NCBI RefSeq assembly: GCF_000428945.1
Contig: NZ_AUAX01000042.1
Location: 1-51,001, forward strand
DNA: 51,001 nt
Reading direction: 5' to 3'
Source of the DNA: Hamadaea tsunoensis DSM 44101
GTDB lineage: Bacteria; Actinomycetota; Actinomycetes; Mycobacteriales; Micromonosporaceae
Below are positions 1-51,001 of the stretch, piece after piece (position 1 is the first letter of the stretch; each line of letters opens with the position of its first letter). Made by a program: the position numbers and the translations under genes. The notes beneath the pieces were generated by a model, which was not told the origin of the DNA, did no database searches, and was given only the letters and a program-made list of their open reading frames with translations.

Positions 1-209
1 TCGGTGTGGCCGGTCAGCGGTGTGCCGATGGGCTGTCCGGTGGCCAGGTCCCAGAGCCGCACCGTGCGGTCCCAGCTGCCGATAACGACGATCGGCCGGC
101 CTCCGAGAGTGGTGCAGGCGACCGCGTTCACGGCGTAGATGTGGCCGGTGAGGGTCGCGCGTAGGGCTGAAGTGAGCTGACTGCCGGTCGCCCAGATGGG
201 TTCGATCAT
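1..209 (-). CDS. WD40-repeat protein, N-terminal part (runs off the window)
   Basis: Only the first 69 or so codons are present. The reading frame starts at ATG 209 and contains a clear WD40 blade: a TGH turn near residue 25, then a GSWDRTVRLWDLATG strand, followed by the next TGHT turn. The start overlaps the stop of the upstream caspase-NACHT gene as ATGA, so the two are translationally coupled. WD40 propellers are the usual sensor half of caspase-NACHT-WD40 STAND proteins. Here the sensor is encoded as a separate polypeptide, or the two halves are joined by frameshifting. Total length is unknown because the gene continues beyond position 1. Confidence 0.85.
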   Translation of the reverse strand, partial: MIEPIWATGSQLTSALRATLTGHIYAVNAVACTTLGGRPIVVIGSWDRTVRLWDLATGQPIGTPLTGHT

Positions 210-2482
210 GGTCGTGGCTCGGCCGGTGAGACACGCGTTGCCGCGCCGCTCGTGTAGCGCAGGTAGGTGAGGTGGATCAGGCGACGACGTTGCTCCGGGT
301 CGGCTTTGAGGAGGTGGTACGCGGAGCGGTAGACGGCGGCACCCAGACGGGCCTTGTCGCTACGGGCCAAATCCAGGAACTGGAGCAGCGGGTTCGTGTG
401 GGCGAAGGTGAGGTACTCGTAGTCTTCGAGCAGAGGATCGGCGAGATCGGCGTCTGCGGCGTGTTCGATCGCGTGGCGGTGCAGGTACGGCGGGGCATGT
501 TGCCAACTACGGCGGCCATCTCCGCGATCTCGTGTGGCGAGCAGGGCGGTGGTGACCGGTGCAGTGAGGTCATGCTCCTCGTCCGCGGTGATGGGATGTT
601 CGCGTAGATAGTCGGCGAGCCCTTGGTGGTAGAGGCGCAGCAAGCTGACGCCGGAGTCTTCGCTGGCTGCTCGTATGTAGAGCCGTAGGTCGTCGCTGGT
701 GAACAGGTCAGGGTCGGCGGGGCCGACGGCCGGGGTGATCGCACGCAGGAGTTCGACCGGCATGCCAGTGCCCTTGGCGTAGGCCAATGCGGTCAGCGCC
801 GCACGGAGGTGGTGTGGCCGGGGGTGTTCGGCGAGCTCCATCTCCAGGATCTGCGGCAACGTTACCGGCACTTGCCCGATCAGTCGCTCGACGTCGCCGT
901 TGTCGGCTGGCGGGTTGTCCAGGACGTACGTGGCGTAGCGGGCCGCGACCAGGAAATGACCCCACTTCTTCGCAGCGGGGTCGCCCCGATGCTCTTCGTG
1001 GTGGTCGGCCAAGACCGTGGCGATGCCGTTGGCCAGCCGCTCACCCGCCGGCATCTGATGAAACTGATCGAGCAGGAACCGCCGCAAGTCCCGATACAAC
1101 TCCGGACGCGTCGTCTGATCGAGATCGCTCAACCGTCCGCTCTGGGTGGCCCGATCGAGCAGTAGGTGGAACTCCGGCCAGGGCCGGGTTCCGACCAGCA
1201 GCCGCACGGCCGACCGGTCGTCGCTGCGGCGGGCGACAGCCAGCGGCATCAGCAGCACCGCCTGCACGGCGGCCGCTTGCGGGCATTCATCCAGCGCGTC
1301 GACCACGATCACCGGCGGCTCCGGCAGCCCAGCGATCGCCGTGATGAGATCCGCAGCATCCCAGCCTTTGTCCGGCACAGTGAGGCCGAGCTGGCGGCCG
1401 ACCGAGTCGATGATCTCGGTCAGGCTCCGCTGCCGGGCATGCACAGCAACCATGCCCTCGATCACCTCAGGCTGCTCGTCCATCCGCCGCCGCACCGACC
1501 CCGCCAAATCCTCCAACGCCGGATGCGCCGCACACACCAACGCACCCAACAACGCCGACTTCCCCGACCCGGCCGCACCAGTCACCACCCACAGCCCACC
1601 GGTTCCCGTTCCACTCAACCACGGCACCAGCTGACCGAGAACACTGTGCCGGCCGGTAAACCACGCCCCAGCCCGGCCGTGGAAATGACCGAGGTCGGCC
1701 ACCACGTCGGCCACGATCGGCTGCATCGACGGCTCCAAGGCCGCAACCCGATCGGCCCATGGATCGGGTGTATACAGCGGATTCGGCAGGATCCCCGGCG
1801 TTGACCAATGAGAATCGATTTTCGTCGACCGCAAAGTCTGCTTCTGCGGCGGCTTCGACATGCGATCTTGCACCCGGCGCCCGAACTCCGCGAGATCGAC
1901 ATACGGGCGGCGGCGTTCAGCGCCCAAACCGTCGCGCCCGCATTCGCGCAACACCCTGGTCACCGCACGCGTGAAAACACCATCGAACGCCCGCTCATCA
2001 GCGCGAGACGCAGCCAGCACCCATGTCTTCAGGTCCCCTTCCTGCGGCTCCACCAGGAAGTCCAGATCAGCGGCCTTACCCGCTCCGCACAAGTCGACCA
2101 GGAACAGCGTCGGCACACCACTATCGTGCGCGGCCGAAACCCACTCCCAGACGTTGTTGGTACCCGCGAGAGTGCACTGCCCCACAACCTCGACCCGCCG
2201 CTGCTGAGCGCTCAAGCGGCCATGCGAGATCACATGGACCACGCGAGCGTCGACCGTCCCATCATCAAGCAAGCCCATCCAGGCATCCTGGATCTGCTGC
2301 CGGCCCGGATTCTCCAGCAGCTGCACCTCGAAACCCGCGAGCTGGTAGTCCCTCAACGCTGACGCCAACTGCCCGGCGTACTCCACCGAGAACGGCAAAC
2401 TCCAAAACCCGGCCGACGCGATCTTGAATTTGCCCACCCCGATCACCAGCGCTCGGCGCCGTACTGAACTGCTCACGCCCAC
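206..2482 (-). CDS. Caspase-like peptidase + NACHT/STAND NTPase (defence effector)
   Basis: 758-aa protein. The N-terminal part (about residues 8-190) is a caspase-like C14 domain: an ALVIGVGKF opening strand, probable catalytic His in ISHGR (about residue 87) and Cys in DLCGAG (about 132). An NTPase follows with Walker A GAAGSGKS (about 302-309) and Walker B VIVVDALDE, then helical sequence to the end. This is the caspase-NACHT arrangement of STAND signalling proteins, which on infection are thought to oligomerise and release protease activity. I place the start at GTG 2482 (or GTG 2476); the open frame extends upstream to 2686, but those residues look non-coding. The WD40 sensor usually found at the C-terminus is in the next gene, overlapping by ATGA. 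Role in phage defence is inferred from architecture and neighbours. Confidence 0.85.
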   Translation of the reverse strand: MGVSSSVRRRALVIGVGKFKIASAGFWSLPFSVEYAGQLASALRDYQLAGFEVQLLENPGRQQIQDAWMGLLDDGTVDARVVHVISHGRLSAQQRRVEVVGQCTLAGTNNVWEWVSAAHDSGVPTLFLVDLCGAGKAADLDFLVEPQEGDLKTWVLAASRADERAFDGVFTRAVTRVLRECGRDGLGAERRRPYVDLAEFGRRVQDRMSKPPQKQTLRSTKIDSHWSTPGILPNPLYTPDPWADRVAALEPSMQPIVADVVADLGHFHGRAGAWFTGRHSVLGQLVPWLSGTGTGGLWVVTGAAGSGKSALLGALVCAAHPALEDLAGSVRRRMDEQPEVIEGMVAVHARQRSLTEIIDSVGRQLGLTVPDKGWDAADLITAIAGLPEPPVIVVDALDECPQAAAVQAVLLMPLAVARRSDDRSAVRLLVGTRPWPEFHLLLDRATQSGRLSDLDQTTRPELYRDLRRFLLDQFHQMPAGERLANGIATVLADHHEEHRGDPAAKKWGHFLVAARYATYVLDNPPADNGDVERLIGQVPVTLPQILEMELAEHPRPHHLRAALTALAYAKGTGMPVELLRAITPAVGPADPDLFTSDDLRLYIRAASEDSGVSLLRLYHQGLADYLREHPITADEEHDLTAPVTTALLATRDRGDGRRSWQHAPPYLHRHAIEHAADADLADPLLEDYEYLTFAHTNPLLQFLDLARSDKARLGAAVYRSAYHLLKADPEQRRRLIHLTYLRYTSGAATRVSPAEPRP

Positions 2483-2872
2483 AGGCCACCCACCATGCCC
2501 CGTCCTTCGCCGAGCAGCACTTCCAAACCAGACACAATGACAACAGCCATCAATGATCACAACCACAATGGCGGCAAAGAGACAACAGCGGCCACCCAGG
2601 ACATGGCAACGGCCGCCAAGGCCCCGATTTCGCAGCTCGTGGCGATCGCCGACCGGGACAAGCGCGCGGGACATGTCGAGCGGCAAACACCGTGATCACA
2701 TAGGCATCCCGCACGTGCATGACGACGGCCGCATTGACGAACTGGACCGCTCCTGGCTGCACACCGGCAGCCGCGATCTTGCCACTACCAGGAGCGTCGC
2801 ACCTAGGTCAGTGACCTTGTCGGCCAAGTTGGCCCCGACTTGCCCACCGGGAGTCGCGACGGCCGCGGGCCT

Positions 2873-2912
2873 GGAATACCGCTCTTTTGAATACACGGCC
2901 TACCCCAGTAAA
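2873..2912. repeat. 40-bp intercassette repeat, copy A
   Basis: Begins GGAATA and ends CCCCAGTAAA. It aligns without gaps to copies at 5433-5472 and 7469-7508, with 30 of 40 positions identical in all three. Invariant blocks are GGAATA, GAATACA and CCCCAGTAAA. It lies between divergent genes. Confidence 0.85.
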
Positions 2913-3010
2913 GTAGGCATCGTTCGCGGCGGGGGCGACCAGATTCTGTTGTGCCGCAGCGGCTTCGCGTCTCATGGACAGTGAATGACCTCATGGTACG
3001 AGTCATAGCT

Positions 3011-3037
3011 GCAACAATGTTGCGCCTGACGCAACAT
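3011..3037. promoter_or_regulatory. Dyad upstream of the HNH gene (candidate operator)
   Basis: Perfect inverted repeat ATGTTGCG-CCTGA-CGCAACAT at 3017-3037, overlapping a second one (GCAACA-A-TGTTGC, 3011-3023). It lies about 80 bases before the HNH start. A related dyad, GTTGCA-N5-TGCAAC, follows repeat copy C at 7518-7534 ahead of the helicase gene, so the same regulator or structure may serve both cassettes. Function is inferred. Confidence 0.5.
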
Positions 3038-3117
3038 GATCCAGATCGCGTCCGGGCGTCTGCAGCATCACCCAACCTGGCGTGCGATGATCTCGCGAAG
3101 TCAATTAGGATTCTTGG

Positions 3118-3675
3118 ATGCCAAGCAAGCGCCCCGCCATCCCCGCTGACGTACAGCTGGCTGTTCGGGCCGAGGCGGGCTACGCCTGCGCAGTGCCAGG
3201 ATGCCGCCAAACCCCCATTGAGATCGCCCACATCATGCCCTGGGCCGTCAGCCAGGACCACAGCTATGCGAATCTCGTTGCGCTGTGCCCGACTTGCCAC
3301 ACCCGATTCGACGGAGGCGAGATCTCCGTCGACGCGATGCGTCTCTATAAGGCCAAGGTAGGTGCCGACGGACGCATCGTCGTCGGATTGGCTCTGAAGG
3401 CCCGGATACGAGCACGTGTCAAGGAGATCGTAGATGGAGCGGACTTGGAGGGACTCCTCGCGATGGGATGTCCATCCAACGAATATGATCCGGAAGTAGA
3501 CGATCTCGTCGAGTTGTTGATCTCAGGAGAGATCAACTTGTCGTCGGTCGGCGCCTTATGGCGACGTTGGTTCGGCCGGAAGTCGTTCGAACTTGATGTA
3601 CAGCTTGCCTCGTTAGCCCGTGATCTTAAAGACGCTTGGCCGCTGCCGGCGGAGCGGGCTCAGACGCTGGCGTAA
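3118..3675 (+). CDS. HNH endonuclease
   Basis: 185-aa protein with an HNH zinc-finger nuclease domain in the first 65 residues: a CAVPGC pair, then EIAHIMPW carrying the His of the HNH motif, an Asn in YANLVAL, and a closing CPTCH. The remaining 120 residues are mostly helical with no domain I recognise. ATG 3118 is preceded by AGGA at good spacing. The next gene, a PD-(D/E)XK-type nuclease protein, starts 72 bases downstream on the same strand, so the two may form a two-gene restriction-like cassette bounded by repeat copies A and B. A target cannot be told from sequence. Base composition is less GC-rich than the surrounding housekeeping-type genes. Confidence 0.85.
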   Translation: MPSKRPAIPADVQLAVRAEAGYACAVPGCRQTPIEIAHIMPWAVSQDHSYANLVALCPTCHTRFDGGEISVDAMRLYKAKVGADGRIVVGLALKARIRARVKEIVDGADLEGLLAMGCPSNEYDPEVDDLVELLISGEINLSSVGALWRRWFGRKSFELDVQLASLARDLKDAWPLPAERAQTLA

Positions 3676-3747
3676 CTGTCAAGATCGACCAATCCAACCG
3701 ATCTGCCCGCTCGGCCCGGTGTGCCGTTCCTGATAGGAAATCCCGCC

Positions 3748-5367
3748 ATGACACGCCACCGCGTTGATTGGACCGACCCGCGCTTGAGCGCCGGCCTCTA
3801 TGAGGACATGATCGCGGTCCTAATCAGCCGCATTCATCCAAGCGCCCGGCGCGTCGATGGCAGCGGTGGAGATGGAGGCCGCGATGTACAGGTCACCCTC
3901 GCTTCCGGATTGGAGATCTTCGAGCTCAAGAGTTTCACCGGACGAGTCGACGGCGGACGGCGGACGCAGGTAAGGAACTCGCTGCGGCGCGCGGCCCAGC
4001 ACCTTCCAGCCGGATGGCAGCTCGTTGTGCCCATCGACCCCACGCCGGCCGAAGAGGCGTGGTTCGCCAGGCTGACCCAGTCATACACGTTCCCGTGCGA
4101 GTGGCTGGGGAAGACCTGGCTCGACGACAAGATGGCCGCGCATCAAGACATCCCACGCTACTTCCTGGAAGGTAGCAAGGACGAAGTCGTTGAGCTGCTG
4201 CGCGAACTCAACCGAGAACAGGCGGGGCTGGCCAGCGGGGTTCCCGATCTGACCGATCGCCTGCGCGTTCTGCGGGACCGGCTTAACGAACTAGATCCGT
4301 ACTACACGTTCGCCTTCTCAGTTGACCACGCCGGCGCTTCCACCATTACCATGCTGCCTCGCTACAACGGTGCCGAGGAGGACCGCCCAGTCACCGTCGG
4401 CGGAAGCTTTACCTTCCCCGAAACCGAGGAGGGTCGGCGAGCGCGTGAGGCGCTGCGGGCGACCATGGACTACGGCCGCCCCAGCACAATCCCCAGCCAG
4501 TACGTCAAGGAGTTGCACATCGATGCGCCTGCCGGCTTCGGCGGCAGCTTCGACGGCGGTCAGCTAACCTTTGGCCCCACGACCAACTCCGATGCCTCCA
4601 ACCTGCACGGCCAGTTACGCATCGTCGACCCGACAGGACGACCTCTGGCCCAGCTACCGCTGTTCGGCAAGGAGAGGTCCGCTGGGCTCCGAGGCGGCGA
4701 GGTCTCTTTCATCAGCATCGGCGGCGCCATCCAGGTTGTGCTTCGCCTTGATGCAGTGACCACACGGATGAATGTGCACTACAAGTACGTCCACCCTGAA
4801 CGAGCCCTTCCGGCGGCGATCCTCGCGGCCGTGCGATTTCTCGCCGAGGCTCACGTTGGGCGGCAACTCGAAACGTACTTTATGGATCGCCTCGTCGGAC
4901 CGCCGATCGAATTGACCAACCAGTCCGACCAACAATTTGCCAAATACGCCAACCTGGTCGCCGACCTTGATGAGATTCAGCGTATCAGCGGCATCTACTT
5001 CTCCGTACCTGAGCAGTTTTCTGAGCGCGAACTCCACGAGATCAGGCAGGCACACCGTCTACTCAGCGGCAACTCAATCGCCACTCAGTGGGAGGAATTG
5101 TCCATTACTATGACAGCTGAAGGAGTCAGGTCGTTCCAAGACCAGCGTCAACTTAACGCTGAATTCGCAAACATGGTCACCCAAACTGACCTCACGATCA
5201 CACTTAACGGCGCCCAGTTGCCGGTCGGACGGAAACAGCGCCTTTACGCAACAGCCCGCCTAAAGGACATCCCCGACATCGGGCCGGATACACCGCCCGA
5301 CACAGAATATGTGCTGACCTTCGTTCCCGGCGCAGACCCGGGCCTGACGATCTCGCTCGTCCGATAG
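3748..5367 (+). CDS. PD-(D/E)XK-like nuclease domain protein
   Basis: 539-aa protein. The N-terminal 150 residues look like an Mrr-type restriction nuclease fold: GGDGGRDVQV gives the Asp (about residue 46) and EIFELKSF gives the E-x-K pair (about 59-61), followed by a conserved-looking Q/R helix. The remaining 390 residues contain no motif I recognise and may be a recognition or sensor part. I chose ATG 3748 because AGGAA lies 8-9 bases upstream; the frame opens at GTG 3721 without such a site. It follows the HNH gene on the same strand. The nuclease assignment rests on motif spacing alone; the C-terminal part is unassigned. Confidence 0.65.
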   Translation: MTRHRVDWTDPRLSAGLYEDMIAVLISRIHPSARRVDGSGGDGGRDVQVTLASGLEIFELKSFTGRVDGGRRTQVRNSLRRAAQHLPAGWQLVVPIDPTPAEEAWFARLTQSYTFPCEWLGKTWLDDKMAAHQDIPRYFLEGSKDEVVELLRELNREQAGLASGVPDLTDRLRVLRDRLNELDPYYTFAFSVDHAGASTITMLPRYNGAEEDRPVTVGGSFTFPETEEGRRAREALRATMDYGRPSTIPSQYVKELHIDAPAGFGGSFDGGQLTFGPTTNSDASNLHGQLRIVDPTGRPLAQLPLFGKERSAGLRGGEVSFISIGGAIQVVLRLDAVTTRMNVHYKYVHPERALPAAILAAVRFLAEAHVGRQLETYFMDRLVGPPIELTNQSDQQFAKYANLVADLDEIQRISGIYFSVPEQFSERELHEIRQAHRLLSGNSIATQWEELSITMTAEGVRSFQDQRQLNAEFANMVTQTDLTITLNGAQLPVGRKQRLYATARLKDIPDIGPDTPPDTEYVLTFVPGADPGLTISLVR

Positions 5368-5402
5368 CCCCTGGTTCGCATGGCCGTGGCACCGCACTAA
5401 CC

Positions 5403-5587
5403 AGCATCTGCGCAGCGAGACACCCGTGGAAAGGAATATCGGTCCTCCGAATACATGACCTGCCCCAGTAAAACGCCACGAGTTGCATTAGAGCCATCAT
5501 GCAATTCATCGTCGTAGCGCGACTTCGTAAGTTGAGCTACGGGCGCGGTCATCCGATGCGCTGTCAAGCACCATTTGCGCAGATGCT
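5403..5587. repeat. 12-bp perfect inverted repeat flanking repeat copy B
   Basis: AGCATCTGCGCA at 5403-5414 and its exact complement TGCGCAGATGCT at 5576-5587 enclose repeat copy B in a 185-bp segment between two convergent genes. The right arm overlaps the stop codon of the ApeA-like gene. It resembles the termini of a small mobile element, but no second copy and no target duplication were seen. Confidence 0.4.
5433..5472. repeat. 40-bp intercassette repeat, copy B
   Basis: Same 40-bp motif as copies A and C. Similarity to copy C continues past the core (CGCC, CGAGTTGCA, TAGA) to about 5492. It sits between convergent genes, which argues against a simple promoter function. Confidence 0.85.
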
Positions 5588-7049
5588 AATCGCGGGGCTG
5601 TAGCACGGCGCGTAGTGCCGCATCATCACATCCGAGCAGCCTAAGTAGGTGAGCACGAGCCACTCTGTGCAGAACAATCACGACTTCGTTGACCTCCCTC
5701 GCGTCGTAATTCTTACTTCCATGGGAAAGGTCATTACGGATCAGTCGTAGAGCGTGGCCAACGTCTGTCGGCCTCCGTGCATCGCCAAACATTGCTTGAA
5801 TGAGTGGAAGTGCTTTTAGCTCGTCGGTTGGATTATTTGGCAAGTCAGCGAAAATCTGGCGAAGGCGTGCGTCGAGGCTTCCAGGTGGCGTTTTCATAAG
5901 ATATTTGTCAAGGAACCTTCTACCCTCTTTGTAAAGCGATAGGCGGATCGCGCCCAATACCAACGCGCGCTTCTGGGCATGATGTTCGCGCCGAAGTTCT
6001 TCCTCGGCACTGTTTTGGTAACCATGCAGCCCTTCGAATGCCTGAATCAAGAGTAGGTACCGCGACCGCGGATGCAGGTCCGGAACAATCAATGCCGAGC
6101 CGAAAGTCTCCATAAAGGGGTGTTGTTGCAACTCCAGATTGCGCCATTCCTGGACCAGGCTAAGTAGTGGAATTCCGTCGATCTTGACGCGAAATGCAGG
6201 GTCGGCGCGCGCAATATCTTCGTATCTTGAAGCGTAAGGCTCTTGATAGATTCCGTTGCCATAGACCTGCACTCGTCTCGCTCGCTTATCGTCACCCTCC
6301 TGGCCGGCTATGCCTAGAAGCAGATAGGTTAGACGCTCGGAATGTCCGGATGCGAGGCTAATCACGCGATGGAGTGGTGTTACCCAATCGCGTATGCATT
6401 CATCAAAGGTCGCCGGCGACGCCAACTCAACGACTGCAACAGGGCTAAAGGCCATGCGGTGGCGGTAGGGGTCTCCGATCGTGGCAGAGCCGTCGTATTC
6501 GAGACGAAATTTTGCCGTCTCGTCATCCCACTCTTGCGAGCTGTCGGGATTCCCCTCAACCGTCCATGTTCCTTCAAGGTGGCGCAGATTAGCTCCTGAT
6601 GGGAATGTAATAGACTTAAGAGGGGCAACGCCAGCTACGACATCCTGAGCAGTAACCTGAACCTTGATCCAGTCGAATACCAAGTCTTCAAGCTTTCCGA
6701 TGCCCATGCCTACAAGCGCTGCTCGCGGTATTAATATCGCCTGGTCGTGAGTCCAGATTTCAACCTCGACGGAGAGCAGAATAACGTCCAGTCCACTGAC
6801 TAATTTGCCGCGAAGCCGCTCATAGAACTTGCGCTGCGGGAAGCCAGCAGACGACCCGCCGTCGCCAACCTTCCATTCGACAGGGACTTCGCTTCCATAC
6901 ATGCGACCAAGCGGGTAGCCGTTGCCGCGCAATTCAAGATCCCCTGTCACGGCAACTTCGGGCCTGCCGTCGTCAGGTAGGTACCAGGTTACCCGGTACT
7001 CGCCTGGGTCCAGCTTTACCTTCAGCGGAATGTCGTTCCCAGAGGCCAT
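5586..7049 (-). CDS. ApeA-like HEPN-domain protein (candidate abortive-infection RNase)
   Basis: 487-aa protein. The N-terminal region (GEYRVTWYLP ... VTGDLEL ... GYPLGRMYG) matches the beta-rich start of ApeA-family proteins. The C-terminal region carries the HEPN ribonuclease motif R-X4-H as RNDLSH (about residues 438-443). ApeA proteins are single-gene antiphage systems thought to act through HEPN RNA cleavage. I chose ATG 7049, where homology-like sequence begins; the frame is open to 7307, but the extra 86 codons look non-coding. No strong ribosome site precedes 7049 (GAGGG lies rather far upstream). It stands alone between repeat copies B and C. Codon use is less GC-biased than its neighbours, which suggests transfer. 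Confidence 0.7.
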   Translation of the reverse strand: MASGNDIPLKVKLDPGEYRVTWYLPDDGRPEVAVTGDLELRGNGYPLGRMYGSEVPVEWKVGDGGSSAGFPQRKFYERLRGKLVSGLDVILLSVEVEIWTHDQAILIPRAALVGMGIGKLEDLVFDWIKVQVTAQDVVAGVAPLKSITFPSGANLRHLEGTWTVEGNPDSSQEWDDETAKFRLEYDGSATIGDPYRHRMAFSPVAVVELASPATFDECIRDWVTPLHRVISLASGHSERLTYLLLGIAGQEGDDKRARRVQVYGNGIYQEPYASRYEDIARADPAFRVKIDGIPLLSLVQEWRNLELQQHPFMETFGSALIVPDLHPRSRYLLLIQAFEGLHGYQNSAEEELRREHHAQKRALVLGAIRLSLYKEGRRFLDKYLMKTPPGSLDARLRQIFADLPNNPTDELKALPLIQAMFGDARRPTDVGHALRLIRNDLSHGSKNYDAREVNEVVIVLHRVARAHLLRLLGCDDAALRAVLQPRD

Positions 7050-7294
7050 TCGTATAGCATACGTTGCCCTCTTAGCTTCGTCCGTACACCCCGCTAGCTT
7101 CGGAAATGGGCATATAGGAGATCTCGCATTCCGGCCCGAAGGCATGACCTTGACAACAGGGGTCGGCGCCCAGCAACACACCACCCCAGCGAGTGTTCGA
7201 CCGCCGCGGGCCAGCGTGGAATCGGACCGGACGAAGCTACGTGAGATGCGGTGGGGGTCCGGGGATGCATTCACGCCAGCGGCCGGCCGAGCCG

Positions 7295-7420
7295 ACGGCC
7301 CAGCCAAGCTGGCTGCCCGCGCCCGGCGGAGACATCCGCCCGATCTTGAGGATGTACACCCGTGGCGACGACGTGCTCAACGGCACCTACCGACTCCTCG
7401 CGATCCAGCGGCTGACCTGA
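7295..7420 (+). pseudogene. Remnant of a DUF1214 (DUF1254-type) protein C-terminus
   Basis: The frame ending in TGA at 7420 reads SWLPAPGGDIRPILRMY followed by a VLNGTYR...IQRL tail. This is the typical C-terminal signature of DUF1214 proteins (NWLPAP..., LRLY..., LDGTW...). Nothing upstream encodes the rest of such a protein, so this is a truncated relic beside repeat copy C. It suggests past insertion or replacement at this spot. Confidence 0.55.
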
Positions 7421-7468
7421 GCCGTCGAGCTGGAGCCCTCGCGGCGGCAGACCGCCCCAATTCAGCGA

Positions 7469-7508
7469 GGAATAGCGGCCGTTCGAATACAGGTACTGCC
7501 CCAGTAAA
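7469..7508. repeat. 40-bp intercassette repeat, copy C
   Basis: Third copy of the GGAATA...CCCCAGTAAA motif, between the 5' ends of the ApeA-like and helicase genes. It is followed at 7518-7534 by the dyad GTTGCA-CTAGA-TGCAAC, similar in layout to the dyad that follows copy A. Confidence 0.85.
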
Positions 7509-7723
7509 CCGCCGCGAGTTGCACTAGATGCAACAGAGAACAGGACCGATTGTGGCCTGCAGCAGCGAGGGGATCAGGCCGCAGCTGGACGCCGCCGCCA
7601 GGCATCCCGATGATCGGCAGGTATGCGCGGACTCGCGTCCGCGGGGTGGGTATGCTCGGAGAGCCCGGTCTCGCCCGTGTTGAACTCGCGTGTCCGGTTT
7701 GGCGTCGCAGCAGGAGGGCGGGC

Positions 7724-10297
7724 ATGCCGTTCAAGGGGGGCGCGAAAGCGCGCGTTGTCGCTGCCAACCCGGAAGCCCACTACCGGGACTTGCCGAGACG
7801 ACCCGGCGCCGTTTCGGGTCTGTGGGCGCACCAGGGCGATCTGCTGCGTACCTACGCCGGTTCGCACCTGGATGACTCGGACCTGGCCCTGGAGCTGCCC
7901 ACTGGTACTGGCAAGACGCTTCCGGGCCTGGTGATCGCCGATTGGGTACGCCGCAACCGGTCAGGCCGCGTCGCGTACACGTGCCCGACGAAGCAGCTGG
8001 CGCAGCAGGTCGCGAAGGTCGCCGCCCGCGAGGGTGTGCCTGTCGTCTTGCTGTCGGGTAAACACGCCAGCTGGAGCACGCAGAACAAGGCCGACTATGA
8101 GGGCGCCGCGGCCGTCGCCATCACCACCTACAGCACAATCTTCAACAGCAGCCCGAAGCTCGCCATACCGGATCTGCTGCTGTTCGACGACGCACACGCT
8201 GGCGAGCAGTACGTCGGCGAGCAGTACGCCATCAGAATCAGCCGGTACGACAACGAGGCGCTCTACCTGAGCGTCCTGGAGGTACTCGCGCCGGCGATTG
8301 ACGGCATGCCGTTGCAGCGCCTGCGCGACACCGTCCCCGATCCGGGCATCTACCGCACTGCGCGGCTGGTCGTGCCGCTTAACCATACCGGTATGGTCGG
8401 CCGGCTGGATGGTGTGTTGTCGCAGCTTGCGGCACCGTGGTCGTTCCGGTACTCGATGATCCGGGGTGTGCTCCAGGCGTGCCTGGTCTATGTCTCCTAC
8501 GGTTCCATCCTGATCCGGCCGGTCATCCCGCCGACGGCGGACAACATCGTCTTCTCCGGGGCACGGCAGCGCATCTACCTGTCGGCGACGCTCGGCAGCG
8601 GCGGTGAACTCGAACGGGCCTTCGGCCGGGCGCCGATCAGGCGTCTGCCCCTACCGGCGACGACGCCGACGCCCAGATCCGGGCGGCGGTTCTTCGTGTT
8701 CCCCGATGTGGTCACCGACGTGGACCCGATGGAGGTCGCGACCGCCATCGTCAAGGAGGCCGGGAAGGCTCTGGTCCTGGCTCCCGATCGGAACACGGCC
8801 GTGGCTACGGCAGCCGAATTGGCCCAGCCCGGCTGGCCGGTGTTGACCATCGACGAACTCGGCGACGGCATGGAGCCGTTCGTCGCCGCTGATCACGCGA
8901 CATGCGGGCTGGCCGCACGCTACGACGGACTGGACCTTCCCGGAGACAGCTGCCGCGTCGTCGTCCTGCATGGCAAACCCGACGCCGACAACCTTCAGGA
9001 GCGGTTCCTGTCCGAGAACGTCCGCGCCGGAACGGCGCTGGCTGAACGCCTGCGTACACGGGTCGTGCAGGGCGCCGGAAGATGTACCCGCGGCCCAAAT
9101 GACTGGGCCGTCGTCGTGATCCTCGGCTCGGACCTCACGACTTACCTCTTCCGTCCCGAGACACGACAGAGCCTCGATCCCGAACTTCAGGCGGAGATCA
9201 GTTTCGGGATCGAGAACAGTCGCGATGCCACCGCCGAAGACATGCTCGCCAACGTTCGCACCTTCCTCGCCCAAGCAGACGAGTGGCGAGACGACGCCGA
9301 ACCGAGACTCACTGAGGAACGCAACGCCGCGACGGTCACGCTGCCAGCCGGCACCGATGCGTTGACCAAGTCCGTACCCGATGAGATCGCGGCGTGTGCC
9401 CTCGCCGGAGCCGGACAATGGCGCGAAGCCAGCGCACGCGCCGCGGCGGCCGCCCTGACCCTGGGCGGGGCCGAGGAGCTACGCGGGTACCGCTCGTTTT
9501 GGCTCTACCTCGCCGGAGTCTGGGCCGACCAGGCAGGCGTCAACGGCAACGACCCGGCCCAACGTCAGCACGCGCGTGCCCTCATCGCAAATGCGGAGGC
9601 AGCGGCGAAGCCAGCCACCTGGATTCGGGACCTGCCACCGCTGCCCGACATGCCGCGCCCGCCGCTCACCTCAGCTGCTGCTGCGGCGGTCGCGACCGTA
9701 GCTGCACGCCTGTCGGCCACCACGGCACCGAAGGCCGAGGCCGCAGTGACGAAGATGCTCGCCGGATTGCAGCAACGGACACCGTCACAGTACGAGCCGG
9801 AGCTGACCCAGCTCGGCCACCTGCTCGGCGCCGCCGCCGGGAAACCGGCCGGATCGGGACGATGCGATTCCACGTGGTGCTGGAACAACGACCTGTGGAT
9901 GGCGCTGGACGCCAAGAGCGATCACGAGCCCAAGGGAATGGTGCCACTCAAGGATGTGCGGCAAGCCAACGACCAGTTGCGCATGTTGGCCGCCGACCGC
10001 AACACCACGGTCATCCCACCCGACAGCATCGCCGTGATCCTCTCGCCCAAGCCGGCCGTCGACCCGGATGCAGTCATCTCCGCGGAAGCGCACGTGTACC
10101 TCGCGCATCCCGATGTGGTGCACGAGCTCGCCGCGACGGCAGGCCGCGCCTGGCACGACCTGTTGGCCGACCGTGCCGGACGGACTGAACAGCAACTACG
10201 CGACCTGGTCGCGGACCGGTTCAGCCAAGATGGCCTGCTGCCCGAACAAGTCCGTGACCGGCTCAGCGCATCGGCAGTTAGAACCGCCAGCCCATAG
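7724..10297 (+). CDS. Superfamily 2 DEAD/DEAH-type helicase
   Basis: 857-aa protein with SF2 motifs in order: Walker A PTGTGKT (59-65), motif Ia TCPTKQLAQQ, motif II DDAH (155-158), motif III SAT (287-289) and an arginine-rich motif VI QGAGRCTRG (449-457). The spacing and the QGAGR motif recall XPD/DinG-like or restriction-associated helicases, but there is no iron-sulphur cysteine set. The C-terminal 350 residues are helical and unassigned. I chose ATG 7724 because AGGAGG lies at 7712-7717; the frame opens at 7550. No methylase or nuclease partner is adjacent, so a stand-alone defence or repair role is inferred from location only. Confidence 0.8.
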   Translation: MPFKGGAKARVVAANPEAHYRDLPRRPGAVSGLWAHQGDLLRTYAGSHLDDSDLALELPTGTGKTLPGLVIADWVRRNRSGRVAYTCPTKQLAQQVAKVAAREGVPVVLLSGKHASWSTQNKADYEGAAAVAITTYSTIFNSSPKLAIPDLLLFDDAHAGEQYVGEQYAIRISRYDNEALYLSVLEVLAPAIDGMPLQRLRDTVPDPGIYRTARLVVPLNHTGMVGRLDGVLSQLAAPWSFRYSMIRGVLQACLVYVSYGSILIRPVIPPTADNIVFSGARQRIYLSATLGSGGELERAFGRAPIRRLPLPATTPTPRSGRRFFVFPDVVTDVDPMEVATAIVKEAGKALVLAPDRNTAVATAAELAQPGWPVLTIDELGDGMEPFVAADHATCGLAARYDGLDLPGDSCRVVVLHGKPDADNLQERFLSENVRAGTALAERLRTRVVQGAGRCTRGPNDWAVVVILGSDLTTYLFRPETRQSLDPELQAEISFGIENSRDATAEDMLANVRTFLAQADEWRDDAEPRLTEERNAATVTLPAGTDALTKSVPDEIAACALAGAGQWREASARAAAAALTLGGAEELRGYRSFWLYLAGVWADQAGVNGNDPAQRQHARALIANAEAAAKPATWIRDLPPLPDMPRPPLTSAAAAAVATVAARLSATTAPKAEAAVTKMLAGLQQRTPSQYEPELTQLGHLLGAAAGKPAGSGRCDSTWCWNNDLWMALDAKSDHEPKGMVPLKDVRQANDQLRMLAADRNTTVIPPDSIAVILSPKPAVDPDAVISAEAHVYLAHPDVVHELAATAGRAWHDLLADRAGRTEQQLRDLVADRFSQDGLLPEQVRDRLSASAVRTASP

Positions 10298-10438
10298 CGC
10301 GCCGACCGACCGTCGAGGCCCTCCCACGGCTGGTCTGCCGGAACAGCTCAAACGCTGTGTCCCACTGGGATAGGCATCCGCGGTCCGACCGGCTGGGTAC
10401 GACGGAAGAATGTCGGTGGTCCATGGCACATTGGGTTG

Positions 10439-11155
10439 ATGTGCGGTCGTTATGCCACCAGCCGGACCAAAGTTCAGTTGACTGAAGCGTTCCACGTTGC
10501 CTCCGACCAGGCGGACGAGGTACCTCGGGCGGACTTCAACGTGTCGCCGACGAAGCGGGTGCCGATCGTCTTGACGTCGTCGGCGCCGGACTCTGAAGCG
10601 GAAGCGGCTGTACGCCAGTTGCGGTTGGCAACGTGGGGCATTACTCCGGTATGGATGGCCAAGGCCGGCAAGAAGGGCAGGCCGCTGACGAACGCGCGGG
10701 CCGAGACGATCGACGAGAAGCCGACCTTCCGCCGCCCGTTCGAGCAGCGGCGGTGCTTGGTGCCAGCCGACGGGTTCTATGAGTGGTTCGCCGAGGCCGG
10801 CGGTAAGCAGCCGTACTTCTTCCGGCCGGTGGACGGCGCGGTACTGGCGATGGCGGGCATCGTCGAGTGGTGGCACGACCCGGAGAACAAGACGCTGTGG
10901 TTCCCGACGTTCTCGGTCATCACCACGAAGGCGACCGACGACGCCGGGAAGGTCCACGACCGGATGCCGATGACGGTCCAGCCGGACCGGTGGGATGCCT
11001 GGCTGGACCCGGGCCTGACCGACGCGGCGAAGGTACGCAGGCTGATGGCAGCCCCGGCGAAGGGCAGCCTTGACATCTTCCCGGTGTCGAAGGCGGTCAA
11101 CGTCTCCAAGAACAACGGACCGGGGCTCGTCGAGCCGGCCGAGATTGGCTCGTAG
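10439..11155 (+). CDS. SRAP/YedK (HMCES) abasic-site processing protein
   Basis: 238-aa protein starting MCGRY. After removal of Met, the Cys at position 2 forms the thiazolidine crosslink to abasic sites in single-stranded DNA that defines the SRAP family. Other family landmarks are visible: NVSPT with the conserved Asn, a WGI segment, NARAET, RRCLVPADGFYEW with the catalytic Glu, and the VHDRMPM motif with the active-site His. Length is typical. ATG 10439 gives the Cys2 N-terminus the chemistry requires; an in-frame TTG at 10436 would not. It likely protects abasic sites during repair and is a common chromosomal gene, although here it sits inside a defence-like region. Confidence 0.95.
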   Translation: MCGRYATSRTKVQLTEAFHVASDQADEVPRADFNVSPTKRVPIVLTSSAPDSEAEAAVRQLRLATWGITPVWMAKAGKKGRPLTNARAETIDEKPTFRRPFEQRRCLVPADGFYEWFAEAGGKQPYFFRPVDGAVLAMAGIVEWWHDPENKTLWFPTFSVITTKATDDAGKVHDRMPMTVQPDRWDAWLDPGLTDAAKVRRLMAAPAKGSLDIFPVSKAVNVSKNNGPGLVEPAEIGS

Positions 11156-11351
11156 CGGGCCCATCGCGGCCTGGCGCGCTATTTCTCCGTGTGCTACCTG
11201 CCGCCCGGCGGCTCCCGGCCCCGCCACCCCCAGCGGGATCTCCGTACGGTCGCCGGTGGTGCGTGCGCGCCACGCCGCAGCAAAGTAGGTGCTGCATAGC
11301 CGTCTGGCGAAAGTTGGCACCAATTTTCGCCTCTAGTACGGCAGTTACGGA

Positions 11352-12734
11352 TCACCGGCTGAGCTGCCCGTTCTCGATCGCTTCCCGTCGTTTGTAGTGG
11401 CTGGCCTTGGCTCGTGCTTGATGTCGTCGTCGCCAGGCGGACCAGACCAGGACGGTGTCGGGTCGGATGGGTCTGGTCAGGGTGGCGTTGATCAGGCGGC
11501 GGATCTCGGGCACGGTGAGCGCGATCAGTTCCTCGGTCGCCGGATACGAGATGCGAACTCGTGAGGGCCTGTGCGTGGTGGCGATCGTGATGACCAGGAT
11601 GGCCAGAGCTAGCATGGCCAGCACGGTGTAGCGGTGCCATTGGGTCCAGCCGCGGCACTGGTACTGGTCCAGGCCGACCTGGCCCTTGGCGATCTGGAAG
11701 TTCTCCTCCACCGCCCACCGGGTGCCGGCGACGCGGATCAGCGTCGACAACGCAACCGGGTGGGCGCTCCAGCACAGGTAGAACGCCAGTTCTCCGGCCC
11801 GGTTGCGGCGGATCAGGAGGCTGTGGCAGCCGGGTGTGTCGTGGTGGATGCTGATCCAGGCCCAGTCGTAGAACCGGTCGCCTTTGCTGCCGGGTCCGGC
11901 TGAGCGACGCTGCCACGCCTGGGCGGACAGCCAGGACTCGGTGACGTCGGCGCGTTCACGGGTGGCGGTGGTGATCTGCGTGTACTGGTTGCGGGCCACG
12001 GCCAGGACGTAGCCGACGCCGTGCTCCTGCAACACGGCGCGCAGCCGCGGATCGCGGCCGTAGCATTCGTCGCCGGTGACGAACCCGACCGTGATCCCGG
12101 CGGCCAATGCTGCGGTGATCATCTGCGCGGCCAGCGACGGCTTGGTCGCGAACTGCAGGTCATCGGGGACGCCGGCGATCTGGCAGCGGTCGCGGTCATC
12201 GATCCAGGACTGCGGCAGATAGATCCGCCGGTCGATCAACGCCCGCCCGTGGGGTGACGCGTACGCCAGGAAAACCGCGACCTGGCAGTTCTCGATCCGC
12301 CCGGCGGTCCCGCTGTACTGGCGCTGCACGCCGACCGAACCGGTGCCCTTCTTGAGGAAGCCGGTCTCGTCGACGATCAGGATCGCGTCGGGGTGGCCCA
12401 GATGCTCCACGACCAGGTCTCGTAGCTGATCGCGGACGGTCTCGGCATCCCACACCACATCACGTAGCAGCCGCTGCATCCGCGCCGGGCCGCGATGCCC
12501 GGCGTGCTCGGCCAGCCACCAGCAGTTCTTACGTGCCAACGGGGCCAGCAGCCCGAGCAGGAAGTCACGCACGGTCAACCGCGGCTCGACCCGGCCGAAG
12601 CAGGCCGAGATCCGGTCCACGGCTTGGTCGAACACCCGCCGCCAGCCGGCCACGGCTACGCTGTGGGCGGCAGCCGCCGCCCACCTCATTGATTTGTCCA
12701 CAACAGACAATGATCGGGCGGCGGCTGTCTTCAC
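11352..12734 (-). CDS. IS701-family DDE transposase
   Basis: 460-aa transposase. Acidic catalytic residues are visible in LIVDETGFLKKG, VTGDECYG and the late VEENFQIAKGQVG segment, in the spacing of IS4/IS701-type DDE enzymes. An HRPS-rich basic C-terminus follows. The frame starts at GTG 12734; ATG 12689 is an alternative start. The gene is intact and ends 15 bp inside the left terminal repeat, so the element may still be mobile. Confidence 0.92.
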   Translation of the reverse strand: MKTAAARSLSVVDKSMRWAAAAAHSVAVAGWRRVFDQAVDRISACFGRVEPRLTVRDFLLGLLAPLARKNCWWLAEHAGHRGPARMQRLLRDVVWDAETVRDQLRDLVVEHLGHPDAILIVDETGFLKKGTGSVGVQRQYSGTAGRIENCQVAVFLAYASPHGRALIDRRIYLPQSWIDDRDRCQIAGVPDDLQFATKPSLAAQMITAALAAGITVGFVTGDECYGRDPRLRAVLQEHGVGYVLAVARNQYTQITTATRERADVTESWLSAQAWQRRSAGPGSKGDRFYDWAWISIHHDTPGCHSLLIRRNRAGELAFYLCWSAHPVALSTLIRVAGTRWAVEENFQIAKGQVGLDQYQCRGWTQWHRYTVLAMLALAILVITIATTHRPSRVRISYPATEELIALTVPEIRRLINATLTRPIRPDTVLVWSAWRRRHQARAKASHYKRREAIENGQLSR

Positions 12735-13157
12735 GCATCCCAGCAGCTCAGACGAGCTGGCCCGACGTCATCGTCGACTTTGTGGACGCCAGCCCCTATC
12801 CTGACGACATGCCGACCGAGGCTTGTCGAGGCTAGCGGGGTGATCCGCTACACGCGTTGCGGCGCGTAGACCTAGGCACCGCCTACCCAAAAATCGCCAC
12901 CAAGGTCGACATCGGCGCAGAATAGAACCTCCCCGCCACCTGAAGTCAAGGCTTCATCGAGGTCGACATCGACAGCCAGCCGATCGAACCGCAACCCTGG
13001 TCAGGCTCTCACTTCTCACCCTCGGCCAGATCATCGTCGGCATCCTCGGCAACACCGCCTACGACCTACTGAAAATGCTCTTGGGCCTCAACTGAGAAGC
13101 CGACGTCCTCCATGCCGAGCATCTACGCAGCTCAACGGCCGAACCATAACTGCCGTA
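12735..13157 (+). other. Passenger segment inside the IS, decayed coding remnant
   Basis: About 420 bp lie between the transposase and the right terminal repeat. One plus-strand frame ending at the TGA near 13095 reads LGQIIVGILGNTAYDLLK, like the hydrophobic tail of a small membrane protein, but upstream it is broken by stops. I see no intact gene. Confidence 0.4.
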
Positions 13158-13309
13158 CTAGGAGGCACTGGAACGGTATTTCGACGCTAGTTGGCGCAGT
13201 CCGCTTCGGCGGCGTTCACTATCAGCGGCAGATGGTGGGCGCGACCTGATGATCATAATTTCGCCTTATCATTCGAGACGACACATCCCGTGATGCGGAG
13301 AGGGCAACG

Positions 13310-14533
13310 ATGGGCATCCGAGCCGACTTCACAGCAGCCACGCGCCGAATCATTGCGGAGAGGGCGGGATATCAGTGTTCGGTGCTCAAGTGTGGCCTAT
13401 TGACTATCGGACCCGGAATGCGCCCTCGGCAAACGGTACGCAACGGCATCGCTGCACACATATATGCGGCATCACCAAATGGGCCTCGCGGCACTGGCGG
13501 CTTGTCAGACAAAGAGCGGAGCGAGCCCGAGAATGGAATCTGGTGCTGTGCCGCACATGGGACGTCTATCGATTCGGACGATGGGCGAATTTTCTCAGCC
13601 GCCCAACTGAAAGCTTGGAAAAGACTTCACGAAGCCCGCAAAGCTGCGGAGGTCAACGGCGGAGCTCTAAATCATGTCGGTCTAGTCGACTCGATTTCCG
13701 TTAACTCCGCTCCCGCTGCGGCCCTAGTTGGGAAGACTTTCAATTTAGGGATGCGCAACATCTTTAGTGGGCCGAACGCAAGCGGTAAGTCGGTCTTAAC
13801 GCGTCTGATTGCAAGCGTCTCCTACCCAGATCATGTGGCCGAGATGTCGCGCCATAGAGATGTCGACATGGAGGTACGCTGGTTTGATCCGATTACGCAC
13901 GATGTTACCACTAAAGGTAGATCGGGATCAGTGACACATGTGCTGGACGGAAATCCTGTGCCCTACGTTGCCCGGCCTTACAAGACCATTCTGCTGCACT
14001 TGCGCCGAGGCATTCAGATTGACAATATTGCTGCACTCTCGCAGGTCTTTGACCTGAGCGCCTCCGCAATGAGGTCGACGCTGAGTCTTCTACCTTCTGA
14101 AAGTAGCCTAATTAAAGATGTCCGAATTGACGGAATGCGAGTAGATTTCACGCTCGATGTAGATGGGCGAACGTGGAGATATTCCGAGTACGGAGGGCTA
14201 CCTTCGGCGTACGAGGGTCTAATCGTCACGGAAATCGCCGGGCTCCATGCGCGTCATCATGCACGCGTCGAACCGACAGTTCTGCTCCTTGACGAGTTCC
14301 TCGACAATTACGTTACATCTTGGCAAGTTGAAGCCATTGAGCGGCTTCAGGGGACTGCGGAGCACGCGCAGGTGGCGATCGTCACACACTCCCCACAACT
14401 TCTGATCGAAGCCTCGCGAGACTGGTCAATCACGATGCTCGAAGGGGGCACGGCGAACCGCCGGGACAGCTCATTGGACTACGAGGTCGAGACCAGGCAG
14501 CATCCCGAAGCGGCGAGCAAAGAAACCGACTAG
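13310..14533 (+). CDS. HNH nuclease-ABC-type ATPase fusion (Septu-like single protein)
   Basis: 407-aa protein. Residues 15-90 form an HNH-type domain: CSVLKC (Cys 23 and 28), AAHIYAASPNGPRG with the motif His at 50, and NGIWCCAAH. Residues 130-390 are an ABC/SMC-type ATPase with Walker A GPNASGKS (154-161), Walker B LLLDEF (Asp-Glu 328-329) and an H-loop VTHS (His 360). The defence system Septu uses the same two activities in two proteins, PtuA (ATPase) and PtuB (HNH); here they are fused with HNH first and no obvious coiled-coil insertion. ATG 13310 follows GGAGAGGG. GC content is clearly lower than in adjacent dnaE2, a sign of transfer. Confidence 0.8.
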   Translation: MGIRADFTAATRRIIAERAGYQCSVLKCGLLTIGPGMRPRQTVRNGIAAHIYAASPNGPRGTGGLSDKERSEPENGIWCCAAHGTSIDSDDGRIFSAAQLKAWKRLHEARKAAEVNGGALNHVGLVDSISVNSAPAAALVGKTFNLGMRNIFSGPNASGKSVLTRLIASVSYPDHVAEMSRHRDVDMEVRWFDPITHDVTTKGRSGSVTHVLDGNPVPYVARPYKTILLHLRRGIQIDNIAALSQVFDLSASAMRSTLSLLPSESSLIKDVRIDGMRVDFTLDVDGRTWRYSEYGGLPSAYEGLIVTEIAGLHARHHARVEPTVLLLDEFLDNYVTSWQVEAIERLQGTAEHAQVAIVTHSPQLLIEASRDWSITMLEGGTANRRDSSLDYEVETRQHPEAASKETD

Positions 14534-14847
14534 GTGGTCGTGAACGCAGCTAATCAAAGGTGCCCGCGAAGCTTACCGATCGGCGACATGGGCAACTCTT
14601 GTCGTTGCTGAAGTAGTGCTCATGAGACCGTGGAGTGTCGTTTCGACGGCCTGCGCCGGCCCTTTCCCAAGCGGTCAGGGTCGGCGGCGGTGCCAACAAG
14701 CGCTGAAATGTGCCAACTACGGCCGAAAGTCGCAGATCGCCGATCTCGCACTCGGCCGACGGCGTACCTGCTAGCATCAGAACACACGTACGAATCGTGC
14801 GTCGCTTCCCCGCGGTACCGCGAAGACTGCCATGGGAGGTGGGTGCA
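14534..14847. other. Intergenic region upstream of imuA-like gene
   Basis: 314 bases. The only signals I can support are a possible -10 hexamer TAGCAT (14772-14777) and the SOS-like box just after it. Open frames here lack domains and ribosome sites. Confidence 0.5.
14778..14793 (+). promoter_or_regulatory. Probable LexA (SOS) box
   Basis: GAAC-ACAC-GTAC at 14780-14791, one mismatch from the actinobacterial core GAAC-N4-GTTC, with the flanking GA partly conserved. It follows TAGCAT (possible -10) and precedes the imuA-like start by about 57 bases. Damage induction of imuA and dnaE2 through LexA is known in mycobacteria, which supports the call. Confidence 0.55.
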
Positions 14848-15666
14848 TTGTCGGCGTTGCCCGCTCGTGACGATGCCCGGATCTCCGGACCCGGCGATGT
14901 CGCACGGGCGCTGTCGGTGGTGCGTGAGCGCGCCGCCCAGCGTGGCGTGACAGCGGATCTGCGTCAACCGGTCGGCCTGGCGGTCGACGAGACCGTCCGG
15001 GAGACGGTCGCTGTCTCCGAACGCGTCGGTCGGTTGCTGCCCGGTGGTTTGCCAGCGGGGGCGACGGTCGCGATCGGCGCCGGGCAGGGGGCGACGTCGC
15101 TGCTGGTCGCCGTGCTCGGCCAGGCAACCAGCGCGGGGAAATGGGTTGGGGTGGTCGGCGTGCCACAACTGGGGCTGGAAGCGGTCGCCGAGGCGGGCGC
15201 GGATCTAGAGCGCTTGGCGCTGGTCCCGAATCCGGGCGTGCTGTGGGCCGACGTCGTCGCGGCCCTGTGCGATGGGCTGGCGCTGGTCGTCGTCGCCGCT
15301 CCGGTGGGAGCGGCGGAGCGTACGCTGCGCGCCTTGTCGGCCCGCGCCCGCAAGAGCGGCTGCGTGCTGCTGCCGTTCGGCGGCTCGTGGCCGGGTGCCG
15401 ACCTCGTCTTGGAGCCGGCCGGGCGGCGGTGGCATATGCCGGCCCGGCGCCGGTTGCCGTGCTGCTTCGACCTCGACGTGACCGTGCGCGGCCGGGGCGC
15501 GGCGGCACGGCCGCGGACTGAGACCGTGCACCTGCCCGAGTCCGTACCGGTCGGCGAATGCCCGGCCGCCACCATGGCGGCGCGACCGCGGCCGGCATTG
15601 CGGCTCGCCGACGCGGCTGATCTTCCTCTTGACCCGGCAGACGATCTTCGTACACTAGTTCGATGA
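14848..15666 (+). CDS. ImuA-like RecA-fold mutasome protein
   Basis: 272-aa protein immediately before dnaE2. It has a RecA-like core, LLPGGLPAGATVAIGAGQGATS, in which the P-loop is degenerate and lacks the Walker lysine, then hydrophobic strands (LALVVVAAPVG, CVLLPFGGSW). Such degenerate RecA homologues (ImuA, or ImuA' in mycobacteria) partner ImuB and DnaE2 in damage-induced mutagenic synthesis. I chose TTG 14848 because GGGAGG lies 8-9 bases upstream; the frame is open from 14710. It ends 9 bases before dnaE2. The usual imuB gene between imuA and dnaE2 is absent. Confidence 0.75.
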   Translation: MSALPARDDARISGPGDVARALSVVRERAAQRGVTADLRQPVGLAVDETVRETVAVSERVGRLLPGGLPAGATVAIGAGQGATSLLVAVLGQATSAGKWVGVVGVPQLGLEAVAEAGADLERLALVPNPGVLWADVVAALCDGLALVVVAAPVGAAERTLRALSARARKSGCVLLPFGGSWPGADLVLEPAGRRWHMPARRRLPCCFDLDVTVRGRGAAARPRTETVHLPESVPVGECPAATMAARPRPALRLADAADLPLDPADDLRTLVR

Positions 15667-15675
15667 GCTGGGACG

Positions 15676-18600
15676 ATGAGTAAGTGGGAGGGTGCGGCCG
15701 ACCTGCCGTGGAGCAAGCTCCACGAGCGGCTGGCCGGGATCGGAACCGTCGTTGACCCCCTCGCTGAGTTCGACGGCGGCGACGCGCCCGGGTTCTCCCG
15801 CCACCGGCCCGTGTATGAGGCGCCGCCGATCGAACGCCCGGCCACCGTCGTCCCGTACGCCGAACTGCACGCGCACAGCAACTTCTCGTTCCTGGACGGC
15901 GCATCGGATCCCGAAGCCCTGGTGCAGGAAGCGGTCCGGCTCGGCCTGTCCGCATTGGCGATCACCGACCACGACGGGTTCTACGGCGTCGTCCGGTTCG
16001 CCGAAGCCGCCCGCGAGCACGACCTGGCGACGGTGTTCGGGGTGGAGCTGTCCCTCGACGGCGGCGGGCGTACCGGGATGCCCGACCCGCCCGGCGGGCA
16101 TCTGCTGCTGCTCGCTGAGGGTCAAGACGGCTACCACGCCCTGGCCGGGATGCTCGGTGACGCCCACCTGGCCGGCGGCGAGAAGGGCCGCCCGGCCTAC
16201 GATCTGCCCGCGTACGCCGACCGGCTGCGCGGCAACGTGGTGGCGTTGACCGGCTGCCGCAAGGGGTCGGTGCGCCAAGCGCTGCGTACAGGCGGCGCCG
16301 ACGCGGCGGGCCGAGCGCTGGCAGAGCTGGTCGACATGTTTGGCCGTGATCATGTCGCGGTCGAGCTGACCGATCACGCCAACCCTGGAGACGTACGCCG
16401 CAACGATCGCCTCGCCGATCTCGCCGACGCGGCCGGGCTGCCCGTCCTGGCCACCAACGCGGTCCATTTCGACCGGCCCGGCCGCCGCCGGCTGGCGCAG
16501 GTGATAGCCGCCGTCCGCGCGACATCCAATGTGGACGAGATGGAGCCGTGGTCGCATACCGCCGCCGCGTATCTGCGCTCCGGTGAGGAGATGGCCGCGC
16601 GGATGGCCGATTACCCGTCCGCGGTCGCGTACTCGGTCGAACTCGCGGCCCGGTGTGCTTTCGACCTGAAACTCATCGCCCCGGACCTGCCTCCGTATGA
16701 CGTCCCGCCGGGCCATGACGAGAATTCGTGGCTGCGCCGTCTCGCGTACGAGGGCGCCGCGGAACGGTACGGGCCGCCGTCGGCGCATCCGGAGGCGTAT
16801 GCGCAGATCGACCGCGAGTTGAAGATCATCGCCGAGTTGAACTTTCCCGGCTACTTCCTGGTCGTCTACGACATCGTCCAGTTCTGCCGCAGCCATCGGA
16901 TCTACTGCCAAGGGCGGGGCTCAGCCGCCAACAGCGTGGTCTGCTATGCGCTGCGGATCACCAACGCCGACCCGCTGTATCACCGGCTGCTGTTCGAGCG
17001 GTTCCTCGCCCCGGAACGCGACGGGCCACCGGACATCGACGTCGACATCGAGTCTGACCGGCGCGAGGAAGTCATCCAGCACGTCTATACGAAGTACGGC
17101 CGCCGGCACACCGCGCAGGTCGCCAACGTGATCTCCTACCGGCCCCGGTCGGCGATCCGTGATGTCGCCCGCGCGTTCGGGTACTCACCGGGCCAGCAAG
17201 ACGCGTGGAGTAAGGGCCTGGACCGGTGGCACAGCATCGACGCCCAGCAGGCCGACGGGATCCCGGCGCAGGTCGTCGCGTACGCGACCGACCTGCTGGG
17301 CGCCCCGCGCCACCTCGGGATTCACTCCGGCGGCATGGTCATCTGCGACCGGCCGGTCACCGAGGTCTGCCCGGTCGAGTGGGCCCGCATGCCCGGCCGC
17401 AGCGTCCTGCAATGGGACAAGGACGACTGCGCCGCCGCCGGCCTGGTCAAGTTCGACCTGCTCGGCCTCGGCATGCTGTCCGCGCTGCGGTACGCCTACG
17501 AGTTCCTCGGCGACGACCTCGACCTCGGCGAGTTGCACTGCGACGACCCCGAGGTCTACGACATGCTCTGCCGCGCCGACAGCGTCGGGGTGTTCCAGGT
17601 CGAGTCCCGCGCCCAGATGTCGACGCTGCCGCGGCTGAAACCCCGCGAGTTCTACGACCTGGTGGTGGAGGTCGCGCTGATCCGGCCCGGCCCGATCCAG
17701 GGCGGCTCCGTGCACCCCTACATCCGCCGCCGCAGCGGCCTGGAGCAACCCGTCTACGGCCACCCGCTGATGCGCAACGCCCTGGAGAAAACCCTTGGCG
17801 TGCCGCTGTTTCAGGAGCAGATGATGCAACTGGCGATCGACGTCGCCGGGTTCAGCCCGGCCGACGCCGACCAGCTGCGCCGCGCGATGGGCTCCAAACG
17901 CTCGATCGAGAAGATGGCGAAGATCAAAGACCGGCTGTATGCGGGGATGGCCGCCAACGGCATCGCCGACGACGTCGCCGACGACATCTACCTCAAACTC
18001 GAAGCGTTCTCCTCCTACGGTTTCCCCGAGTCACACGCCATCTCCTTCGCGTTCCTCGTGTACGCCTCAGCGTGGCTCAAGCGCTACCACCCGGCCGCGT
18101 TCCTGGCCGCGCTCCTCGGCGCGCAGCCGATGGGCTTCTACTCACCACAGTCCCTCGTCGACGACGCCCGCCGCCACGGCGTCGAGGTACGCCGGCCCGA
18201 CATCAACGCCAGCGGGGTTAAAGCCACCCTCGAACATGACGCGCGTACCCGGTGGGGCTCCGCGGCCGGCGAGCCACCGTCACGGTGGGGCTTGGGCGGG
18301 CCGATCGTGCGTCTCGGCCTGGACCAGATCCGGGCGCTGGGCGAAGACACCGCGCAGCGGATCGTCGACCAGCGCGACATCAGCGGTCCCTACACCGACA
18401 TGGCCGACCTCGCCCGACGTGCCCGGCTGACCCGAGCGCACCTGGAAGCCCTCGCCACCGCCGACGCGTTCGCGGCGTTCGGCCTGGACCGGCGGGCCGC
18501 GCTCTGGGGAGCGGGCGCTGCCGCTCTCGACACACCCGACAAGCTGCCACGCACCATCGCCGGTGTCGACGCACCGACTCTGCCTGGCATGGACGACGCC

Positions 18601-19002
18601 GACAAGCTCATCGCCGACGTGTGGGCCACCGGACTCTCACCCGACAGCCACCCGATCCGCCTCGTCCGCCACCGCCTCGACGCCGCCGGAGCCCTGCCCG
18701 TCGACCGGCTCCGCTCGGTCCCGCACGCGACCCGCATCCTCGTCGGCGGCCTGGTCACGCACCGCCAGCGACCCGGCACCGCCGGCGGCGTCACCTTCCT
18801 CAACCTCGAAGACGAGACCGGCATGCTCAATGTCGTCTGCTCACCCGGCATGTACGCCCGCTACCGCCGGGTCCTCACCCGGCACAACAGCCTGGTCATC
18901 CGCGGCAGTCTGGAATCCGCCTCCGGCGTACTGAACCTCGTCGCGGACAAGGTCGAACCGCTGGCTATCGTGACCAGCCCCGCCAGCCGTGACTTCCGTT
19001 GA
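15676..19002 (+). CDS. dnaE2: Error-prone DNA polymerase III alpha subunit DnaE2
   Basis: 1108-aa C-family polymerase. The N-terminal PHP domain shows ELHAHSNFSFLDGAS and AITDHDGFYGV. The palm carries the catalytic Asp pair in PPDIDVDIESDRR, followed by GRGSAANS upstream and VKFDLLGLGMLSAL downstream. A helix-hairpin-helix region precedes a C-terminal OB fold (ILVGGLVTHRQRP ... FLNLEDETG). The length and the lack of a long replicative C-terminal tail match DnaE2 rather than the replicative DnaE1. It performs translesion synthesis after DNA damage and needs ImuB to reach the clamp. It is coupled to the imuA-like gene and presumably controlled by the same SOS box. Confidence 0.95.
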   Translation: MSKWEGAADLPWSKLHERLAGIGTVVDPLAEFDGGDAPGFSRHRPVYEAPPIERPATVVPYAELHAHSNFSFLDGASDPEALVQEAVRLGLSALAITDHDGFYGVVRFAEAAREHDLATVFGVELSLDGGGRTGMPDPPGGHLLLLAEGQDGYHALAGMLGDAHLAGGEKGRPAYDLPAYADRLRGNVVALTGCRKGSVRQALRTGGADAAGRALAELVDMFGRDHVAVELTDHANPGDVRRNDRLADLADAAGLPVLATNAVHFDRPGRRRLAQVIAAVRATSNVDEMEPWSHTAAAYLRSGEEMAARMADYPSAVAYSVELAARCAFDLKLIAPDLPPYDVPPGHDENSWLRRLAYEGAAERYGPPSAHPEAYAQIDRELKIIAELNFPGYFLVVYDIVQFCRSHRIYCQGRGSAANSVVCYALRITNADPLYHRLLFERFLAPERDGPPDIDVDIESDRREEVIQHVYTKYGRRHTAQVANVISYRPRSAIRDVARAFGYSPGQQDAWSKGLDRWHSIDAQQADGIPAQVVAYATDLLGAPRHLGIHSGGMVICDRPVTEVCPVEWARMPGRSVLQWDKDDCAAAGLVKFDLLGLGMLSALRYAYEFLGDDLDLGELHCDDPEVYDMLCRADSVGVFQVESRAQMSTLPRLKPREFYDLVVEVALIRPGPIQGGSVHPYIRRRSGLEQPVYGHPLMRNALEKTLGVPLFQEQMMQLAIDVAGFSPADADQLRRAMGSKRSIEKMAKIKDRLYAGMAANGIADDVADDIYLKLEAFSSYGFPESHAISFAFLVYASAWLKRYHPAAFLAALLGAQPMGFYSPQSLVDDARRHGVEVRRPDINASGVKATLEHDARTRWGSAAGEPPSRWGLGGPIVRLGLDQIRALGEDTAQRIVDQRDISGPYTDMADLARRARLTRAHLEALATADAFAAFGLDRRAALWGAGAAALDTPDKLPRTIAGVDAPTLPGMDDADKLIADVWATGLSPDSHPIRLVRHRLDAAGALPVDRLRSVPHATRILVGGLVTHRQRPGTAGGVTFLNLEDETGMLNVVCSPGMYARYRRVLTRHNSLVIRGSLESASGVLNLVADKVEPLAIVTSPASRDFR

Positions 19003-19051
19003 CGTCGACCATCCGGTGTGGACCGGTTCGGCGCGATGCAAGCTCCTGTTG

Positions 19052-19092
19052 CTGTTGACGCGCCAACAGGGTATGTGTTGGCATGTCAACAG
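19052..19092. promoter_or_regulatory. Large nested dyad (candidate operator) upstream of small gene
   Basis: Two 17-bp arms, CTGTTGACGCGCCAACA and TGTTGGCATGTCAACAG, match as inverted repeats at 15 of 17 positions around a 7-base centre. Each arm contains two related half-sites (GTTGAC and CCAACA types), giving four in all. It lies 35 bases before ATG 19127. It could be an operator for tandem dimers or an RNA hairpin. Confidence 0.6.
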
Positions 19093-19126
19093 CATCGTTG
19101 TACACGACCGGCGAGGAGGGGTGGTC

Positions 19127-19351
19127 ATGGCGCGGTTCAGCACTCGGCAGGAAGTCATCGAGCAGGAGATCCTGCCGTCGTTGGACGAGGGCGACTTCGA
19201 CGTCGATGGCATCTTCGCGAAGGCGTACCAGTGGGCGGTCGACACCGACGCCGACGGCAACGAACTGCTCAACACCCGTGGCTTCGAGCTGGCCGTCAGC
19301 GAGGAGGAGTATTGGCGGATCGTGGCCGAACACGATCGTGAACTGGCCTGA
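19127..19351 (+). CDS. Small acidic protein of unknown function (74 aa)
   Basis: ATG 19127 follows GAGGAGG at good spacing, so this start is firm even though the frame opens at 18989. The product is 74 residues, strongly acidic (ILPSLDEGDFDVDGIF, AVDTDADGNEL, SEEEYWRIVAEHD) and probably helical at both ends. I recognise no domain. It is followed 61 bases later by another small gene on the same strand and preceded by a striking nested dyad, which suggests tight regulation. An acidic partner of a DNA-binding or toxin-like protein is conceivable but unproven. Confidence 0.7.
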   Translation: MARFSTRQEVIEQEILPSLDEGDFDVDGIFAKAYQWAVDTDADGNELLNTRGFELAVSEEEYWRIVAEHDRELA

Positions 19352-19412
19352 AGGAGTCTGGTTGGCTCACTGTCCTCGGTGGACTGATTGCGTGAGGCGA
19401 GGGAGGAGCAGC

Positions 19413-19811
19413 GTGCGAAGGAGCGAGCTGGAAGCGTGGCTCGGCCCGGCTCTCGACGAACTGACCAGAGCGCAGATCACGGCGCTACAGCGCGAGGCGA
19501 GAATCGTCGCGCAGCGGTTCCCCGATGTCGACGACGCGGATCTGGCCGAAGCAGCGCTGTCGGCCGCCGTCCAGTACATCCTTGGGGAGACCACCCTGGA
19601 GTCGGCCGGGCATGCCCGCAACCTGGCCAAGCGCGCCGAGCAGCGCGCGTACGCCGCACTCCAGCAAGTCGTGATCATGGAGCAGCGGCGTACTGGCATC
19701 TCCGACGTCGCAGCCAGCAAAGCGTCCGGCGCGGACAGAGGCACCATCCGGAAGATGACCGGCAAGGTACGCGCCGACCGACGCCCCGACCTGGGAACCA
19801 GCACGCGATAG
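19413..19811 (+). CDS. Small HTH-like protein (132 aa)
   Basis: GTG 19413 is preceded by GGAGGAGC. The 132-aa product is mostly helical and rich in Ala, Arg and Glu; near the C-terminus TGISDVAASKASGADRGTIRK reads as a possible helix-turn-helix (ISDVAAS turn GADRGTIRKM). It resembles in size and style the HTH protein at 45024, which has a similar VSKNRIHTITGIARTTIDRI segment, but they are not obviously homologous end to end. It sits downstream of the 74-aa gene and converges with the lanthipeptide operon. Function unknown; a DNA-binding role is a guess from the motif. Confidence 0.6.
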   Translation: MRRSELEAWLGPALDELTRAQITALQREARIVAQRFPDVDDADLAEAALSAAVQYILGETTLESAGHARNLAKRAEQRAYAALQQVVIMEQRRTGISDVAASKASGADRGTIRKMTGKVRADRRPDLGTSTR

Positions 19812-19962
19812 AGAGCATGCCCATAACTCGGTAGCCGCGTCGAAGGTGGCAGTAGGCGCTGCCTTCCGATCTGCTCCCACTGGCAAACGACCGCGGTTGC
19901 CGTGTGGAGTGCCGAGGACACGAGGTTCGTCAAGTCACCATTCCGCCGCAGGGTTGGCCAGT

Positions 19963-21087
19963 TCATTGTCCGTTCTGCTCCGCCAGTCCAACCGCGGCAG
20001 CAAGTGCAAGTTCTGCGATCGCTACAGCGTCGGTCAGCACAGACGAAGCGTCGCCGAGTAACGATCCTTCGCCGAGCGCTGCCCGTTTCACGATGGCATC
20101 CAATGCTGCCTGTTGCACCGGGTCCAGCTGAAGGGTTGTGCGATAGCCGTAGACTTCGCGGGCCGCGTAGCCGTCCGCGGCGTCCAGGGCCTCGGTTGCT
20201 ACTTGGTACAGGAGGTCTTGCGCGGTGGCCGGGTGACTCGCTGCGGCGAGGGTGACGGTGGTGAGTCCCCAACGGATGCGGTAGACGGCGTACCCCTCGA
20301 TGGACTCATACGGTGCCCGAAACCGGTCGATCATGGCGTCGAGCGTCGAGACGCGGGCCGATGGTTGGGAGCACATCGCAGCCAGGCACGAGGCCACTTG
20401 CTGCTCCCATGCTTCCGTGATGGTGCTGCCGTGCAGGACCGTGCGGGCTTGGTCGGGGTCGTCGTCGAGTAGGTGGGCGACGATGTCCGCCTGGCGGCCT
20501 TCCATGAGGTGCAGCCCGATGCCGCGGAGGCTGCTGGCGTGGCGTACTGCTTCGGGCCATCGCCCGGCCAGCGTGTGGATACGGATTCCTTCGGTGACGT
20601 ATTGCATCCAGGCCCATTGGTGCAGTCGTCGGAGTTCGTCCTGCGGGCCGGTCAGGTTGGCCATCGGCAGCCGTTGTCCGTCAACGGTGAGGTCATGGTT
20701 GGCGGTGACGGCCTGGTACATGGCGCGCAGCAGGTCCAGGGTGGGCTGGCCATCGCCGGCTCGGATCTGGAGCCGGGCGAGGTTGAGGACGGGTTCGAGC
20801 AGGTAGCTTGCGTGCAGGATGGTGAGGGCGTCGAGGCGTCGGTAGACGTTGATGTGCCGCCAGCACCATCGCCGGGCCAGATCCGGCATGCCGCAGTCGC
20901 TGGCGATCAGCGCGGCCAGGTTCAGCGCGTGGGCTGCCTTGGCCATCATGTCTTCTGGGCCTGCGGCGGCCTGGGCGGCGATCGCCGCCACGTCCGTGAC
21001 GCGTTCGGCCAGGGAAGGACACGCTGGTCGTGGCCGGCCGGTGAGCGGGAATCGACGTACGGCGGCCGCGATGGTGGTGGGGTCCAT
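19963..21087 (-). CDS. Helical (TPR-like) protein at the end of the lanthipeptide operon
   Basis: 374-aa protein composed largely of amphipathic helices (ALNLAALIASDCGMPDLARRW, LEPVLNLARLQIRAGD) in a TPR-like pattern, with no HTH domain. GGAGCTGACC gives ATG 21087 a clear ribosome site. It starts only a few bases after the stop of the thiopeptide-type protein, so it is the last gene of the lanthipeptide operon. TPR-like scaffolds of this kind occur in actinomycete RiPP clusters without a proven function; it could bind the precursor or another operon product. I cannot assign an activity. Confidence 0.75.
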   Translation of the reverse strand: MDPTTIAAAVRRFPLTGRPRPACPSLAERVTDVAAIAAQAAAGPEDMMAKAAHALNLAALIASDCGMPDLARRWCWRHINVYRRLDALTILHASYLLEPVLNLARLQIRAGDGQPTLDLLRAMYQAVTANHDLTVDGQRLPMANLTGPQDELRRLHQWAWMQYVTEGIRIHTLAGRWPEAVRHASSLRGIGLHLMEGRQADIVAHLLDDDPDQARTVLHGSTITEAWEQQVASCLAAMCSQPSARVSTLDAMIDRFRAPYESIEGYAVYRIRWGLTTVTLAAASHPATAQDLLYQVATEALDAADGYAAREVYGYRTTLQLDPVQQAALDAIVKRAALGEGSLLGDASSVLTDAVAIAELALAAAVGLAEQNGQ

Positions 21088-21089
21088 GG

Positions 21090-22046
21090 TCAGCTCCGGG
21101 GGAGGATTGCTTCACGTGCCGCGTGGGCGAGAGCGGCCTGGGTCGTCGCGGGCAGGCCGAGCCGGTTCCAGTGGAAGATCACGATGTGGCTGGCGATGCG
21201 CCTTAGCCCGCGGTGGAGTTGTCCGGCGTGGGCAGCCGCGGCGAGTTCGCGTCCGGTGTCTGCGTACGCGCGGTGCCAGGGTGCGGCACCGGGTGCTGTA
21301 CCGTCGGGGCCGAACAGCGAGTTGTCGGGGTCGCTGCCGACGGCGAGCAGGCCGCGTACGTTGCCGATGAGGACGTCCAGACGCGGTGGATCGATCGCTG
21401 GAGCGGGGCGCATCGCGGCGACTTGGGCGAACACGTCGCCGCGCTCGAAGTGGTCCAGTTCGGCGGCGTCGAGGAAGGCGCCGATCAGCAGCAGCGACAG
21501 TTCCCGCCGGCCGTAGGTGGGCGCCGGTTGGCGCAGGTGTTGCAGGACGCCGCGGCTGTCGGCGCAGAACAGACCGTGGACCGCCTGTATCGCGGCCGGG
21601 CCGCCGAACGCGTAGGTTTCCGGTTCGTAGATCGTCGGCCACCACCGCGAGCTTGCGTCGGTCGCGGTGAATTCGTCCAGAGCGCGATTCACGGCCTCGA
21701 TGTCGGGGTCGGCGAAACGCAGGCGCCAGCACGGGTATTTGCGCAGGAACCACCAGCCGCTGATCGCACCGTCGTGCTGGAGCTGGTCGAGCGTTGGCCC
21801 CAGGCGGTCGGCCGCAAGGTGTTCGGCCCGGTGCCAGTCGGAGAATTGGACGCGTACGTCATACCACTGGCCCTCGGCGCGGTGGTGCAGCGCTGCGAGT
21901 CCGGCGGAGTGATAGGCGTCGGCGGCGTCGGTCAGCTCGGCCGCGTCCACCCGGGTCGCCGCAGCGACGGTCGTCAGGACCGCACCGGCGAGTATCTGCT
22001 GGACGGCGGCCGCGAGTGACGTGGGGGTCAGACGATCAGCAGACAT
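21090..22046 (-). CDS. Thiopeptide-type bacteriocin biosynthesis protein (stand-alone SpaB_C domain)
   Basis: 318-aa protein with the hallmark opening of the lantibiotic-dehydratase C-terminal (glutamate-elimination) fold: WYDVRVQFSDWHRAEHL, then ISGWWFLRKYPCWRLRF. Known family members remove glutamate from glutamylated Ser/Thr or perform related steps in lanthipeptide and thiopeptide maturation. The upstream LanB already contains both dehydratase halves, so a second elimination-type domain suggests an additional substrate or step, as seen in FxLD clusters. I prefer ATG 22046 (GGATGG upstream); ATG 22055 is possible. The gene overlaps the end of lanC. Confidence 0.85.
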   Translation of the reverse strand: MSADRLTPTSLAAAVQQILAGAVLTTVAAATRVDAAELTDAADAYHSAGLAALHHRAEGQWYDVRVQFSDWHRAEHLAADRLGPTLDQLQHDGAISGWWFLRKYPCWRLRFADPDIEAVNRALDEFTATDASSRWWPTIYEPETYAFGGPAAIQAVHGLFCADSRGVLQHLRQPAPTYGRRELSLLLIGAFLDAAELDHFERGDVFAQVAAMRPAPAIDPPRLDVLIGNVRGLLAVGSDPDNSLFGPDGTAPGAAPWHRAYADTGRELAAAAHAGQLHRGLRRIASHIVIFHWNRLGLPATTQAALAHAAREAILPRS

Positions 22047-23203
22047 ACATCCCATCCACTATGGACGTACCCGTTGGTGGCGGTCTCAGCGGCGAGGAGG
22101 ATTCCGGCGGAACCGTTCAACAGTCCGGGTTCGGCGACGGCCGGCCCGGCTGCGGCAGTCGTGTGCAGGCCGGCGGCCAGCGCAGGCAGTCGCCCGGCCA
22201 GCGCGCTGCGGGGGGCGTCCTCGGCTGCGCGGTAGACGGTCTGGTAGACGCCGGCAAGGCCATGGCACAGACCAGCGTCGGTGGGCCAGTCGACGTCGTA
22301 GCGGGTAAGGCATTGCAGGAGAACCGTTTCCGCATCGGCGCTGCGGGTCGGGTTGCCGGTGGCGGTCGCGGCGAGGTGCAGAGCGCGGGCGATGCCGGGG
22401 GTGCCGTAGCACCACGACGCCCGGCCGGGCGTCTGATCGACGCGACCGGTGTGCAGCTCTTCGGCGGTAAGCCATTGCGGCCACCAGGTGCGGCCGTCCG
22501 GGGTCTCTTGGCGCCACCGGGCGAACCAGTCGGTGAGCCGTTCGATGGCCTCGGCGTGGTCGTCGACGACGTGGCCGTGGCGCATCGCGAGGGCCAGCAG
22601 GGCCAGGATTCCGGCCGCACCATGGGCCATGCCCAGGTTCGCGTGCCCGCCGGGGGTCGGCATCGTCGGGTCCGGGTTCTCGGCCGTCCACCAGCCGGGC
22701 CGTGGTACGTCGTCGCGGACGCCCGGACGGGTCAACGCGACGAGGTAGCGCAGTACGTCGGCGAAGGCGTCGCTGCCGGGCAGGCGTCGCAGCATGAGGG
22801 CGCCGATGCCGGTCAGCCCGTAGAACAGGTCGAACTCGTGCAGCGGTGCGGGGTCGCCGGACCGTGTGCGTGCGGCCGCGTCGGTGAGCTTGGTCTGGGC
22901 GATGCGTAGCACGTGCGGGTCAAGGCGGGCGGCGGCGGGCCGGTAACGCTCGTCGAACGTTGCGGCACAGTGCAGAAGGAACGCCAGGGCCGGCGCGCCG
23001 TAGAACAAGCCGGTGTGGGGGCCGCCGTCGATCGGCCCGCTGACGGCGGCCTGAATGTGCTGGTGCGCCAGCAGTCGCGCGGCAGGATCGGCGCAGGCCC
23101 GTTCGAGGGACGCGAGCGCGATCCCGGGGGCTCCACTGGCCAGAGATTGACGCAGGGCGTCGGGACCATCGAAGGCCACAGGCGCGGCCGTGGGCGTACT
23201 CAT
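22028..23203 (-). CDS. LanC-like lanthionine cyclase
   Basis: 391-aa LanC-type cyclase. Zinc ligands are visible as Cys265 in SWCYGTPG and Cys313-His314 in LCHGLAG. The active-site GMAHGAAG (His195) and the repeated double-helix GLAG/GSAG turns of the alpha/alpha barrel are also present. It adds cysteine thiols to dehydrated Ser/Thr in the precursor to form lanthionine rings. The start overlaps the LanB stop as ATGA, indicating coupled production of dehydratase and cyclase. Confidence 0.92.
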   Translation of the reverse strand: MSTPTAAPVAFDGPDALRQSLASGAPGIALASLERACADPAARLLAHQHIQAAVSGPIDGGPHTGLFYGAPALAFLLHCAATFDERYRPAAARLDPHVLRIAQTKLTDAAARTRSGDPAPLHEFDLFYGLTGIGALMLRRLPGSDAFADVLRYLVALTRPGVRDDVPRPGWWTAENPDPTMPTPGGHANLGMAHGAAGILALLALAMRHGHVVDDHAEAIERLTDWFARWRQETPDGRTWWPQWLTAEELHTGRVDQTPGRASWCYGTPGIARALHLAATATGNPTRSADAETVLLQCLTRYDVDWPTDAGLCHGLAGVYQTVYRAAEDAPRSALAGRLPALAAGLHTTAAAGPAVAEPGLLNGSAGILLAAETATNGYVHSGWDVCLLIV

Positions 23204-26200
23204 CGCAGTACCGATCGGGCCAGGCAGCGCAGCGCGGCGGCCCGCACGAGCCGGTCGGTGGTCTGCTCGAAACCCGGATCGATTCCCAACGCCCGGATGT
23301 GGTGGTCACGCAGCAGCGTCGGGAGCACCGTGGCCGGGTCGCGCTGCGCGGCCACGGCGTCGAAGTAACGGCGCAGGACGACGCTTCGGTCCCGCCACGT
23401 GTCGAGGACCTTGTCTGTACCGGCCGGCCGCGGCGATGAGCGGGTCTCGGCTGGGCCGATGGTGCTGTCGGCCAGTTGGAGGGTGTGCTCGTGCAGGGCG
23501 CGGTCCAGCGGCCCGGTCTGTTGCGGAAGAAGGCGCACGAGGGTCGCGTACCCGGCGGGCGGGTCGGCCGCGAAGCCGGCGGCGATCCAGAGCATCGACA
23601 CCGCAGCGAGTGCCTGTGCGGGGATGCCGCTGGTGTCGGCGGCGGCGATCTGGGCGATGACGCATGCGGTGTCCGCGGCGAAGACCTCTTCGGCGGCGGT
23701 CAATGCCGCGTCGTGGCCGTAGCGGCCGAGCTGGTCGTGGTACGGCACCAGAGTCAACCCGCCGGGCAGGCCCCGCCTGGCCATGGTGTCGGCGAACGCC
23801 GCCAGGCCGGCCGCCGCCGTCGCAAAGTGCTCGGGCGAGGACAGCCGCAGCGTCACGGTGAAGTGCTGGTCGGCGTCCAACCGCACCAGATCGCGGCGGC
23901 GGCGAATCCACCACCGAGAGACAGCCGGGCCGAGCGACGCGACGAGAGCGGGCAGGTGGGCGATGACGGCGTCGAACCGCGCCGGGTTGCCGGCCAGCCG
24001 CGCGTGCACCACATCGGAGTCGCCGGGCAGGTAGCGGCGGCCCGCCGGTGTGATCGGCGGCAGCGGCCGCGGTGCCGGGGCCACGGGGACCATGGGGATC
24101 AGCAGTTCCGCCGGACGGCCGATCCAACCTTGGTCCGTAGGCATGGCGTCCTCGCGTAACTCCACCCGATCGGTCTTCGCGAGCCGGCTGCGCAACAAGG
24201 CCCGATCCAGACGGCGCGTCAGATCCAGCGGTTGACGCAGTTCGCCGTGACACAGAACCACGTGTTGCGGTGCCCGCCATCGCTGTCGCCACACCGCAAG
24301 CGCCTCGTCCCATCCGGAGCTCGCCGGGCCGGGCAAGTCGGCAGCGGACAGCAGCCAGCGGGCGGCGGACAGAACGGTGCGGCCGTAGCGCACACGGGGT
24401 AGGTACGGCAGGGTCCGGGCCGCACCTACGTCGAGCGGGCCGACGATCGCGGTGCGGGCGTCGGCGACCTCGGCCAGGAACCGTGCCAGCGGCGGACTCT
24501 GGACCATGGTGTCCAGCGCATGCGGGATGTGGGGGATGACGCGGCGGCCGGTGGAGATCTGAACCAGGTACATCTGGTCGGCGTCGGCGGTGACGGCCAG
24601 ATCGTCGAGGCCCATCGGGTCGCCGGTCGGATGTTCGGCGAGCGCCACGATGTCGGGCAGTAGGCGGCCGGTGCGGGTGACGTTCTCGTTGTGGGGGCGC
24701 CGCGGCGGAAACGACAGCTGCACCGCCACCGCTGCACTGTCTTGCATTGGCGCTGTGCAGGCGGCGACCAGACGGGCGCGGTCGGCGTCGTCGAACAGGT
24801 ACGCGAAGCGCCCGGCCATGCTGGTCGGCAACGGCGGCGAGGCGGCCAGCTGAAGCTGGAAGTCCCTGCGGTCCAGCGCCGCCGACGACGCGGCGTACAC
24901 GCTCACGCCGATCTCGATGCGCGGCGGTGCGATCACATCCGCGGGGTCGCCTACGGTCAGCGCGGTGACGTCGTCGTCGGTCAGCGCGATCTCGTCCAGC
25001 TCATCCAGCGCGGCCCGCTGTACCAGGGCCAGAAAGACCGCGTCGCGTTCGGTGATCGCTCGCCAGCTCGGGTGGGCGCGGGGCGCGCCGAGGTACCCGG
25101 TCGGAAGTCCGAGTCCGGAGTCGGCCACCAGCTCGCGGACCGGCACCAGCGCGCCCTGGCCGTAGGTGGCCCGGAACCGAGACCGGTAGTCCTGCCATGC
25201 AGTGGACCCGAATGGTTTCGTCGACAGCCGCAACAGCACGTCCGCGGCCCGCACTGCCTCCGTCAGCACGTGCTCCGGGATGCGGGCCGTAGCGTCGAGG
25301 CGGGTGTCGACGGCCAGGACCGGCGTACGCCCGGCGAAGATCCTGCGCATGTGCCGGGCCGCCGAGGCGCGCACCGTGTACGCCTGGGCTGGTTCGGTCA
25401 GCGTGTTGTGGTCGTCGAGAATGTCGCGCACGGTGTCCAGCTCGCCGAGGAGCGGCGCGACGTCGGCGAGCTGGCGGCCGCCGGCGGCGGTGGCCGCGTC
25501 GATCACGTGCCTCAGTGCGTCGACGTCGGTCACCGGTGCGCGCAGGCTGGTGATGAGCGAACCGTTGGCTACCAGCGTGTCGACCACCCCGGCGATCTGT
25601 TCCGCGCTGGCGGCGGGAAATCGGGCTGCCAGTTGAGCGGCGAGCGCATCGACCTGGATCGGAGCAGTGGCCAGCGTCAGCGCTGCCGCCACCGGGGCGG
25701 TGTAGCGGACCGAGGCTTCCCGCAGCGGCACCGCTGTTCCGGCGTCGATGTCCGCCCGGCGGGCCGTGTGGACGCGTCCGTCGCGTATGACGCTGGTGTT
25801 GTCCGCGACGACCATCAGCTGGCGGCGTAGCTGCGGATGCCGCTCCAGCCGGTCGATGATCGCCGCCAGCCACTCGCTGTCGGCGCGGGCGATCGTGCGA
25901 TGGCGCCGCCCGATCGTGACTTCGGTCGGACCGACCGAGGCCAGGGCGACGCCGGCGAACACCCCGAACGGTGTGGCTCGGCCCTGCCATCGCAGCAGAT
26001 AGCCGGCGACGGAGGTCACCGCCCGGCGGAGGTCCTTAACCGTTGCAGCGGACCTGGCAAGAAGCCGGTCGACCGAAGCGGCCAGGGTCGAGCTGGCCAG
26101 GGTGATGGAGTCGCGAACATCGTCGCGGGCCCAGGTCTTCGCGAGCCACGCCAAGCCCTCGGCCCGGACCGCGGCGTCGTCGGCCAGATCCATGCCGCAC

Positions 26201-26280
26201 GGCACGTCCAGGTCGCCGGGGTCGGTCGAGGCGCGCAGCATGACGATGCCGGTGTGCCGGAAGACGGGCGGTACGGACAC
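23200..26280 (-). CDS. LanB-type lantibiotic dehydratase (full length)
   Basis: 1026-aa class I dehydratase. The N-terminal glutamylation domain (ASSTLAASVDRLL, YLLRWQGRATPFGVFAGVALA) uses glutamyl-tRNA to activate Ser/Thr. The C-terminal 300 residues (SRWWIRRRRDLVRL, LTLVPYHDQLGRYG) form the elimination domain. GTG 26280 is preceded by GAGGAGG. It follows the precursor gene after a stem-loop and is coupled to lanC. Together with the LanC protein and methyltransferase it defines an FxLD-type lanthipeptide pathway. Confidence 0.92.
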   Translation of the reverse strand: MSVPPVFRHTGIVMLRASTDPGDLDVPCGMDLADDAAVRAEGLAWLAKTWARDDVRDSITLASSTLAASVDRLLARSAATVKDLRRAVTSVAGYLLRWQGRATPFGVFAGVALASVGPTEVTIGRRHRTIARADSEWLAAIIDRLERHPQLRRQLMVVADNTSVIRDGRVHTARRADIDAGTAVPLREASVRYTAPVAAALTLATAPIQVDALAAQLAARFPAASAEQIAGVVDTLVANGSLITSLRAPVTDVDALRHVIDAATAAGGRQLADVAPLLGELDTVRDILDDHNTLTEPAQAYTVRASAARHMRRIFAGRTPVLAVDTRLDATARIPEHVLTEAVRAADVLLRLSTKPFGSTAWQDYRSRFRATYGQGALVPVRELVADSGLGLPTGYLGAPRAHPSWRAITERDAVFLALVQRAALDELDEIALTDDDVTALTVGDPADVIAPPRIEIGVSVYAASSAALDRRDFQLQLAASPPLPTSMAGRFAYLFDDADRARLVAACTAPMQDSAAVAVQLSFPPRRPHNENVTRTGRLLPDIVALAEHPTGDPMGLDDLAVTADADQMYLVQISTGRRVIPHIPHALDTMVQSPPLARFLAEVADARTAIVGPLDVGAARTLPYLPRVRYGRTVLSAARWLLSAADLPGPASSGWDEALAVWRQRWRAPQHVVLCHGELRQPLDLTRRLDRALLRSRLAKTDRVELREDAMPTDQGWIGRPAELLIPMVPVAPAPRPLPPITPAGRRYLPGDSDVVHARLAGNPARFDAVIAHLPALVASLGPAVSRWWIRRRRDLVRLDADQHFTVTLRLSSPEHFATAAAGLAAFADTMARRGLPGGLTLVPYHDQLGRYGHDAALTAAEEVFAADTACVIAQIAAADTSGIPAQALAAVSMLWIAAGFAADPPAGYATLVRLLPQQTGPLDRALHEHTLQLADSTIGPAETRSSPRPAGTDKVLDTWRDRSVVLRRYFDAVAAQRDPATVLPTLLRDHHIRALGIDPGFEQTTDRLVRAAALRCLARSVLR

Positions 26281-26310
26281 GACGAGCGCCTCCTCAACAG
26301 CGATGAACGC

Positions 26311-26342
26311 GCTGTCGGCGCCCTCACCGGGACGCCGACAGC
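26311..26342. terminator. Stem-loop between precursor and dehydratase genes
   Basis: Perfect 10-bp arms GCTGTCGGCG and CGCCGACAGC around a 12-base loop, with no T-run. Lanthipeptide operons often carry such a hairpin after the precursor gene, where it limits read-through or protects the short precursor mRNA so that precursor exceeds enzyme. Confidence 0.7.
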
Positions 26343-26388
26343 ATCGTCACAGACCGACCGGAGCCGGATACGGGTCGATCGAGACGGG

Positions 26389-26670
26389 TCAGGTCGGGTC
26401 GCTGGACTTGGTCGCGCAGGCACTAGTGCTACAGCTACTTCCGCAGCCGTCGCTGGTGCTGCACATCATGACGACCAGCGGCGTGGTCGACTCGACGACT
26501 CGCATGTCGAGCGCGAACAGATCGTCGTTGTCGGGTGCGGCGGGGCCGAGGCCCGCCGTGGGGTCATACACCGGGTACGCCAGCGCCCAGTTCGACAGCG
26601 GGCTCCGGTCGGCGTGGCTCTCGGGTGTGGTGGAGGCGTCTGCGCGGCCGGGGTGTTCCAGCACAGGCAT
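26389..26670 (-). CDS. FxLD-family lanthipeptide precursor (93 aa)
   Basis: ATG 26670 follows GAGGAG. The leader carries the defining FALD motif (residues 52-55) in LFALDMRVVES. The C-terminal core after about residue 62 is rich in Ser/Thr and has four cysteines (70, 76, 80, 85) in CSTSDGC-GSSC-STSAC, ending KSSDPT. The likely product is a class I lanthipeptide with up to four (methyl)lanthionine rings, possibly methylated at an acidic residue by the adjacent methyltransferase. The cleavage site and ring pattern cannot be read from the sequence. No dedicated protease gene is next to it, but a creatininase-family hydrolase lies nearby. Confidence 0.9.
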   Translation of the reverse strand: MPVLEHPGRADASTTPESHADRSPLSNWALAYPVYDPTAGLGPAAPDNDDLFALDMRVVESTTPLVVMMCSTSDGCGSSCSTSACATKSSDPT

Positions 26671-26726
26671 CGTCGTCACGCTCCTCGCGTTGGATGAAAC
26701 GAAGGGTGGTACGCCCAGCCCGCCGG

Positions 26727-27965
26727 CTACGCCGCCGAGGGCCAGGAGATCGTGAGCAGGCCATGCGTCTTCTCCAGCTCGGCCACGACGCCAGAAAGGT
26801 CGCCGGGCCCGCCGTCGTTCGGCCAGTACGCAAACGTCGGAGCCAGCCCGCCTCGGGCGTACTGATCCCATGCCTGCATCTGGCCGGTCATCGCTGCGGC
26901 AGCGTCGCGTCCGTGCCGGCCGTACGCTCTGGCGCCGAGTTCGTAGCGCGACTCCTCGCCGATCCGGCGTAGCGCGAAGTACGCGAACGAATCTGCGTAG
27001 ACCACTGCGAACGGCAGCCAGTTCGACTCGGCCTTCAACTCGGTGCCTTCGTCCGTCGCGAGCAGGCAGAAACCCGGGAGGAAGCCGGCCATCCACAGAT
27101 GCAGGTCGGCGAACGGCTCGCTGCCGCCGACGAACACCCCCGACCAGGCTTCCGAGCGTTCGGTGCCCAGCACACCATCCAAGGCGTGCACGTCGTCCGG
27201 TACGCCGACATCGAACCGAAGACTCACCGCGTGCCCCCGGGCATCGGGCAGCCGGAAGATCCGCTCCGGCCGGGCGTCGTCACCCTGGACCGGTACGAAC
27301 CCAGCGAGCTCCGTCGACGTACTGACCAGGTGGTCGCCGTCGCGGCGGAAAGCGATCGTGCGGGTTACGCCGTTCATACGCAGTGGCACCACGATCACTC
27401 CGGCCGGGCTGAGGTGATCGAGCAGCGCGGGCGGGATGTCCCACATCCCGACCGTCACGATGATCGCGTCGAATACGCCCGCATCGGGCACACCGCGCGC
27501 CGCGTCGGCCTGCACCACCCGGACCCGGCCGCCGTAACCAGCCGCCTCCAGCAGCTCCGCCGCTCGATCGGTGATGTCCGCGTCGATATCGACGCTGACG
27601 ACGTCCCCGTCCGGACCGACCACCTCGGCCAACAGTGCCGCGTTGTAACCGCCCGACCCGATCTCCAACACGCGCATGCCCGGCCTGACCTTGGCCTGCT
27701 CGATCATCCGCGCCTGAATGTAGGTTGCACTCACCGACGAGAGATGCGCCCCATGCTCATCAGTCTTGGTGATCACCGACCGGTCAACGGCATACACCAC
27801 ATCCAGCGGCGTACCAGCGGGAACGAAAGCATGCCGAGGGACCGTCCGAAACGCCGCCTCCACCTCGGGCGAGACGATCATTCCTTCGGCGACCAGGCGC
27901 GCAACCAACTCATCCCGGGCCGACTCTCCTCGCCTGGCGTGGTCGGTGACTTCAGCCGCGTACAT
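26727..27965 (-). CDS. FxLD-system methyltransferase (PCMT-like)
   Basis: 412-aa SAM-dependent methyltransferase related to protein L-isoaspartate O-methyltransferase: VPRHAFVP, the SAM-binding VLEIGSGGYNAALLAEVVG, then VSVDID and DAIIVTVGMWDIPP. The C-terminal 200 residues are an extension characteristic of the enzymes paired with FxLD precursors. I chose ATG 27965 because AGGAG lies 10 bases upstream; ATG 27995 and the open frame to 28112 are less likely. As first gene of the operon it is preceded by the palindromic operator at 28323. It probably modifies an Asp or isoAsp in the mature peptide. Confidence 0.88.
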   Translation of the reverse strand: MYAAEVTDHARRGESARDELVARLVAEGMIVSPEVEAAFRTVPRHAFVPAGTPLDVVYAVDRSVITKTDEHGAHLSSVSATYIQARMIEQAKVRPGMRVLEIGSGGYNAALLAEVVGPDGDVVSVDIDADITDRAAELLEAAGYGGRVRVVQADAARGVPDAGVFDAIIVTVGMWDIPPALLDHLSPAGVIVVPLRMNGVTRTIAFRRDGDHLVSTSTELAGFVPVQGDDARPERIFRLPDARGHAVSLRFDVGVPDDVHALDGVLGTERSEAWSGVFVGGSEPFADLHLWMAGFLPGFCLLATDEGTELKAESNWLPFAVVYADSFAYFALRRIGEESRYELGARAYGRHGRDAAAAMTGQMQAWDQYARGGLAPTFAYWPNDGGPGDLSGVVAELEKTHGLLTISWPSAA

Positions 27966-28378
27966 CAACTCTGCGCTCCTGTCTCGATGCTTCATGGTCT
28001 GACGTAGGACTAACGACTCGCGATCTCTCGACCTGAGCTGCCTTGTTTCGAGGAGTAGGCGCAAGTGACTTTCGCTGCCGCCATGGCGGGAGTTGATCAG
28101 GTAATACGCCAACGGGAGTACTGCGGAGGTGGTTGCGTGGCGACCGCGCCCTGCGTTGCCGCCTGACTTTGCTTCATCGGTCGACGCTATTCATTCCGGC
28201 ACGGGTAGGTAGCGCGGCAATCCCCGCATCACGCATGCACTCTCCTGGAGAAGGCTCTCGGGCCAGTGCCCGACTTCTACCTCAATTTCGCCCGGAAGCA
28301 TGATCATTATCTATGCCCTGATGAATACAACCCTTACTGTATTCATCGACCAGAAAGTGCCCTGGCTACTTCGGGTGC
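27966..28378. other. Promoter region of the lanthipeptide operon
   Basis: 413 bases between the methyltransferase start and the creatininase stop. They hold the perfect operator at 28320-28347 and, on the minus strand just beyond it, a TAGATAAT sequence (28307-28314) that could be a -10 element. No gene is supported. Confidence 0.55.
28320..28347. promoter_or_regulatory. Palindromic operator, site 1 (lanthipeptide operon)
   Basis: Perfect 10-bp arms GATGAATACA and TGTATTCATC with an 8-base spacer. The inner 22 bp, GAATACA-N8-TGTATTC, is identical in arms and spacing to site 2 at 30465-30486. A dimeric regulator, most simply the XRE-TPR protein encoded between the two sites, is the likely ligand. 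Confidence 0.75.
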
Positions 28379-29101
28379 TCAGGAGGTCGAGTGGCGGAGT
28401 GCGCCCAGGTAAGGGGCAAATGATCGAGCAAGGCTTTCTAGGACGAGCCGTCCCTTTTCGGCGGTGGCGAGGGATGGCTGGCCGATGACTCCGCTCTTGG
28501 TGTATGCCTTCATGCCATGGGTCAACAGGAGGGCGCGTCGGTCAAGTCCGTCGTGATCTGCGGTGGTATACGACGGCCGCACCAGCTGTGGATCGATATG
28601 AAGTAGCAGTGAGGTTTCGATTTCGCCGGCGTGCATGTCATCGTGGGCGTCGGTCGAGAGCCCGGCGGCAACTCGTGATGCGGACCAGTCGTCCCGTCCC
28701 GGGTAGAGGGCCGCGCAGGGCCCGCTGATCGTAAGCTCTTGCACGACGTTGCTCAGAACGTAGTTGCCGCCGTGCCCGTTGACGATGGCTAGCCGCTCGA
28801 TTCCTGAGCTCCGCAGCGAGCTGAAGATGTCCATGATCATGTTGTGGAGTGTGGTTGCACTGATGCTGACGGTTCCAGGCCACCCGGCGTGTTCGTGAGA
28901 GCATGCGATCGTGATCGGCGGCAGAAGTAGGACGCCGCTGTAGCGGGCGGCTATTGCCGATGAAATGGAGCAGGCCACCAGCGTGTCGGTGCTCAACGGC
29001 AGGTGATCGCCATGCTGCTCGAAGCTGCCGATCGGCAGGATGGCAACATCGGGCTTTGCTGCGGTGACGTCGGACGATGCCGCCACGGTGATGATGTCCA
29101 T
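28379..29101 (-). CDS. Creatininase-family metal-dependent amidohydrolase
   Basis: 240-aa protein with creatininase-family metal sites: Glu and His in GSFEQHGDHLPLSTDT, His in CSHEHAGWPGT, NGHGGN, and a late acidic HAGEIETS segment. The family includes creatininase and MftE, the peptidase that trims the precursor of the RiPP mycofactocin. ATG 29101 lies a few bases beyond the regulator stop (29107), so the two genes are coupled. Because the cluster otherwise lacks a leader protease, a role in trimming the FxLD peptide is an attractive inference, but creatininase-like enzymes also act on small lactams. Confidence 0.85.
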   Translation of the reverse strand: MDIITVAASSDVTAAKPDVAILPIGSFEQHGDHLPLSTDTLVACSISSAIAARYSGVLLLPPITIACSHEHAGWPGTVSISATTLHNMIMDIFSSLRSSGIERLAIVNGHGGNYVLSNVVQELTISGPCAALYPGRDDWSASRVAAGLSTDAHDDMHAGEIETSLLLHIDPQLVRPSYTTADHDGLDRRALLLTHGMKAYTKSGVIGQPSLATAEKGRLVLESLARSFAPYLGALRHSTS

Positions 29102-29106
29102 GCGCC

Positions 29107-30285
29107 TCAGCTTGCCTCGCGGCCCTCGGCTGCGTTCCACCGGGCTCGGAGCTGTTCGTATCCAGTGACGCTGAGTAGACGCTGGTCGGAGATGAGAGGC
29201 CCTATCACCCGCTCAGTGCGACGCGACTGAGTCTGGTCGGCGAGGTCGAGTGCGATGCGCCCCTGAGCGATGGCTTGCTCCGGACGCCCGGAATTCAAGT
29301 ACGCGATGCTGAGGTTCGCCCGAAACAGCCCTTCGTCCAATCGCTGGGGCGAGGGCCACGTCCGAAGGACATCCTCGAAGATGGCGGCCGCCGCGACGGC
29401 TTCGCCCAAGGAGAGCAGACATTGCGCCTCGTGAGCCCGGATGTACTCCGGTGTGCAATGCGCGGCGACTGCGCGATCCGTAGGATCCGAGGCGCCCGCT
29501 TCGTCGATTAGCGAGGCAGCGGCTCGGAGGTGTCCTAGAGCTGTCGGTCGTTCACCGATAGCAGCGCGGGCCTGGGCCGCTCTGATGAGGAGCAGTGCCC
29601 GTACTCTTGGCGGTAGCTTGGACTGTTCGGTGGTATTAACCAGGTTCAACGACACTCTTGGCTGACCAGCCTCAGCCGCACGTTGTGCGCGACGCATCAC
29701 AACGTATGCGCCGAATGTCGCGTCAGATGCCTTCGCGGCCAGCCGCCCCGCCTTCTGAAGCCAAGCGGCCGCGACCGCCGACTCGTTGGTGTTGTCAGCG
29801 ATCCAGCTTCCGAACTCCAGCCAGCGTGATTGGGACCGCAGGAAGTCAAGGTGGACTCGCCCCGACGTCTTACCGCCATAGTGGGAGATGACGTTGACTT
29901 CTGTGGAAACGATTCGCATTAGGTCATGACCGCCTGCGGCGTTGCGGGAAGAAGCCAACACGCTCAGGAGGTCGTTCCAATGCTGGACGAGCTGCGGGTT
30001 GGCAACCTGAGGCCGCCGGGCGGCCCGGCGTTCGACATCGGCTTCGTCCCACAGTTCGATCAAGCGTCCGTCGGCAGCTAGGACCCGATCGAGAGTCTCG
30101 GCGATCCGTCGAGTCGGGCGCCGGTCAGCCCGTTCGTATTTGGCAAGTGCATCTGGCGAGGCTGGAAGTTCCGGCGCTAGCTGTGCGAGGGACAGGCCGC
30201 GATCTGCGCGAAGATCTCGCAGGGCGGCTCCGAACCGATGCTGGGCGGAGAGCGTGGGATCGAGCGACGCTGGTGCCTGTGGCAT
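29107..30285 (-). CDS. XRE-type HTH regulator with TPR domain
   Basis: 392-aa protein. Residues 15-75 form an XRE helix-turn-helix (FGAALRDLRADRGLSLAQLA, SPDALAKYERADRRPT). The rest is helical TPR sequence (ALLLIRAAQARAAIGERPTA, CLLSLGEAVAAAAIFEDVLR). Proteins of this layout often sense small peptides. ATG 30285 is used; the frame opens at 30324. It lies between the two copies of the GAATACA-N8-TGTATTC operator, one overlapping its own upstream region and one before the lanthipeptide operon, so it is the best candidate for controlling both and itself. It is coupled to the creatininase gene. Confidence 0.88.
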   Translation of the reverse strand: MPQAPASLDPTLSAQHRFGAALRDLRADRGLSLAQLAPELPASPDALAKYERADRRPTRRIAETLDRVLAADGRLIELWDEADVERRAARRPQVANPQLVQHWNDLLSVLASSRNAAGGHDLMRIVSTEVNVISHYGGKTSGRVHLDFLRSQSRWLEFGSWIADNTNESAVAAAWLQKAGRLAAKASDATFGAYVVMRRAQRAAEAGQPRVSLNLVNTTEQSKLPPRVRALLLIRAAQARAAIGERPTALGHLRAAASLIDEAGASDPTDRAVAAHCTPEYIRAHEAQCLLSLGEAVAAAAIFEDVLRTWPSPQRLDEGLFRANLSIAYLNSGRPEQAIAQGRIALDLADQTQSRRTERVIGPLISDQRLLSVTGYEQLRARWNAAEGREAS

Positions 30286-30600
30286 GACGCACCATCCTTC
30301 GGCTCCTGGTTCATATCGAGGCAAATGATAGCCCTATGAGGCTCCGCCGCGCCATCGCATCACGACCAGGCGTAGGACTGCGTGCCGCTCGTGCTACCAG
30401 GAAGAGCCCTAATCGCCGGAAGCCAAAGACGCCGGAGTCTCCGTGTCGCTTTCGCAAGCGCAGCGAATACATCTCGGAATGTATTCATTCAAGGTATCGC
30501 CTCGGATGAGCTCAGTAGGCCAAATAGATGCGTGTCCTGACGTCATCAATGGCGAAGCGGGAACACCCGTCCACGATGTCCTGAACTGAGGGAGCCGTCG
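30286..30600. other. Divergent promoter region between regulator and long operon
   Basis: 315 bases. They contain operator site 2 (30465-30486). On the minus strand TTGAAT followed after 17 bases by TATTCG could be the regulator promoter overlapping the operator. No gene is supported. Confidence 0.5.
30465..30486. promoter_or_regulatory. Palindromic operator, site 2 (regulator / long operon)
   Basis: GAATACA-TCTCGGAA-TGTATTC, same arms and same 8-base spacer as site 1. It lies 180 bases upstream of the XRE regulator start (minus) and 115 bases upstream of the first small gene of the plus-strand operon, suitable for control of both. Confidence 0.75.
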
Positions 30601-30753
30601 GTGTCGAAGATTGCAGGCGTGGTCTTGCATTGCAGGCGGTCGCGGACCGCGCTGAAGAAGCGTCGGGTAGGAAGGTCACGGCCGAAACCCATAGGGCGCC
30701 CAAACCAGCCCAAATTCAGCCGCCTGGCCTTGAGTATCGAGAGCCCGGTATGA
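30601..30753 (+). CDS. Small basic peptide coupled to the APC permease (50 aa)
   Basis: GTG 30601 has GGGAG 8 bases upstream. The 50-codon frame ends in TGA overlapping the permease start as ATGA, the same coupling used through the rest of the operon. The peptide begins VSKIAGVVLHCRRS and is very rich in Arg and Lys (TALKKRRVGRSRPKP, GRPNQPKFSR), with one Cys and a short hydrophobic start. It could be a leader peptide ensuring permease translation, a peptide substrate of the operon, or chance. I do not recognise a family. Confidence 0.45.
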   Translation: MSKIAGVVLHCRRSRTALKKRRVGRSRPKPIGRPNQPKFSRLALSIESPV

Positions 30754-32204
30754 CGAGGGTCTTGGCGCTGCGGACCCTGGGGGCCCCCGCGTTGTGGGTG
30801 TACGCCGTGGGGGCATCTTCGCCGATGACGGTGCTCGTGGGTGGGTTGCCGACGATGTATGCGTCGAGTGGTGTGGTGGGTGTGCCGGCGGGATTCTTGT
30901 TGATCACCCCGATCTTGCTTGCGTTGCTGGTGGGCTATGTGGCGGTGACGCAGCAGGTACCGCATCCTGCGGCGTTCTATGCGGTGGTTGCTCAGGGGAT
31001 TTCGCCGACGGCGGGGATCGCGGCGGGTTTCGTGGGTCTGCTGGGGTACAACGCGATCGGTATTTCTCTGTACGGCCTGCTGGGCTACAACCTTTCGCAG
31101 CTGGCGGGCAGTTGGTGGGTGTGGGCGTCGGCGGCGTTGGCGTTCGTGACGTTGCGGGGGCTGCGTAGCGGCGGCCGCAACGCGAAGATCATGGGCTGTT
31201 TCCTCGCCCTGGAGCTGGGTGTGCTGCTGGTCTATGTGCTGGCCGCGTTCGCCAGCCCGGCCCGTGGCCACGTCGAGTTCGCGAGCCTGTCACCGGCGAA
31301 GCTGTTGGTGAGCGGGGTCGCGATCGTGCTGGTCTTCATGTTGGCGGCCATGACGGGCACCGAAACACCGGGCGCCCACGGTGAAGAGGCGCAGCCCGGC
31401 GCGGCGCGCCGGGCGACGCTCATCGCCGCCGCGGTCATGGGGCCGATGTACGCGTTGTTAGCGTGGGCGATGGCCGTGCACGCAGGCAGCGATCATGTCG
31501 TCGACTCCGCCGGCGCATTCCTCGCCGGCCATGGACCCGGACCGCTGGAGCTGCTGGGAGCTGTCTACGGGTCGGCCGTGACGCACATCAGCAATCTGAT
31601 CTTGGTGACGAGCATCGTGACGGCGATGATCGCGTTCCATTCGACCGGTGCCCGGTACACGTTCGGGATGGCCCGCGAGGGTGTGCTGCCGAAGGGCTGG
31701 GCCGCGGTCGGGCGGGGTGAGCGTGACGGTGCTCCGTGGGCGGCGTCGTTGGTCCAGACCGTGATCGCATCGGGGGTGATCGGCGGCTGGGTGGTGCTGG
31801 GCTGGTCGCCGATGGTGTTGTTCACGTGGCTGTCGACGATCGGAGCGGTTTCGATCTTGACGTTGCTGGTCGTGTCGTCGGTCGCGGCGTTGAAGTTCTT
31901 CAACTCCGGCGCCGGTGGTAACGAGGGCGTTTTCGTGCGCCGGGCCGCGCCGATGGCCGGGTTGGTGTTCGGGTTCCTCGTTCTGGCGATGGCGTTGACC
32001 AACGTCAACGCGCTGTTGAGCCTGCCGCCGGACTCACACCTTTCCCTGTTGGTACCTGGCGTGATCGTGGCGGTCGCCGTGATCGGCGCAATGTGGGGGC
32101 GGACGCTGCGGCGGGATCGGCCGCAGACGTGGCAGGGCACGGGCGCCACGATCGCTGATCCGGTGACGGCCGATGTGACGCGCCTGCATGAGCTGGAGAT
32201 GTGA
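30750..32204 (+). CDS. APC-superfamily amino acid permease
   Basis: 484-aa integral membrane protein with about 12 predicted transmembrane segments (for example SPMTVLVGGLPTMYASSGV, FLLITPILLALLVGYVAV, LLVSGVAIVLVFMLAAMTG). The GTETPGAHGEEAQ loop resembles the conserved E-rich segment of APC transporters. It probably moves an amino acid or amine; with a group II decarboxylase two genes downstream, exchange of an amino acid for its decarboxylation product is plausible. ATG 30750 is chosen because it overlaps the upstream small frame. The stop and the next start overlap (TGATG). Confidence 0.88.
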   Translation: MTRVLALRTLGAPALWVYAVGASSPMTVLVGGLPTMYASSGVVGVPAGFLLITPILLALLVGYVAVTQQVPHPAAFYAVVAQGISPTAGIAAGFVGLLGYNAIGISLYGLLGYNLSQLAGSWWVWASAALAFVTLRGLRSGGRNAKIMGCFLALELGVLLVYVLAAFASPARGHVEFASLSPAKLLVSGVAIVLVFMLAAMTGTETPGAHGEEAQPGAARRATLIAAAVMGPMYALLAWAMAVHAGSDHVVDSAGAFLAGHGPGPLELLGAVYGSAVTHISNLILVTSIVTAMIAFHSTGARYTFGMAREGVLPKGWAAVGRGERDGAPWAASLVQTVIASGVIGGWVVLGWSPMVLFTWLSTIGAVSILTLLVVSSVAALKFFNSGAGGNEGVFVRRAAPMAGLVFGFLVLAMALTNVNALLSLPPDSHLSLLVPGVIVAVAVIGAMWGRTLRRDRPQTWQGTGATIADPVTADVTRLHELEM

Positions 32205-33058
32205 TGGCCGACTACACCTCGACTACCTCGCCCTACCTGGCGGCCGCACAAGCCCCGGCCGGGCAGCGGACCGCTTCTGCGGCGACCGACGGGGAACATC
32301 AGGCGCACGCCGGTCGTGAGCCGCAGTGGATCGCGGACTTGCGCCGCGCGGCGGTCGATCGGGCGAAGCTCGGCGCGGTCCGGCATGCCCGCAACGTGTG
32401 GGAGCTGCGGCACCGGGATCCGTTGTGCCATCACGGTCTGGCGCTGCTGTACACGCAGCCCGAAGTCGACACAGTTCGGGCACGTAACGTCCCGCCCCGC
32501 CAGCCGGCGCCGATGCGCACGGCCATCACGTCCGCGTGGCGGTACTGGCTGGCCGGCCCGGAAGTCGAAGACCTGCCCAGCCTGCTGTTCAAGCTTCACC
32601 AGGAGATGGCACCGCGCCTGCTGGAACCGGGCTTTGACGTCCGCGACTGGCTGACGTTCAAACCCGACCCGGGCATGCAACCCGATGCCGTGTACGCCGG
32701 CATCGCGGCGGTCAGCCTCGACCTGCCAGACCGGCCGTGGCGGGAAGCCAGGCCGACGATCCGCCGGGGGGAGGACATCGCCTCGTACGTGCGCGTCGTG
32801 CTCACCGACGGCACGTTGGTCGCGCTGCTGCGTAAGGGATACAACGACTTCAACCATGTCCGGGTGCAGTCGACGCACAACCTCGCCTTCGCCGACGGGG
32901 CCGCTCCCTACCCGCTGCGCCGGATGACGGCGTCGGAGATGGTCCCCGATCGCGACGACGACAGCGACCCCTTCAAGTGGCTGATCGCCCTGGGCGACAC
33001 CTGCGCGCAGGCCGACAACCGGCGCGTGGTCGGCCGCCAGCCGGGCGGCCGGCGATGA
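32204..33058 (+). CDS. Conserved-looking protein of unknown function (284 aa)
   Basis: ATG 32204 overlaps the permease stop and follows GGAG. The 284-aa product has no signal peptide or membrane segment. Middle parts (SAWRYWLAGPEVEDLPSLLF, SYVRVVLTDGTLVALLRKGY) look like an alpha/beta globular enzyme or binding domain, but I recognise no motif. It is coupled by ATGA to the decarboxylase gene, so the two proteins probably act together. A role in substrate activation or as decarboxylase partner is only a guess. Confidence 0.75.
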   Translation: MADYTSTTSPYLAAAQAPAGQRTASAATDGEHQAHAGREPQWIADLRRAAVDRAKLGAVRHARNVWELRHRDPLCHHGLALLYTQPEVDTVRARNVPPRQPAPMRTAITSAWRYWLAGPEVEDLPSLLFKLHQEMAPRLLEPGFDVRDWLTFKPDPGMQPDAVYAGIAAVSLDLPDRPWREARPTIRRGEDIASYVRVVLTDGTLVALLRKGYNDFNHVRVQSTHNLAFADGAAPYPLRRMTASEMVPDRDDDSDPFKWLIALGDTCAQADNRRVVGRQPGGRR

Positions 33059-34266
33059 CCTTTCCCGCAGTCGACCCCCATCTCACCCTCGCGGCGGTGG
33101 CTGAGCGCTGGACGGCAGGCCGGCGTACCAACATCGCCTTTCCCGGCGCCTACGATCTCGGCCCCCTGATCGACCAGCATTTTGCGGCCGCAGGGCTGTG
33201 GAGCCAACTGGGCAACAACATCGGCTCCCCGTACGACGACGGGCACGGCCACGACCATTCCAAACCACAGGAACGCCAGGTCGTCGACCTGCTCGCCGAC
33301 ATGTTCGGTGCCCCGGCCAGCCGGTGGGGGTACGTGACCAGCGGCTCGACCGAATCCACCCTCCACGCCCTCTACGACGCCAAACAGCAGCTTCCGGGAC
33401 TGGTCGTCTACACCTCCGCCGACGCCCACTACTCGGTAGTCAAGCTGTGCGTGCTCCTACGCCTGCCGTGGGTGATCGTCGAGGCGACCGACGACGGCCG
33501 CATCGACCTGGCCGACCTCGGGCAGGAGATGGGCCGCCGCCGCGACCAACCAGCGATGGTCGTCGCCACGGCGGGAACGACCATCACCGAGGGGTGCGAC
33601 GACGTGGCCGCGATCGCCGACCTGTGCCACCGGTACGCGCGCGGCCGGTGGCGCCTGCACGTCGACGCGGCCCTGGCCGGCCCGCCACTCGGCCTGCTCC
33701 CGGCGTCGGTCCGGCCGGCGTTCGACTTCGCGGCCGGAGCGACCTCCATCGGGATCAGCGGGCACAAGTCGCTGAGCACCTGCGATCCCTGCGGGGTGAT
33801 CGTGTATGCCGAGCCGCCCTATGCGGCCGCCCGGGCGCAGATCGCCTACACCGGCACCGCCGACGTCACGATGAGCGGATCGCGCAGCGCCCGCACACCG
33901 CTGAAACTGTGGCTGGTCCTCAACGCCCTGGGCGCTGACGGACACCGCGAGCGGTTCGACGTCGCGCGGCAGGTCGCCGCGTACGCGCATGACCGGCTGC
34001 GCACGATCGGCGTGGCCGCCGAACGCAACCCGCACGCCTTCACCGTCTACTTCCCGCCGCCACCCGCCGGGCTGACCGAACGGTGGGCGATCGCCACCGA
34101 CCGCCGCTACGGGCACATCATCTGCATGCCCGGCATCGAACCGGCCCAAGTCGACGAGTTCGCCCGCGACTGGGCGAAACTCCTGCCGAAGTCCCGCAGA
34201 CTGGTCCGCCCCCGCCGACCCGCCGCACACGCTGAGGAGCCGGTCACCGTCGGGGGCACGGCATGA
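33055..34266 (+). CDS. PLP-dependent group II decarboxylase (histidine decarboxylase-like)
   Basis: 403-aa fold-type I PLP enzyme. The cofactor lysine is Lys238 in GISGHKSLS; His125 in ADAHYSVVK stacks on the ring and Asp204 in LHVDAA binds the pyridine nitrogen. The order (SGSTES phosphate loop, HYSV, HVDAA, SGHKS) matches bacterial histidine/serine decarboxylases, although the usual GGTEGN is replaced by SGSTEST, which may change substrate. It likely converts an amino acid to an amine. Start overlaps the previous stop (ATGA). Confidence 0.88.
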   Translation: MTFPAVDPHLTLAAVAERWTAGRRTNIAFPGAYDLGPLIDQHFAAAGLWSQLGNNIGSPYDDGHGHDHSKPQERQVVDLLADMFGAPASRWGYVTSGSTESTLHALYDAKQQLPGLVVYTSADAHYSVVKLCVLLRLPWVIVEATDDGRIDLADLGQEMGRRRDQPAMVVATAGTTITEGCDDVAAIADLCHRYARGRWRLHVDAALAGPPLGLLPASVRPAFDFAAGATSIGISGHKSLSTCDPCGVIVYAEPPYAAARAQIAYTGTADVTMSGSRSARTPLKLWLVLNALGADGHRERFDVARQVAAYAHDRLRTIGVAAERNPHAFTVYFPPPPAGLTERWAIATDRRYGHIICMPGIEPAQVDEFARDWAKLLPKSRRLVRPRRPAAHAEEPVTVGGTA

Positions 34267-34496
34267 AGATCCTCGACCTCACCCCACGTCGACGACCACG
34301 GCGAGCAGACCGCGCCGTGTCCATGAGGCTGCCCCGACAGCGCTACCACCGCGCCGGCGGGGCACCGGTCAGCGCCGCCGATGCCTGCGGCACTGCCCCC
34401 GACCGCAGACCGCCGGCCGGCCCCGGCGATCACGCATCGGCGGCGCTGACCCAACGTCGATCCGCGCTCCATTCGCACCTGGACCAGCCGCGATGA
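34263..34496 (+). CDS. Small basic protein (77 aa), operon member
   Basis: ATG 34263 and TGA 34496 both overlap neighbouring genes in ATGA fashion, which is the main reason to call it. The product is rich in Arg and Pro (LTPRRRPRRADRAVSMRLPRQR) with a low-complexity, probably disordered C-terminus and a single Cys. No domain is recognised. It could be a precursor-like peptide, an adaptor or a spacer frame that keeps translation running through the operon. Confidence 0.55.
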   Translation: MKILDLTPRRRPRRADRAVSMRLPRQRYHRAGGAPVSAADACGTAPDRRPPAGPGDHASAALTQRRSALHSHLDQPR

Positions 34497-34858
34497 CGAC
34501 AACCACGCAACCTCACCTGCCCTCGTCGCTGCTGCAAATACTGACCTGCGCCCAGTGCAAGGAACTGGTCCTGCCGTGGCTCGATCCGACGATCGGCCCC
34601 GTGTACGACTGTCAGCCGGTATGTCGCCCGCTGCCGCTCGACGCCCGGGAACTCGAACACCAACTCCACCGCGCACTGGCCGGCATCGTGGCCATGGACC
34701 GCGCTGCGCAGGTCCTGGAGCGGATCGTCATCACCGACGCCAGCCCCAGCGGCCTGCACCTCATCTGGAAGGTCAACCTGCCACCGCGGCCACAGCCGCC
34801 GGCCACGCCACCGCCGTCTGAGGGGTTCGTGCCTCCCCGGCCCCGGAGCCGACCATGA
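34493..34858 (+). CDS. Small zinc-ribbon-like protein (121 aa)
   Basis: 121-aa product with CAQC near residue 19 and two further cysteines in VYDCQPVCR, a possible four-cysteine metal site. A short helical region (LEHQLHRALAGIVAMDRAAQV) and a Pro-rich tail follow. Both ends overlap neighbouring genes by ATGA. No family recognised. It may be an adaptor for the operon enzymes. Confidence 0.65.
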   Translation: MTTTTQPHLPSSLLQILTCAQCKELVLPWLDPTIGPVYDCQPVCRPLPLDARELEHQLHRALAGIVAMDRAAQVLERIVITDASPSGLHLIWKVNLPPRPQPPATPPPSEGFVPPRPRSRP

Positions 34859-35013
34859 CCGTCGACCTGATCCACGCCCGGCTCGTGTTCCTCCACCTCC
34901 GACTGCGCGACCAGCTGCTCGTGCCGGGCCTGATCGTCGTGGTCCTCGGCAGCCCCGCGTCCCTGTTCGCGCCCGTCGCCACGGTGTACGCCCGGCGGGC
35001 GGCCTTCGCATGA
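34855..35013 (+). CDS. Very small membrane-like peptide (52 aa)
   Basis: ATG 34855 overlaps the previous stop and TGA 35013 overlaps the ABC ATPase start (ATGA on both sides), so it is very probably translated. The peptide has a central hydrophobic stretch LLVPGLIVVVLGSPASLF flanked by Arg residues, compatible with one membrane segment. No family is recognised. Given its position it could be a small membrane partner of the ABC ATPase. Confidence 0.55.
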   Translation: MTVDLIHARLVFLHLRLRDQLLVPGLIVVVLGSPASLFAPVATVYARRAAFA

Positions 35014-35738
35014 CCGATGCCCTGCTCCAGGTCGACGCCGTCACCTACCGGTACGGCGATCTGGTCGCCGTCGACGACTTCACTCTGGTCGTCCAGCCGG
35101 GGGAGCGGCTGGCGCTGCGCGGCGCGAGCGGCGCTGGGAAGTCCACATTGCTCGACCTCATCGACGGTACGGTCACGCCCGCGGCCGGGCGGATTGTGTT
35201 CGCCGGCCAGGACATCACCGCATGGTCGGCGGATCGGCGGGCGGCCATGGGGATCGCGCGGGTCTTCCAAAAACCGCAGTCTGCCGAGTGGTTGACCGTC
35301 TGCGACAACATCCTGCACGGGGCCCGCCAGCACCGTCGCCAAGGCGTGCACGTAGTCCGGCAGGGTGCCGCCCTAGTCAACGCCCTCAACGCCAACGCCT
35401 ACGACCTGGCTGCCTGGGCGGGACTGCGAGACCTCGCCGACGTGCTGGCCGGGGAGCTGTCGTACGGCCAACGTCGCCGGCTCGATCTGGCGATGGCCAT
35501 GGCCGTCGAACCGATGCTGCTGCTGCTCGACGAACCGACCGCCGGACTGTCTTCCGAGGAGGCCGGGTTCGTCGGCGCGCTGTTGCGTAACCTGCCGGTC
35601 CAGATCGCCTACCTGCTCGTGGAGAACGACTCGGTGATCGCCGACCGGCGTACCTCGACCGCTGTGCACTTCAACCAGCCGCCGCTGCTGCGGAGGCGCC
35701 GCGATGAGCCGGACCGTCCTGCAGGAGGCGAACGATGA
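35010..35738 (+). CDS. ABC transporter-type ATPase with altered H-loop
   Basis: 242-aa ABC ATPase: Walker A GASGAGKST (38-46), Q-loop FQKPQ, signature LSYGQRRRLD (150-159) and Walker B LLLLDEPTAG (Asp174-Glu175). The overall pattern resembles branched-chain amino-acid (LivG/LivF) ATPases. The H-loop position reads LLVENDSV, with Asn206 instead of the switch His, so ATP hydrolysis may be weak or altered. No classical permease gene is adjacent; the 52-aa peptide before it or the polytopic protein at 36986 could be its membrane partner. It is coupled to both neighbours. Confidence 0.85.
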   Translation: MTDALLQVDAVTYRYGDLVAVDDFTLVVQPGERLALRGASGAGKSTLLDLIDGTVTPAAGRIVFAGQDITAWSADRRAAMGIARVFQKPQSAEWLTVCDNILHGARQHRRQGVHVVRQGAALVNALNANAYDLAAWAGLRDLADVLAGELSYGQRRRLDLAMAMAVEPMLLLLDEPTAGLSSEEAGFVGALLRNLPVQIAYLLVENDSVIADRRTSTAVHFNQPPLLRRRRDEPDRPAGGER

Positions 35739-35902
35739 ACCTGGAGAAGACCACGCCGCCGAGCGGCACCATCGCGACCTGCCGCGGCTGCCCGCGCCCG
35801 GTGGTCTGGGACGACGTCCACGGCTGGATGCACACCCATTCCGACCAGCCGCCCGTACTCCGTACGCACCACGTGGCCGACGCCGTCTGGCCGCAGCGAT
35901 GA
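35735..35902 (+). CDS. Very small CxxC/His protein (55 aa)
   Basis: ATG 35735 follows CAGGAGG and overlaps the ABC gene stop; its TGA overlaps the kinase start. The 55-aa product has CRGC (16-19) and a cluster of His (DVHGWMHTHS, RTHHVAD), suggesting a small zinc-finger fold. Two ATGA overlaps plus a strong ribosome site make it a good gene call. Function unknown; possible adaptor. Confidence 0.7.
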   Translation: MNLEKTTPPSGTIATCRGCPRPVVWDDVHGWMHTHSDQPPVLRTHHVADAVWPQR

Positions 35903-36963
35903 ACGCAGCCCTGACCCTCCAGCCCGGCGGGTTCCTGCGCGGCCCGCAGCGGCGTACCCCACCAGCCACCCGCGACCCCCGGCCGCCGATCGTGCCGTAC
36001 CCGGCGGCCGTCACCCGGCCCGGCTGGACGCACCTGCCACAGCGCCTCCGCGACGAGATCGACGAGCGGTCCGGGCAGCCGGTCATCGACGCGACCCCGT
36101 CGGCGGCCGGGTTCAGCGCCACGTTCGCCGCGGTCCTCACCCACGCCGACGGCCGCCGGTCCTTCTGCAAGGCCGCACCCGCCGCCAGCCCGACCGGCCA
36201 GGCGTACGTCCGTGAAGCCCTGATCGTGGCCCGGCTGCCCGCCGACATCCCCGCAGCCCGGCTGCGCTGGCACCACCACACCGACTGGATCATCGCCGTC
36301 TACGACGCCATCGACGGCGCCAGCCCGGCCCGCGGCTGGACGAGCGACCCCACGCCGATCCTCGCCGCCGTCACGAACACGGCCCATGGGCTCACCCACG
36401 TCTCCGGGGCGCTGCGCGCCGCGGCCCGGCCGGCAGAACCGCTGCCCGCCGGATGGGCCGACATCGCCGAGGGCGTACGGCCGCTGCCCACCCACGCCGC
36501 CGCCCTCGCACCGCTCGCGCCGTCGATGGCCCGCTGGGAAGCCGACTTCCTGACCGCCGTCGCAGACACCCGCGAACTCGCCCACTACGACGTGCGGCCA
36601 GACAACCTGATGGCCAACGAGCACGGACGGGTCTGGCTGGTCGACTGGGCCACCCTACGCCCCGGCCCATCCTATGTAGACACGGTGATGCTGGCGATCG
36701 GCGCCGCCGACGATGGCGCCGAGCCGCAGCGGTTCTTCGACCAAGCGGCACCGAAGGTTACAGGCGACCAGGTCGACCAGACCCTGGCGTGGCTGTCGGG
36801 AGCGTGGCTCGCATACGCCGGCGACCCACCGCGGCCCGACGCCCCGCATCTGCGTCACCACCAGCTGCGCAGCGGCCTGCTCGCCTGGGAGTGGCTCGCC
36901 CACCGCCACGGCCTGCCCCACACACCTGCCTTCCCGACCGGCGCCGGGCACACCCCGGCCTAA
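35899..36963 (+). CDS. Aminoglycoside phosphotransferase-like kinase
   Basis: 354-aa protein with the APH/choline-kinase fold: an SFCKAA strand giving the ATP-binding Lys91, Glu106 in the following helix, the catalytic loop HYDVRPDNLM (His229, Asp231, Asn236) and the metal-binding Asp249 in VWLVDWA. Such kinases phosphorylate small molecules or resemble protein kinases. In this operon the substrate is more likely a pathway intermediate than an antibiotic. Start overlaps the previous gene (ATGA). Confidence 0.85.
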   Translation: MNAALTLQPGGFLRGPQRRTPPATRDPRPPIVPYPAAVTRPGWTHLPQRLRDEIDERSGQPVIDATPSAAGFSATFAAVLTHADGRRSFCKAAPAASPTGQAYVREALIVARLPADIPAARLRWHHHTDWIIAVYDAIDGASPARGWTSDPTPILAAVTNTAHGLTHVSGALRAAARPAEPLPAGWADIAEGVRPLPTHAAALAPLAPSMARWEADFLTAVADTRELAHYDVRPDNLMANEHGRVWLVDWATLRPGPSYVDTVMLAIGAADDGAEPQRFFDQAAPKVTGDQVDQTLAWLSGAWLAYAGDPPRPDAPHLRHHQLRSGLLAWEWLAHRHGLPHTPAFPTGAGHTPA

Positions 36964-36985
36964 CCCAGAAAGCCTGCCACCTGCC

Positions 36986-38590
36986 ATGTCACGCCTGCGT
37001 CTTCTGGCCACCGCGCTGTTCACCGCCGCGACCCTGCCGCTGCTGCTGCTCACCGGCGCGATCGGGTCCGCAGCCCGGCTCGCGTCGATCGCCCTGCCCG
37101 TCGCGATCCTCACCGCAGGGACGGTGACCTGGCTGCTGTGCCGACCCCGGCTGCGGCCCGCGGACCGGCTGTCGACGTACGTGGCCGACCTCAGCCCGGC
37201 GCTGAGCATCGCCGCGACCGCCGTCGCCTTGGTCTGCTGGACCCTGCTGCAATTCGGCGCGTACGCCGCGGCCGCGTACCTGATCGACGGCGAGAACCTG
37301 GGCGCTGCTTACCCGCTGGGCCTGATCGCGCCCGCCATCGGCACGGTCGCCGCGAGTTGGTGGCCCTCGCGACCAACCAGACTACGTCCACAATGGTTTG
37401 TCGGCCCGGCGTTGATCGTGTTCGTCCTGGACTGCCTCGACCACATGTCGGCCATCCGGATATGGAGCGGCCTGCTCGGTCCGAACTCATGGCTGTCGGA
37501 GGCCGTCGGTGTGCTGCTGCTGATCGCCGCGCTCGCCGGGACGCTGGGCCGTTTGCACGGCGGCGGCAGTATCCGCCGGCGAACGATCGCCGAGAACGCC
37601 ACCATGGCCGCTGTCGCCGTCCTGGCCGCCTGGTTCGGCTACGACATCGTGTTCGCCGTCGCCGGCCATCTGCCGCCCGCGCCGATCGGCGCCACCGACA
37701 CAGCGATCACCGGCACCGGCGGCCCGGCCGGGCAGCAGATCGGGGTCGACGCGTTGCACCAGGTGGCCGACAACGTACGCGGTCTGATGTACGTCGTCTG
37801 CGACGACGTCGGCGCCTGGCCGATGCTCATCGCGGCCGTCACCGCGGCCGTGCTGTTCGGCCGCATGATGACCGACCAGATCGACACGCTGCGCCGGCTG
37901 CGCACCGGGGCCAGCAGCCCGGCACCGGCACCCTCCGCGACGGCCCGGCTGCTGCACCTGTGCGCAGTGTGCGCCGGGCCCCCGCTCGTCCTCGCGTTCG
38001 GTCCCGGCCCGGCCGCGTACACGGCGATCGTCGTCGGCGGCCTCGGCCCGACCTTCCTACTGATCTTCGCCGCCGTCGGGTACGCCCGGCAGCGCCACCT
38101 CGAATGGGGCCCGCTGTCAGGCATCCCCAGCGGTACGGTCCTGACGCTGATCGCGGTCACCCCGGCGGCCGCCCTGACCGTCGCGCTGCCGCGCATGTTC
38201 GCCTGGACCTGGTCCACCCCGGCCAGCTGGTACGCCGCCGTCATCTACCCGGCGACCGCAGCAGCCGCCGGCGCGGCCGGGCTGTGGCTGCGTCGAAGCC
38301 GCCCGGCGACCTACGACAAGGCTCAGTACAGCGTGCGCGGCCCGGCCGCGGACCCGTACGCCGACCTGGAAGACATGAGCCACCCCGGCTGGCCTGTCCG
38401 CGACGGCCACATCGTCCGGGTCGGGGACCGGATCGTGGTGACGCTCGACGACGGCCGGCCCACCGAAGCCGTCATCGAGGCCGGCGACGACCAGCAACGG
38501 CCGGTCATCCGGATCGGCGCCAGTGCACTGCTGGCCGTCGACCCGGCCGCCATCCACGTACCGACCATCACCGCAGCGGTGACCGCATGA
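36986..38590 (+). CDS. Polytopic membrane protein with C-terminal soluble domain
   Basis: 534-aa protein with roughly ten to twelve hydrophobic segments between residues 5 and 430 (LATALFTAATLPLLLLTGAIG, ALPVAILTAGTVTWLLC, AIVVGGLGPTFLLIFAAVGYA), then a soluble tail of about 90 residues (VRVGDRIVVTLDDGRPTEAV). I recognise no transporter family. It may be the membrane partner for the ABC ATPase two genes upstream or a sensor. ATG 36986 lies 22 bases after the kinase stop; its own stop overlaps the next start (ATGA). Confidence 0.8.
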   Translation: MSRLRLLATALFTAATLPLLLLTGAIGSAARLASIALPVAILTAGTVTWLLCRPRLRPADRLSTYVADLSPALSIAATAVALVCWTLLQFGAYAAAAYLIDGENLGAAYPLGLIAPAIGTVAASWWPSRPTRLRPQWFVGPALIVFVLDCLDHMSAIRIWSGLLGPNSWLSEAVGVLLLIAALAGTLGRLHGGGSIRRRTIAENATMAAVAVLAAWFGYDIVFAVAGHLPPAPIGATDTAITGTGGPAGQQIGVDALHQVADNVRGLMYVVCDDVGAWPMLIAAVTAAVLFGRMMTDQIDTLRRLRTGASSPAPAPSATARLLHLCAVCAGPPLVLAFGPGPAAYTAIVVGGLGPTFLLIFAAVGYARQRHLEWGPLSGIPSGTVLTLIAVTPAAALTVALPRMFAWTWSTPASWYAAVIYPATAAAAGAAGLWLRRSRPATYDKAQYSVRGPAADPYADLEDMSHPGWPVRDGHIVRVGDRIVVTLDDGRPTEAVIEAGDDQQRPVIRIGASALLAVDPAAIHVPTITAAVTA

Positions 38591-39612
38591 GCACGTTCCT
38601 GCGTACCGCGGCGGCCGTAGTGGCAGCCGCCGCGTCGCTGACCACGATCGCGCTGGCCCGCGACCCGCACCACGACGTATCGCGTCCGGCCGTCGTGTTC
38701 GTCCCGGCGGCCGACCCGATCATCTTCCCGCAACCGACAGTCACATACGTCCACTATCGACAGTGGACGTTTGATCCGCTGCACCCGATCGCCGGTGTCG
38801 TCTCCTCGGACGTACGGGTGTGGTGGAACATCGACGGCGCCGCGCTCATCCAGCGGTGCAACGTCACCGAAACCAAAAGCATGCAACCGATCGTCGACCT
38901 GGCCGGCCCAAAGCTGTGTCCCGACATGCAGCACCTGCCCGCCGGACGATTCAGCATCCCGGCGGCCCAGCCGCTACCGACCGACGAGCCGGCCATGCGG
39001 CGCGTCCTCTCCGTCTACGCCGCCGCAACCAGCGGCCACAGCCTGATCACCGCCACCGCCGCCCTGTACCGCCAGCACATCCTCAACCCCCAGCAGCGAG
39101 CCGCCGTCCTGCTCGTCCTCGCCGACATCCCGCAGCTGATGCTGCGCGGCAACATCACCGACCGGGCGGGCCGACCCGGCGAGGCCTACACCCTCGACCG
39201 CACCGAGCCCGACGGCGCGACCATCGAGGAACTCCTCGCCATCGACCCGCACAACGGCGACATCCTCGGCTACGACAAGGTGCTCATCAAACCGGGCGTC
39301 GGCAGCGAGATGCGACCGAACACCGTCGTGGAATCCGTGACCTACCTCGACACGGCCACCGCGTACGCGATCCCGAGCACCCCGGCGATGTGGTGCAGCG
39401 GCGACGACTGCACCAGCATCGATCCCGCCGCACCACCACCATCAGCCACCGCCCGTCCACGTCCGTCCCGCTCCACAGCAGCTTCGGGCGCCCACCCCGA
39501 CGGCAGCCTGGACGGGGTCGGCCAGACCGGGAGACGGTGGCCTGGGGCGCTGACCGCGACTACGGGCGCGATGATGGCGGCCCGAGCCGGCAGGCAGGCG
39601 GATGCCCGATGA
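38587..39612 (+). CDS. Exported CU044_5270-like protein
   Basis: 341-aa protein with an N-terminal signal or anchor (FLRTAAAVVAAAASLTTIALA). The body follows the pattern of actinobacterial CU044_5270-family proteins: an early Y-x-x-x-QWTFD strand, a central LPTDEPAMRRVL segment, QRAAVLLVLADIPQL, then GRPGEAYTL and a DPHNGDILGY turn. Function of the family is unknown; members are membrane-anchored and usually act beside sigma factors or transport systems. The tail after residue 290 is low-complexity. It is coupled to a second protein of the same type. Confidence 0.65.
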   Translation: MSTFLRTAAAVVAAAASLTTIALARDPHHDVSRPAVVFVPAADPIIFPQPTVTYVHYRQWTFDPLHPIAGVVSSDVRVWWNIDGAALIQRCNVTETKSMQPIVDLAGPKLCPDMQHLPAGRFSIPAAQPLPTDEPAMRRVLSVYAAATSGHSLITATAALYRQHILNPQQRAAVLLVLADIPQLMLRGNITDRAGRPGEAYTLDRTEPDGATIEELLAIDPHNGDILGYDKVLIKPGVGSEMRPNTVVESVTYLDTATAYAIPSTPAMWCSGDDCTSIDPAAPPPSATARPRPSRSTAASGAHPDGSLDGVGQTGRRWPGALTATTGAMMAARAGRQADAR

Positions 39613-40574
39613 GCAGCACCTCCGCAGCCGCAGCACCGATCGCCGACGACGCATACCTGCACGGTCTGCGAGCGGCCAACCAGCGTGACCGTCGACGCCG
39701 GCGCCAAGCCGCCATCCTCGCGTACACGCTCGCGTGTACGGTCGCAGCTGCCGCCTTCGGCCTCGCTGTCGTGTTCCCAGCCCCGCTCGGTGAACCGCCG
39801 GTAGGCCGACGTCCGCTCGCCGACCAGGCGATTCTCGACTTCGCGGCCAGCATCCACGACGGGCCGTTCGATCACGCCCGCGGCCGCTACCTGTACGTCC
39901 AAACGCGCGAGGTCGGGCAGATGCCCACCGGCACGCTCAGTATCGGCATCCGACAGACCTGGCAAGCCGACGACGAATCCGGCGCGAGCAGCGAACGAGA
40001 ATTCCGGATGCCGATGTCGGCATGGCAGGAATCGACCGTACGCCGGGCCTCGTTCGCCGACGCCGAGCTGTATGGCTTCGAGCTGCCCGGCCACCCGACG
40101 ATCGTCACACCCCAGCGGGCATGCCCTCCGGGCAGCCTGCTGTTCGCTCCGGACGCAGCGACCCCGATCGACTACACCCGTGCGACTGACGTCGTCTACT
40201 TCATCTCCGACGCGCAGTCCACGCTCGGCCCCGACCTCGACTGCCGCCGGGCGATCCTGCGCGCGCTGGCCGTCCTCACCGGCCCGAAGCTGACCGGCCC
40301 GGCCGTCGACCCGCTCGGCCGCCCCGGAACCGCCATCACGATCGACACCCCCGCCGAGCACGACGAACTGATCTTCGACCGGGACACCGGGATGCTGCTG
40401 TCCATCGCCATGACTGACAAGGGCATCGGGACCGTGCCGCCAGGCCCAGGGCTCCTCCAGGCGTTCGAGCAGATCACCCGCACCGACCAGCGCTGGCCCG
40501 CCGACGCCATCAGCTACTACCCACAGCCCCAACCGATCGGCACCGTGGCACCGAACACGCCGGAGCAGCCATGA
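39609..40574 (+). CDS. Membrane-anchored CU044_5270-like protein (second paralogue)
   Basis: 321-aa protein with a basic N-terminus (RDRRRRRQ) and one transmembrane segment (AAILAYTLACTVAAAAFGLAVVF), then an extracytoplasmic domain: GRYLYVQTREVG, LRALAVLTG, DPLGRPGTAITI, ELIFDRDTGMLLS. This shares the strand and turn pattern of the preceding gene and of the CU044_5270 family. ATG 39609 overlaps the previous stop. The pair may form a surface complex tied to the export or sensing part of the operon. Confidence 0.7.
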   Translation: MSSTSAAAAPIADDAYLHGLRAANQRDRRRRRQAAILAYTLACTVAAAAFGLAVVFPAPLGEPPVGRRPLADQAILDFAASIHDGPFDHARGRYLYVQTREVGQMPTGTLSIGIRQTWQADDESGASSEREFRMPMSAWQESTVRRASFADAELYGFELPGHPTIVTPQRACPPGSLLFAPDAATPIDYTRATDVVYFISDAQSTLGPDLDCRRAILRALAVLTGPKLTGPAVDPLGRPGTAITIDTPAEHDELIFDRDTGMLLSIAMTDKGIGTVPPGPGLLQAFEQITRTDQRWPADAISYYPQPQPIGTVAPNTPEQP

Positions 40575-41014
40575 ACGACCACCAGCCCCACCGGCGACCG
40601 ACGACTCTCCCGACCGCTGCGGCCGCCGCCGATCCGGCCGTCACGCCCACCGGCAGACCAGATGAACCGTTCGACGTACACAAGCTGGCCGACATCGTCG
40701 GCGACGGTTGGGTCGTCGAGCTTCTGCGAAGCCACGACCGATCCGCCGGACAGCAACCGCCCCAGGTGAACATGGCCGAGCTGCGGGCCCGCGCCGCCGC
40801 CGGGGACTACACGCCGCTTTCGCGGCGGGTACGCCGAAAGGCCTGCCTCACCCTCCTGTACCGGCGCTGGTCCGGACGGCTGCACGCACTCGCCGACCGC
40901 TGCCGCCTGCAACTCCCCCTGCCTCTTCATGGCAATCCCGACCGTGACTGCCTTGACCCGGGGCGGCCGTCAGCGCCACGAACGACCCGCACGCCGGCGA
41001 ACGGAGGCCACTGA
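40571..41014 (+). CDS. Protein of unknown function (147 aa)
   Basis: Coupled on both sides (ATGA before, TGATG after). The first 35 residues are low-complexity; the middle (DEPFDVHKLADIVGDGWVVELL, RRVRRKACLTLLYRRWSGRL) is helical and basic, and the tail is Pro/Arg-rich. There is no signal peptide and I recognise no motif. Its only context clue is position between the CU044_5270-like pair and a kinase-like protein. Confidence 0.6.
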   Translation: MNDHQPHRRPTTLPTAAAAADPAVTPTGRPDEPFDVHKLADIVGDGWVVELLRSHDRSAGQQPPQVNMAELRARAAAGDYTPLSRRVRRKACLTLLYRRWSGRLHALADRCRLQLPLPLHGNPDRDCLDPGRPSAPRTTRTPANGGH

Positions 41015-41868
41015 TGCCTGACAACCCCGACCTGCTCACCGTCGCCGTCGAACGACTGCGCGACATGCAGGTCCACCTCGGCAGCCGGCTGTCCAGCCCC
41101 GATCTGCCCGGCTGCGCCGCGTACCCCGCCCAGCATGACGGCCGCCCGGTCGTCGTCACGATCCGGATCCACGAAGGCGAACAGATCGAGGCACGATTCC
41201 AGCTCGAACAAGACCTCTACCGGGCCGCCGGTCACGACTGCCCGCTACCGCTGGGCCACCCCATCTACCTCGACGAGATCCTGACCATCGTCGAAGCCGT
41301 ACCCCTCAGCCGCCGAACTCCCGCGCCGAGCGGTCCCGCGCTGGCACACCTCCTCGACGCGCTCGACTGGCTGCACGCGTGGACCCCGACCGCCACCACG
41401 CTGCAACCCGTCGGTGCGGAAGAACTGCCACTCGACGAAGAACTCGGCCTGTTCCAGCAGTTCGACCTCCTCCGGCCGAGCGGCCGATCCGCAATCCGCA
41501 TGTTCCTAGGCCGAAACCCACGACGCCGCATCGAACTCGGCCACCTCGACCCCAGCCTGATCCGGTTCACCGCCAAGGCCTTCACGGCGCTACGCGGACC
41601 GCTTGACGTCGCCTGGCGTCGTGCCGGACACGACTGGGCACACCTGCAACTGCGATGGGGCGCCCGGCACCCATGGCTGGCCAAGGAGCTACAGATCCGG
41701 GCCGAGCGAGCCGGCATCGAAGGCACCTATACCTCCGTGCTCTTGCTGGCCGCGTGCCGCCAGTGGATGCGCAACGTCGGCCAACCCGGCCCCGCCCAGC
41801 AGGTCCTCCGGGACCAGATCACCGACACGCAACTGCGGCTGCACCTCATCTACGAAGCCGCCCTATGA
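41014..41868 (+). CDS. Unknown protein, possibly a degenerate APH-like fold (284 aa)
   Basis: 284-aa soluble protein. The segment VVVTIRIHEGEQIEARFQLE followed by DLYRAAG resembles the N-lobe of APH-type kinases with Arg in place of the ATP-binding Lys, and LAHLLDALDWLHAW resembles their helix before the catalytic loop. No HxDxxxxN loop is visible, so if related it would be a pseudokinase. It could pair with the active APH-like kinase earlier in the operon. The assignment is weak. Confidence 0.6.
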   Translation: MPDNPDLLTVAVERLRDMQVHLGSRLSSPDLPGCAAYPAQHDGRPVVVTIRIHEGEQIEARFQLEQDLYRAAGHDCPLPLGHPIYLDEILTIVEAVPLSRRTPAPSGPALAHLLDALDWLHAWTPTATTLQPVGAEELPLDEELGLFQQFDLLRPSGRSAIRMFLGRNPRRRIELGHLDPSLIRFTAKAFTALRGPLDVAWRRAGHDWAHLQLRWGARHPWLAKELQIRAERAGIEGTYTSVLLLAACRQWMRNVGQPGPAQQVLRDQITDTQLRLHLIYEAAL

Positions 41869-42206
41869 GCGGCCGCCGTACACACTTGGGCACGCCGGTG
41901 CAGTGGCACAACCTGCGCCGGAAGGTAGCCCTCCGGTGGATGCTGCTCAGCGCCACCCTGGCCGCAGTTCCACTGACAGTCATCATGCGGCAAGCAATCC
42001 ACGGCGACCCGTGGTTCGCCCTGCACCTGCGAAGCGTCCTGGTCGGAGATCTGCCGGCAATGGCGTGGATGGCCAGCGCCGGTCTCGCCGTGGCCGTGTG
42101 GTGCAGCCGCGACCCGGCGACGTCGCGACGTCGTGCCGCCTGGCAATACGCGACCTTCGCCGCAGGAGTCGGCATCTATCTGCTGTCGGCCGCGGCCTAC
42201 GACTAA
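41865..42206 (+). CDS. Small membrane protein (113 aa)
   Basis: ATG 41865 overlaps the previous stop. The 113-aa product has three hydrophobic stretches (WMLLSATLAAVPLTVIM, MAWMASAGLAVAVWC, ATFAAGVGIYLLSAAA) separated by basic loops. No family is recognised. It is followed by a 164-base gap, the longest break in the operon. Confidence 0.7.
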   Translation: MSGRRTHLGTPVQWHNLRRKVALRWMLLSATLAAVPLTVIMRQAIHGDPWFALHLRSVLVGDLPAMAWMASAGLAVAVWCSRDPATSRRRAAWQYATFAAGVGIYLLSAAAYD

Positions 42207-42370
42207 AGCCGGCGCCCTGCCGCGATCAGCCCACCCGTTGCCCGTGGCGCCGCTGCCGCCTACTCGCTGTCGCCGCGGTTTCTGAACGGTCGCGGTCCTC
42301 GCCCAAGCCTCACTACCAGACCGATCCGGCCACTCGGGCCTCGTCGCTCACCCGTTGTTGAAAGGCCGCA

Positions 42371-43234
42371 ATGTCATCCCCCTCTACCGACGCCGACGGA
42401 CTGCTACTGGCGTACTGGCATACCCTCAACCTGGCCCGGCGTACGTGGAACAGCCACCACGAGATCGGCCTGCAACTCGACGGCCGCCGGGCGATCATGC
42501 TTCCGGACGGCCGCAACGTCGAGGTCACACTCGGCCGGATCAGCCCGGTCGCCGAAGAGATCAGCCTGAAGCATCAGCCCGTCCCGTGCAGCGGCCGGCC
42601 CGACTTCGCCGCCTACTGCACCGGCTGCGCCCCAGCGTTCGACTACCGCCAGTGCCAGCACGCCGGTTGGCTCCGTTGCTGGCGCCTCTGGGAAGCCTTC
42701 GCCATCAACGAATCCGCTCTGCGCCACAGTGGACTCGCCGAGCACGACGCCAGCGCCGACGACCGCCTTAACGTGGCCATCGCGCTGGCCGAACCGATCG
42801 GAATCGTCACCCTCAGCATCGACCGCGACGGCACCGTGACCTCACCCAGCGAGTTCTTCTTCCGAGCCGACCTGCTCCGAGCCGAACTGCGCCGCGTCCA
42901 TCTGCTGCACATCCCGATCGGGCCGGCGGTGGCACCAGCTCCGGCGGTCGGCCCACAGCGGCTGTGCCACGAATGCGTACGCGGGGAGCAACCGGTCCAG
43001 TACTACGACCGCTGCGCGTGGCGGCGATTCGCCCGCGCCTGGGCCGGCGCCCCGCGCTGGCTGTGGAACTGTATCGGCCAGCCCTGCCGCGCATGGCCCA
43101 AGCTAGCCAAAGTCCGGTACAACCAAGAAATCACGACACCCGTCGCGGCCCTCGGCCGGTACCGCCCGAACATCTCACGCCGAGCCGCCGATCCTGCCCG
43201 AGCCCTCACCGAGCCGGCCGGATCCCGAGGGTAG
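42371..43234 (+). CDS. Cysteine-rich protein of unknown function (287 aa)
   Basis: ATG 42371 is preceded by AAAGG. The product contains several cysteines that could bind metal or form disulphides (YCTGCAPAFDYRQCQ, LCHECVRGEQ, NCIGQPCR) around a beta-rich centre (IGIVTLSIDRDGTVT). No signal peptide, no recognised domain. The paired CxxC sites suggest zinc. It stands near the end of the operon before the hydrolase. Confidence 0.65.
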   Translation: MSSPSTDADGLLLAYWHTLNLARRTWNSHHEIGLQLDGRRAIMLPDGRNVEVTLGRISPVAEEISLKHQPVPCSGRPDFAAYCTGCAPAFDYRQCQHAGWLRCWRLWEAFAINESALRHSGLAEHDASADDRLNVAIALAEPIGIVTLSIDRDGTVTSPSEFFFRADLLRAELRRVHLLHIPIGPAVAPAPAVGPQRLCHECVRGEQPVQYYDRCAWRRFARAWAGAPRWLWNCIGQPCRAWPKLAKVRYNQEITTPVAALGRYRPNISRRAADPARALTEPAGSRG

Positions 43235-43237
43235 ATC

Positions 43238-43483
43238 ATGACCAGACACCAGCCGCCGCGGACCGCAGACCGATCCACCCGCCAGAACCCGAGCCCGCCA
43301 CGGCGGAGACGGCAACGCCGCCGAGCCGTGCTCACTCTCGCAGCGGGCGTCGTCACCACCGGCACACCGCCGTTCGCTCTCATCTCCGCGAGCAGCCCTC
43401 GCGACGGACGTTCTGCCGCGTACGGCGGCCCGATCGCCGCCAATCAACCCGTCCGCATCATGCCGAAGGCGCGGCTCGCATGA
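43238..43483 (+). CDS. Small basic protein with hydrophobic segment (81 aa)
   Basis: ATG 43238 lies 4 bases after the previous stop and TGA 43483 overlaps the hydrolase start. The 81-aa product has an Arg-rich N-region (RRRRQRRR) followed by AVLTLAAGVVTTGTPPFALI, which resembles a signal sequence or single membrane anchor. No domain recognised. Confidence 0.55.
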   Translation: MTRHQPPRTADRSTRQNPSPPRRRRQRRRAVLTLAAGVVTTGTPPFALISASSPRDGRSAAYGGPIAANQPVRIMPKARLA

Positions 43484-44373
43484 TCGTCGACGTCGGCGGG
43501 CCGATCTCCTACACCGACCACGGCGGCCCGCCTGACGCCCCGATCCTGGTCCTCGTCCACGGCATCGGCGCATGCCAAAGCAACTGGGACGAGGTGGCGC
43601 CTCGCCTCACCGGCCACGCCCGCGTGTACGCACTAGACCTGCCGGGATTCGGCCGATCACCTTCCGCCGGCCGTCGGACCACCGTGGCCGCAAACGCAGA
43701 CGTCCTGGGCCGAGTCATCGGGCTCCTCCTCGCCGAGCACAACGAGCGTGACCTCGTCCTTGTCGGCACCTCGATGGGAGCCATCATCTCGATCCTGCTC
43801 GCCGCGGCGCAGCCGCACCTTGTGCGCGGCCTCGTCCTGATCGCCCCACCATGGCCACCAGCCCGCCACGTGCGTATCAACCGTGACGTGGCCAGATCCG
43901 CGATCCTCGGCGGCATGCCCGGTCTCGGAGAACTCCTCGTTGCGCGACGCCTTGCCCGTATCCCCGCCGAGTTGCGGGTAGAGCACGCGTTCACACGGGC
44001 CAGCCATAACCCGACGAACATCAATGACATCCTGCGACAAGGGGCCATCGCCAACGAGAACCTGGTCACCGACGGCGGCCTGCGGCGAGTACACGACTAC
44101 CTCAGCGCCGCCCGCTCGATCGTTCGCACCATGGCCCGCGGGAAGGCATATTGGGCTCGTGTGGAGCGGCTGCAAAAACCCACCTTGCTGCTACACGGAG
44201 TCCACGATCGGCTGGTCCCGGTCGCGCAAGCGCGGATGGCGGTGCATCGGCTGCGGCTGGGAACCTACCGCGAACTCGATGCCGGACACGTCGCGCACAT
44301 GGAAGTCCCACACGAGGTCGCCGCGACCATCGTGTCGTGGCTCGCGACCGTTGGCGGGAACGCGAGACACTGA
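43480..44373 (+). CDS. Alpha/beta-fold hydrolase
   Basis: 297-aa protein with the full catalytic set: oxyanion HGIG near residue 26, nucleophile elbow GTSMG, the acid in HGVHDRLVP and the His in DAGHVAHMEVP. It resembles non-heme haloperoxidase/esterase-type hydrolases. Start overlaps the preceding small gene (ATGA). As the last clear enzyme of the operon it may hydrolyse an ester or thioester intermediate. Substrate unknown. Confidence 0.88.
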   Translation: MIVDVGGPISYTDHGGPPDAPILVLVHGIGACQSNWDEVAPRLTGHARVYALDLPGFGRSPSAGRRTTVAANADVLGRVIGLLLAEHNERDLVLVGTSMGAIISILLAAAQPHLVRGLVLIAPPWPPARHVRINRDVARSAILGGMPGLGELLVARRLARIPAELRVEHAFTRASHNPTNINDILRQGAIANENLVTDGGLRRVHDYLSAARSIVRTMARGKAYWARVERLQKPTLLLHGVHDRLVPVAQARMAVHRLRLGTYRELDAGHVAHMEVPHEVAATIVSWLATVGGNARH

Positions 44374-44375
44374 AC

Positions 44376-44576
44376 GTGAACCGATACAGCCAGGGCATGG
44401 CGCTGATGAACGTCGTGCCCTGCCTTCTCAGCGTCATCGCCGTATCGGTGAAATACCTCGCGCACTGCCGTGCGCCTCATGTGCGCGTCGGCATGGACGG
44501 AGTCTCAACTTGCCAGCCGAAGGTCGTGCGAGTCTGCCAGCGGGCAGGCTGCTCATCAGCATGTCAGCTTGGCTGA
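44376..44576 (+). CDS. Possible small Cys-rich peptide gene (66 aa)
   Basis: GTG 44376 (or ATG 44397) opens a frame immediately after the hydrolase stop. The peptide has a hydrophobic middle (VVPCLLSVIAVSVKYL) and a Cys-rich end (STCQPKV, VCQRAGCSSACQLG). It precedes the operon terminator. The ribosome site is poor, so this could be chance; if real it could be a small exported or modified peptide. Confidence 0.3.
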   Translation: MNRYSQGMALMNVVPCLLSVIAVSVKYLAHCRAPHVRVGMDGVSTCQPKVVRVCQRAGCSSACQLG

Positions 44577-44598
44577 GCGGTGGCGGCCGCGCACGACG

Positions 44599-44625
44599 AC
44601 GGGCGGCACGGGGGGTGCCGCCCGT
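44599..44625 (+). terminator. GC-rich hairpin terminator of the long operon
   Basis: Perfect 11-bp arms ACGGGCGGCAC and GTGCCGCCCGT with a 5-base G loop and no T-run, a common actinomycete terminator type. It follows the last open frame of the operon. Confidence 0.75.
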
Positions 44626-44977
44626 ACGGACTCCGTGCAACCGGTGACGGTTTCCGGACCGGGAGTCGTCAGTTGACCTGATCGGGATCGCGCTCTTTGC
44701 GGCGTCGGGTGAGCAGGAGGGTGGCCGCCAGGCCGGCCGCGGCCACGGCGGCGATGAAGACTTTGGTGCTCACCGAGAGGCTGCGACGAAAGCCGGTGCT
44801 CCGGAGGGCTACGGCGAGCGAGTCCGTCGCAGGCTGCAGCGGCTAGGCGAGCAGTTCACAGTCCGTGCCCGTGGTCTGGGCCTGCGCCGCGCTGCCTGAC
44901 CGGCCATCGGCCATAATCTCTGGCTCGACGCCCCACATCGCCGATTATCACCCAGAAGAGTGTATCGAACGACGCAT

Positions 44978-45017
44978 GTAGCATATGATGCAATGTAGCG
45001 TTCGCTACAGCTATAGT
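44978..45017 (+). promoter_or_regulatory. Promoter with overlapping palindromic operators, leaderless transcript
   Basis: TATAGT at 45012-45017 is a good -10 and would place the transcript start at or within a base of GTG 45024, giving a leaderless mRNA. Directly upstream is a perfect palindrome TGTAGCG-TT-CGCTACA (44994-45009), and before it GCAT-ATG-ATGC (44981-44991). The operator would block RNA polymerase, fitting autoregulation by the HTH protein encoded next. Confidence 0.6.
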
Positions 45018-45023
45018 GAAGGT

Positions 45024-45575
45024 GTGAATCAGGATGAAGCCGAGAAGGCTCTTGCTGCTTGGGCGTCCGTGGAGCGGGACGAGCTTGTCCGCGCCGCCCA
45101 TGCCGCTGGGGTGAGTAAGAACCGTATTCACACGATCACCGGGATCGCCCGCACGACCATCGACAGAATCTTGGAGACCCCCATGCTGCCCGCACAAACG
45201 CTGCGCCTGTCCGCCTACCTGGTCCGTTTCGTCGACGGTTGGCCTCGGCAAGGCGGCTCGCCCTGGTACGTCCAGCCGGCCATGGCTTCGGCGTACACCT
45301 CCGATCAGATCGCCGAGCAGCTGCTTAGCGACCTGGAGTTCCGGGCCTTGAAGCTCGCGACCTTCCTGAACACCCCGGATGGCCGCATGCTGGCCGCTGC
45401 GGTCGAGTCTCTGACTCCGGCGCTGTACGCCCAAGACGTCACGCTGCTGATCGAGGCGCTGACGATCGCCGGACGGATTCAGCAGGAGCAGGTACGCGAG
45501 ACGGTCGTGAATGGCGTGGTGGTCGGCGCTGGCGTCGCTCTCGTCGCTGCCCTGCTGGCCAACGCCAACAAGTGA
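45024..45575 (+). CDS. HTH protein with C-terminal membrane segment (183 aa)
   Basis: 183-aa protein. Residues 12-55 contain a helix-turn-helix-like segment (ERDELVRAAHAAGVSKNRIH, TGIARTTIDRIL). A middle helical domain follows, and the last 25 residues (VVNGVVVGAGVALVAALLANA) form a probable membrane anchor. GTG 45024 lacks a leader and sits where the -10 predicts the transcript start. A membrane-tethered DNA-binding regulator that represses itself through the adjacent palindrome is the simplest reading. Not assigned to a known family. Confidence 0.7.
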   Translation: MNQDEAEKALAAWASVERDELVRAAHAAGVSKNRIHTITGIARTTIDRILETPMLPAQTLRLSAYLVRFVDGWPRQGGSPWYVQPAMASAYTSDQIAEQLLSDLEFRALKLATFLNTPDGRMLAAAVESLTPALYAQDVTLLIEALTIAGRIQQEQVRETVVNGVVVGAGVALVAALLANANK

Positions 45576-45592
45576 CCCGTGTCAGCTGGCGT

Positions 45593-45636
45593 CAAGTACG
45601 GCCTCGTCCTCAAGCCCGGGGACGAGGCCGTACTTG
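45593..45636 (+). terminator. Strong intrinsic hairpin after the HTH gene
   Basis: Perfect 17-bp arms CAAGTACGGCCTCGTCC and GGACGAGGCCGTACTTG around a 10-base loop, 17 bases after the stop codon. No T-run, but the stem is exceptionally long and stable. Confidence 0.85.
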
Positions 45637-46025
45637 TCCAAGCGACGTACTCGGCCTGAGTCGGCAGTACCTTTCGCCGGACAACAGGAGTCCAGGCTGT
45701 ATAGCTCTCCTTGCCTCGTGCTTCGGCAAGTGCATCAGACTCTCCTCGCGGTGTTCGGCATCGCTTCAGCCGGGCCGGCTGCGATCGGCTCGTACTGTGG
45801 CGGTGGAGTAGCTTGGCCATGGCCCCGCGGAGAGTTGCCGCCTACCCGAGAATTGCGGCGCCGTCGTCCAGCCCGTAGATCTACAGGGCGCCTGCGCGCG
45901 ACGACGATATGCGCCAGCGGCTGCGTCCAGGAGACGGTTGGGTGCGGGCCCGTACACGCGGCCCACAGGCAGGCTGTGGCCGGGAATGAGTCCCAGCGAT
46001 GTGAGGACGGCGACGTGCGCCCGCT
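45637..46025. other. Intergenic region between convergent genes
   Basis: About 390 bases between the terminator and the end of the minus-strand zinc-ribbon gene. I see no supported gene, repeat or RNA in it. Confidence 0.5.
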
Positions 46026-47183
46026 TCAAATGAGGCGACCTGACTTGCCGCCGGTCCATACGAGGTCGCCGTGGTCGATGCGGATATCGCCGTCCACGGC
46101 GAATTCGGCAGTTTCGGCGGTGGTCTTCCCTCGGGTACTGAAGGCGGCGTAGGCAACCCGTACGACGCCGGACTTGACGGTGGACAGCGTGGCGATCGGT
46201 CCGCTCGGGTACGCGGCGGCGACCGGCGTGAGGGTGATGGCCGGGTAGCGGCGGATGGTCCAGCGGACGCTGTAGACGGTGCCGGTGTAGCTGTCGGTCC
46301 GGTCGAACGGGCAGTCCACCAGCGACAGAGATGTCCGGTTGGCGCAGTCGTCGACGCGGGCACGGACGAGCTTGTCGACGGCTGCGATAGCGGTAGGTTT
46401 CACCGCCGGGGCCAGGGTGACCATGGTCGGGGGCTGGTCACGCGTGCGGCCAGGGACCACGGTGGTCACGTCCGGGGCGGCGAACAGCGGGTCGTCGGCG
46501 TCGCCGCGGATGGTCCATCGGCCAGGCGGCAGCATGATCGTGGCGTCGGCGACGACGCCGTCCGCCGACGGTGCGGTGGAAAGCGTGAGGGGTCCGATCC
46601 GCGCGCGGTGCAGGGCGCCGCCGATGACGGTCAGGCTGCCGGTCGCCCCGTCGCCGAGTGCCCAGGTGCGTTCCAGGCCGCGGCCGCCGCGGTTGACCTG
46701 GATGGTTTGCTCGATCGTGGCGCCGGTGATCTGGTAGCGGACGGTCACGTAGGCGATCTGGTGGTTGGGCCGCTGCTGGCCGTCGGTGGCCGGCGCGTAC
46801 GTGCTGCGCACGATCCGCAGGCCGGTCGGCGGTGCGTACCCCGGATCGTTCAGAGCGTTGTCGCGCAGCACCTCCAGGCCCGGCCGGACTGTGGCCGCGG
46901 CGGCGGTGTCCCGCGCGGCCAGTGCACGGAACCAGGCCCGCACGGGCGCGTCCGGTGCCCCGTCGGTGCTTTGCCGTACCCAGAGGGTCGCGTTCGTCGC
47001 GACGGCGGCGACCAGGAGCACGGCGATCGCGATCCGGCCGACCCACCGCCGTCCGCGACCGCGGGGCGCCGATGCGGGCTCGTCGGTGGGGGAGAGGCGG
47101 GCGCCGCACGCGCTGCAGAACGCCGCCGTCGCCCTCGCGGGCGCCCCGCAGGCGGCACACGTGGCCGTGGACAACGTCGTCAT
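46026..47183 (-). CDS. Zinc-ribbon membrane protein with extracytoplasmic domain
   Basis: 385-aa protein. N-terminal zinc ribbon with CAAC and CSAC pairs (residues 9-26), a Pro/Arg linker, a transmembrane helix (IAIAVLLVAAVATNATLWV, about 51-70), then a large extracytoplasmic part beginning like an NTF2-type fold (APVRAWFRALAARDTAAAATV) and continuing in beta-rich sequence. The start overlaps the coupling-ATPase stop as ATGA. Zinc-ribbon/TM proteins of this form are frequent and poorly characterised in actinobacteria. Being third in an operon with a VirD4-like ATPase, it may be part of the same envelope complex. Confidence 0.8.
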   Translation of the reverse strand: MTTLSTATCAACGAPARATAAFCSACGARLSPTDEPASAPRGRGRRWVGRIAIAVLLVAAVATNATLWVRQSTDGAPDAPVRAWFRALAARDTAAAATVRPGLEVLRDNALNDPGYAPPTGLRIVRSTYAPATDGQQRPNHQIAYVTVRYQITGATIEQTIQVNRGGRGLERTWALGDGATGSLTVIGGALHRARIGPLTLSTAPSADGVVADATIMLPPGRWTIRGDADDPLFAAPDVTTVVPGRTRDQPPTMVTLAPAVKPTAIAAVDKLVRARVDDCANRTSLSLVDCPFDRTDSYTGTVYSVRWTIRRYPAITLTPVAAAYPSGPIATLSTVKSGVVRVAYAAFSTRGKTTAETAEFAVDGDIRIDHGDLVWTGGKSGRLI

Positions 47184-48622
47184 GGCGTCGTCGTCTCGGG
47201 CTGGGTCATGACGGCGGCGAACCCGTCGATGAGCACTGCCGGTGGCGTGCGGACAAGTACCGGGGGATCCGACCGGTAGAACAGCCAGCCGTACAGTGGC
47301 GCCAGTTGCTGGACCGCGCTGGGCGGCAGGATCGGCCGGTACTGGGTACCGATGGAGTGTTCGCGGCTGGTGTCGCGGCGGGTGGTGAGCTCTCCGCTCT
47401 GGCCGGTCAGTCGCCAGCCGGAGCGCGCGCCGCCGGAGTACGCCGTCGTCGACGGCTCGCGCCAGTCACCCGCCCAGCTGGACACGTTGTTGAGGTCGTG
47501 GTCGATGCTCGCGCCGCCCTGGATGATTTTGGCGGGGGTCGCGGCGAGGATGCCGGCCGCGGCTTCGGTGCCGTACCGGTCGCGGAGAAACGCCAGGCTC
47601 TGGGTGGCCCAGATGGTGGTGATGCCGGCGCCGCCGCCCTCGCTGACCAGCGCCGGGAGGCTGCGGATGGGGGTATTAGCGATTTCGTCCAGAACGACGA
47701 GCAGCGGGTCGGCCAGAACGCCACCGGAGTGCGCGGCCAGTTCCCGGGCGGCGTCGGTGGTCGACTCGACGATCGCGATCAGCAGCGGGGCGATCGACTC
47801 GATCAAGTGCTTCGGGCCGATCACGTACAGGGTGCTCTTGGTCGCCAGGAAATGGTCGACGTCGAAACTGTCGCGGACCGAGTTGCGCAGCACGGTCGGT
47901 TCCACGGTGGCGTCGATCGCTACCATCGCCGCGGAGTAGAACGAGGACCGTTCGCGGTCGGCGACGGCGTTGATGCCGTCGAGGTCGTCGGCCCAGCCCT
48001 CGGCCGCGCCGAGGGTTTCGCGCAGGATCGCGACCGGCTCGTCGAGTTCCTGGCGAGCCAGCCACGACTGGATCCGGCTCAGGTCATACCCGGCCAGCGC
48101 CGCGGCGTGGAACAGACCGCGCAGGATGCGGCTGGCGCCGGTACGCCAATGCGTCTCCCCGGAGAGTCCCTTGGCGGCGAGGGTCGTCAGGGCGGCGGCG
48201 CGCCGGTAGGCGATTCCGGCGTTGCGGCAGCCGGCGTGCGGGGCCCAGCCCATCGACGTGACCCCGGGTTCCGACCCGAACGGGTCGTACACGTACACCC
48301 TTCCGCCAGGGCGGGCCAGCCGCTGCCGCTGTGCGGCAGTCGCCTGGAAGATGTCGCCTCTCGTGCTGGAGATGACGGCGGGGCCGTCCCACGACAACGC
48401 GTTAGGGATGACGACGCCGGCGGTCTTGCCGTAGCCGGGCGGGCCGACGATCGCGAGACTGTCGCGCAGCGTGTTGGTCCACCGCCGCTCGCCGGTCGCG
48501 TCGTCGAAACCGACGAACAGCCGGTTGGTCGGATGCAGGACGAAGGGCGGCACGTTCACGTCGACGTCGAGTCGGATCGGATCAGGGTCGGGAGGTTCGT
48601 GCAGGTTGACGGTGGTGGTCAT
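47180..48622 (-). CDS. VirD4/TraG-like coupling ATPase lacking a membrane domain
   Basis: 480-aa P-loop ATPase of the type IV coupling-protein (TraG/TraD/VirD4) family: Walker A IVGPPGYGKT, the following SSTRGDIFQAT segment, Walker B LLVVLDEIANTP and the GGAGITTIWATQSLAFLRDRYG motif. These hexamers feed DNA or protein into type IV secretion or conjugation machines. Unlike classical members it has no N-terminal transmembrane helices; the genes on both sides encode zinc-ribbon membrane proteins that may anchor it. ATG 48622 overlaps the M48 gene stop. No relaxase or VirB4 gene is visible. Confidence 0.85.
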   Translation of the reverse strand: MTTTVNLHEPPDPDPIRLDVDVNVPPFVLHPTNRLFVGFDDATGERRWTNTLRDSLAIVGPPGYGKTAGVVIPNALSWDGPAVISSTRGDIFQATAAQRQRLARPGGRVYVYDPFGSEPGVTSMGWAPHAGCRNAGIAYRRAAALTTLAAKGLSGETHWRTGASRILRGLFHAAALAGYDLSRIQSWLARQELDEPVAILRETLGAAEGWADDLDGINAVADRERSSFYSAAMVAIDATVEPTVLRNSVRDSFDVDHFLATKSTLYVIGPKHLIESIAPLLIAIVESTTDAARELAAHSGGVLADPLLVVLDEIANTPIRSLPALVSEGGGAGITTIWATQSLAFLRDRYGTEAAAGILAATPAKIIQGGASIDHDLNNVSSWAGDWREPSTTAYSGGARSGWRLTGQSGELTTRRDTSREHSIGTQYRPILPPSAVQQLAPLYGWLFYRSDPPVLVRTPPAVLIDGFAAVMTQPETTTP

Positions 48623-49929
48623 GGTTCCCCCATGTGTGACGTGAGCTCGTCGCGGCCGGGTGGGGCGACGAGCGCGAGTTCGTCGTGGACCGGGTAGCGC
48701 CGGCCCGGTGCCTCCAGGCGTTCCAGGCGCAGCTCTGTATGCGGGTGCGAGGCGGACATGACGTCGTCCCAGCCGTCGCGGCCGGCCTCCCACCACTGCA
48801 AGCGGGCCAGCGCGCGGCGCAGGCCCTCGCCGTGACCGGCGGCGTACGCGGCCGCATCGGCGGCGAACTCGGCCCGCCGGTTCGCGGCGGCCTGGATCGG
48901 CCGCACGATTCCCGAGACCGTGACGAGGACCGACCACAGGACGGCGCGCATCAGCCACTGCAACGGCCGGCTGCGGGTCCCGCCGATCAACCTTCGGGCG
49001 ATCTCATGCAGTACATAAAGCGGCAACGCGATCCCTTTGATCCACGCCGCGGCGATCGGGTCACCGCGGCGCCAGTGCGCGAGCTCATGCGCCAGGACCC
49101 CGGCGATCGCGGCCCGGTCGAATTCCAGTTCCCGGATCATGCCGCGCGAGATCACGACGTGGCGGGTGGCCGCGTACGCGCGCGGTACCGCGTCCTCGGT
49201 CATCAGTAGCGCCGGCGGCTCCCGGATGTTCATGCTCGCGGCGACGGTGATCAGGAGCTGGCCGAGCCAGCGGTCCTCGCGGCGGCTCAGCCGCCGCGCG
49301 CCCGCCCAGTGCAGCAGCGGTCCCTCGAACCCGACGTGCACGACGACTGTCGCCAGACCGAGGAACAGGGCGGTGGCGATCTGGCCGATGCCGACCGCGA
49401 ACGGCCACACCGGGTCGCCTTCGTAGAGCAGCTGCCACGGCGACGTGAACGCCAGCCAGCCAAGCTTGAGGCCGCCCGAGACGGCGCCCAGGCACCCGCC
49501 GATGATCCCGCCGATCTGGATTGCCGCGGTAGGCAGCAGGTCGCGGGGGGTGACCGGCAAGGGGAAGCCCCACGCGAGGAGCTTGCCGAGCCGGTCGAGC
49601 ATCGCCGGGCCGGCGAACGTCCCGGATACGGTCCCGGCCACGCCGCCGATGATCGCCCCGGCAGCCGCCATCAACAGCGCGAATGGCACGTTGAACCAGG
49701 TGCATAGCCCCGCCGCGAGCGAGCCAGGCAGGTGTGTCCCTAGGAACGACAGCCAGGCCCGCGGTGGGGGCAGGCCGTGGCGGAACACCGGCCGGTAACG
49801 GGCGGCTGTAGGGCCAGCGGAAGGTGTGCGCTGTCTGGCGTCGGGTGTGGACACCGATGCCACTGCGGTGCCGCAGGAGGGGCAGATGGTGGCGCCGTTC
49901 AAACGGGCGCCGCACTGGTCACAGAACAT
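48619..49929 (-). CDS. M48-family zinc metalloprotease with N-terminal zinc ribbon
   Basis: 436-aa protein. It begins MFCDQCGARLNGATICPSCG, a zinc ribbon, followed by a Gly/Ala-rich set of membrane segments (about 90-240) and an M48/HtpX-type protease domain with the zinc motif HELAHWRRGD and a later AEFAADAAA carrying the third ligand Glu. HtpX-like enzymes degrade or process membrane proteins. ATG 49929 follows GGGGGAAG; the open frame to 50040 is not used. First gene of the minus-strand operon, so the protease and coupling ATPase are made together. Confidence 0.88.
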   Translation of the reverse strand: MFCDQCGARLNGATICPSCGTAVASVSTPDARQRTPSAGPTAARYRPVFRHGLPPPRAWLSFLGTHLPGSLAAGLCTWFNVPFALLMAAAGAIIGGVAGTVSGTFAGPAMLDRLGKLLAWGFPLPVTPRDLLPTAAIQIGGIIGGCLGAVSGGLKLGWLAFTSPWQLLYEGDPVWPFAVGIGQIATALFLGLATVVVHVGFEGPLLHWAGARRLSRREDRWLGQLLITVAASMNIREPPALLMTEDAVPRAYAATRHVVISRGMIRELEFDRAAIAGVLAHELAHWRRGDPIAAAWIKGIALPLYVLHEIARRLIGGTRSRPLQWLMRAVLWSVLVTVSGIVRPIQAAANRRAEFAADAAAYAAGHGEGLRRALARLQWWEAGRDGWDDVMSASHPHTELRLERLEAPGRRYPVHDELALVAPPGRDELTSHMGEP

Positions 49930-50183
49930 GGCTCGCTTCCCCCGTGGGAATGACACGCGAGCCATGCGTGCGGAATGTTCACCGTAGCCCGAACGTCGGG
50001 CTGTTCGCACTGCGATATAGAGCACGTCGGAGTACGACAACCGAGCAGCGGCGGCGGGGCGTGCCGCCTACGCGAAGAAGCAGGTAACCGGCTTGAGCGC
50101 TCAAGCGGTCGTTACTTTCGGCTGCGGGCAAATGTCGCGCTGCTGTGCTTTTCGTAGAGAGGGTTCCTGCCTACGATGGCCGC
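49930..50183. other. Divergent intergenic region
   Basis: Region between the M48 gene (minus) and the 224-aa gene (plus). It contains the palindrome at 50091-50106 and a -10 like TACGAT at 50172-50177. No gene is supported. Confidence 0.5.
50091..50106. promoter_or_regulatory. 16-bp perfect palindrome (candidate operator)
   Basis: GCTTGAGC-GCTCAAGC, uninterrupted, in the divergent promoter region of the M48/coupling-ATPase operon and the 224-aa gene. Suits a dimeric GntR- or TetR-type repressor; the regulator is not identified. Confidence 0.6.
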
Positions 50184-50243
50184 ATGGGGGAAGTATGGTG
50201 TCTCGGACATTTAGCAGCACAACCGGGGGTGACGTGTGACTGA
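50184..50243 (+). CDS. Possible leaderless leader peptide (19 aa)
   Basis: ATG 50184 lies exactly where TACGAT (50172-50177) would start transcription. The 19-codon frame ends in TGA overlapping the GTG start region of the next gene. No ribosome site. It could couple translation; it could also be chance. Confidence 0.25.
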   Translation: MGEVWCLGHLAAQPGVTCD

Positions 50244-50910
50244 CCGTGCGAGGCGTTCATCCCAACCGAGGCCCGACGGCGCGGGCGCGGCTCAGCCCGC
50301 CGGGTCGGACGGTGCTACCGAGTCCGTCGGCTCGCAACGCGGTCGGCGTACACGCCGCAGCGGCACCGCCTACGACGTCGCGCTCAAACACAGCGATCCG
50401 ACGTCGCTGAATCCGGAATACATCGTCTTCACCGGCGGGCCGGTCGATCAGGAACCCGGCCGCACGTCCCGGCTGACTTGGACGAAAGGCCGCTGGCGGC
50501 CGATCACCGACCGCGAAGCGCACGCCGTGTTCTGGCGGCGTAAAGCCGCCCGGCTCAAGAGACTCTATGCCGACCGGGAAAAGAACAAAGCCGCCCTCGA
50601 CCGGCTGCCCGCCACTCTCGAAGAAGCACTCGCGGAAATACCCGACGAACTTCCGCCCTGGGACGCCACCCGCTCCGTGATCACCGCGATGCTGCCGGAG
50701 CGACTGCTGGCATACGCCGCCGCCTACGCCGACATCCAGGAGTGCAGCCTGCCGCAGCTGATAGAGCTGGCGCTCTGGCGGATGGTGAGCAACGGGGTAC
50801 CTAAACCCAACGACTTCAAGGCCGAATACGTGGCCATGCGGCAGCGGACATATCAGATCGATCGTGAGGAACGACTCCAGGCCACCGCCGACGATGAGGA
50901 CGACGACTAG
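50236..50910 (+). CDS. Protein of unknown function (224 aa)
   Basis: GTG 50236 is preceded by GGGGGTG. The first 45 residues are low-complexity and basic; the rest is helical (HAVFWRRKAARLKRLYADRE, MLPERLLAYAAAYADIQECS) with an acidic tail ending DDEDDD. It is divergent from the M48/coupling-ATPase operon with a shared palindrome. I do not recognise a domain; no HTH is evident. The CDS is complete and ends about 90 bases before the window end. Confidence 0.7.
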   Translation: MTDRARRSSQPRPDGAGAAQPAGSDGATESVGSQRGRRTRRSGTAYDVALKHSDPTSLNPEYIVFTGGPVDQEPGRTSRLTWTKGRWRPITDREAHAVFWRRKAARLKRLYADREKNKAALDRLPATLEEALAEIPDELPPWDATRSVITAMLPERLLAYAAAYADIQECSLPQLIELALWRMVSNGVPKPNDFKAEYVAMRQRTYQIDREERLQATADDEDDD

Positions 50911-51001
50911 ACACCTTTCGGGGTGGGGGTCTGGGTCGAGTCCACTTTGAGGCTTTTGGGTGATCGCGTGTGTCGTCGTGGTGGGGTCTGCTGGTGGCAT
51001 G

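Follow-up and report, generated by a model that had tools for sequence, protein, structure and literature searches.

A palindromic candidate operator shared by an NsdA-family regulator-creatininase pair and an FxLD lanthipeptide operon in Hamadaea tsunoensis

The window analyzed here, the whole stretch of 51,001 nucleotides of Hamadaea tsunoensis DNA, contains a minus-strand FxLD lanthipeptide operon, a regulator gene (REG) adjoined by a creatininase-family gene (CREA), and a divergent plus-strand operon that begins with a permease gene (PERM) and includes a decarboxylase gene (DEC). The FxLD precursor scores 51.1 bits against TIGR04363 (cut-off 30) and the methyltransferase 482 bits against TIGR04364 (cut-off 320). 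REG consists of an HTH_31 domain and a C-terminal TPR-like half and reaches 113 bits with the NsdA family model NF053720, above the curated cut-off of 75; the NsdA equivalog NF050130 is absent among its matches. Searching the sequences of solved structures with REG listed TPR chains whose names mark them as designed, engineered or consensus proteins, together with various HTH chains. CREA belongs to the creatininase family (PF02633, 220 bits, cut-off 31), and its residues E41, H43, D52, GHGGN (122-126) and E173, which we take to be metal or catalytic ligands, are invariant across nine aligned homologues. The nearest NCBIfam model for CREA is MftE (TIGR03964), with 150.7 bits below the cut-off of 172. 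A creatininase-like hydrolase is usually found alongside NsdA-family HTH-TPR regulators of this kind.

Table 1. Candidate operator sites and genes of the window.
Feature	Position	Strand	Remark
Operator site 1, ATGAATACA-N8-TGTATTCAT	28321..28346		before the FxLD operon, just 3' of the creatininase gene
Operator site 2, GAATACA-N8-TGTATTC	30465..30486		in the gap separating REG from the divergent PERM
REG, NsdA-family HTH_31-TPR regulator	29107..30285	-	frame open up to 30324; an MPQ start is suggested by comparison with the Rhizocola homologue
CREA, creatininase-family amidohydrolase adjoining REG	28379..29101	-	frame open up to 29140; start suggested by comparison with homologue L018
FxLD-system methyltransferase (TIGR04364)	26727..27995	-	no gene recognised ahead of it in the lanthipeptide operon; frame open up to 28112
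FxLD lanthipeptide precursor (TIGR04363)	26389..26670	-	
LanB, lantibiotic dehydratase	23200..26280	-	
LanC-like cyclase	22028..23203	-	
Thiopeptide-type bacteriocin biosynthesis protein (Lant_dehydr_C)	21090..22055	-	
374-aa protein	19963..21087	-	no family match; recurrent in FxLD loci
PERM, APC-family amino acid permease (PF13520)	30750..32204	+	no gene recognised ahead of it in the plus operon; frame open from 30630 on
285-aa protein	32201..33058	+	no family match; between permease and decarboxylase in 2 other loci too
DEC, PLP-dependent decarboxylase (PF00282)	32977..34266	+	
Further plus-strand genes, including several unknowns	35010..44373	+	presumed regulon members
ABC ATPase	35010-35738	+	
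Alpha/beta hydrolase	42964-44373	+	

Scanning of the window located two copies of the palindrome GAATACA-N8-TGTATTC, both with the same 7-bp arms and an 8-nt spacer (28323-28344 and 30465-30486), about 2.1 kb apart as the first-pass annotation of this DNA had described; shuffles of the window gave a mean of 0.24 matches with up to three mismatches permitted. In the whole genome of 9,477,227 bp the exact motif is present at these two places only, with about 0.0016 exact copies expected from base composition, and a tolerance of up to two mismatches adds three places, each carrying two mismatches. This pattern of occurrence is far beyond chance, and the restriction that the first-pass annotation had named as support is seen for the exact motif throughout the 9.48 Mb. 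Site 1 extends beyond the 7-bp arms to 10 bp per arm, flanks included. It is on the 3' side of the regulator and creatininase genes, about 35 nt after the creatininase stop codon, and the methyltransferase follows with its likely ATG (27995) at a distance of about 325 nt. Site 2 is in the intergenic region from which the regulator and the plus-strand permease diverge, and the likely ATG of the latter (30750) follows about 260 nt downstream. Thus, both sites flank the regulator-creatininase pair, in agreement with the earlier placement of the regulator gene between them.

Inverted repeats in such positions might be transcription terminators or RNA hairpins instead. Folded as RNA, site 1 pairs its two arms with each other (-15.6 kcal/mol, z -3.2) just after the creatininase stop codon, and the Rhizocola site described below likewise folds well (z -3.2). 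However, site 1 has no U-run behind it, the genes on either side of site 2 are divergent and its best fold leaves the arms unpaired, the second site of locus L161 folds with z -1.4, and the one match obtained from Rfam (17.9) is far below the gathering score of 50. DNA binding better explains arms that are identical from place to place around differing spacers, and a terminator or hairpin role is hardly to be expected.

The exact motif was absent from all 396 other genomes sampled from the same order, which at first seemed contrary to its conservation in related clusters. This was resolved by seeking palindromes repeated inside homologous loci, which recovered a conserved candidate operator: as judged from these loci, GAATACA-N8-TGTATTC is one spelling of a broader frame, ATGnnnAC-N9/10-GTn'n'n'CAT. 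The conservation predicted for related clusters thus fails for the exact letters and is found for the frame once the HTH type of the regulator is considered. In the H. tsunoensis genome the loose frame ATGnnnAC-N9/10-GTnnnCAT matches 13 places, with fully complementary triplets at site 1 only; site 2 deviates at the outermost bases of one arm and is more than one base off.

Querying genome contigs with the single protein gave no confirmed relatives, and an alignment query returned 13 loci; in a class-wide regulator search (296 genomes, six candidates scored per genome), only the window's own regulator reached E <= 1e-30 among the matches listed. The closest regulator homologue found (47%) belongs to Rhizocola hellebori and is adjoined by a creatininase. 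This genome of 10.8 Mb contains exactly two copies of TGCATACA-N7-TGTATGCA and no further places within three mismatches (nine for the reversed control), and one copy directly follows the creatininase gene as in the window. The operator of 11 Micromonospora loci is spelled ATGCGGAC-N9/10-GTCCGCAT, with ATGCGGACA-N8-TGTCCGCAT about 105 nt ahead of the regulator match (84 nt in L160). In 7 of these 11 loci there is a further copy about 3.5 kb past the creatininase; in L160, L161 and L165 an FxLD methyltransferase follows this copy at about 340-350 nt, as compared to about 325 nt in the window. An APC permease is preceded by the operator in 10/11 Micromonospora REG-CREA loci, where the operator sits between the regulator and the divergent permease in the same arrangement as in the window. 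Overall, three other genus groups have the frame ahead of their FxLD lanthipeptide genes. The first-pass reading is supported in that the palindrome behaves like an operator of the XRE-TPR regulator and ties it to the FxLD operon, an arrangement that recurs in other genera.

Frame matches were present in 13 of 60 regulator-creatininase loci, one of which (L178) is treated as chance. Nine loci adjoin FxLD genes without having the operator (L018, L019, L107, L151, L156, L173, L115, L182 and L185). Differing HTHs are found in L018, L019, L107 and L106 (the duplicate of L151), and operators of their own were not identified at these four loci. Duplicates were dropped from this set and from the 39 FxLD loci below (L106 for L151, L110 for L176, L116 for L152, and L094, which overlaps L019), and L150, a duplicate of L105, was excluded. 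Seeming repeats at L182-L184 were interpreted as tandem HTH genes and not as operators. Two different triplets occur within the single locus L083.

Furthermore, the operator tracks the HTH of the regulator, and the HTH type is predictive of the operator. When regulators were clustered at 70% identity, omitting the window as the seed, 5 of the 10 clusters with an HTH score of at least 17.5 and none of the 49 below it had the operator, this cut-off being post hoc, set after the list was seen. Here the Rhizocola regulator counted as being without operator, none of its sites being located ahead of it, as did that of the window, since site 2 deviates from the frame at more than one base; the broken XRE2 of L158 formed a separate low-scoring cluster. 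Considering that the palindrome is confined to two places flanking the pair and that several relatives have a palindrome of its type beside the same type of regulator and similar peptide biosynthesis genes, it is very probably the binding site of REG.

FxLD loci were also sampled without regard to the motif, as 40 regions out of 95 listed matches over the cut-off, mostly the best-scoring ones. The frame was present in 4/39 loci, all four with an XRE regulator alongside and three with the methyltransferase downstream. Across the 40 loci there were 7 frame matches, as compared to 0, 1, 1, 2 and 1 in shuffles.

In Micromonospora the same operator also accompanies a second NsdA-family regulator, XRE2 (100.7 with NF050130, below the cut-off of 830), which is paired with an S9 peptidase; a site there is therefore no proof of REG binding. 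The Micromonospora spelling occurs in 44 of 300 genomes of the family, 29 of these 44 outside the 58 genomes with a close creatininase, and in 15 regions chosen by the motif the operator lies ahead of XRE2 or S9 in 12 (exceptions L196, L198 and L201). The operator could be owned by another regulator, e.g. of the XRE2 type and encoded elsewhere, with REG-CREA as a regulated neighbour, given that the same spelling flanks XRE2 and S9 peptidase cassettes that lack a creatininase and that contig 12 of the H. tsunoensis genome encodes two NsdA-like regulators (L102), though with low HTH scores (-2.6 and -3.1). On the other hand, the window has no separate XRE2 or S9 match, and GAATACA-N8-TGTATTC is absent elsewhere in the genome; as the motif occurs only around REG, a distant regulator would need to have both its sites kept there. 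In Rhizocola hellebori REG-CREA and the operator occur with no XRE2 or S9 in view, and perfect sites flank REG-CREA in L159 and L162, again with neither in view. Ownership by another regulator is quite unlikely compared with binding by REG.

The plus-strand operon may be under control of the operator as well. Alternatively, site 1 could serve the FxLD operon and site 2 the autoregulation of REG-CREA alone, the plus-strand operon being unrelated. Although permease and decarboxylase genes turn up again in the vicinity of FxLD or regulator-creatininase loci, no operator was recognised at L071, L089, L183 and L184, which have one or both of these genes; the permeases of the window and of Micromonospora are only distantly related (E 0.003, 30% over 106 aa), and inspection by eye shows no clear -10 box to the plus-strand side of site 2. 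Against this stand the permeases next to the operator in Micromonospora, also in L190, L193 and L195 where an S9 gene is the other neighbour, the decarboxylase homologues that G477, G430 and G414 have at a distance of about 8-13 kb from an FxLD methyltransferase, and the permease and decarboxylase genes near REG-CREA in L183 and L184. We regard an unrelated plus-strand operon as possible but less likely than not. The single regulon of the first-pass annotation accordingly finds backing in the location of site 2, the divergent Micromonospora permease and the recurrence of permease and decarboxylase genes, and lacks it at those loci that have no recognised operator; what has been borne out does not extend to the count of about 25 genes or to their serving one purpose.

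Building on the computed identity, uniqueness, recurrence and HTH tracking of the operator and on its position before FxLD and, in Micromonospora, APC permease genes, we infer binding by REG, a ligand and a role for the hydrolase. We consider it likely that the palindrome is the operator through which REG controls the FxLD, its own REG-CREA and the permease-decarboxylase operons. A REG dimer would bind both sites, site 1 for control of the FxLD lanthipeptide operon and site 2 for control of the REG-CREA operon and the divergent permease-decarboxylase operon. By analogy to NsdA, repression is more likely than activation. The TPR half of REG would be the sensor for a small ligand, and CREA would most likely make or destroy this ligand rather than act on the lanthipeptide.

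The mature lanthipeptide itself had been suggested as the inducer, as TPR-linked XRE proteins can sense peptides, e.g. in the RRNPP family, whose HTH plus TPR architecture appears to be shared by REG. However, REG-CREA and the same frame also occur beside other cargo in regions that show no FxLD match, namely gltX and radical SAM/MAT/methyltransferase genes in Rhizocola hellebori, SDR-MT-NUDIX genes in L155 and NUDIX-QueC genes in L159, where non-FxLD peptide products are possible. As the cassette is thus found at loci without FxLD genes in view, the suggestion is unsupported, and we regard it as unlikely. The regulator-creatininase pair is apparently a portable control cassette. Tentatively, one might envisage an actinobacterial signalling cassette composed of an NsdA-type receptor and a creatininase-type amidohydrolase or S9 peptidase that handles the receptor's ligand, in which the frame with its lineage-specific triplet would place an APC transporter and swappable operons (FxLD, radical-SAM/gltX, nucleoside-like) under one diffusible signal.

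The results suggest an operator that can be read from sequence in a group of RiPP clusters for which the literature searched showed none. Regulon membership becomes testable from sequence, the HTH type suggesting the operator spelling, and the regulator-hydrolase module may answer one signal across unrelated natural-product operons. The ligand, if found, could help to activate silent clusters in actinobacteria of the Micromonosporaceae type.

With its precursor, methyltransferase, LanB, LanC and thiopeptide-type protein, the window resembles other FxLD class I lanthipeptide clusters, for which the literature searched contained no named operator; among the matches listed from published papers was neither this operator nor any creatininase-regulator pair. 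In gamma-butyrolactone systems a portable receptor adjoins a signal-handling enzyme (the synthase) and governs varied biosynthetic cargo; REG-CREA would work alike, with unrelated proteins. REG resembles NsdA/NsdB of Streptomyces (NF053720) in family score, HTH_31 domain and TPR-like C-terminal half. The available excerpt of a study in S. rimosus describes NsdA as a negative regulator of rimocidin biosynthesis with 12 targets validated via ChIP and contains no mention of a palindrome (PMC12243394); compared with NsdA as it appears in that excerpt, REG has two palindromes close by and a neighbouring hydrolase. MftE is described as a creatininase homologue that takes off the leader in mycofactocin biosynthesis (PMC10885120). 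CREA differs from it in scoring below the model's cut-off, in being paired with a regulator and in occurring at loci both with and without FxLD genes, which makes an action on the signal likelier than one on the precursor.

The palindrome GAATACA-N8-TGTATTC, which at site 1 takes the longer form ATGAATACA-N8-TGTATTCAT, occurs at exactly two places in the whole genome of H. tsunoensis DSM 44101 (9,477,227 bp, 68 contigs scanned), while about 0.0016 exact copies are expected from base composition. Both lie in the window, which is the entire contig 39, and are the pair by which the first-pass annotation linked two promoters to one operator; a search allowing two mismatches added three places, all at two mismatches and none at one. 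The conservation in related genomes that it had named as a check was not seen at the level of exact letters, the motif being present in 0 of the 396 other genomes of the order. Sites 1 and 2 bracket a two-gene unit of the HTH_31-TPR regulator (REG) and a creatininase-family amidohydrolase (CREA). The FxLD operon lies downstream of site 1, and site 2 is located between REG and the divergent APC permease.

Features of the window and of related loci, with coordinates where available
Feature	Location	Strand	Remarks
Site 1	28323-28344		GAATACA-N8-TGTATTC, motif match
Site 2	30465-30486		GAATACA-N8-TGTATTC, motif match
CREA	28379-29101	-	
REG	29107-30285	-	
38-aa open frame	28191-28307	-	starts ~14 nt past site 1, within the ~325-nt gap before the methyltransferase
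FxLD methyltransferase	minus operon	-	482 bits, cut-off 320
FxLD precursor	minus operon	-	51.1 bits, cut-off 30
LanB, LanC, thiopeptide-type protein	minus operon	-	
50-aa open frame	30601-30753	+	ATGA overlap with likely permease ATG
APC permease	30750-32204	+	first in plus operon
285-aa protein, no family hit	plus operon	+	second
PLP decarboxylase	plus operon	+	third
460-aa frame	11352-12734	-	51% identical to an L184 gene
Two frames with same start	L184:5249-6622, 11504-12877		
Second FxLD-type methyltransferase	L098:9188-10435		own genome, contig 12
Homologues of window genes	L098:1249-9096		ABC 62%, 284-aa 44%, hydrolase 56%
gltX and radical SAM/MAT/methyltransferase/PhyH/FkbM operon	L105:12103-19210		Rhizocola hellebori, between two operators with identical arms
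NUDIX with QueC	L159:7363-9477		cargo beside Micromonospora operator
SDR-methyltransferase-NUDIX genes, weak thymidylate-kinase match	L155:1145-6159		cargo beside Micromonospora operator
GCGCAT-N7-ATGCGY palindromes	L026:8020, 10226, 10270		family f15; one before REG, two at CREA end
Micromonospora loci with operator before regulator	L155, L157-L166		genus group g2
REG/CREA loci with methyltransferase and LanB	L018, L019, L107, L115, L151, L156, L160, L161, L165, L173, L182, L185		

In REG, HTH_31 is accompanied by a weak TPR match, and the protein reaches 113 bits with the NsdA-family model, above its cut-off of 75. CREA belongs to PF02633, and its nearest model is MftE, whose cut-off it does not reach. 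REG and CREA travel together: CREA adjoins 9 of the 11 other matches of one regulator search and the regulator in 12 of 13 named loci (on the opposite strand in L111; the sequence of L117 breaks off a short way past the regulator). In the family, 58 of 300 genomes contain a close CREA. Directly upstream and on the same strand, a REG-profile frame was found for 47 of 65 CREA frames in the loci examined; some of these loci had also gone into building the profile, and some frames are fragments.

Further operator spellings were obtained by searching for palindromes repeated inside one locus. In Rhizocola hellebori, whose regulator is 47% identical to REG and adjoined by a creatininase, TGCATACA-N7-TGTATGCA occurs twice, about 20 nt past the creatininase and 7.3 kb further. 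These are the only copies in that genome, with no others within three mismatches (nine for the reversed control); one precedes gltX and the other an operon for radical SAM protein, methionine adenosyltransferase, methyltransferase, PhyH and FkbM. The region between them looks like a biosynthetic cluster. At 11 loci of genus group g2, taken to be Micromonospora, ATGCGGACA-N8-TGTCCGCAT precedes the regulator match by about 105 nt (84 nt in L160); in L159 and L162 it is also found about 110 nt past the creatininase, and in seven of the 11 a second copy, with N7, follows about 3.5 kb past the creatininase. In L160, L161 and L165 a gap of about 340-350 nt separates this second copy from the FxLD methyltransferase downstream of it, the window distance being about 325 nt; gaps of roughly 200-500 nt between operator and methyltransferase recur in other loci.

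The spellings share the frame ATGnnnAC-N9/10-GTn'n'n'CAT, with 23 matches in 63 REG/CREA loci compared with 0, 1, 4, 0 and 0 in shuffles. In its loose form it matches 13 places in the H. tsunoensis genome, with fully complementary triplets at site 1 only. FxLD loci not picked by the motif gave seven matches in 40 loci (shuffles 0, 1, 1, 2 and 1); with at most one mismatch the frame is present in 4 of 39 such loci, adjoining an XRE gene in all four (L063, L069, L070 and L083) and lying upstream of the methyltransferase in the first three, none of which is from genus group g2. Within the single locus L083, two differing triplets are present. Differing palindromes with GTTAA/TAACA cores stand upstream of REG in L024, L171 and L175 and may be the spelling used by an HTH of a different type, and L026 has a similar flanking pattern in a different spelling.

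That the palindromes act as RNA hairpins is an improbable alternative. Folded as RNA, site 1 and the first of the two Rhizocola copies score well (z about -3.2 each); the best fold of site 2 leaves the arms unpaired, the L161 site reaches only z -1.4, no U-run follows site 1, and the single Rfam match is far under the gathering score.

ATGCGGAC-N9/10-GTCCGCAT was found in 44 of 300 family genomes, 29 of them outside the 58 with a close CREA. At 12 of 15 motif-fetched places it directly precedes XRE2, another NsdA-family regulator (314 bits for the L161 copy), and/or an S9 peptidase; it does not at L196, L198 and L201. Thus, a single class of operator is common to two pairs of regulator and hydrolase. 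The operator also precedes an FxLD methyltransferase in L190, L194 (a broken-up copy) and L204, and an APC permease in L190, L193 and L195.

The operator tracks the HTH of the regulator, and this is our strongest reason for assigning it to the HTH protein. With the window HTH as sole seed, a set of 89 regulators, recognised by the C-terminal half of the protein, was compared in 60 clusters. With the seed left out, the frame lies at most 500 nt upstream in 5 of the 10 clusters that score 17.5 or more and in 0 of 49 below (Fisher 5e-5, cut-off post hoc). The Catellatospora regulator of L106 shares 44% identity with REG over the C-terminal half and 21% over the HTH, and no site of this operator type was found at its locus; XRE2, 20% and 37% identical, respectively, has the operator. 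A protein other than REG is an unlikely binder: XRE2 and S9 have no separate match in the window, but contig 12 encodes two low-scoring NsdA-like regulators.

FxLD genes are a recurrent neighbour of REG/CREA. Of the 60 non-redundant loci retrieved through REG or CREA, 12 have methyltransferase and LanB in view, and L109 and L158 show the methyltransferase without LanB; most loci therefore have other neighbours. The lanthipeptide, proposed earlier as inducer, is unlikely in that role in general, since the same cassette serves loci without FxLD genes in view.

After the decarboxylase, the plus operon continues tightly packed, with ATGA overlaps, as far as an alpha/beta hydrolase, taking in an ABC ATPase and unknowns on the way. 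The trio of permease, 285-aa protein and decarboxylase is seen again in the neighbourhood of an FxLD locus (G477) and of REG-CREA (L183), and permease with decarboxylase in L184. Decarboxylase homologues occur in 25 of 121 genomes (31 other copies), in G477, G430 and G414 about 8-13 kb from FxLD methyltransferases; by a rough hand estimate, the expected number of such pairings is well below one. A second FxLD-type methyltransferase lies on contig 12 (L098) beside genes homologous to the ABC, 284-aa and hydrolase ones of the window; no LanB match and no operator frame were found in this 20-kb region. For the single regulon of the first-pass annotation, control of the permease-decarboxylase genes via the operator is judged likely from sequence: in Micromonospora, 10 of the 11 REG-CREA loci have an APC permease after the operator, these permeases being only distantly similar to that of the window, but the frame was not recognised at L071, L089, L183 and L184. 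The 50-aa frame before the permease is a possible translationally coupled leader, and the 460-aa frame is possibly an insertion-sequence gene.

Among the papers listed in literature searches, none dealt with this operator or with the regulator-creatininase pair. We envisage that a REG dimer would bind both sites, that ligand binding by the TPR half would alter DNA binding, and that the neighbouring hydrolase may act on this ligand. By analogy with NsdA (PMC12243394), the favoured role of REG would be that of a repressor.
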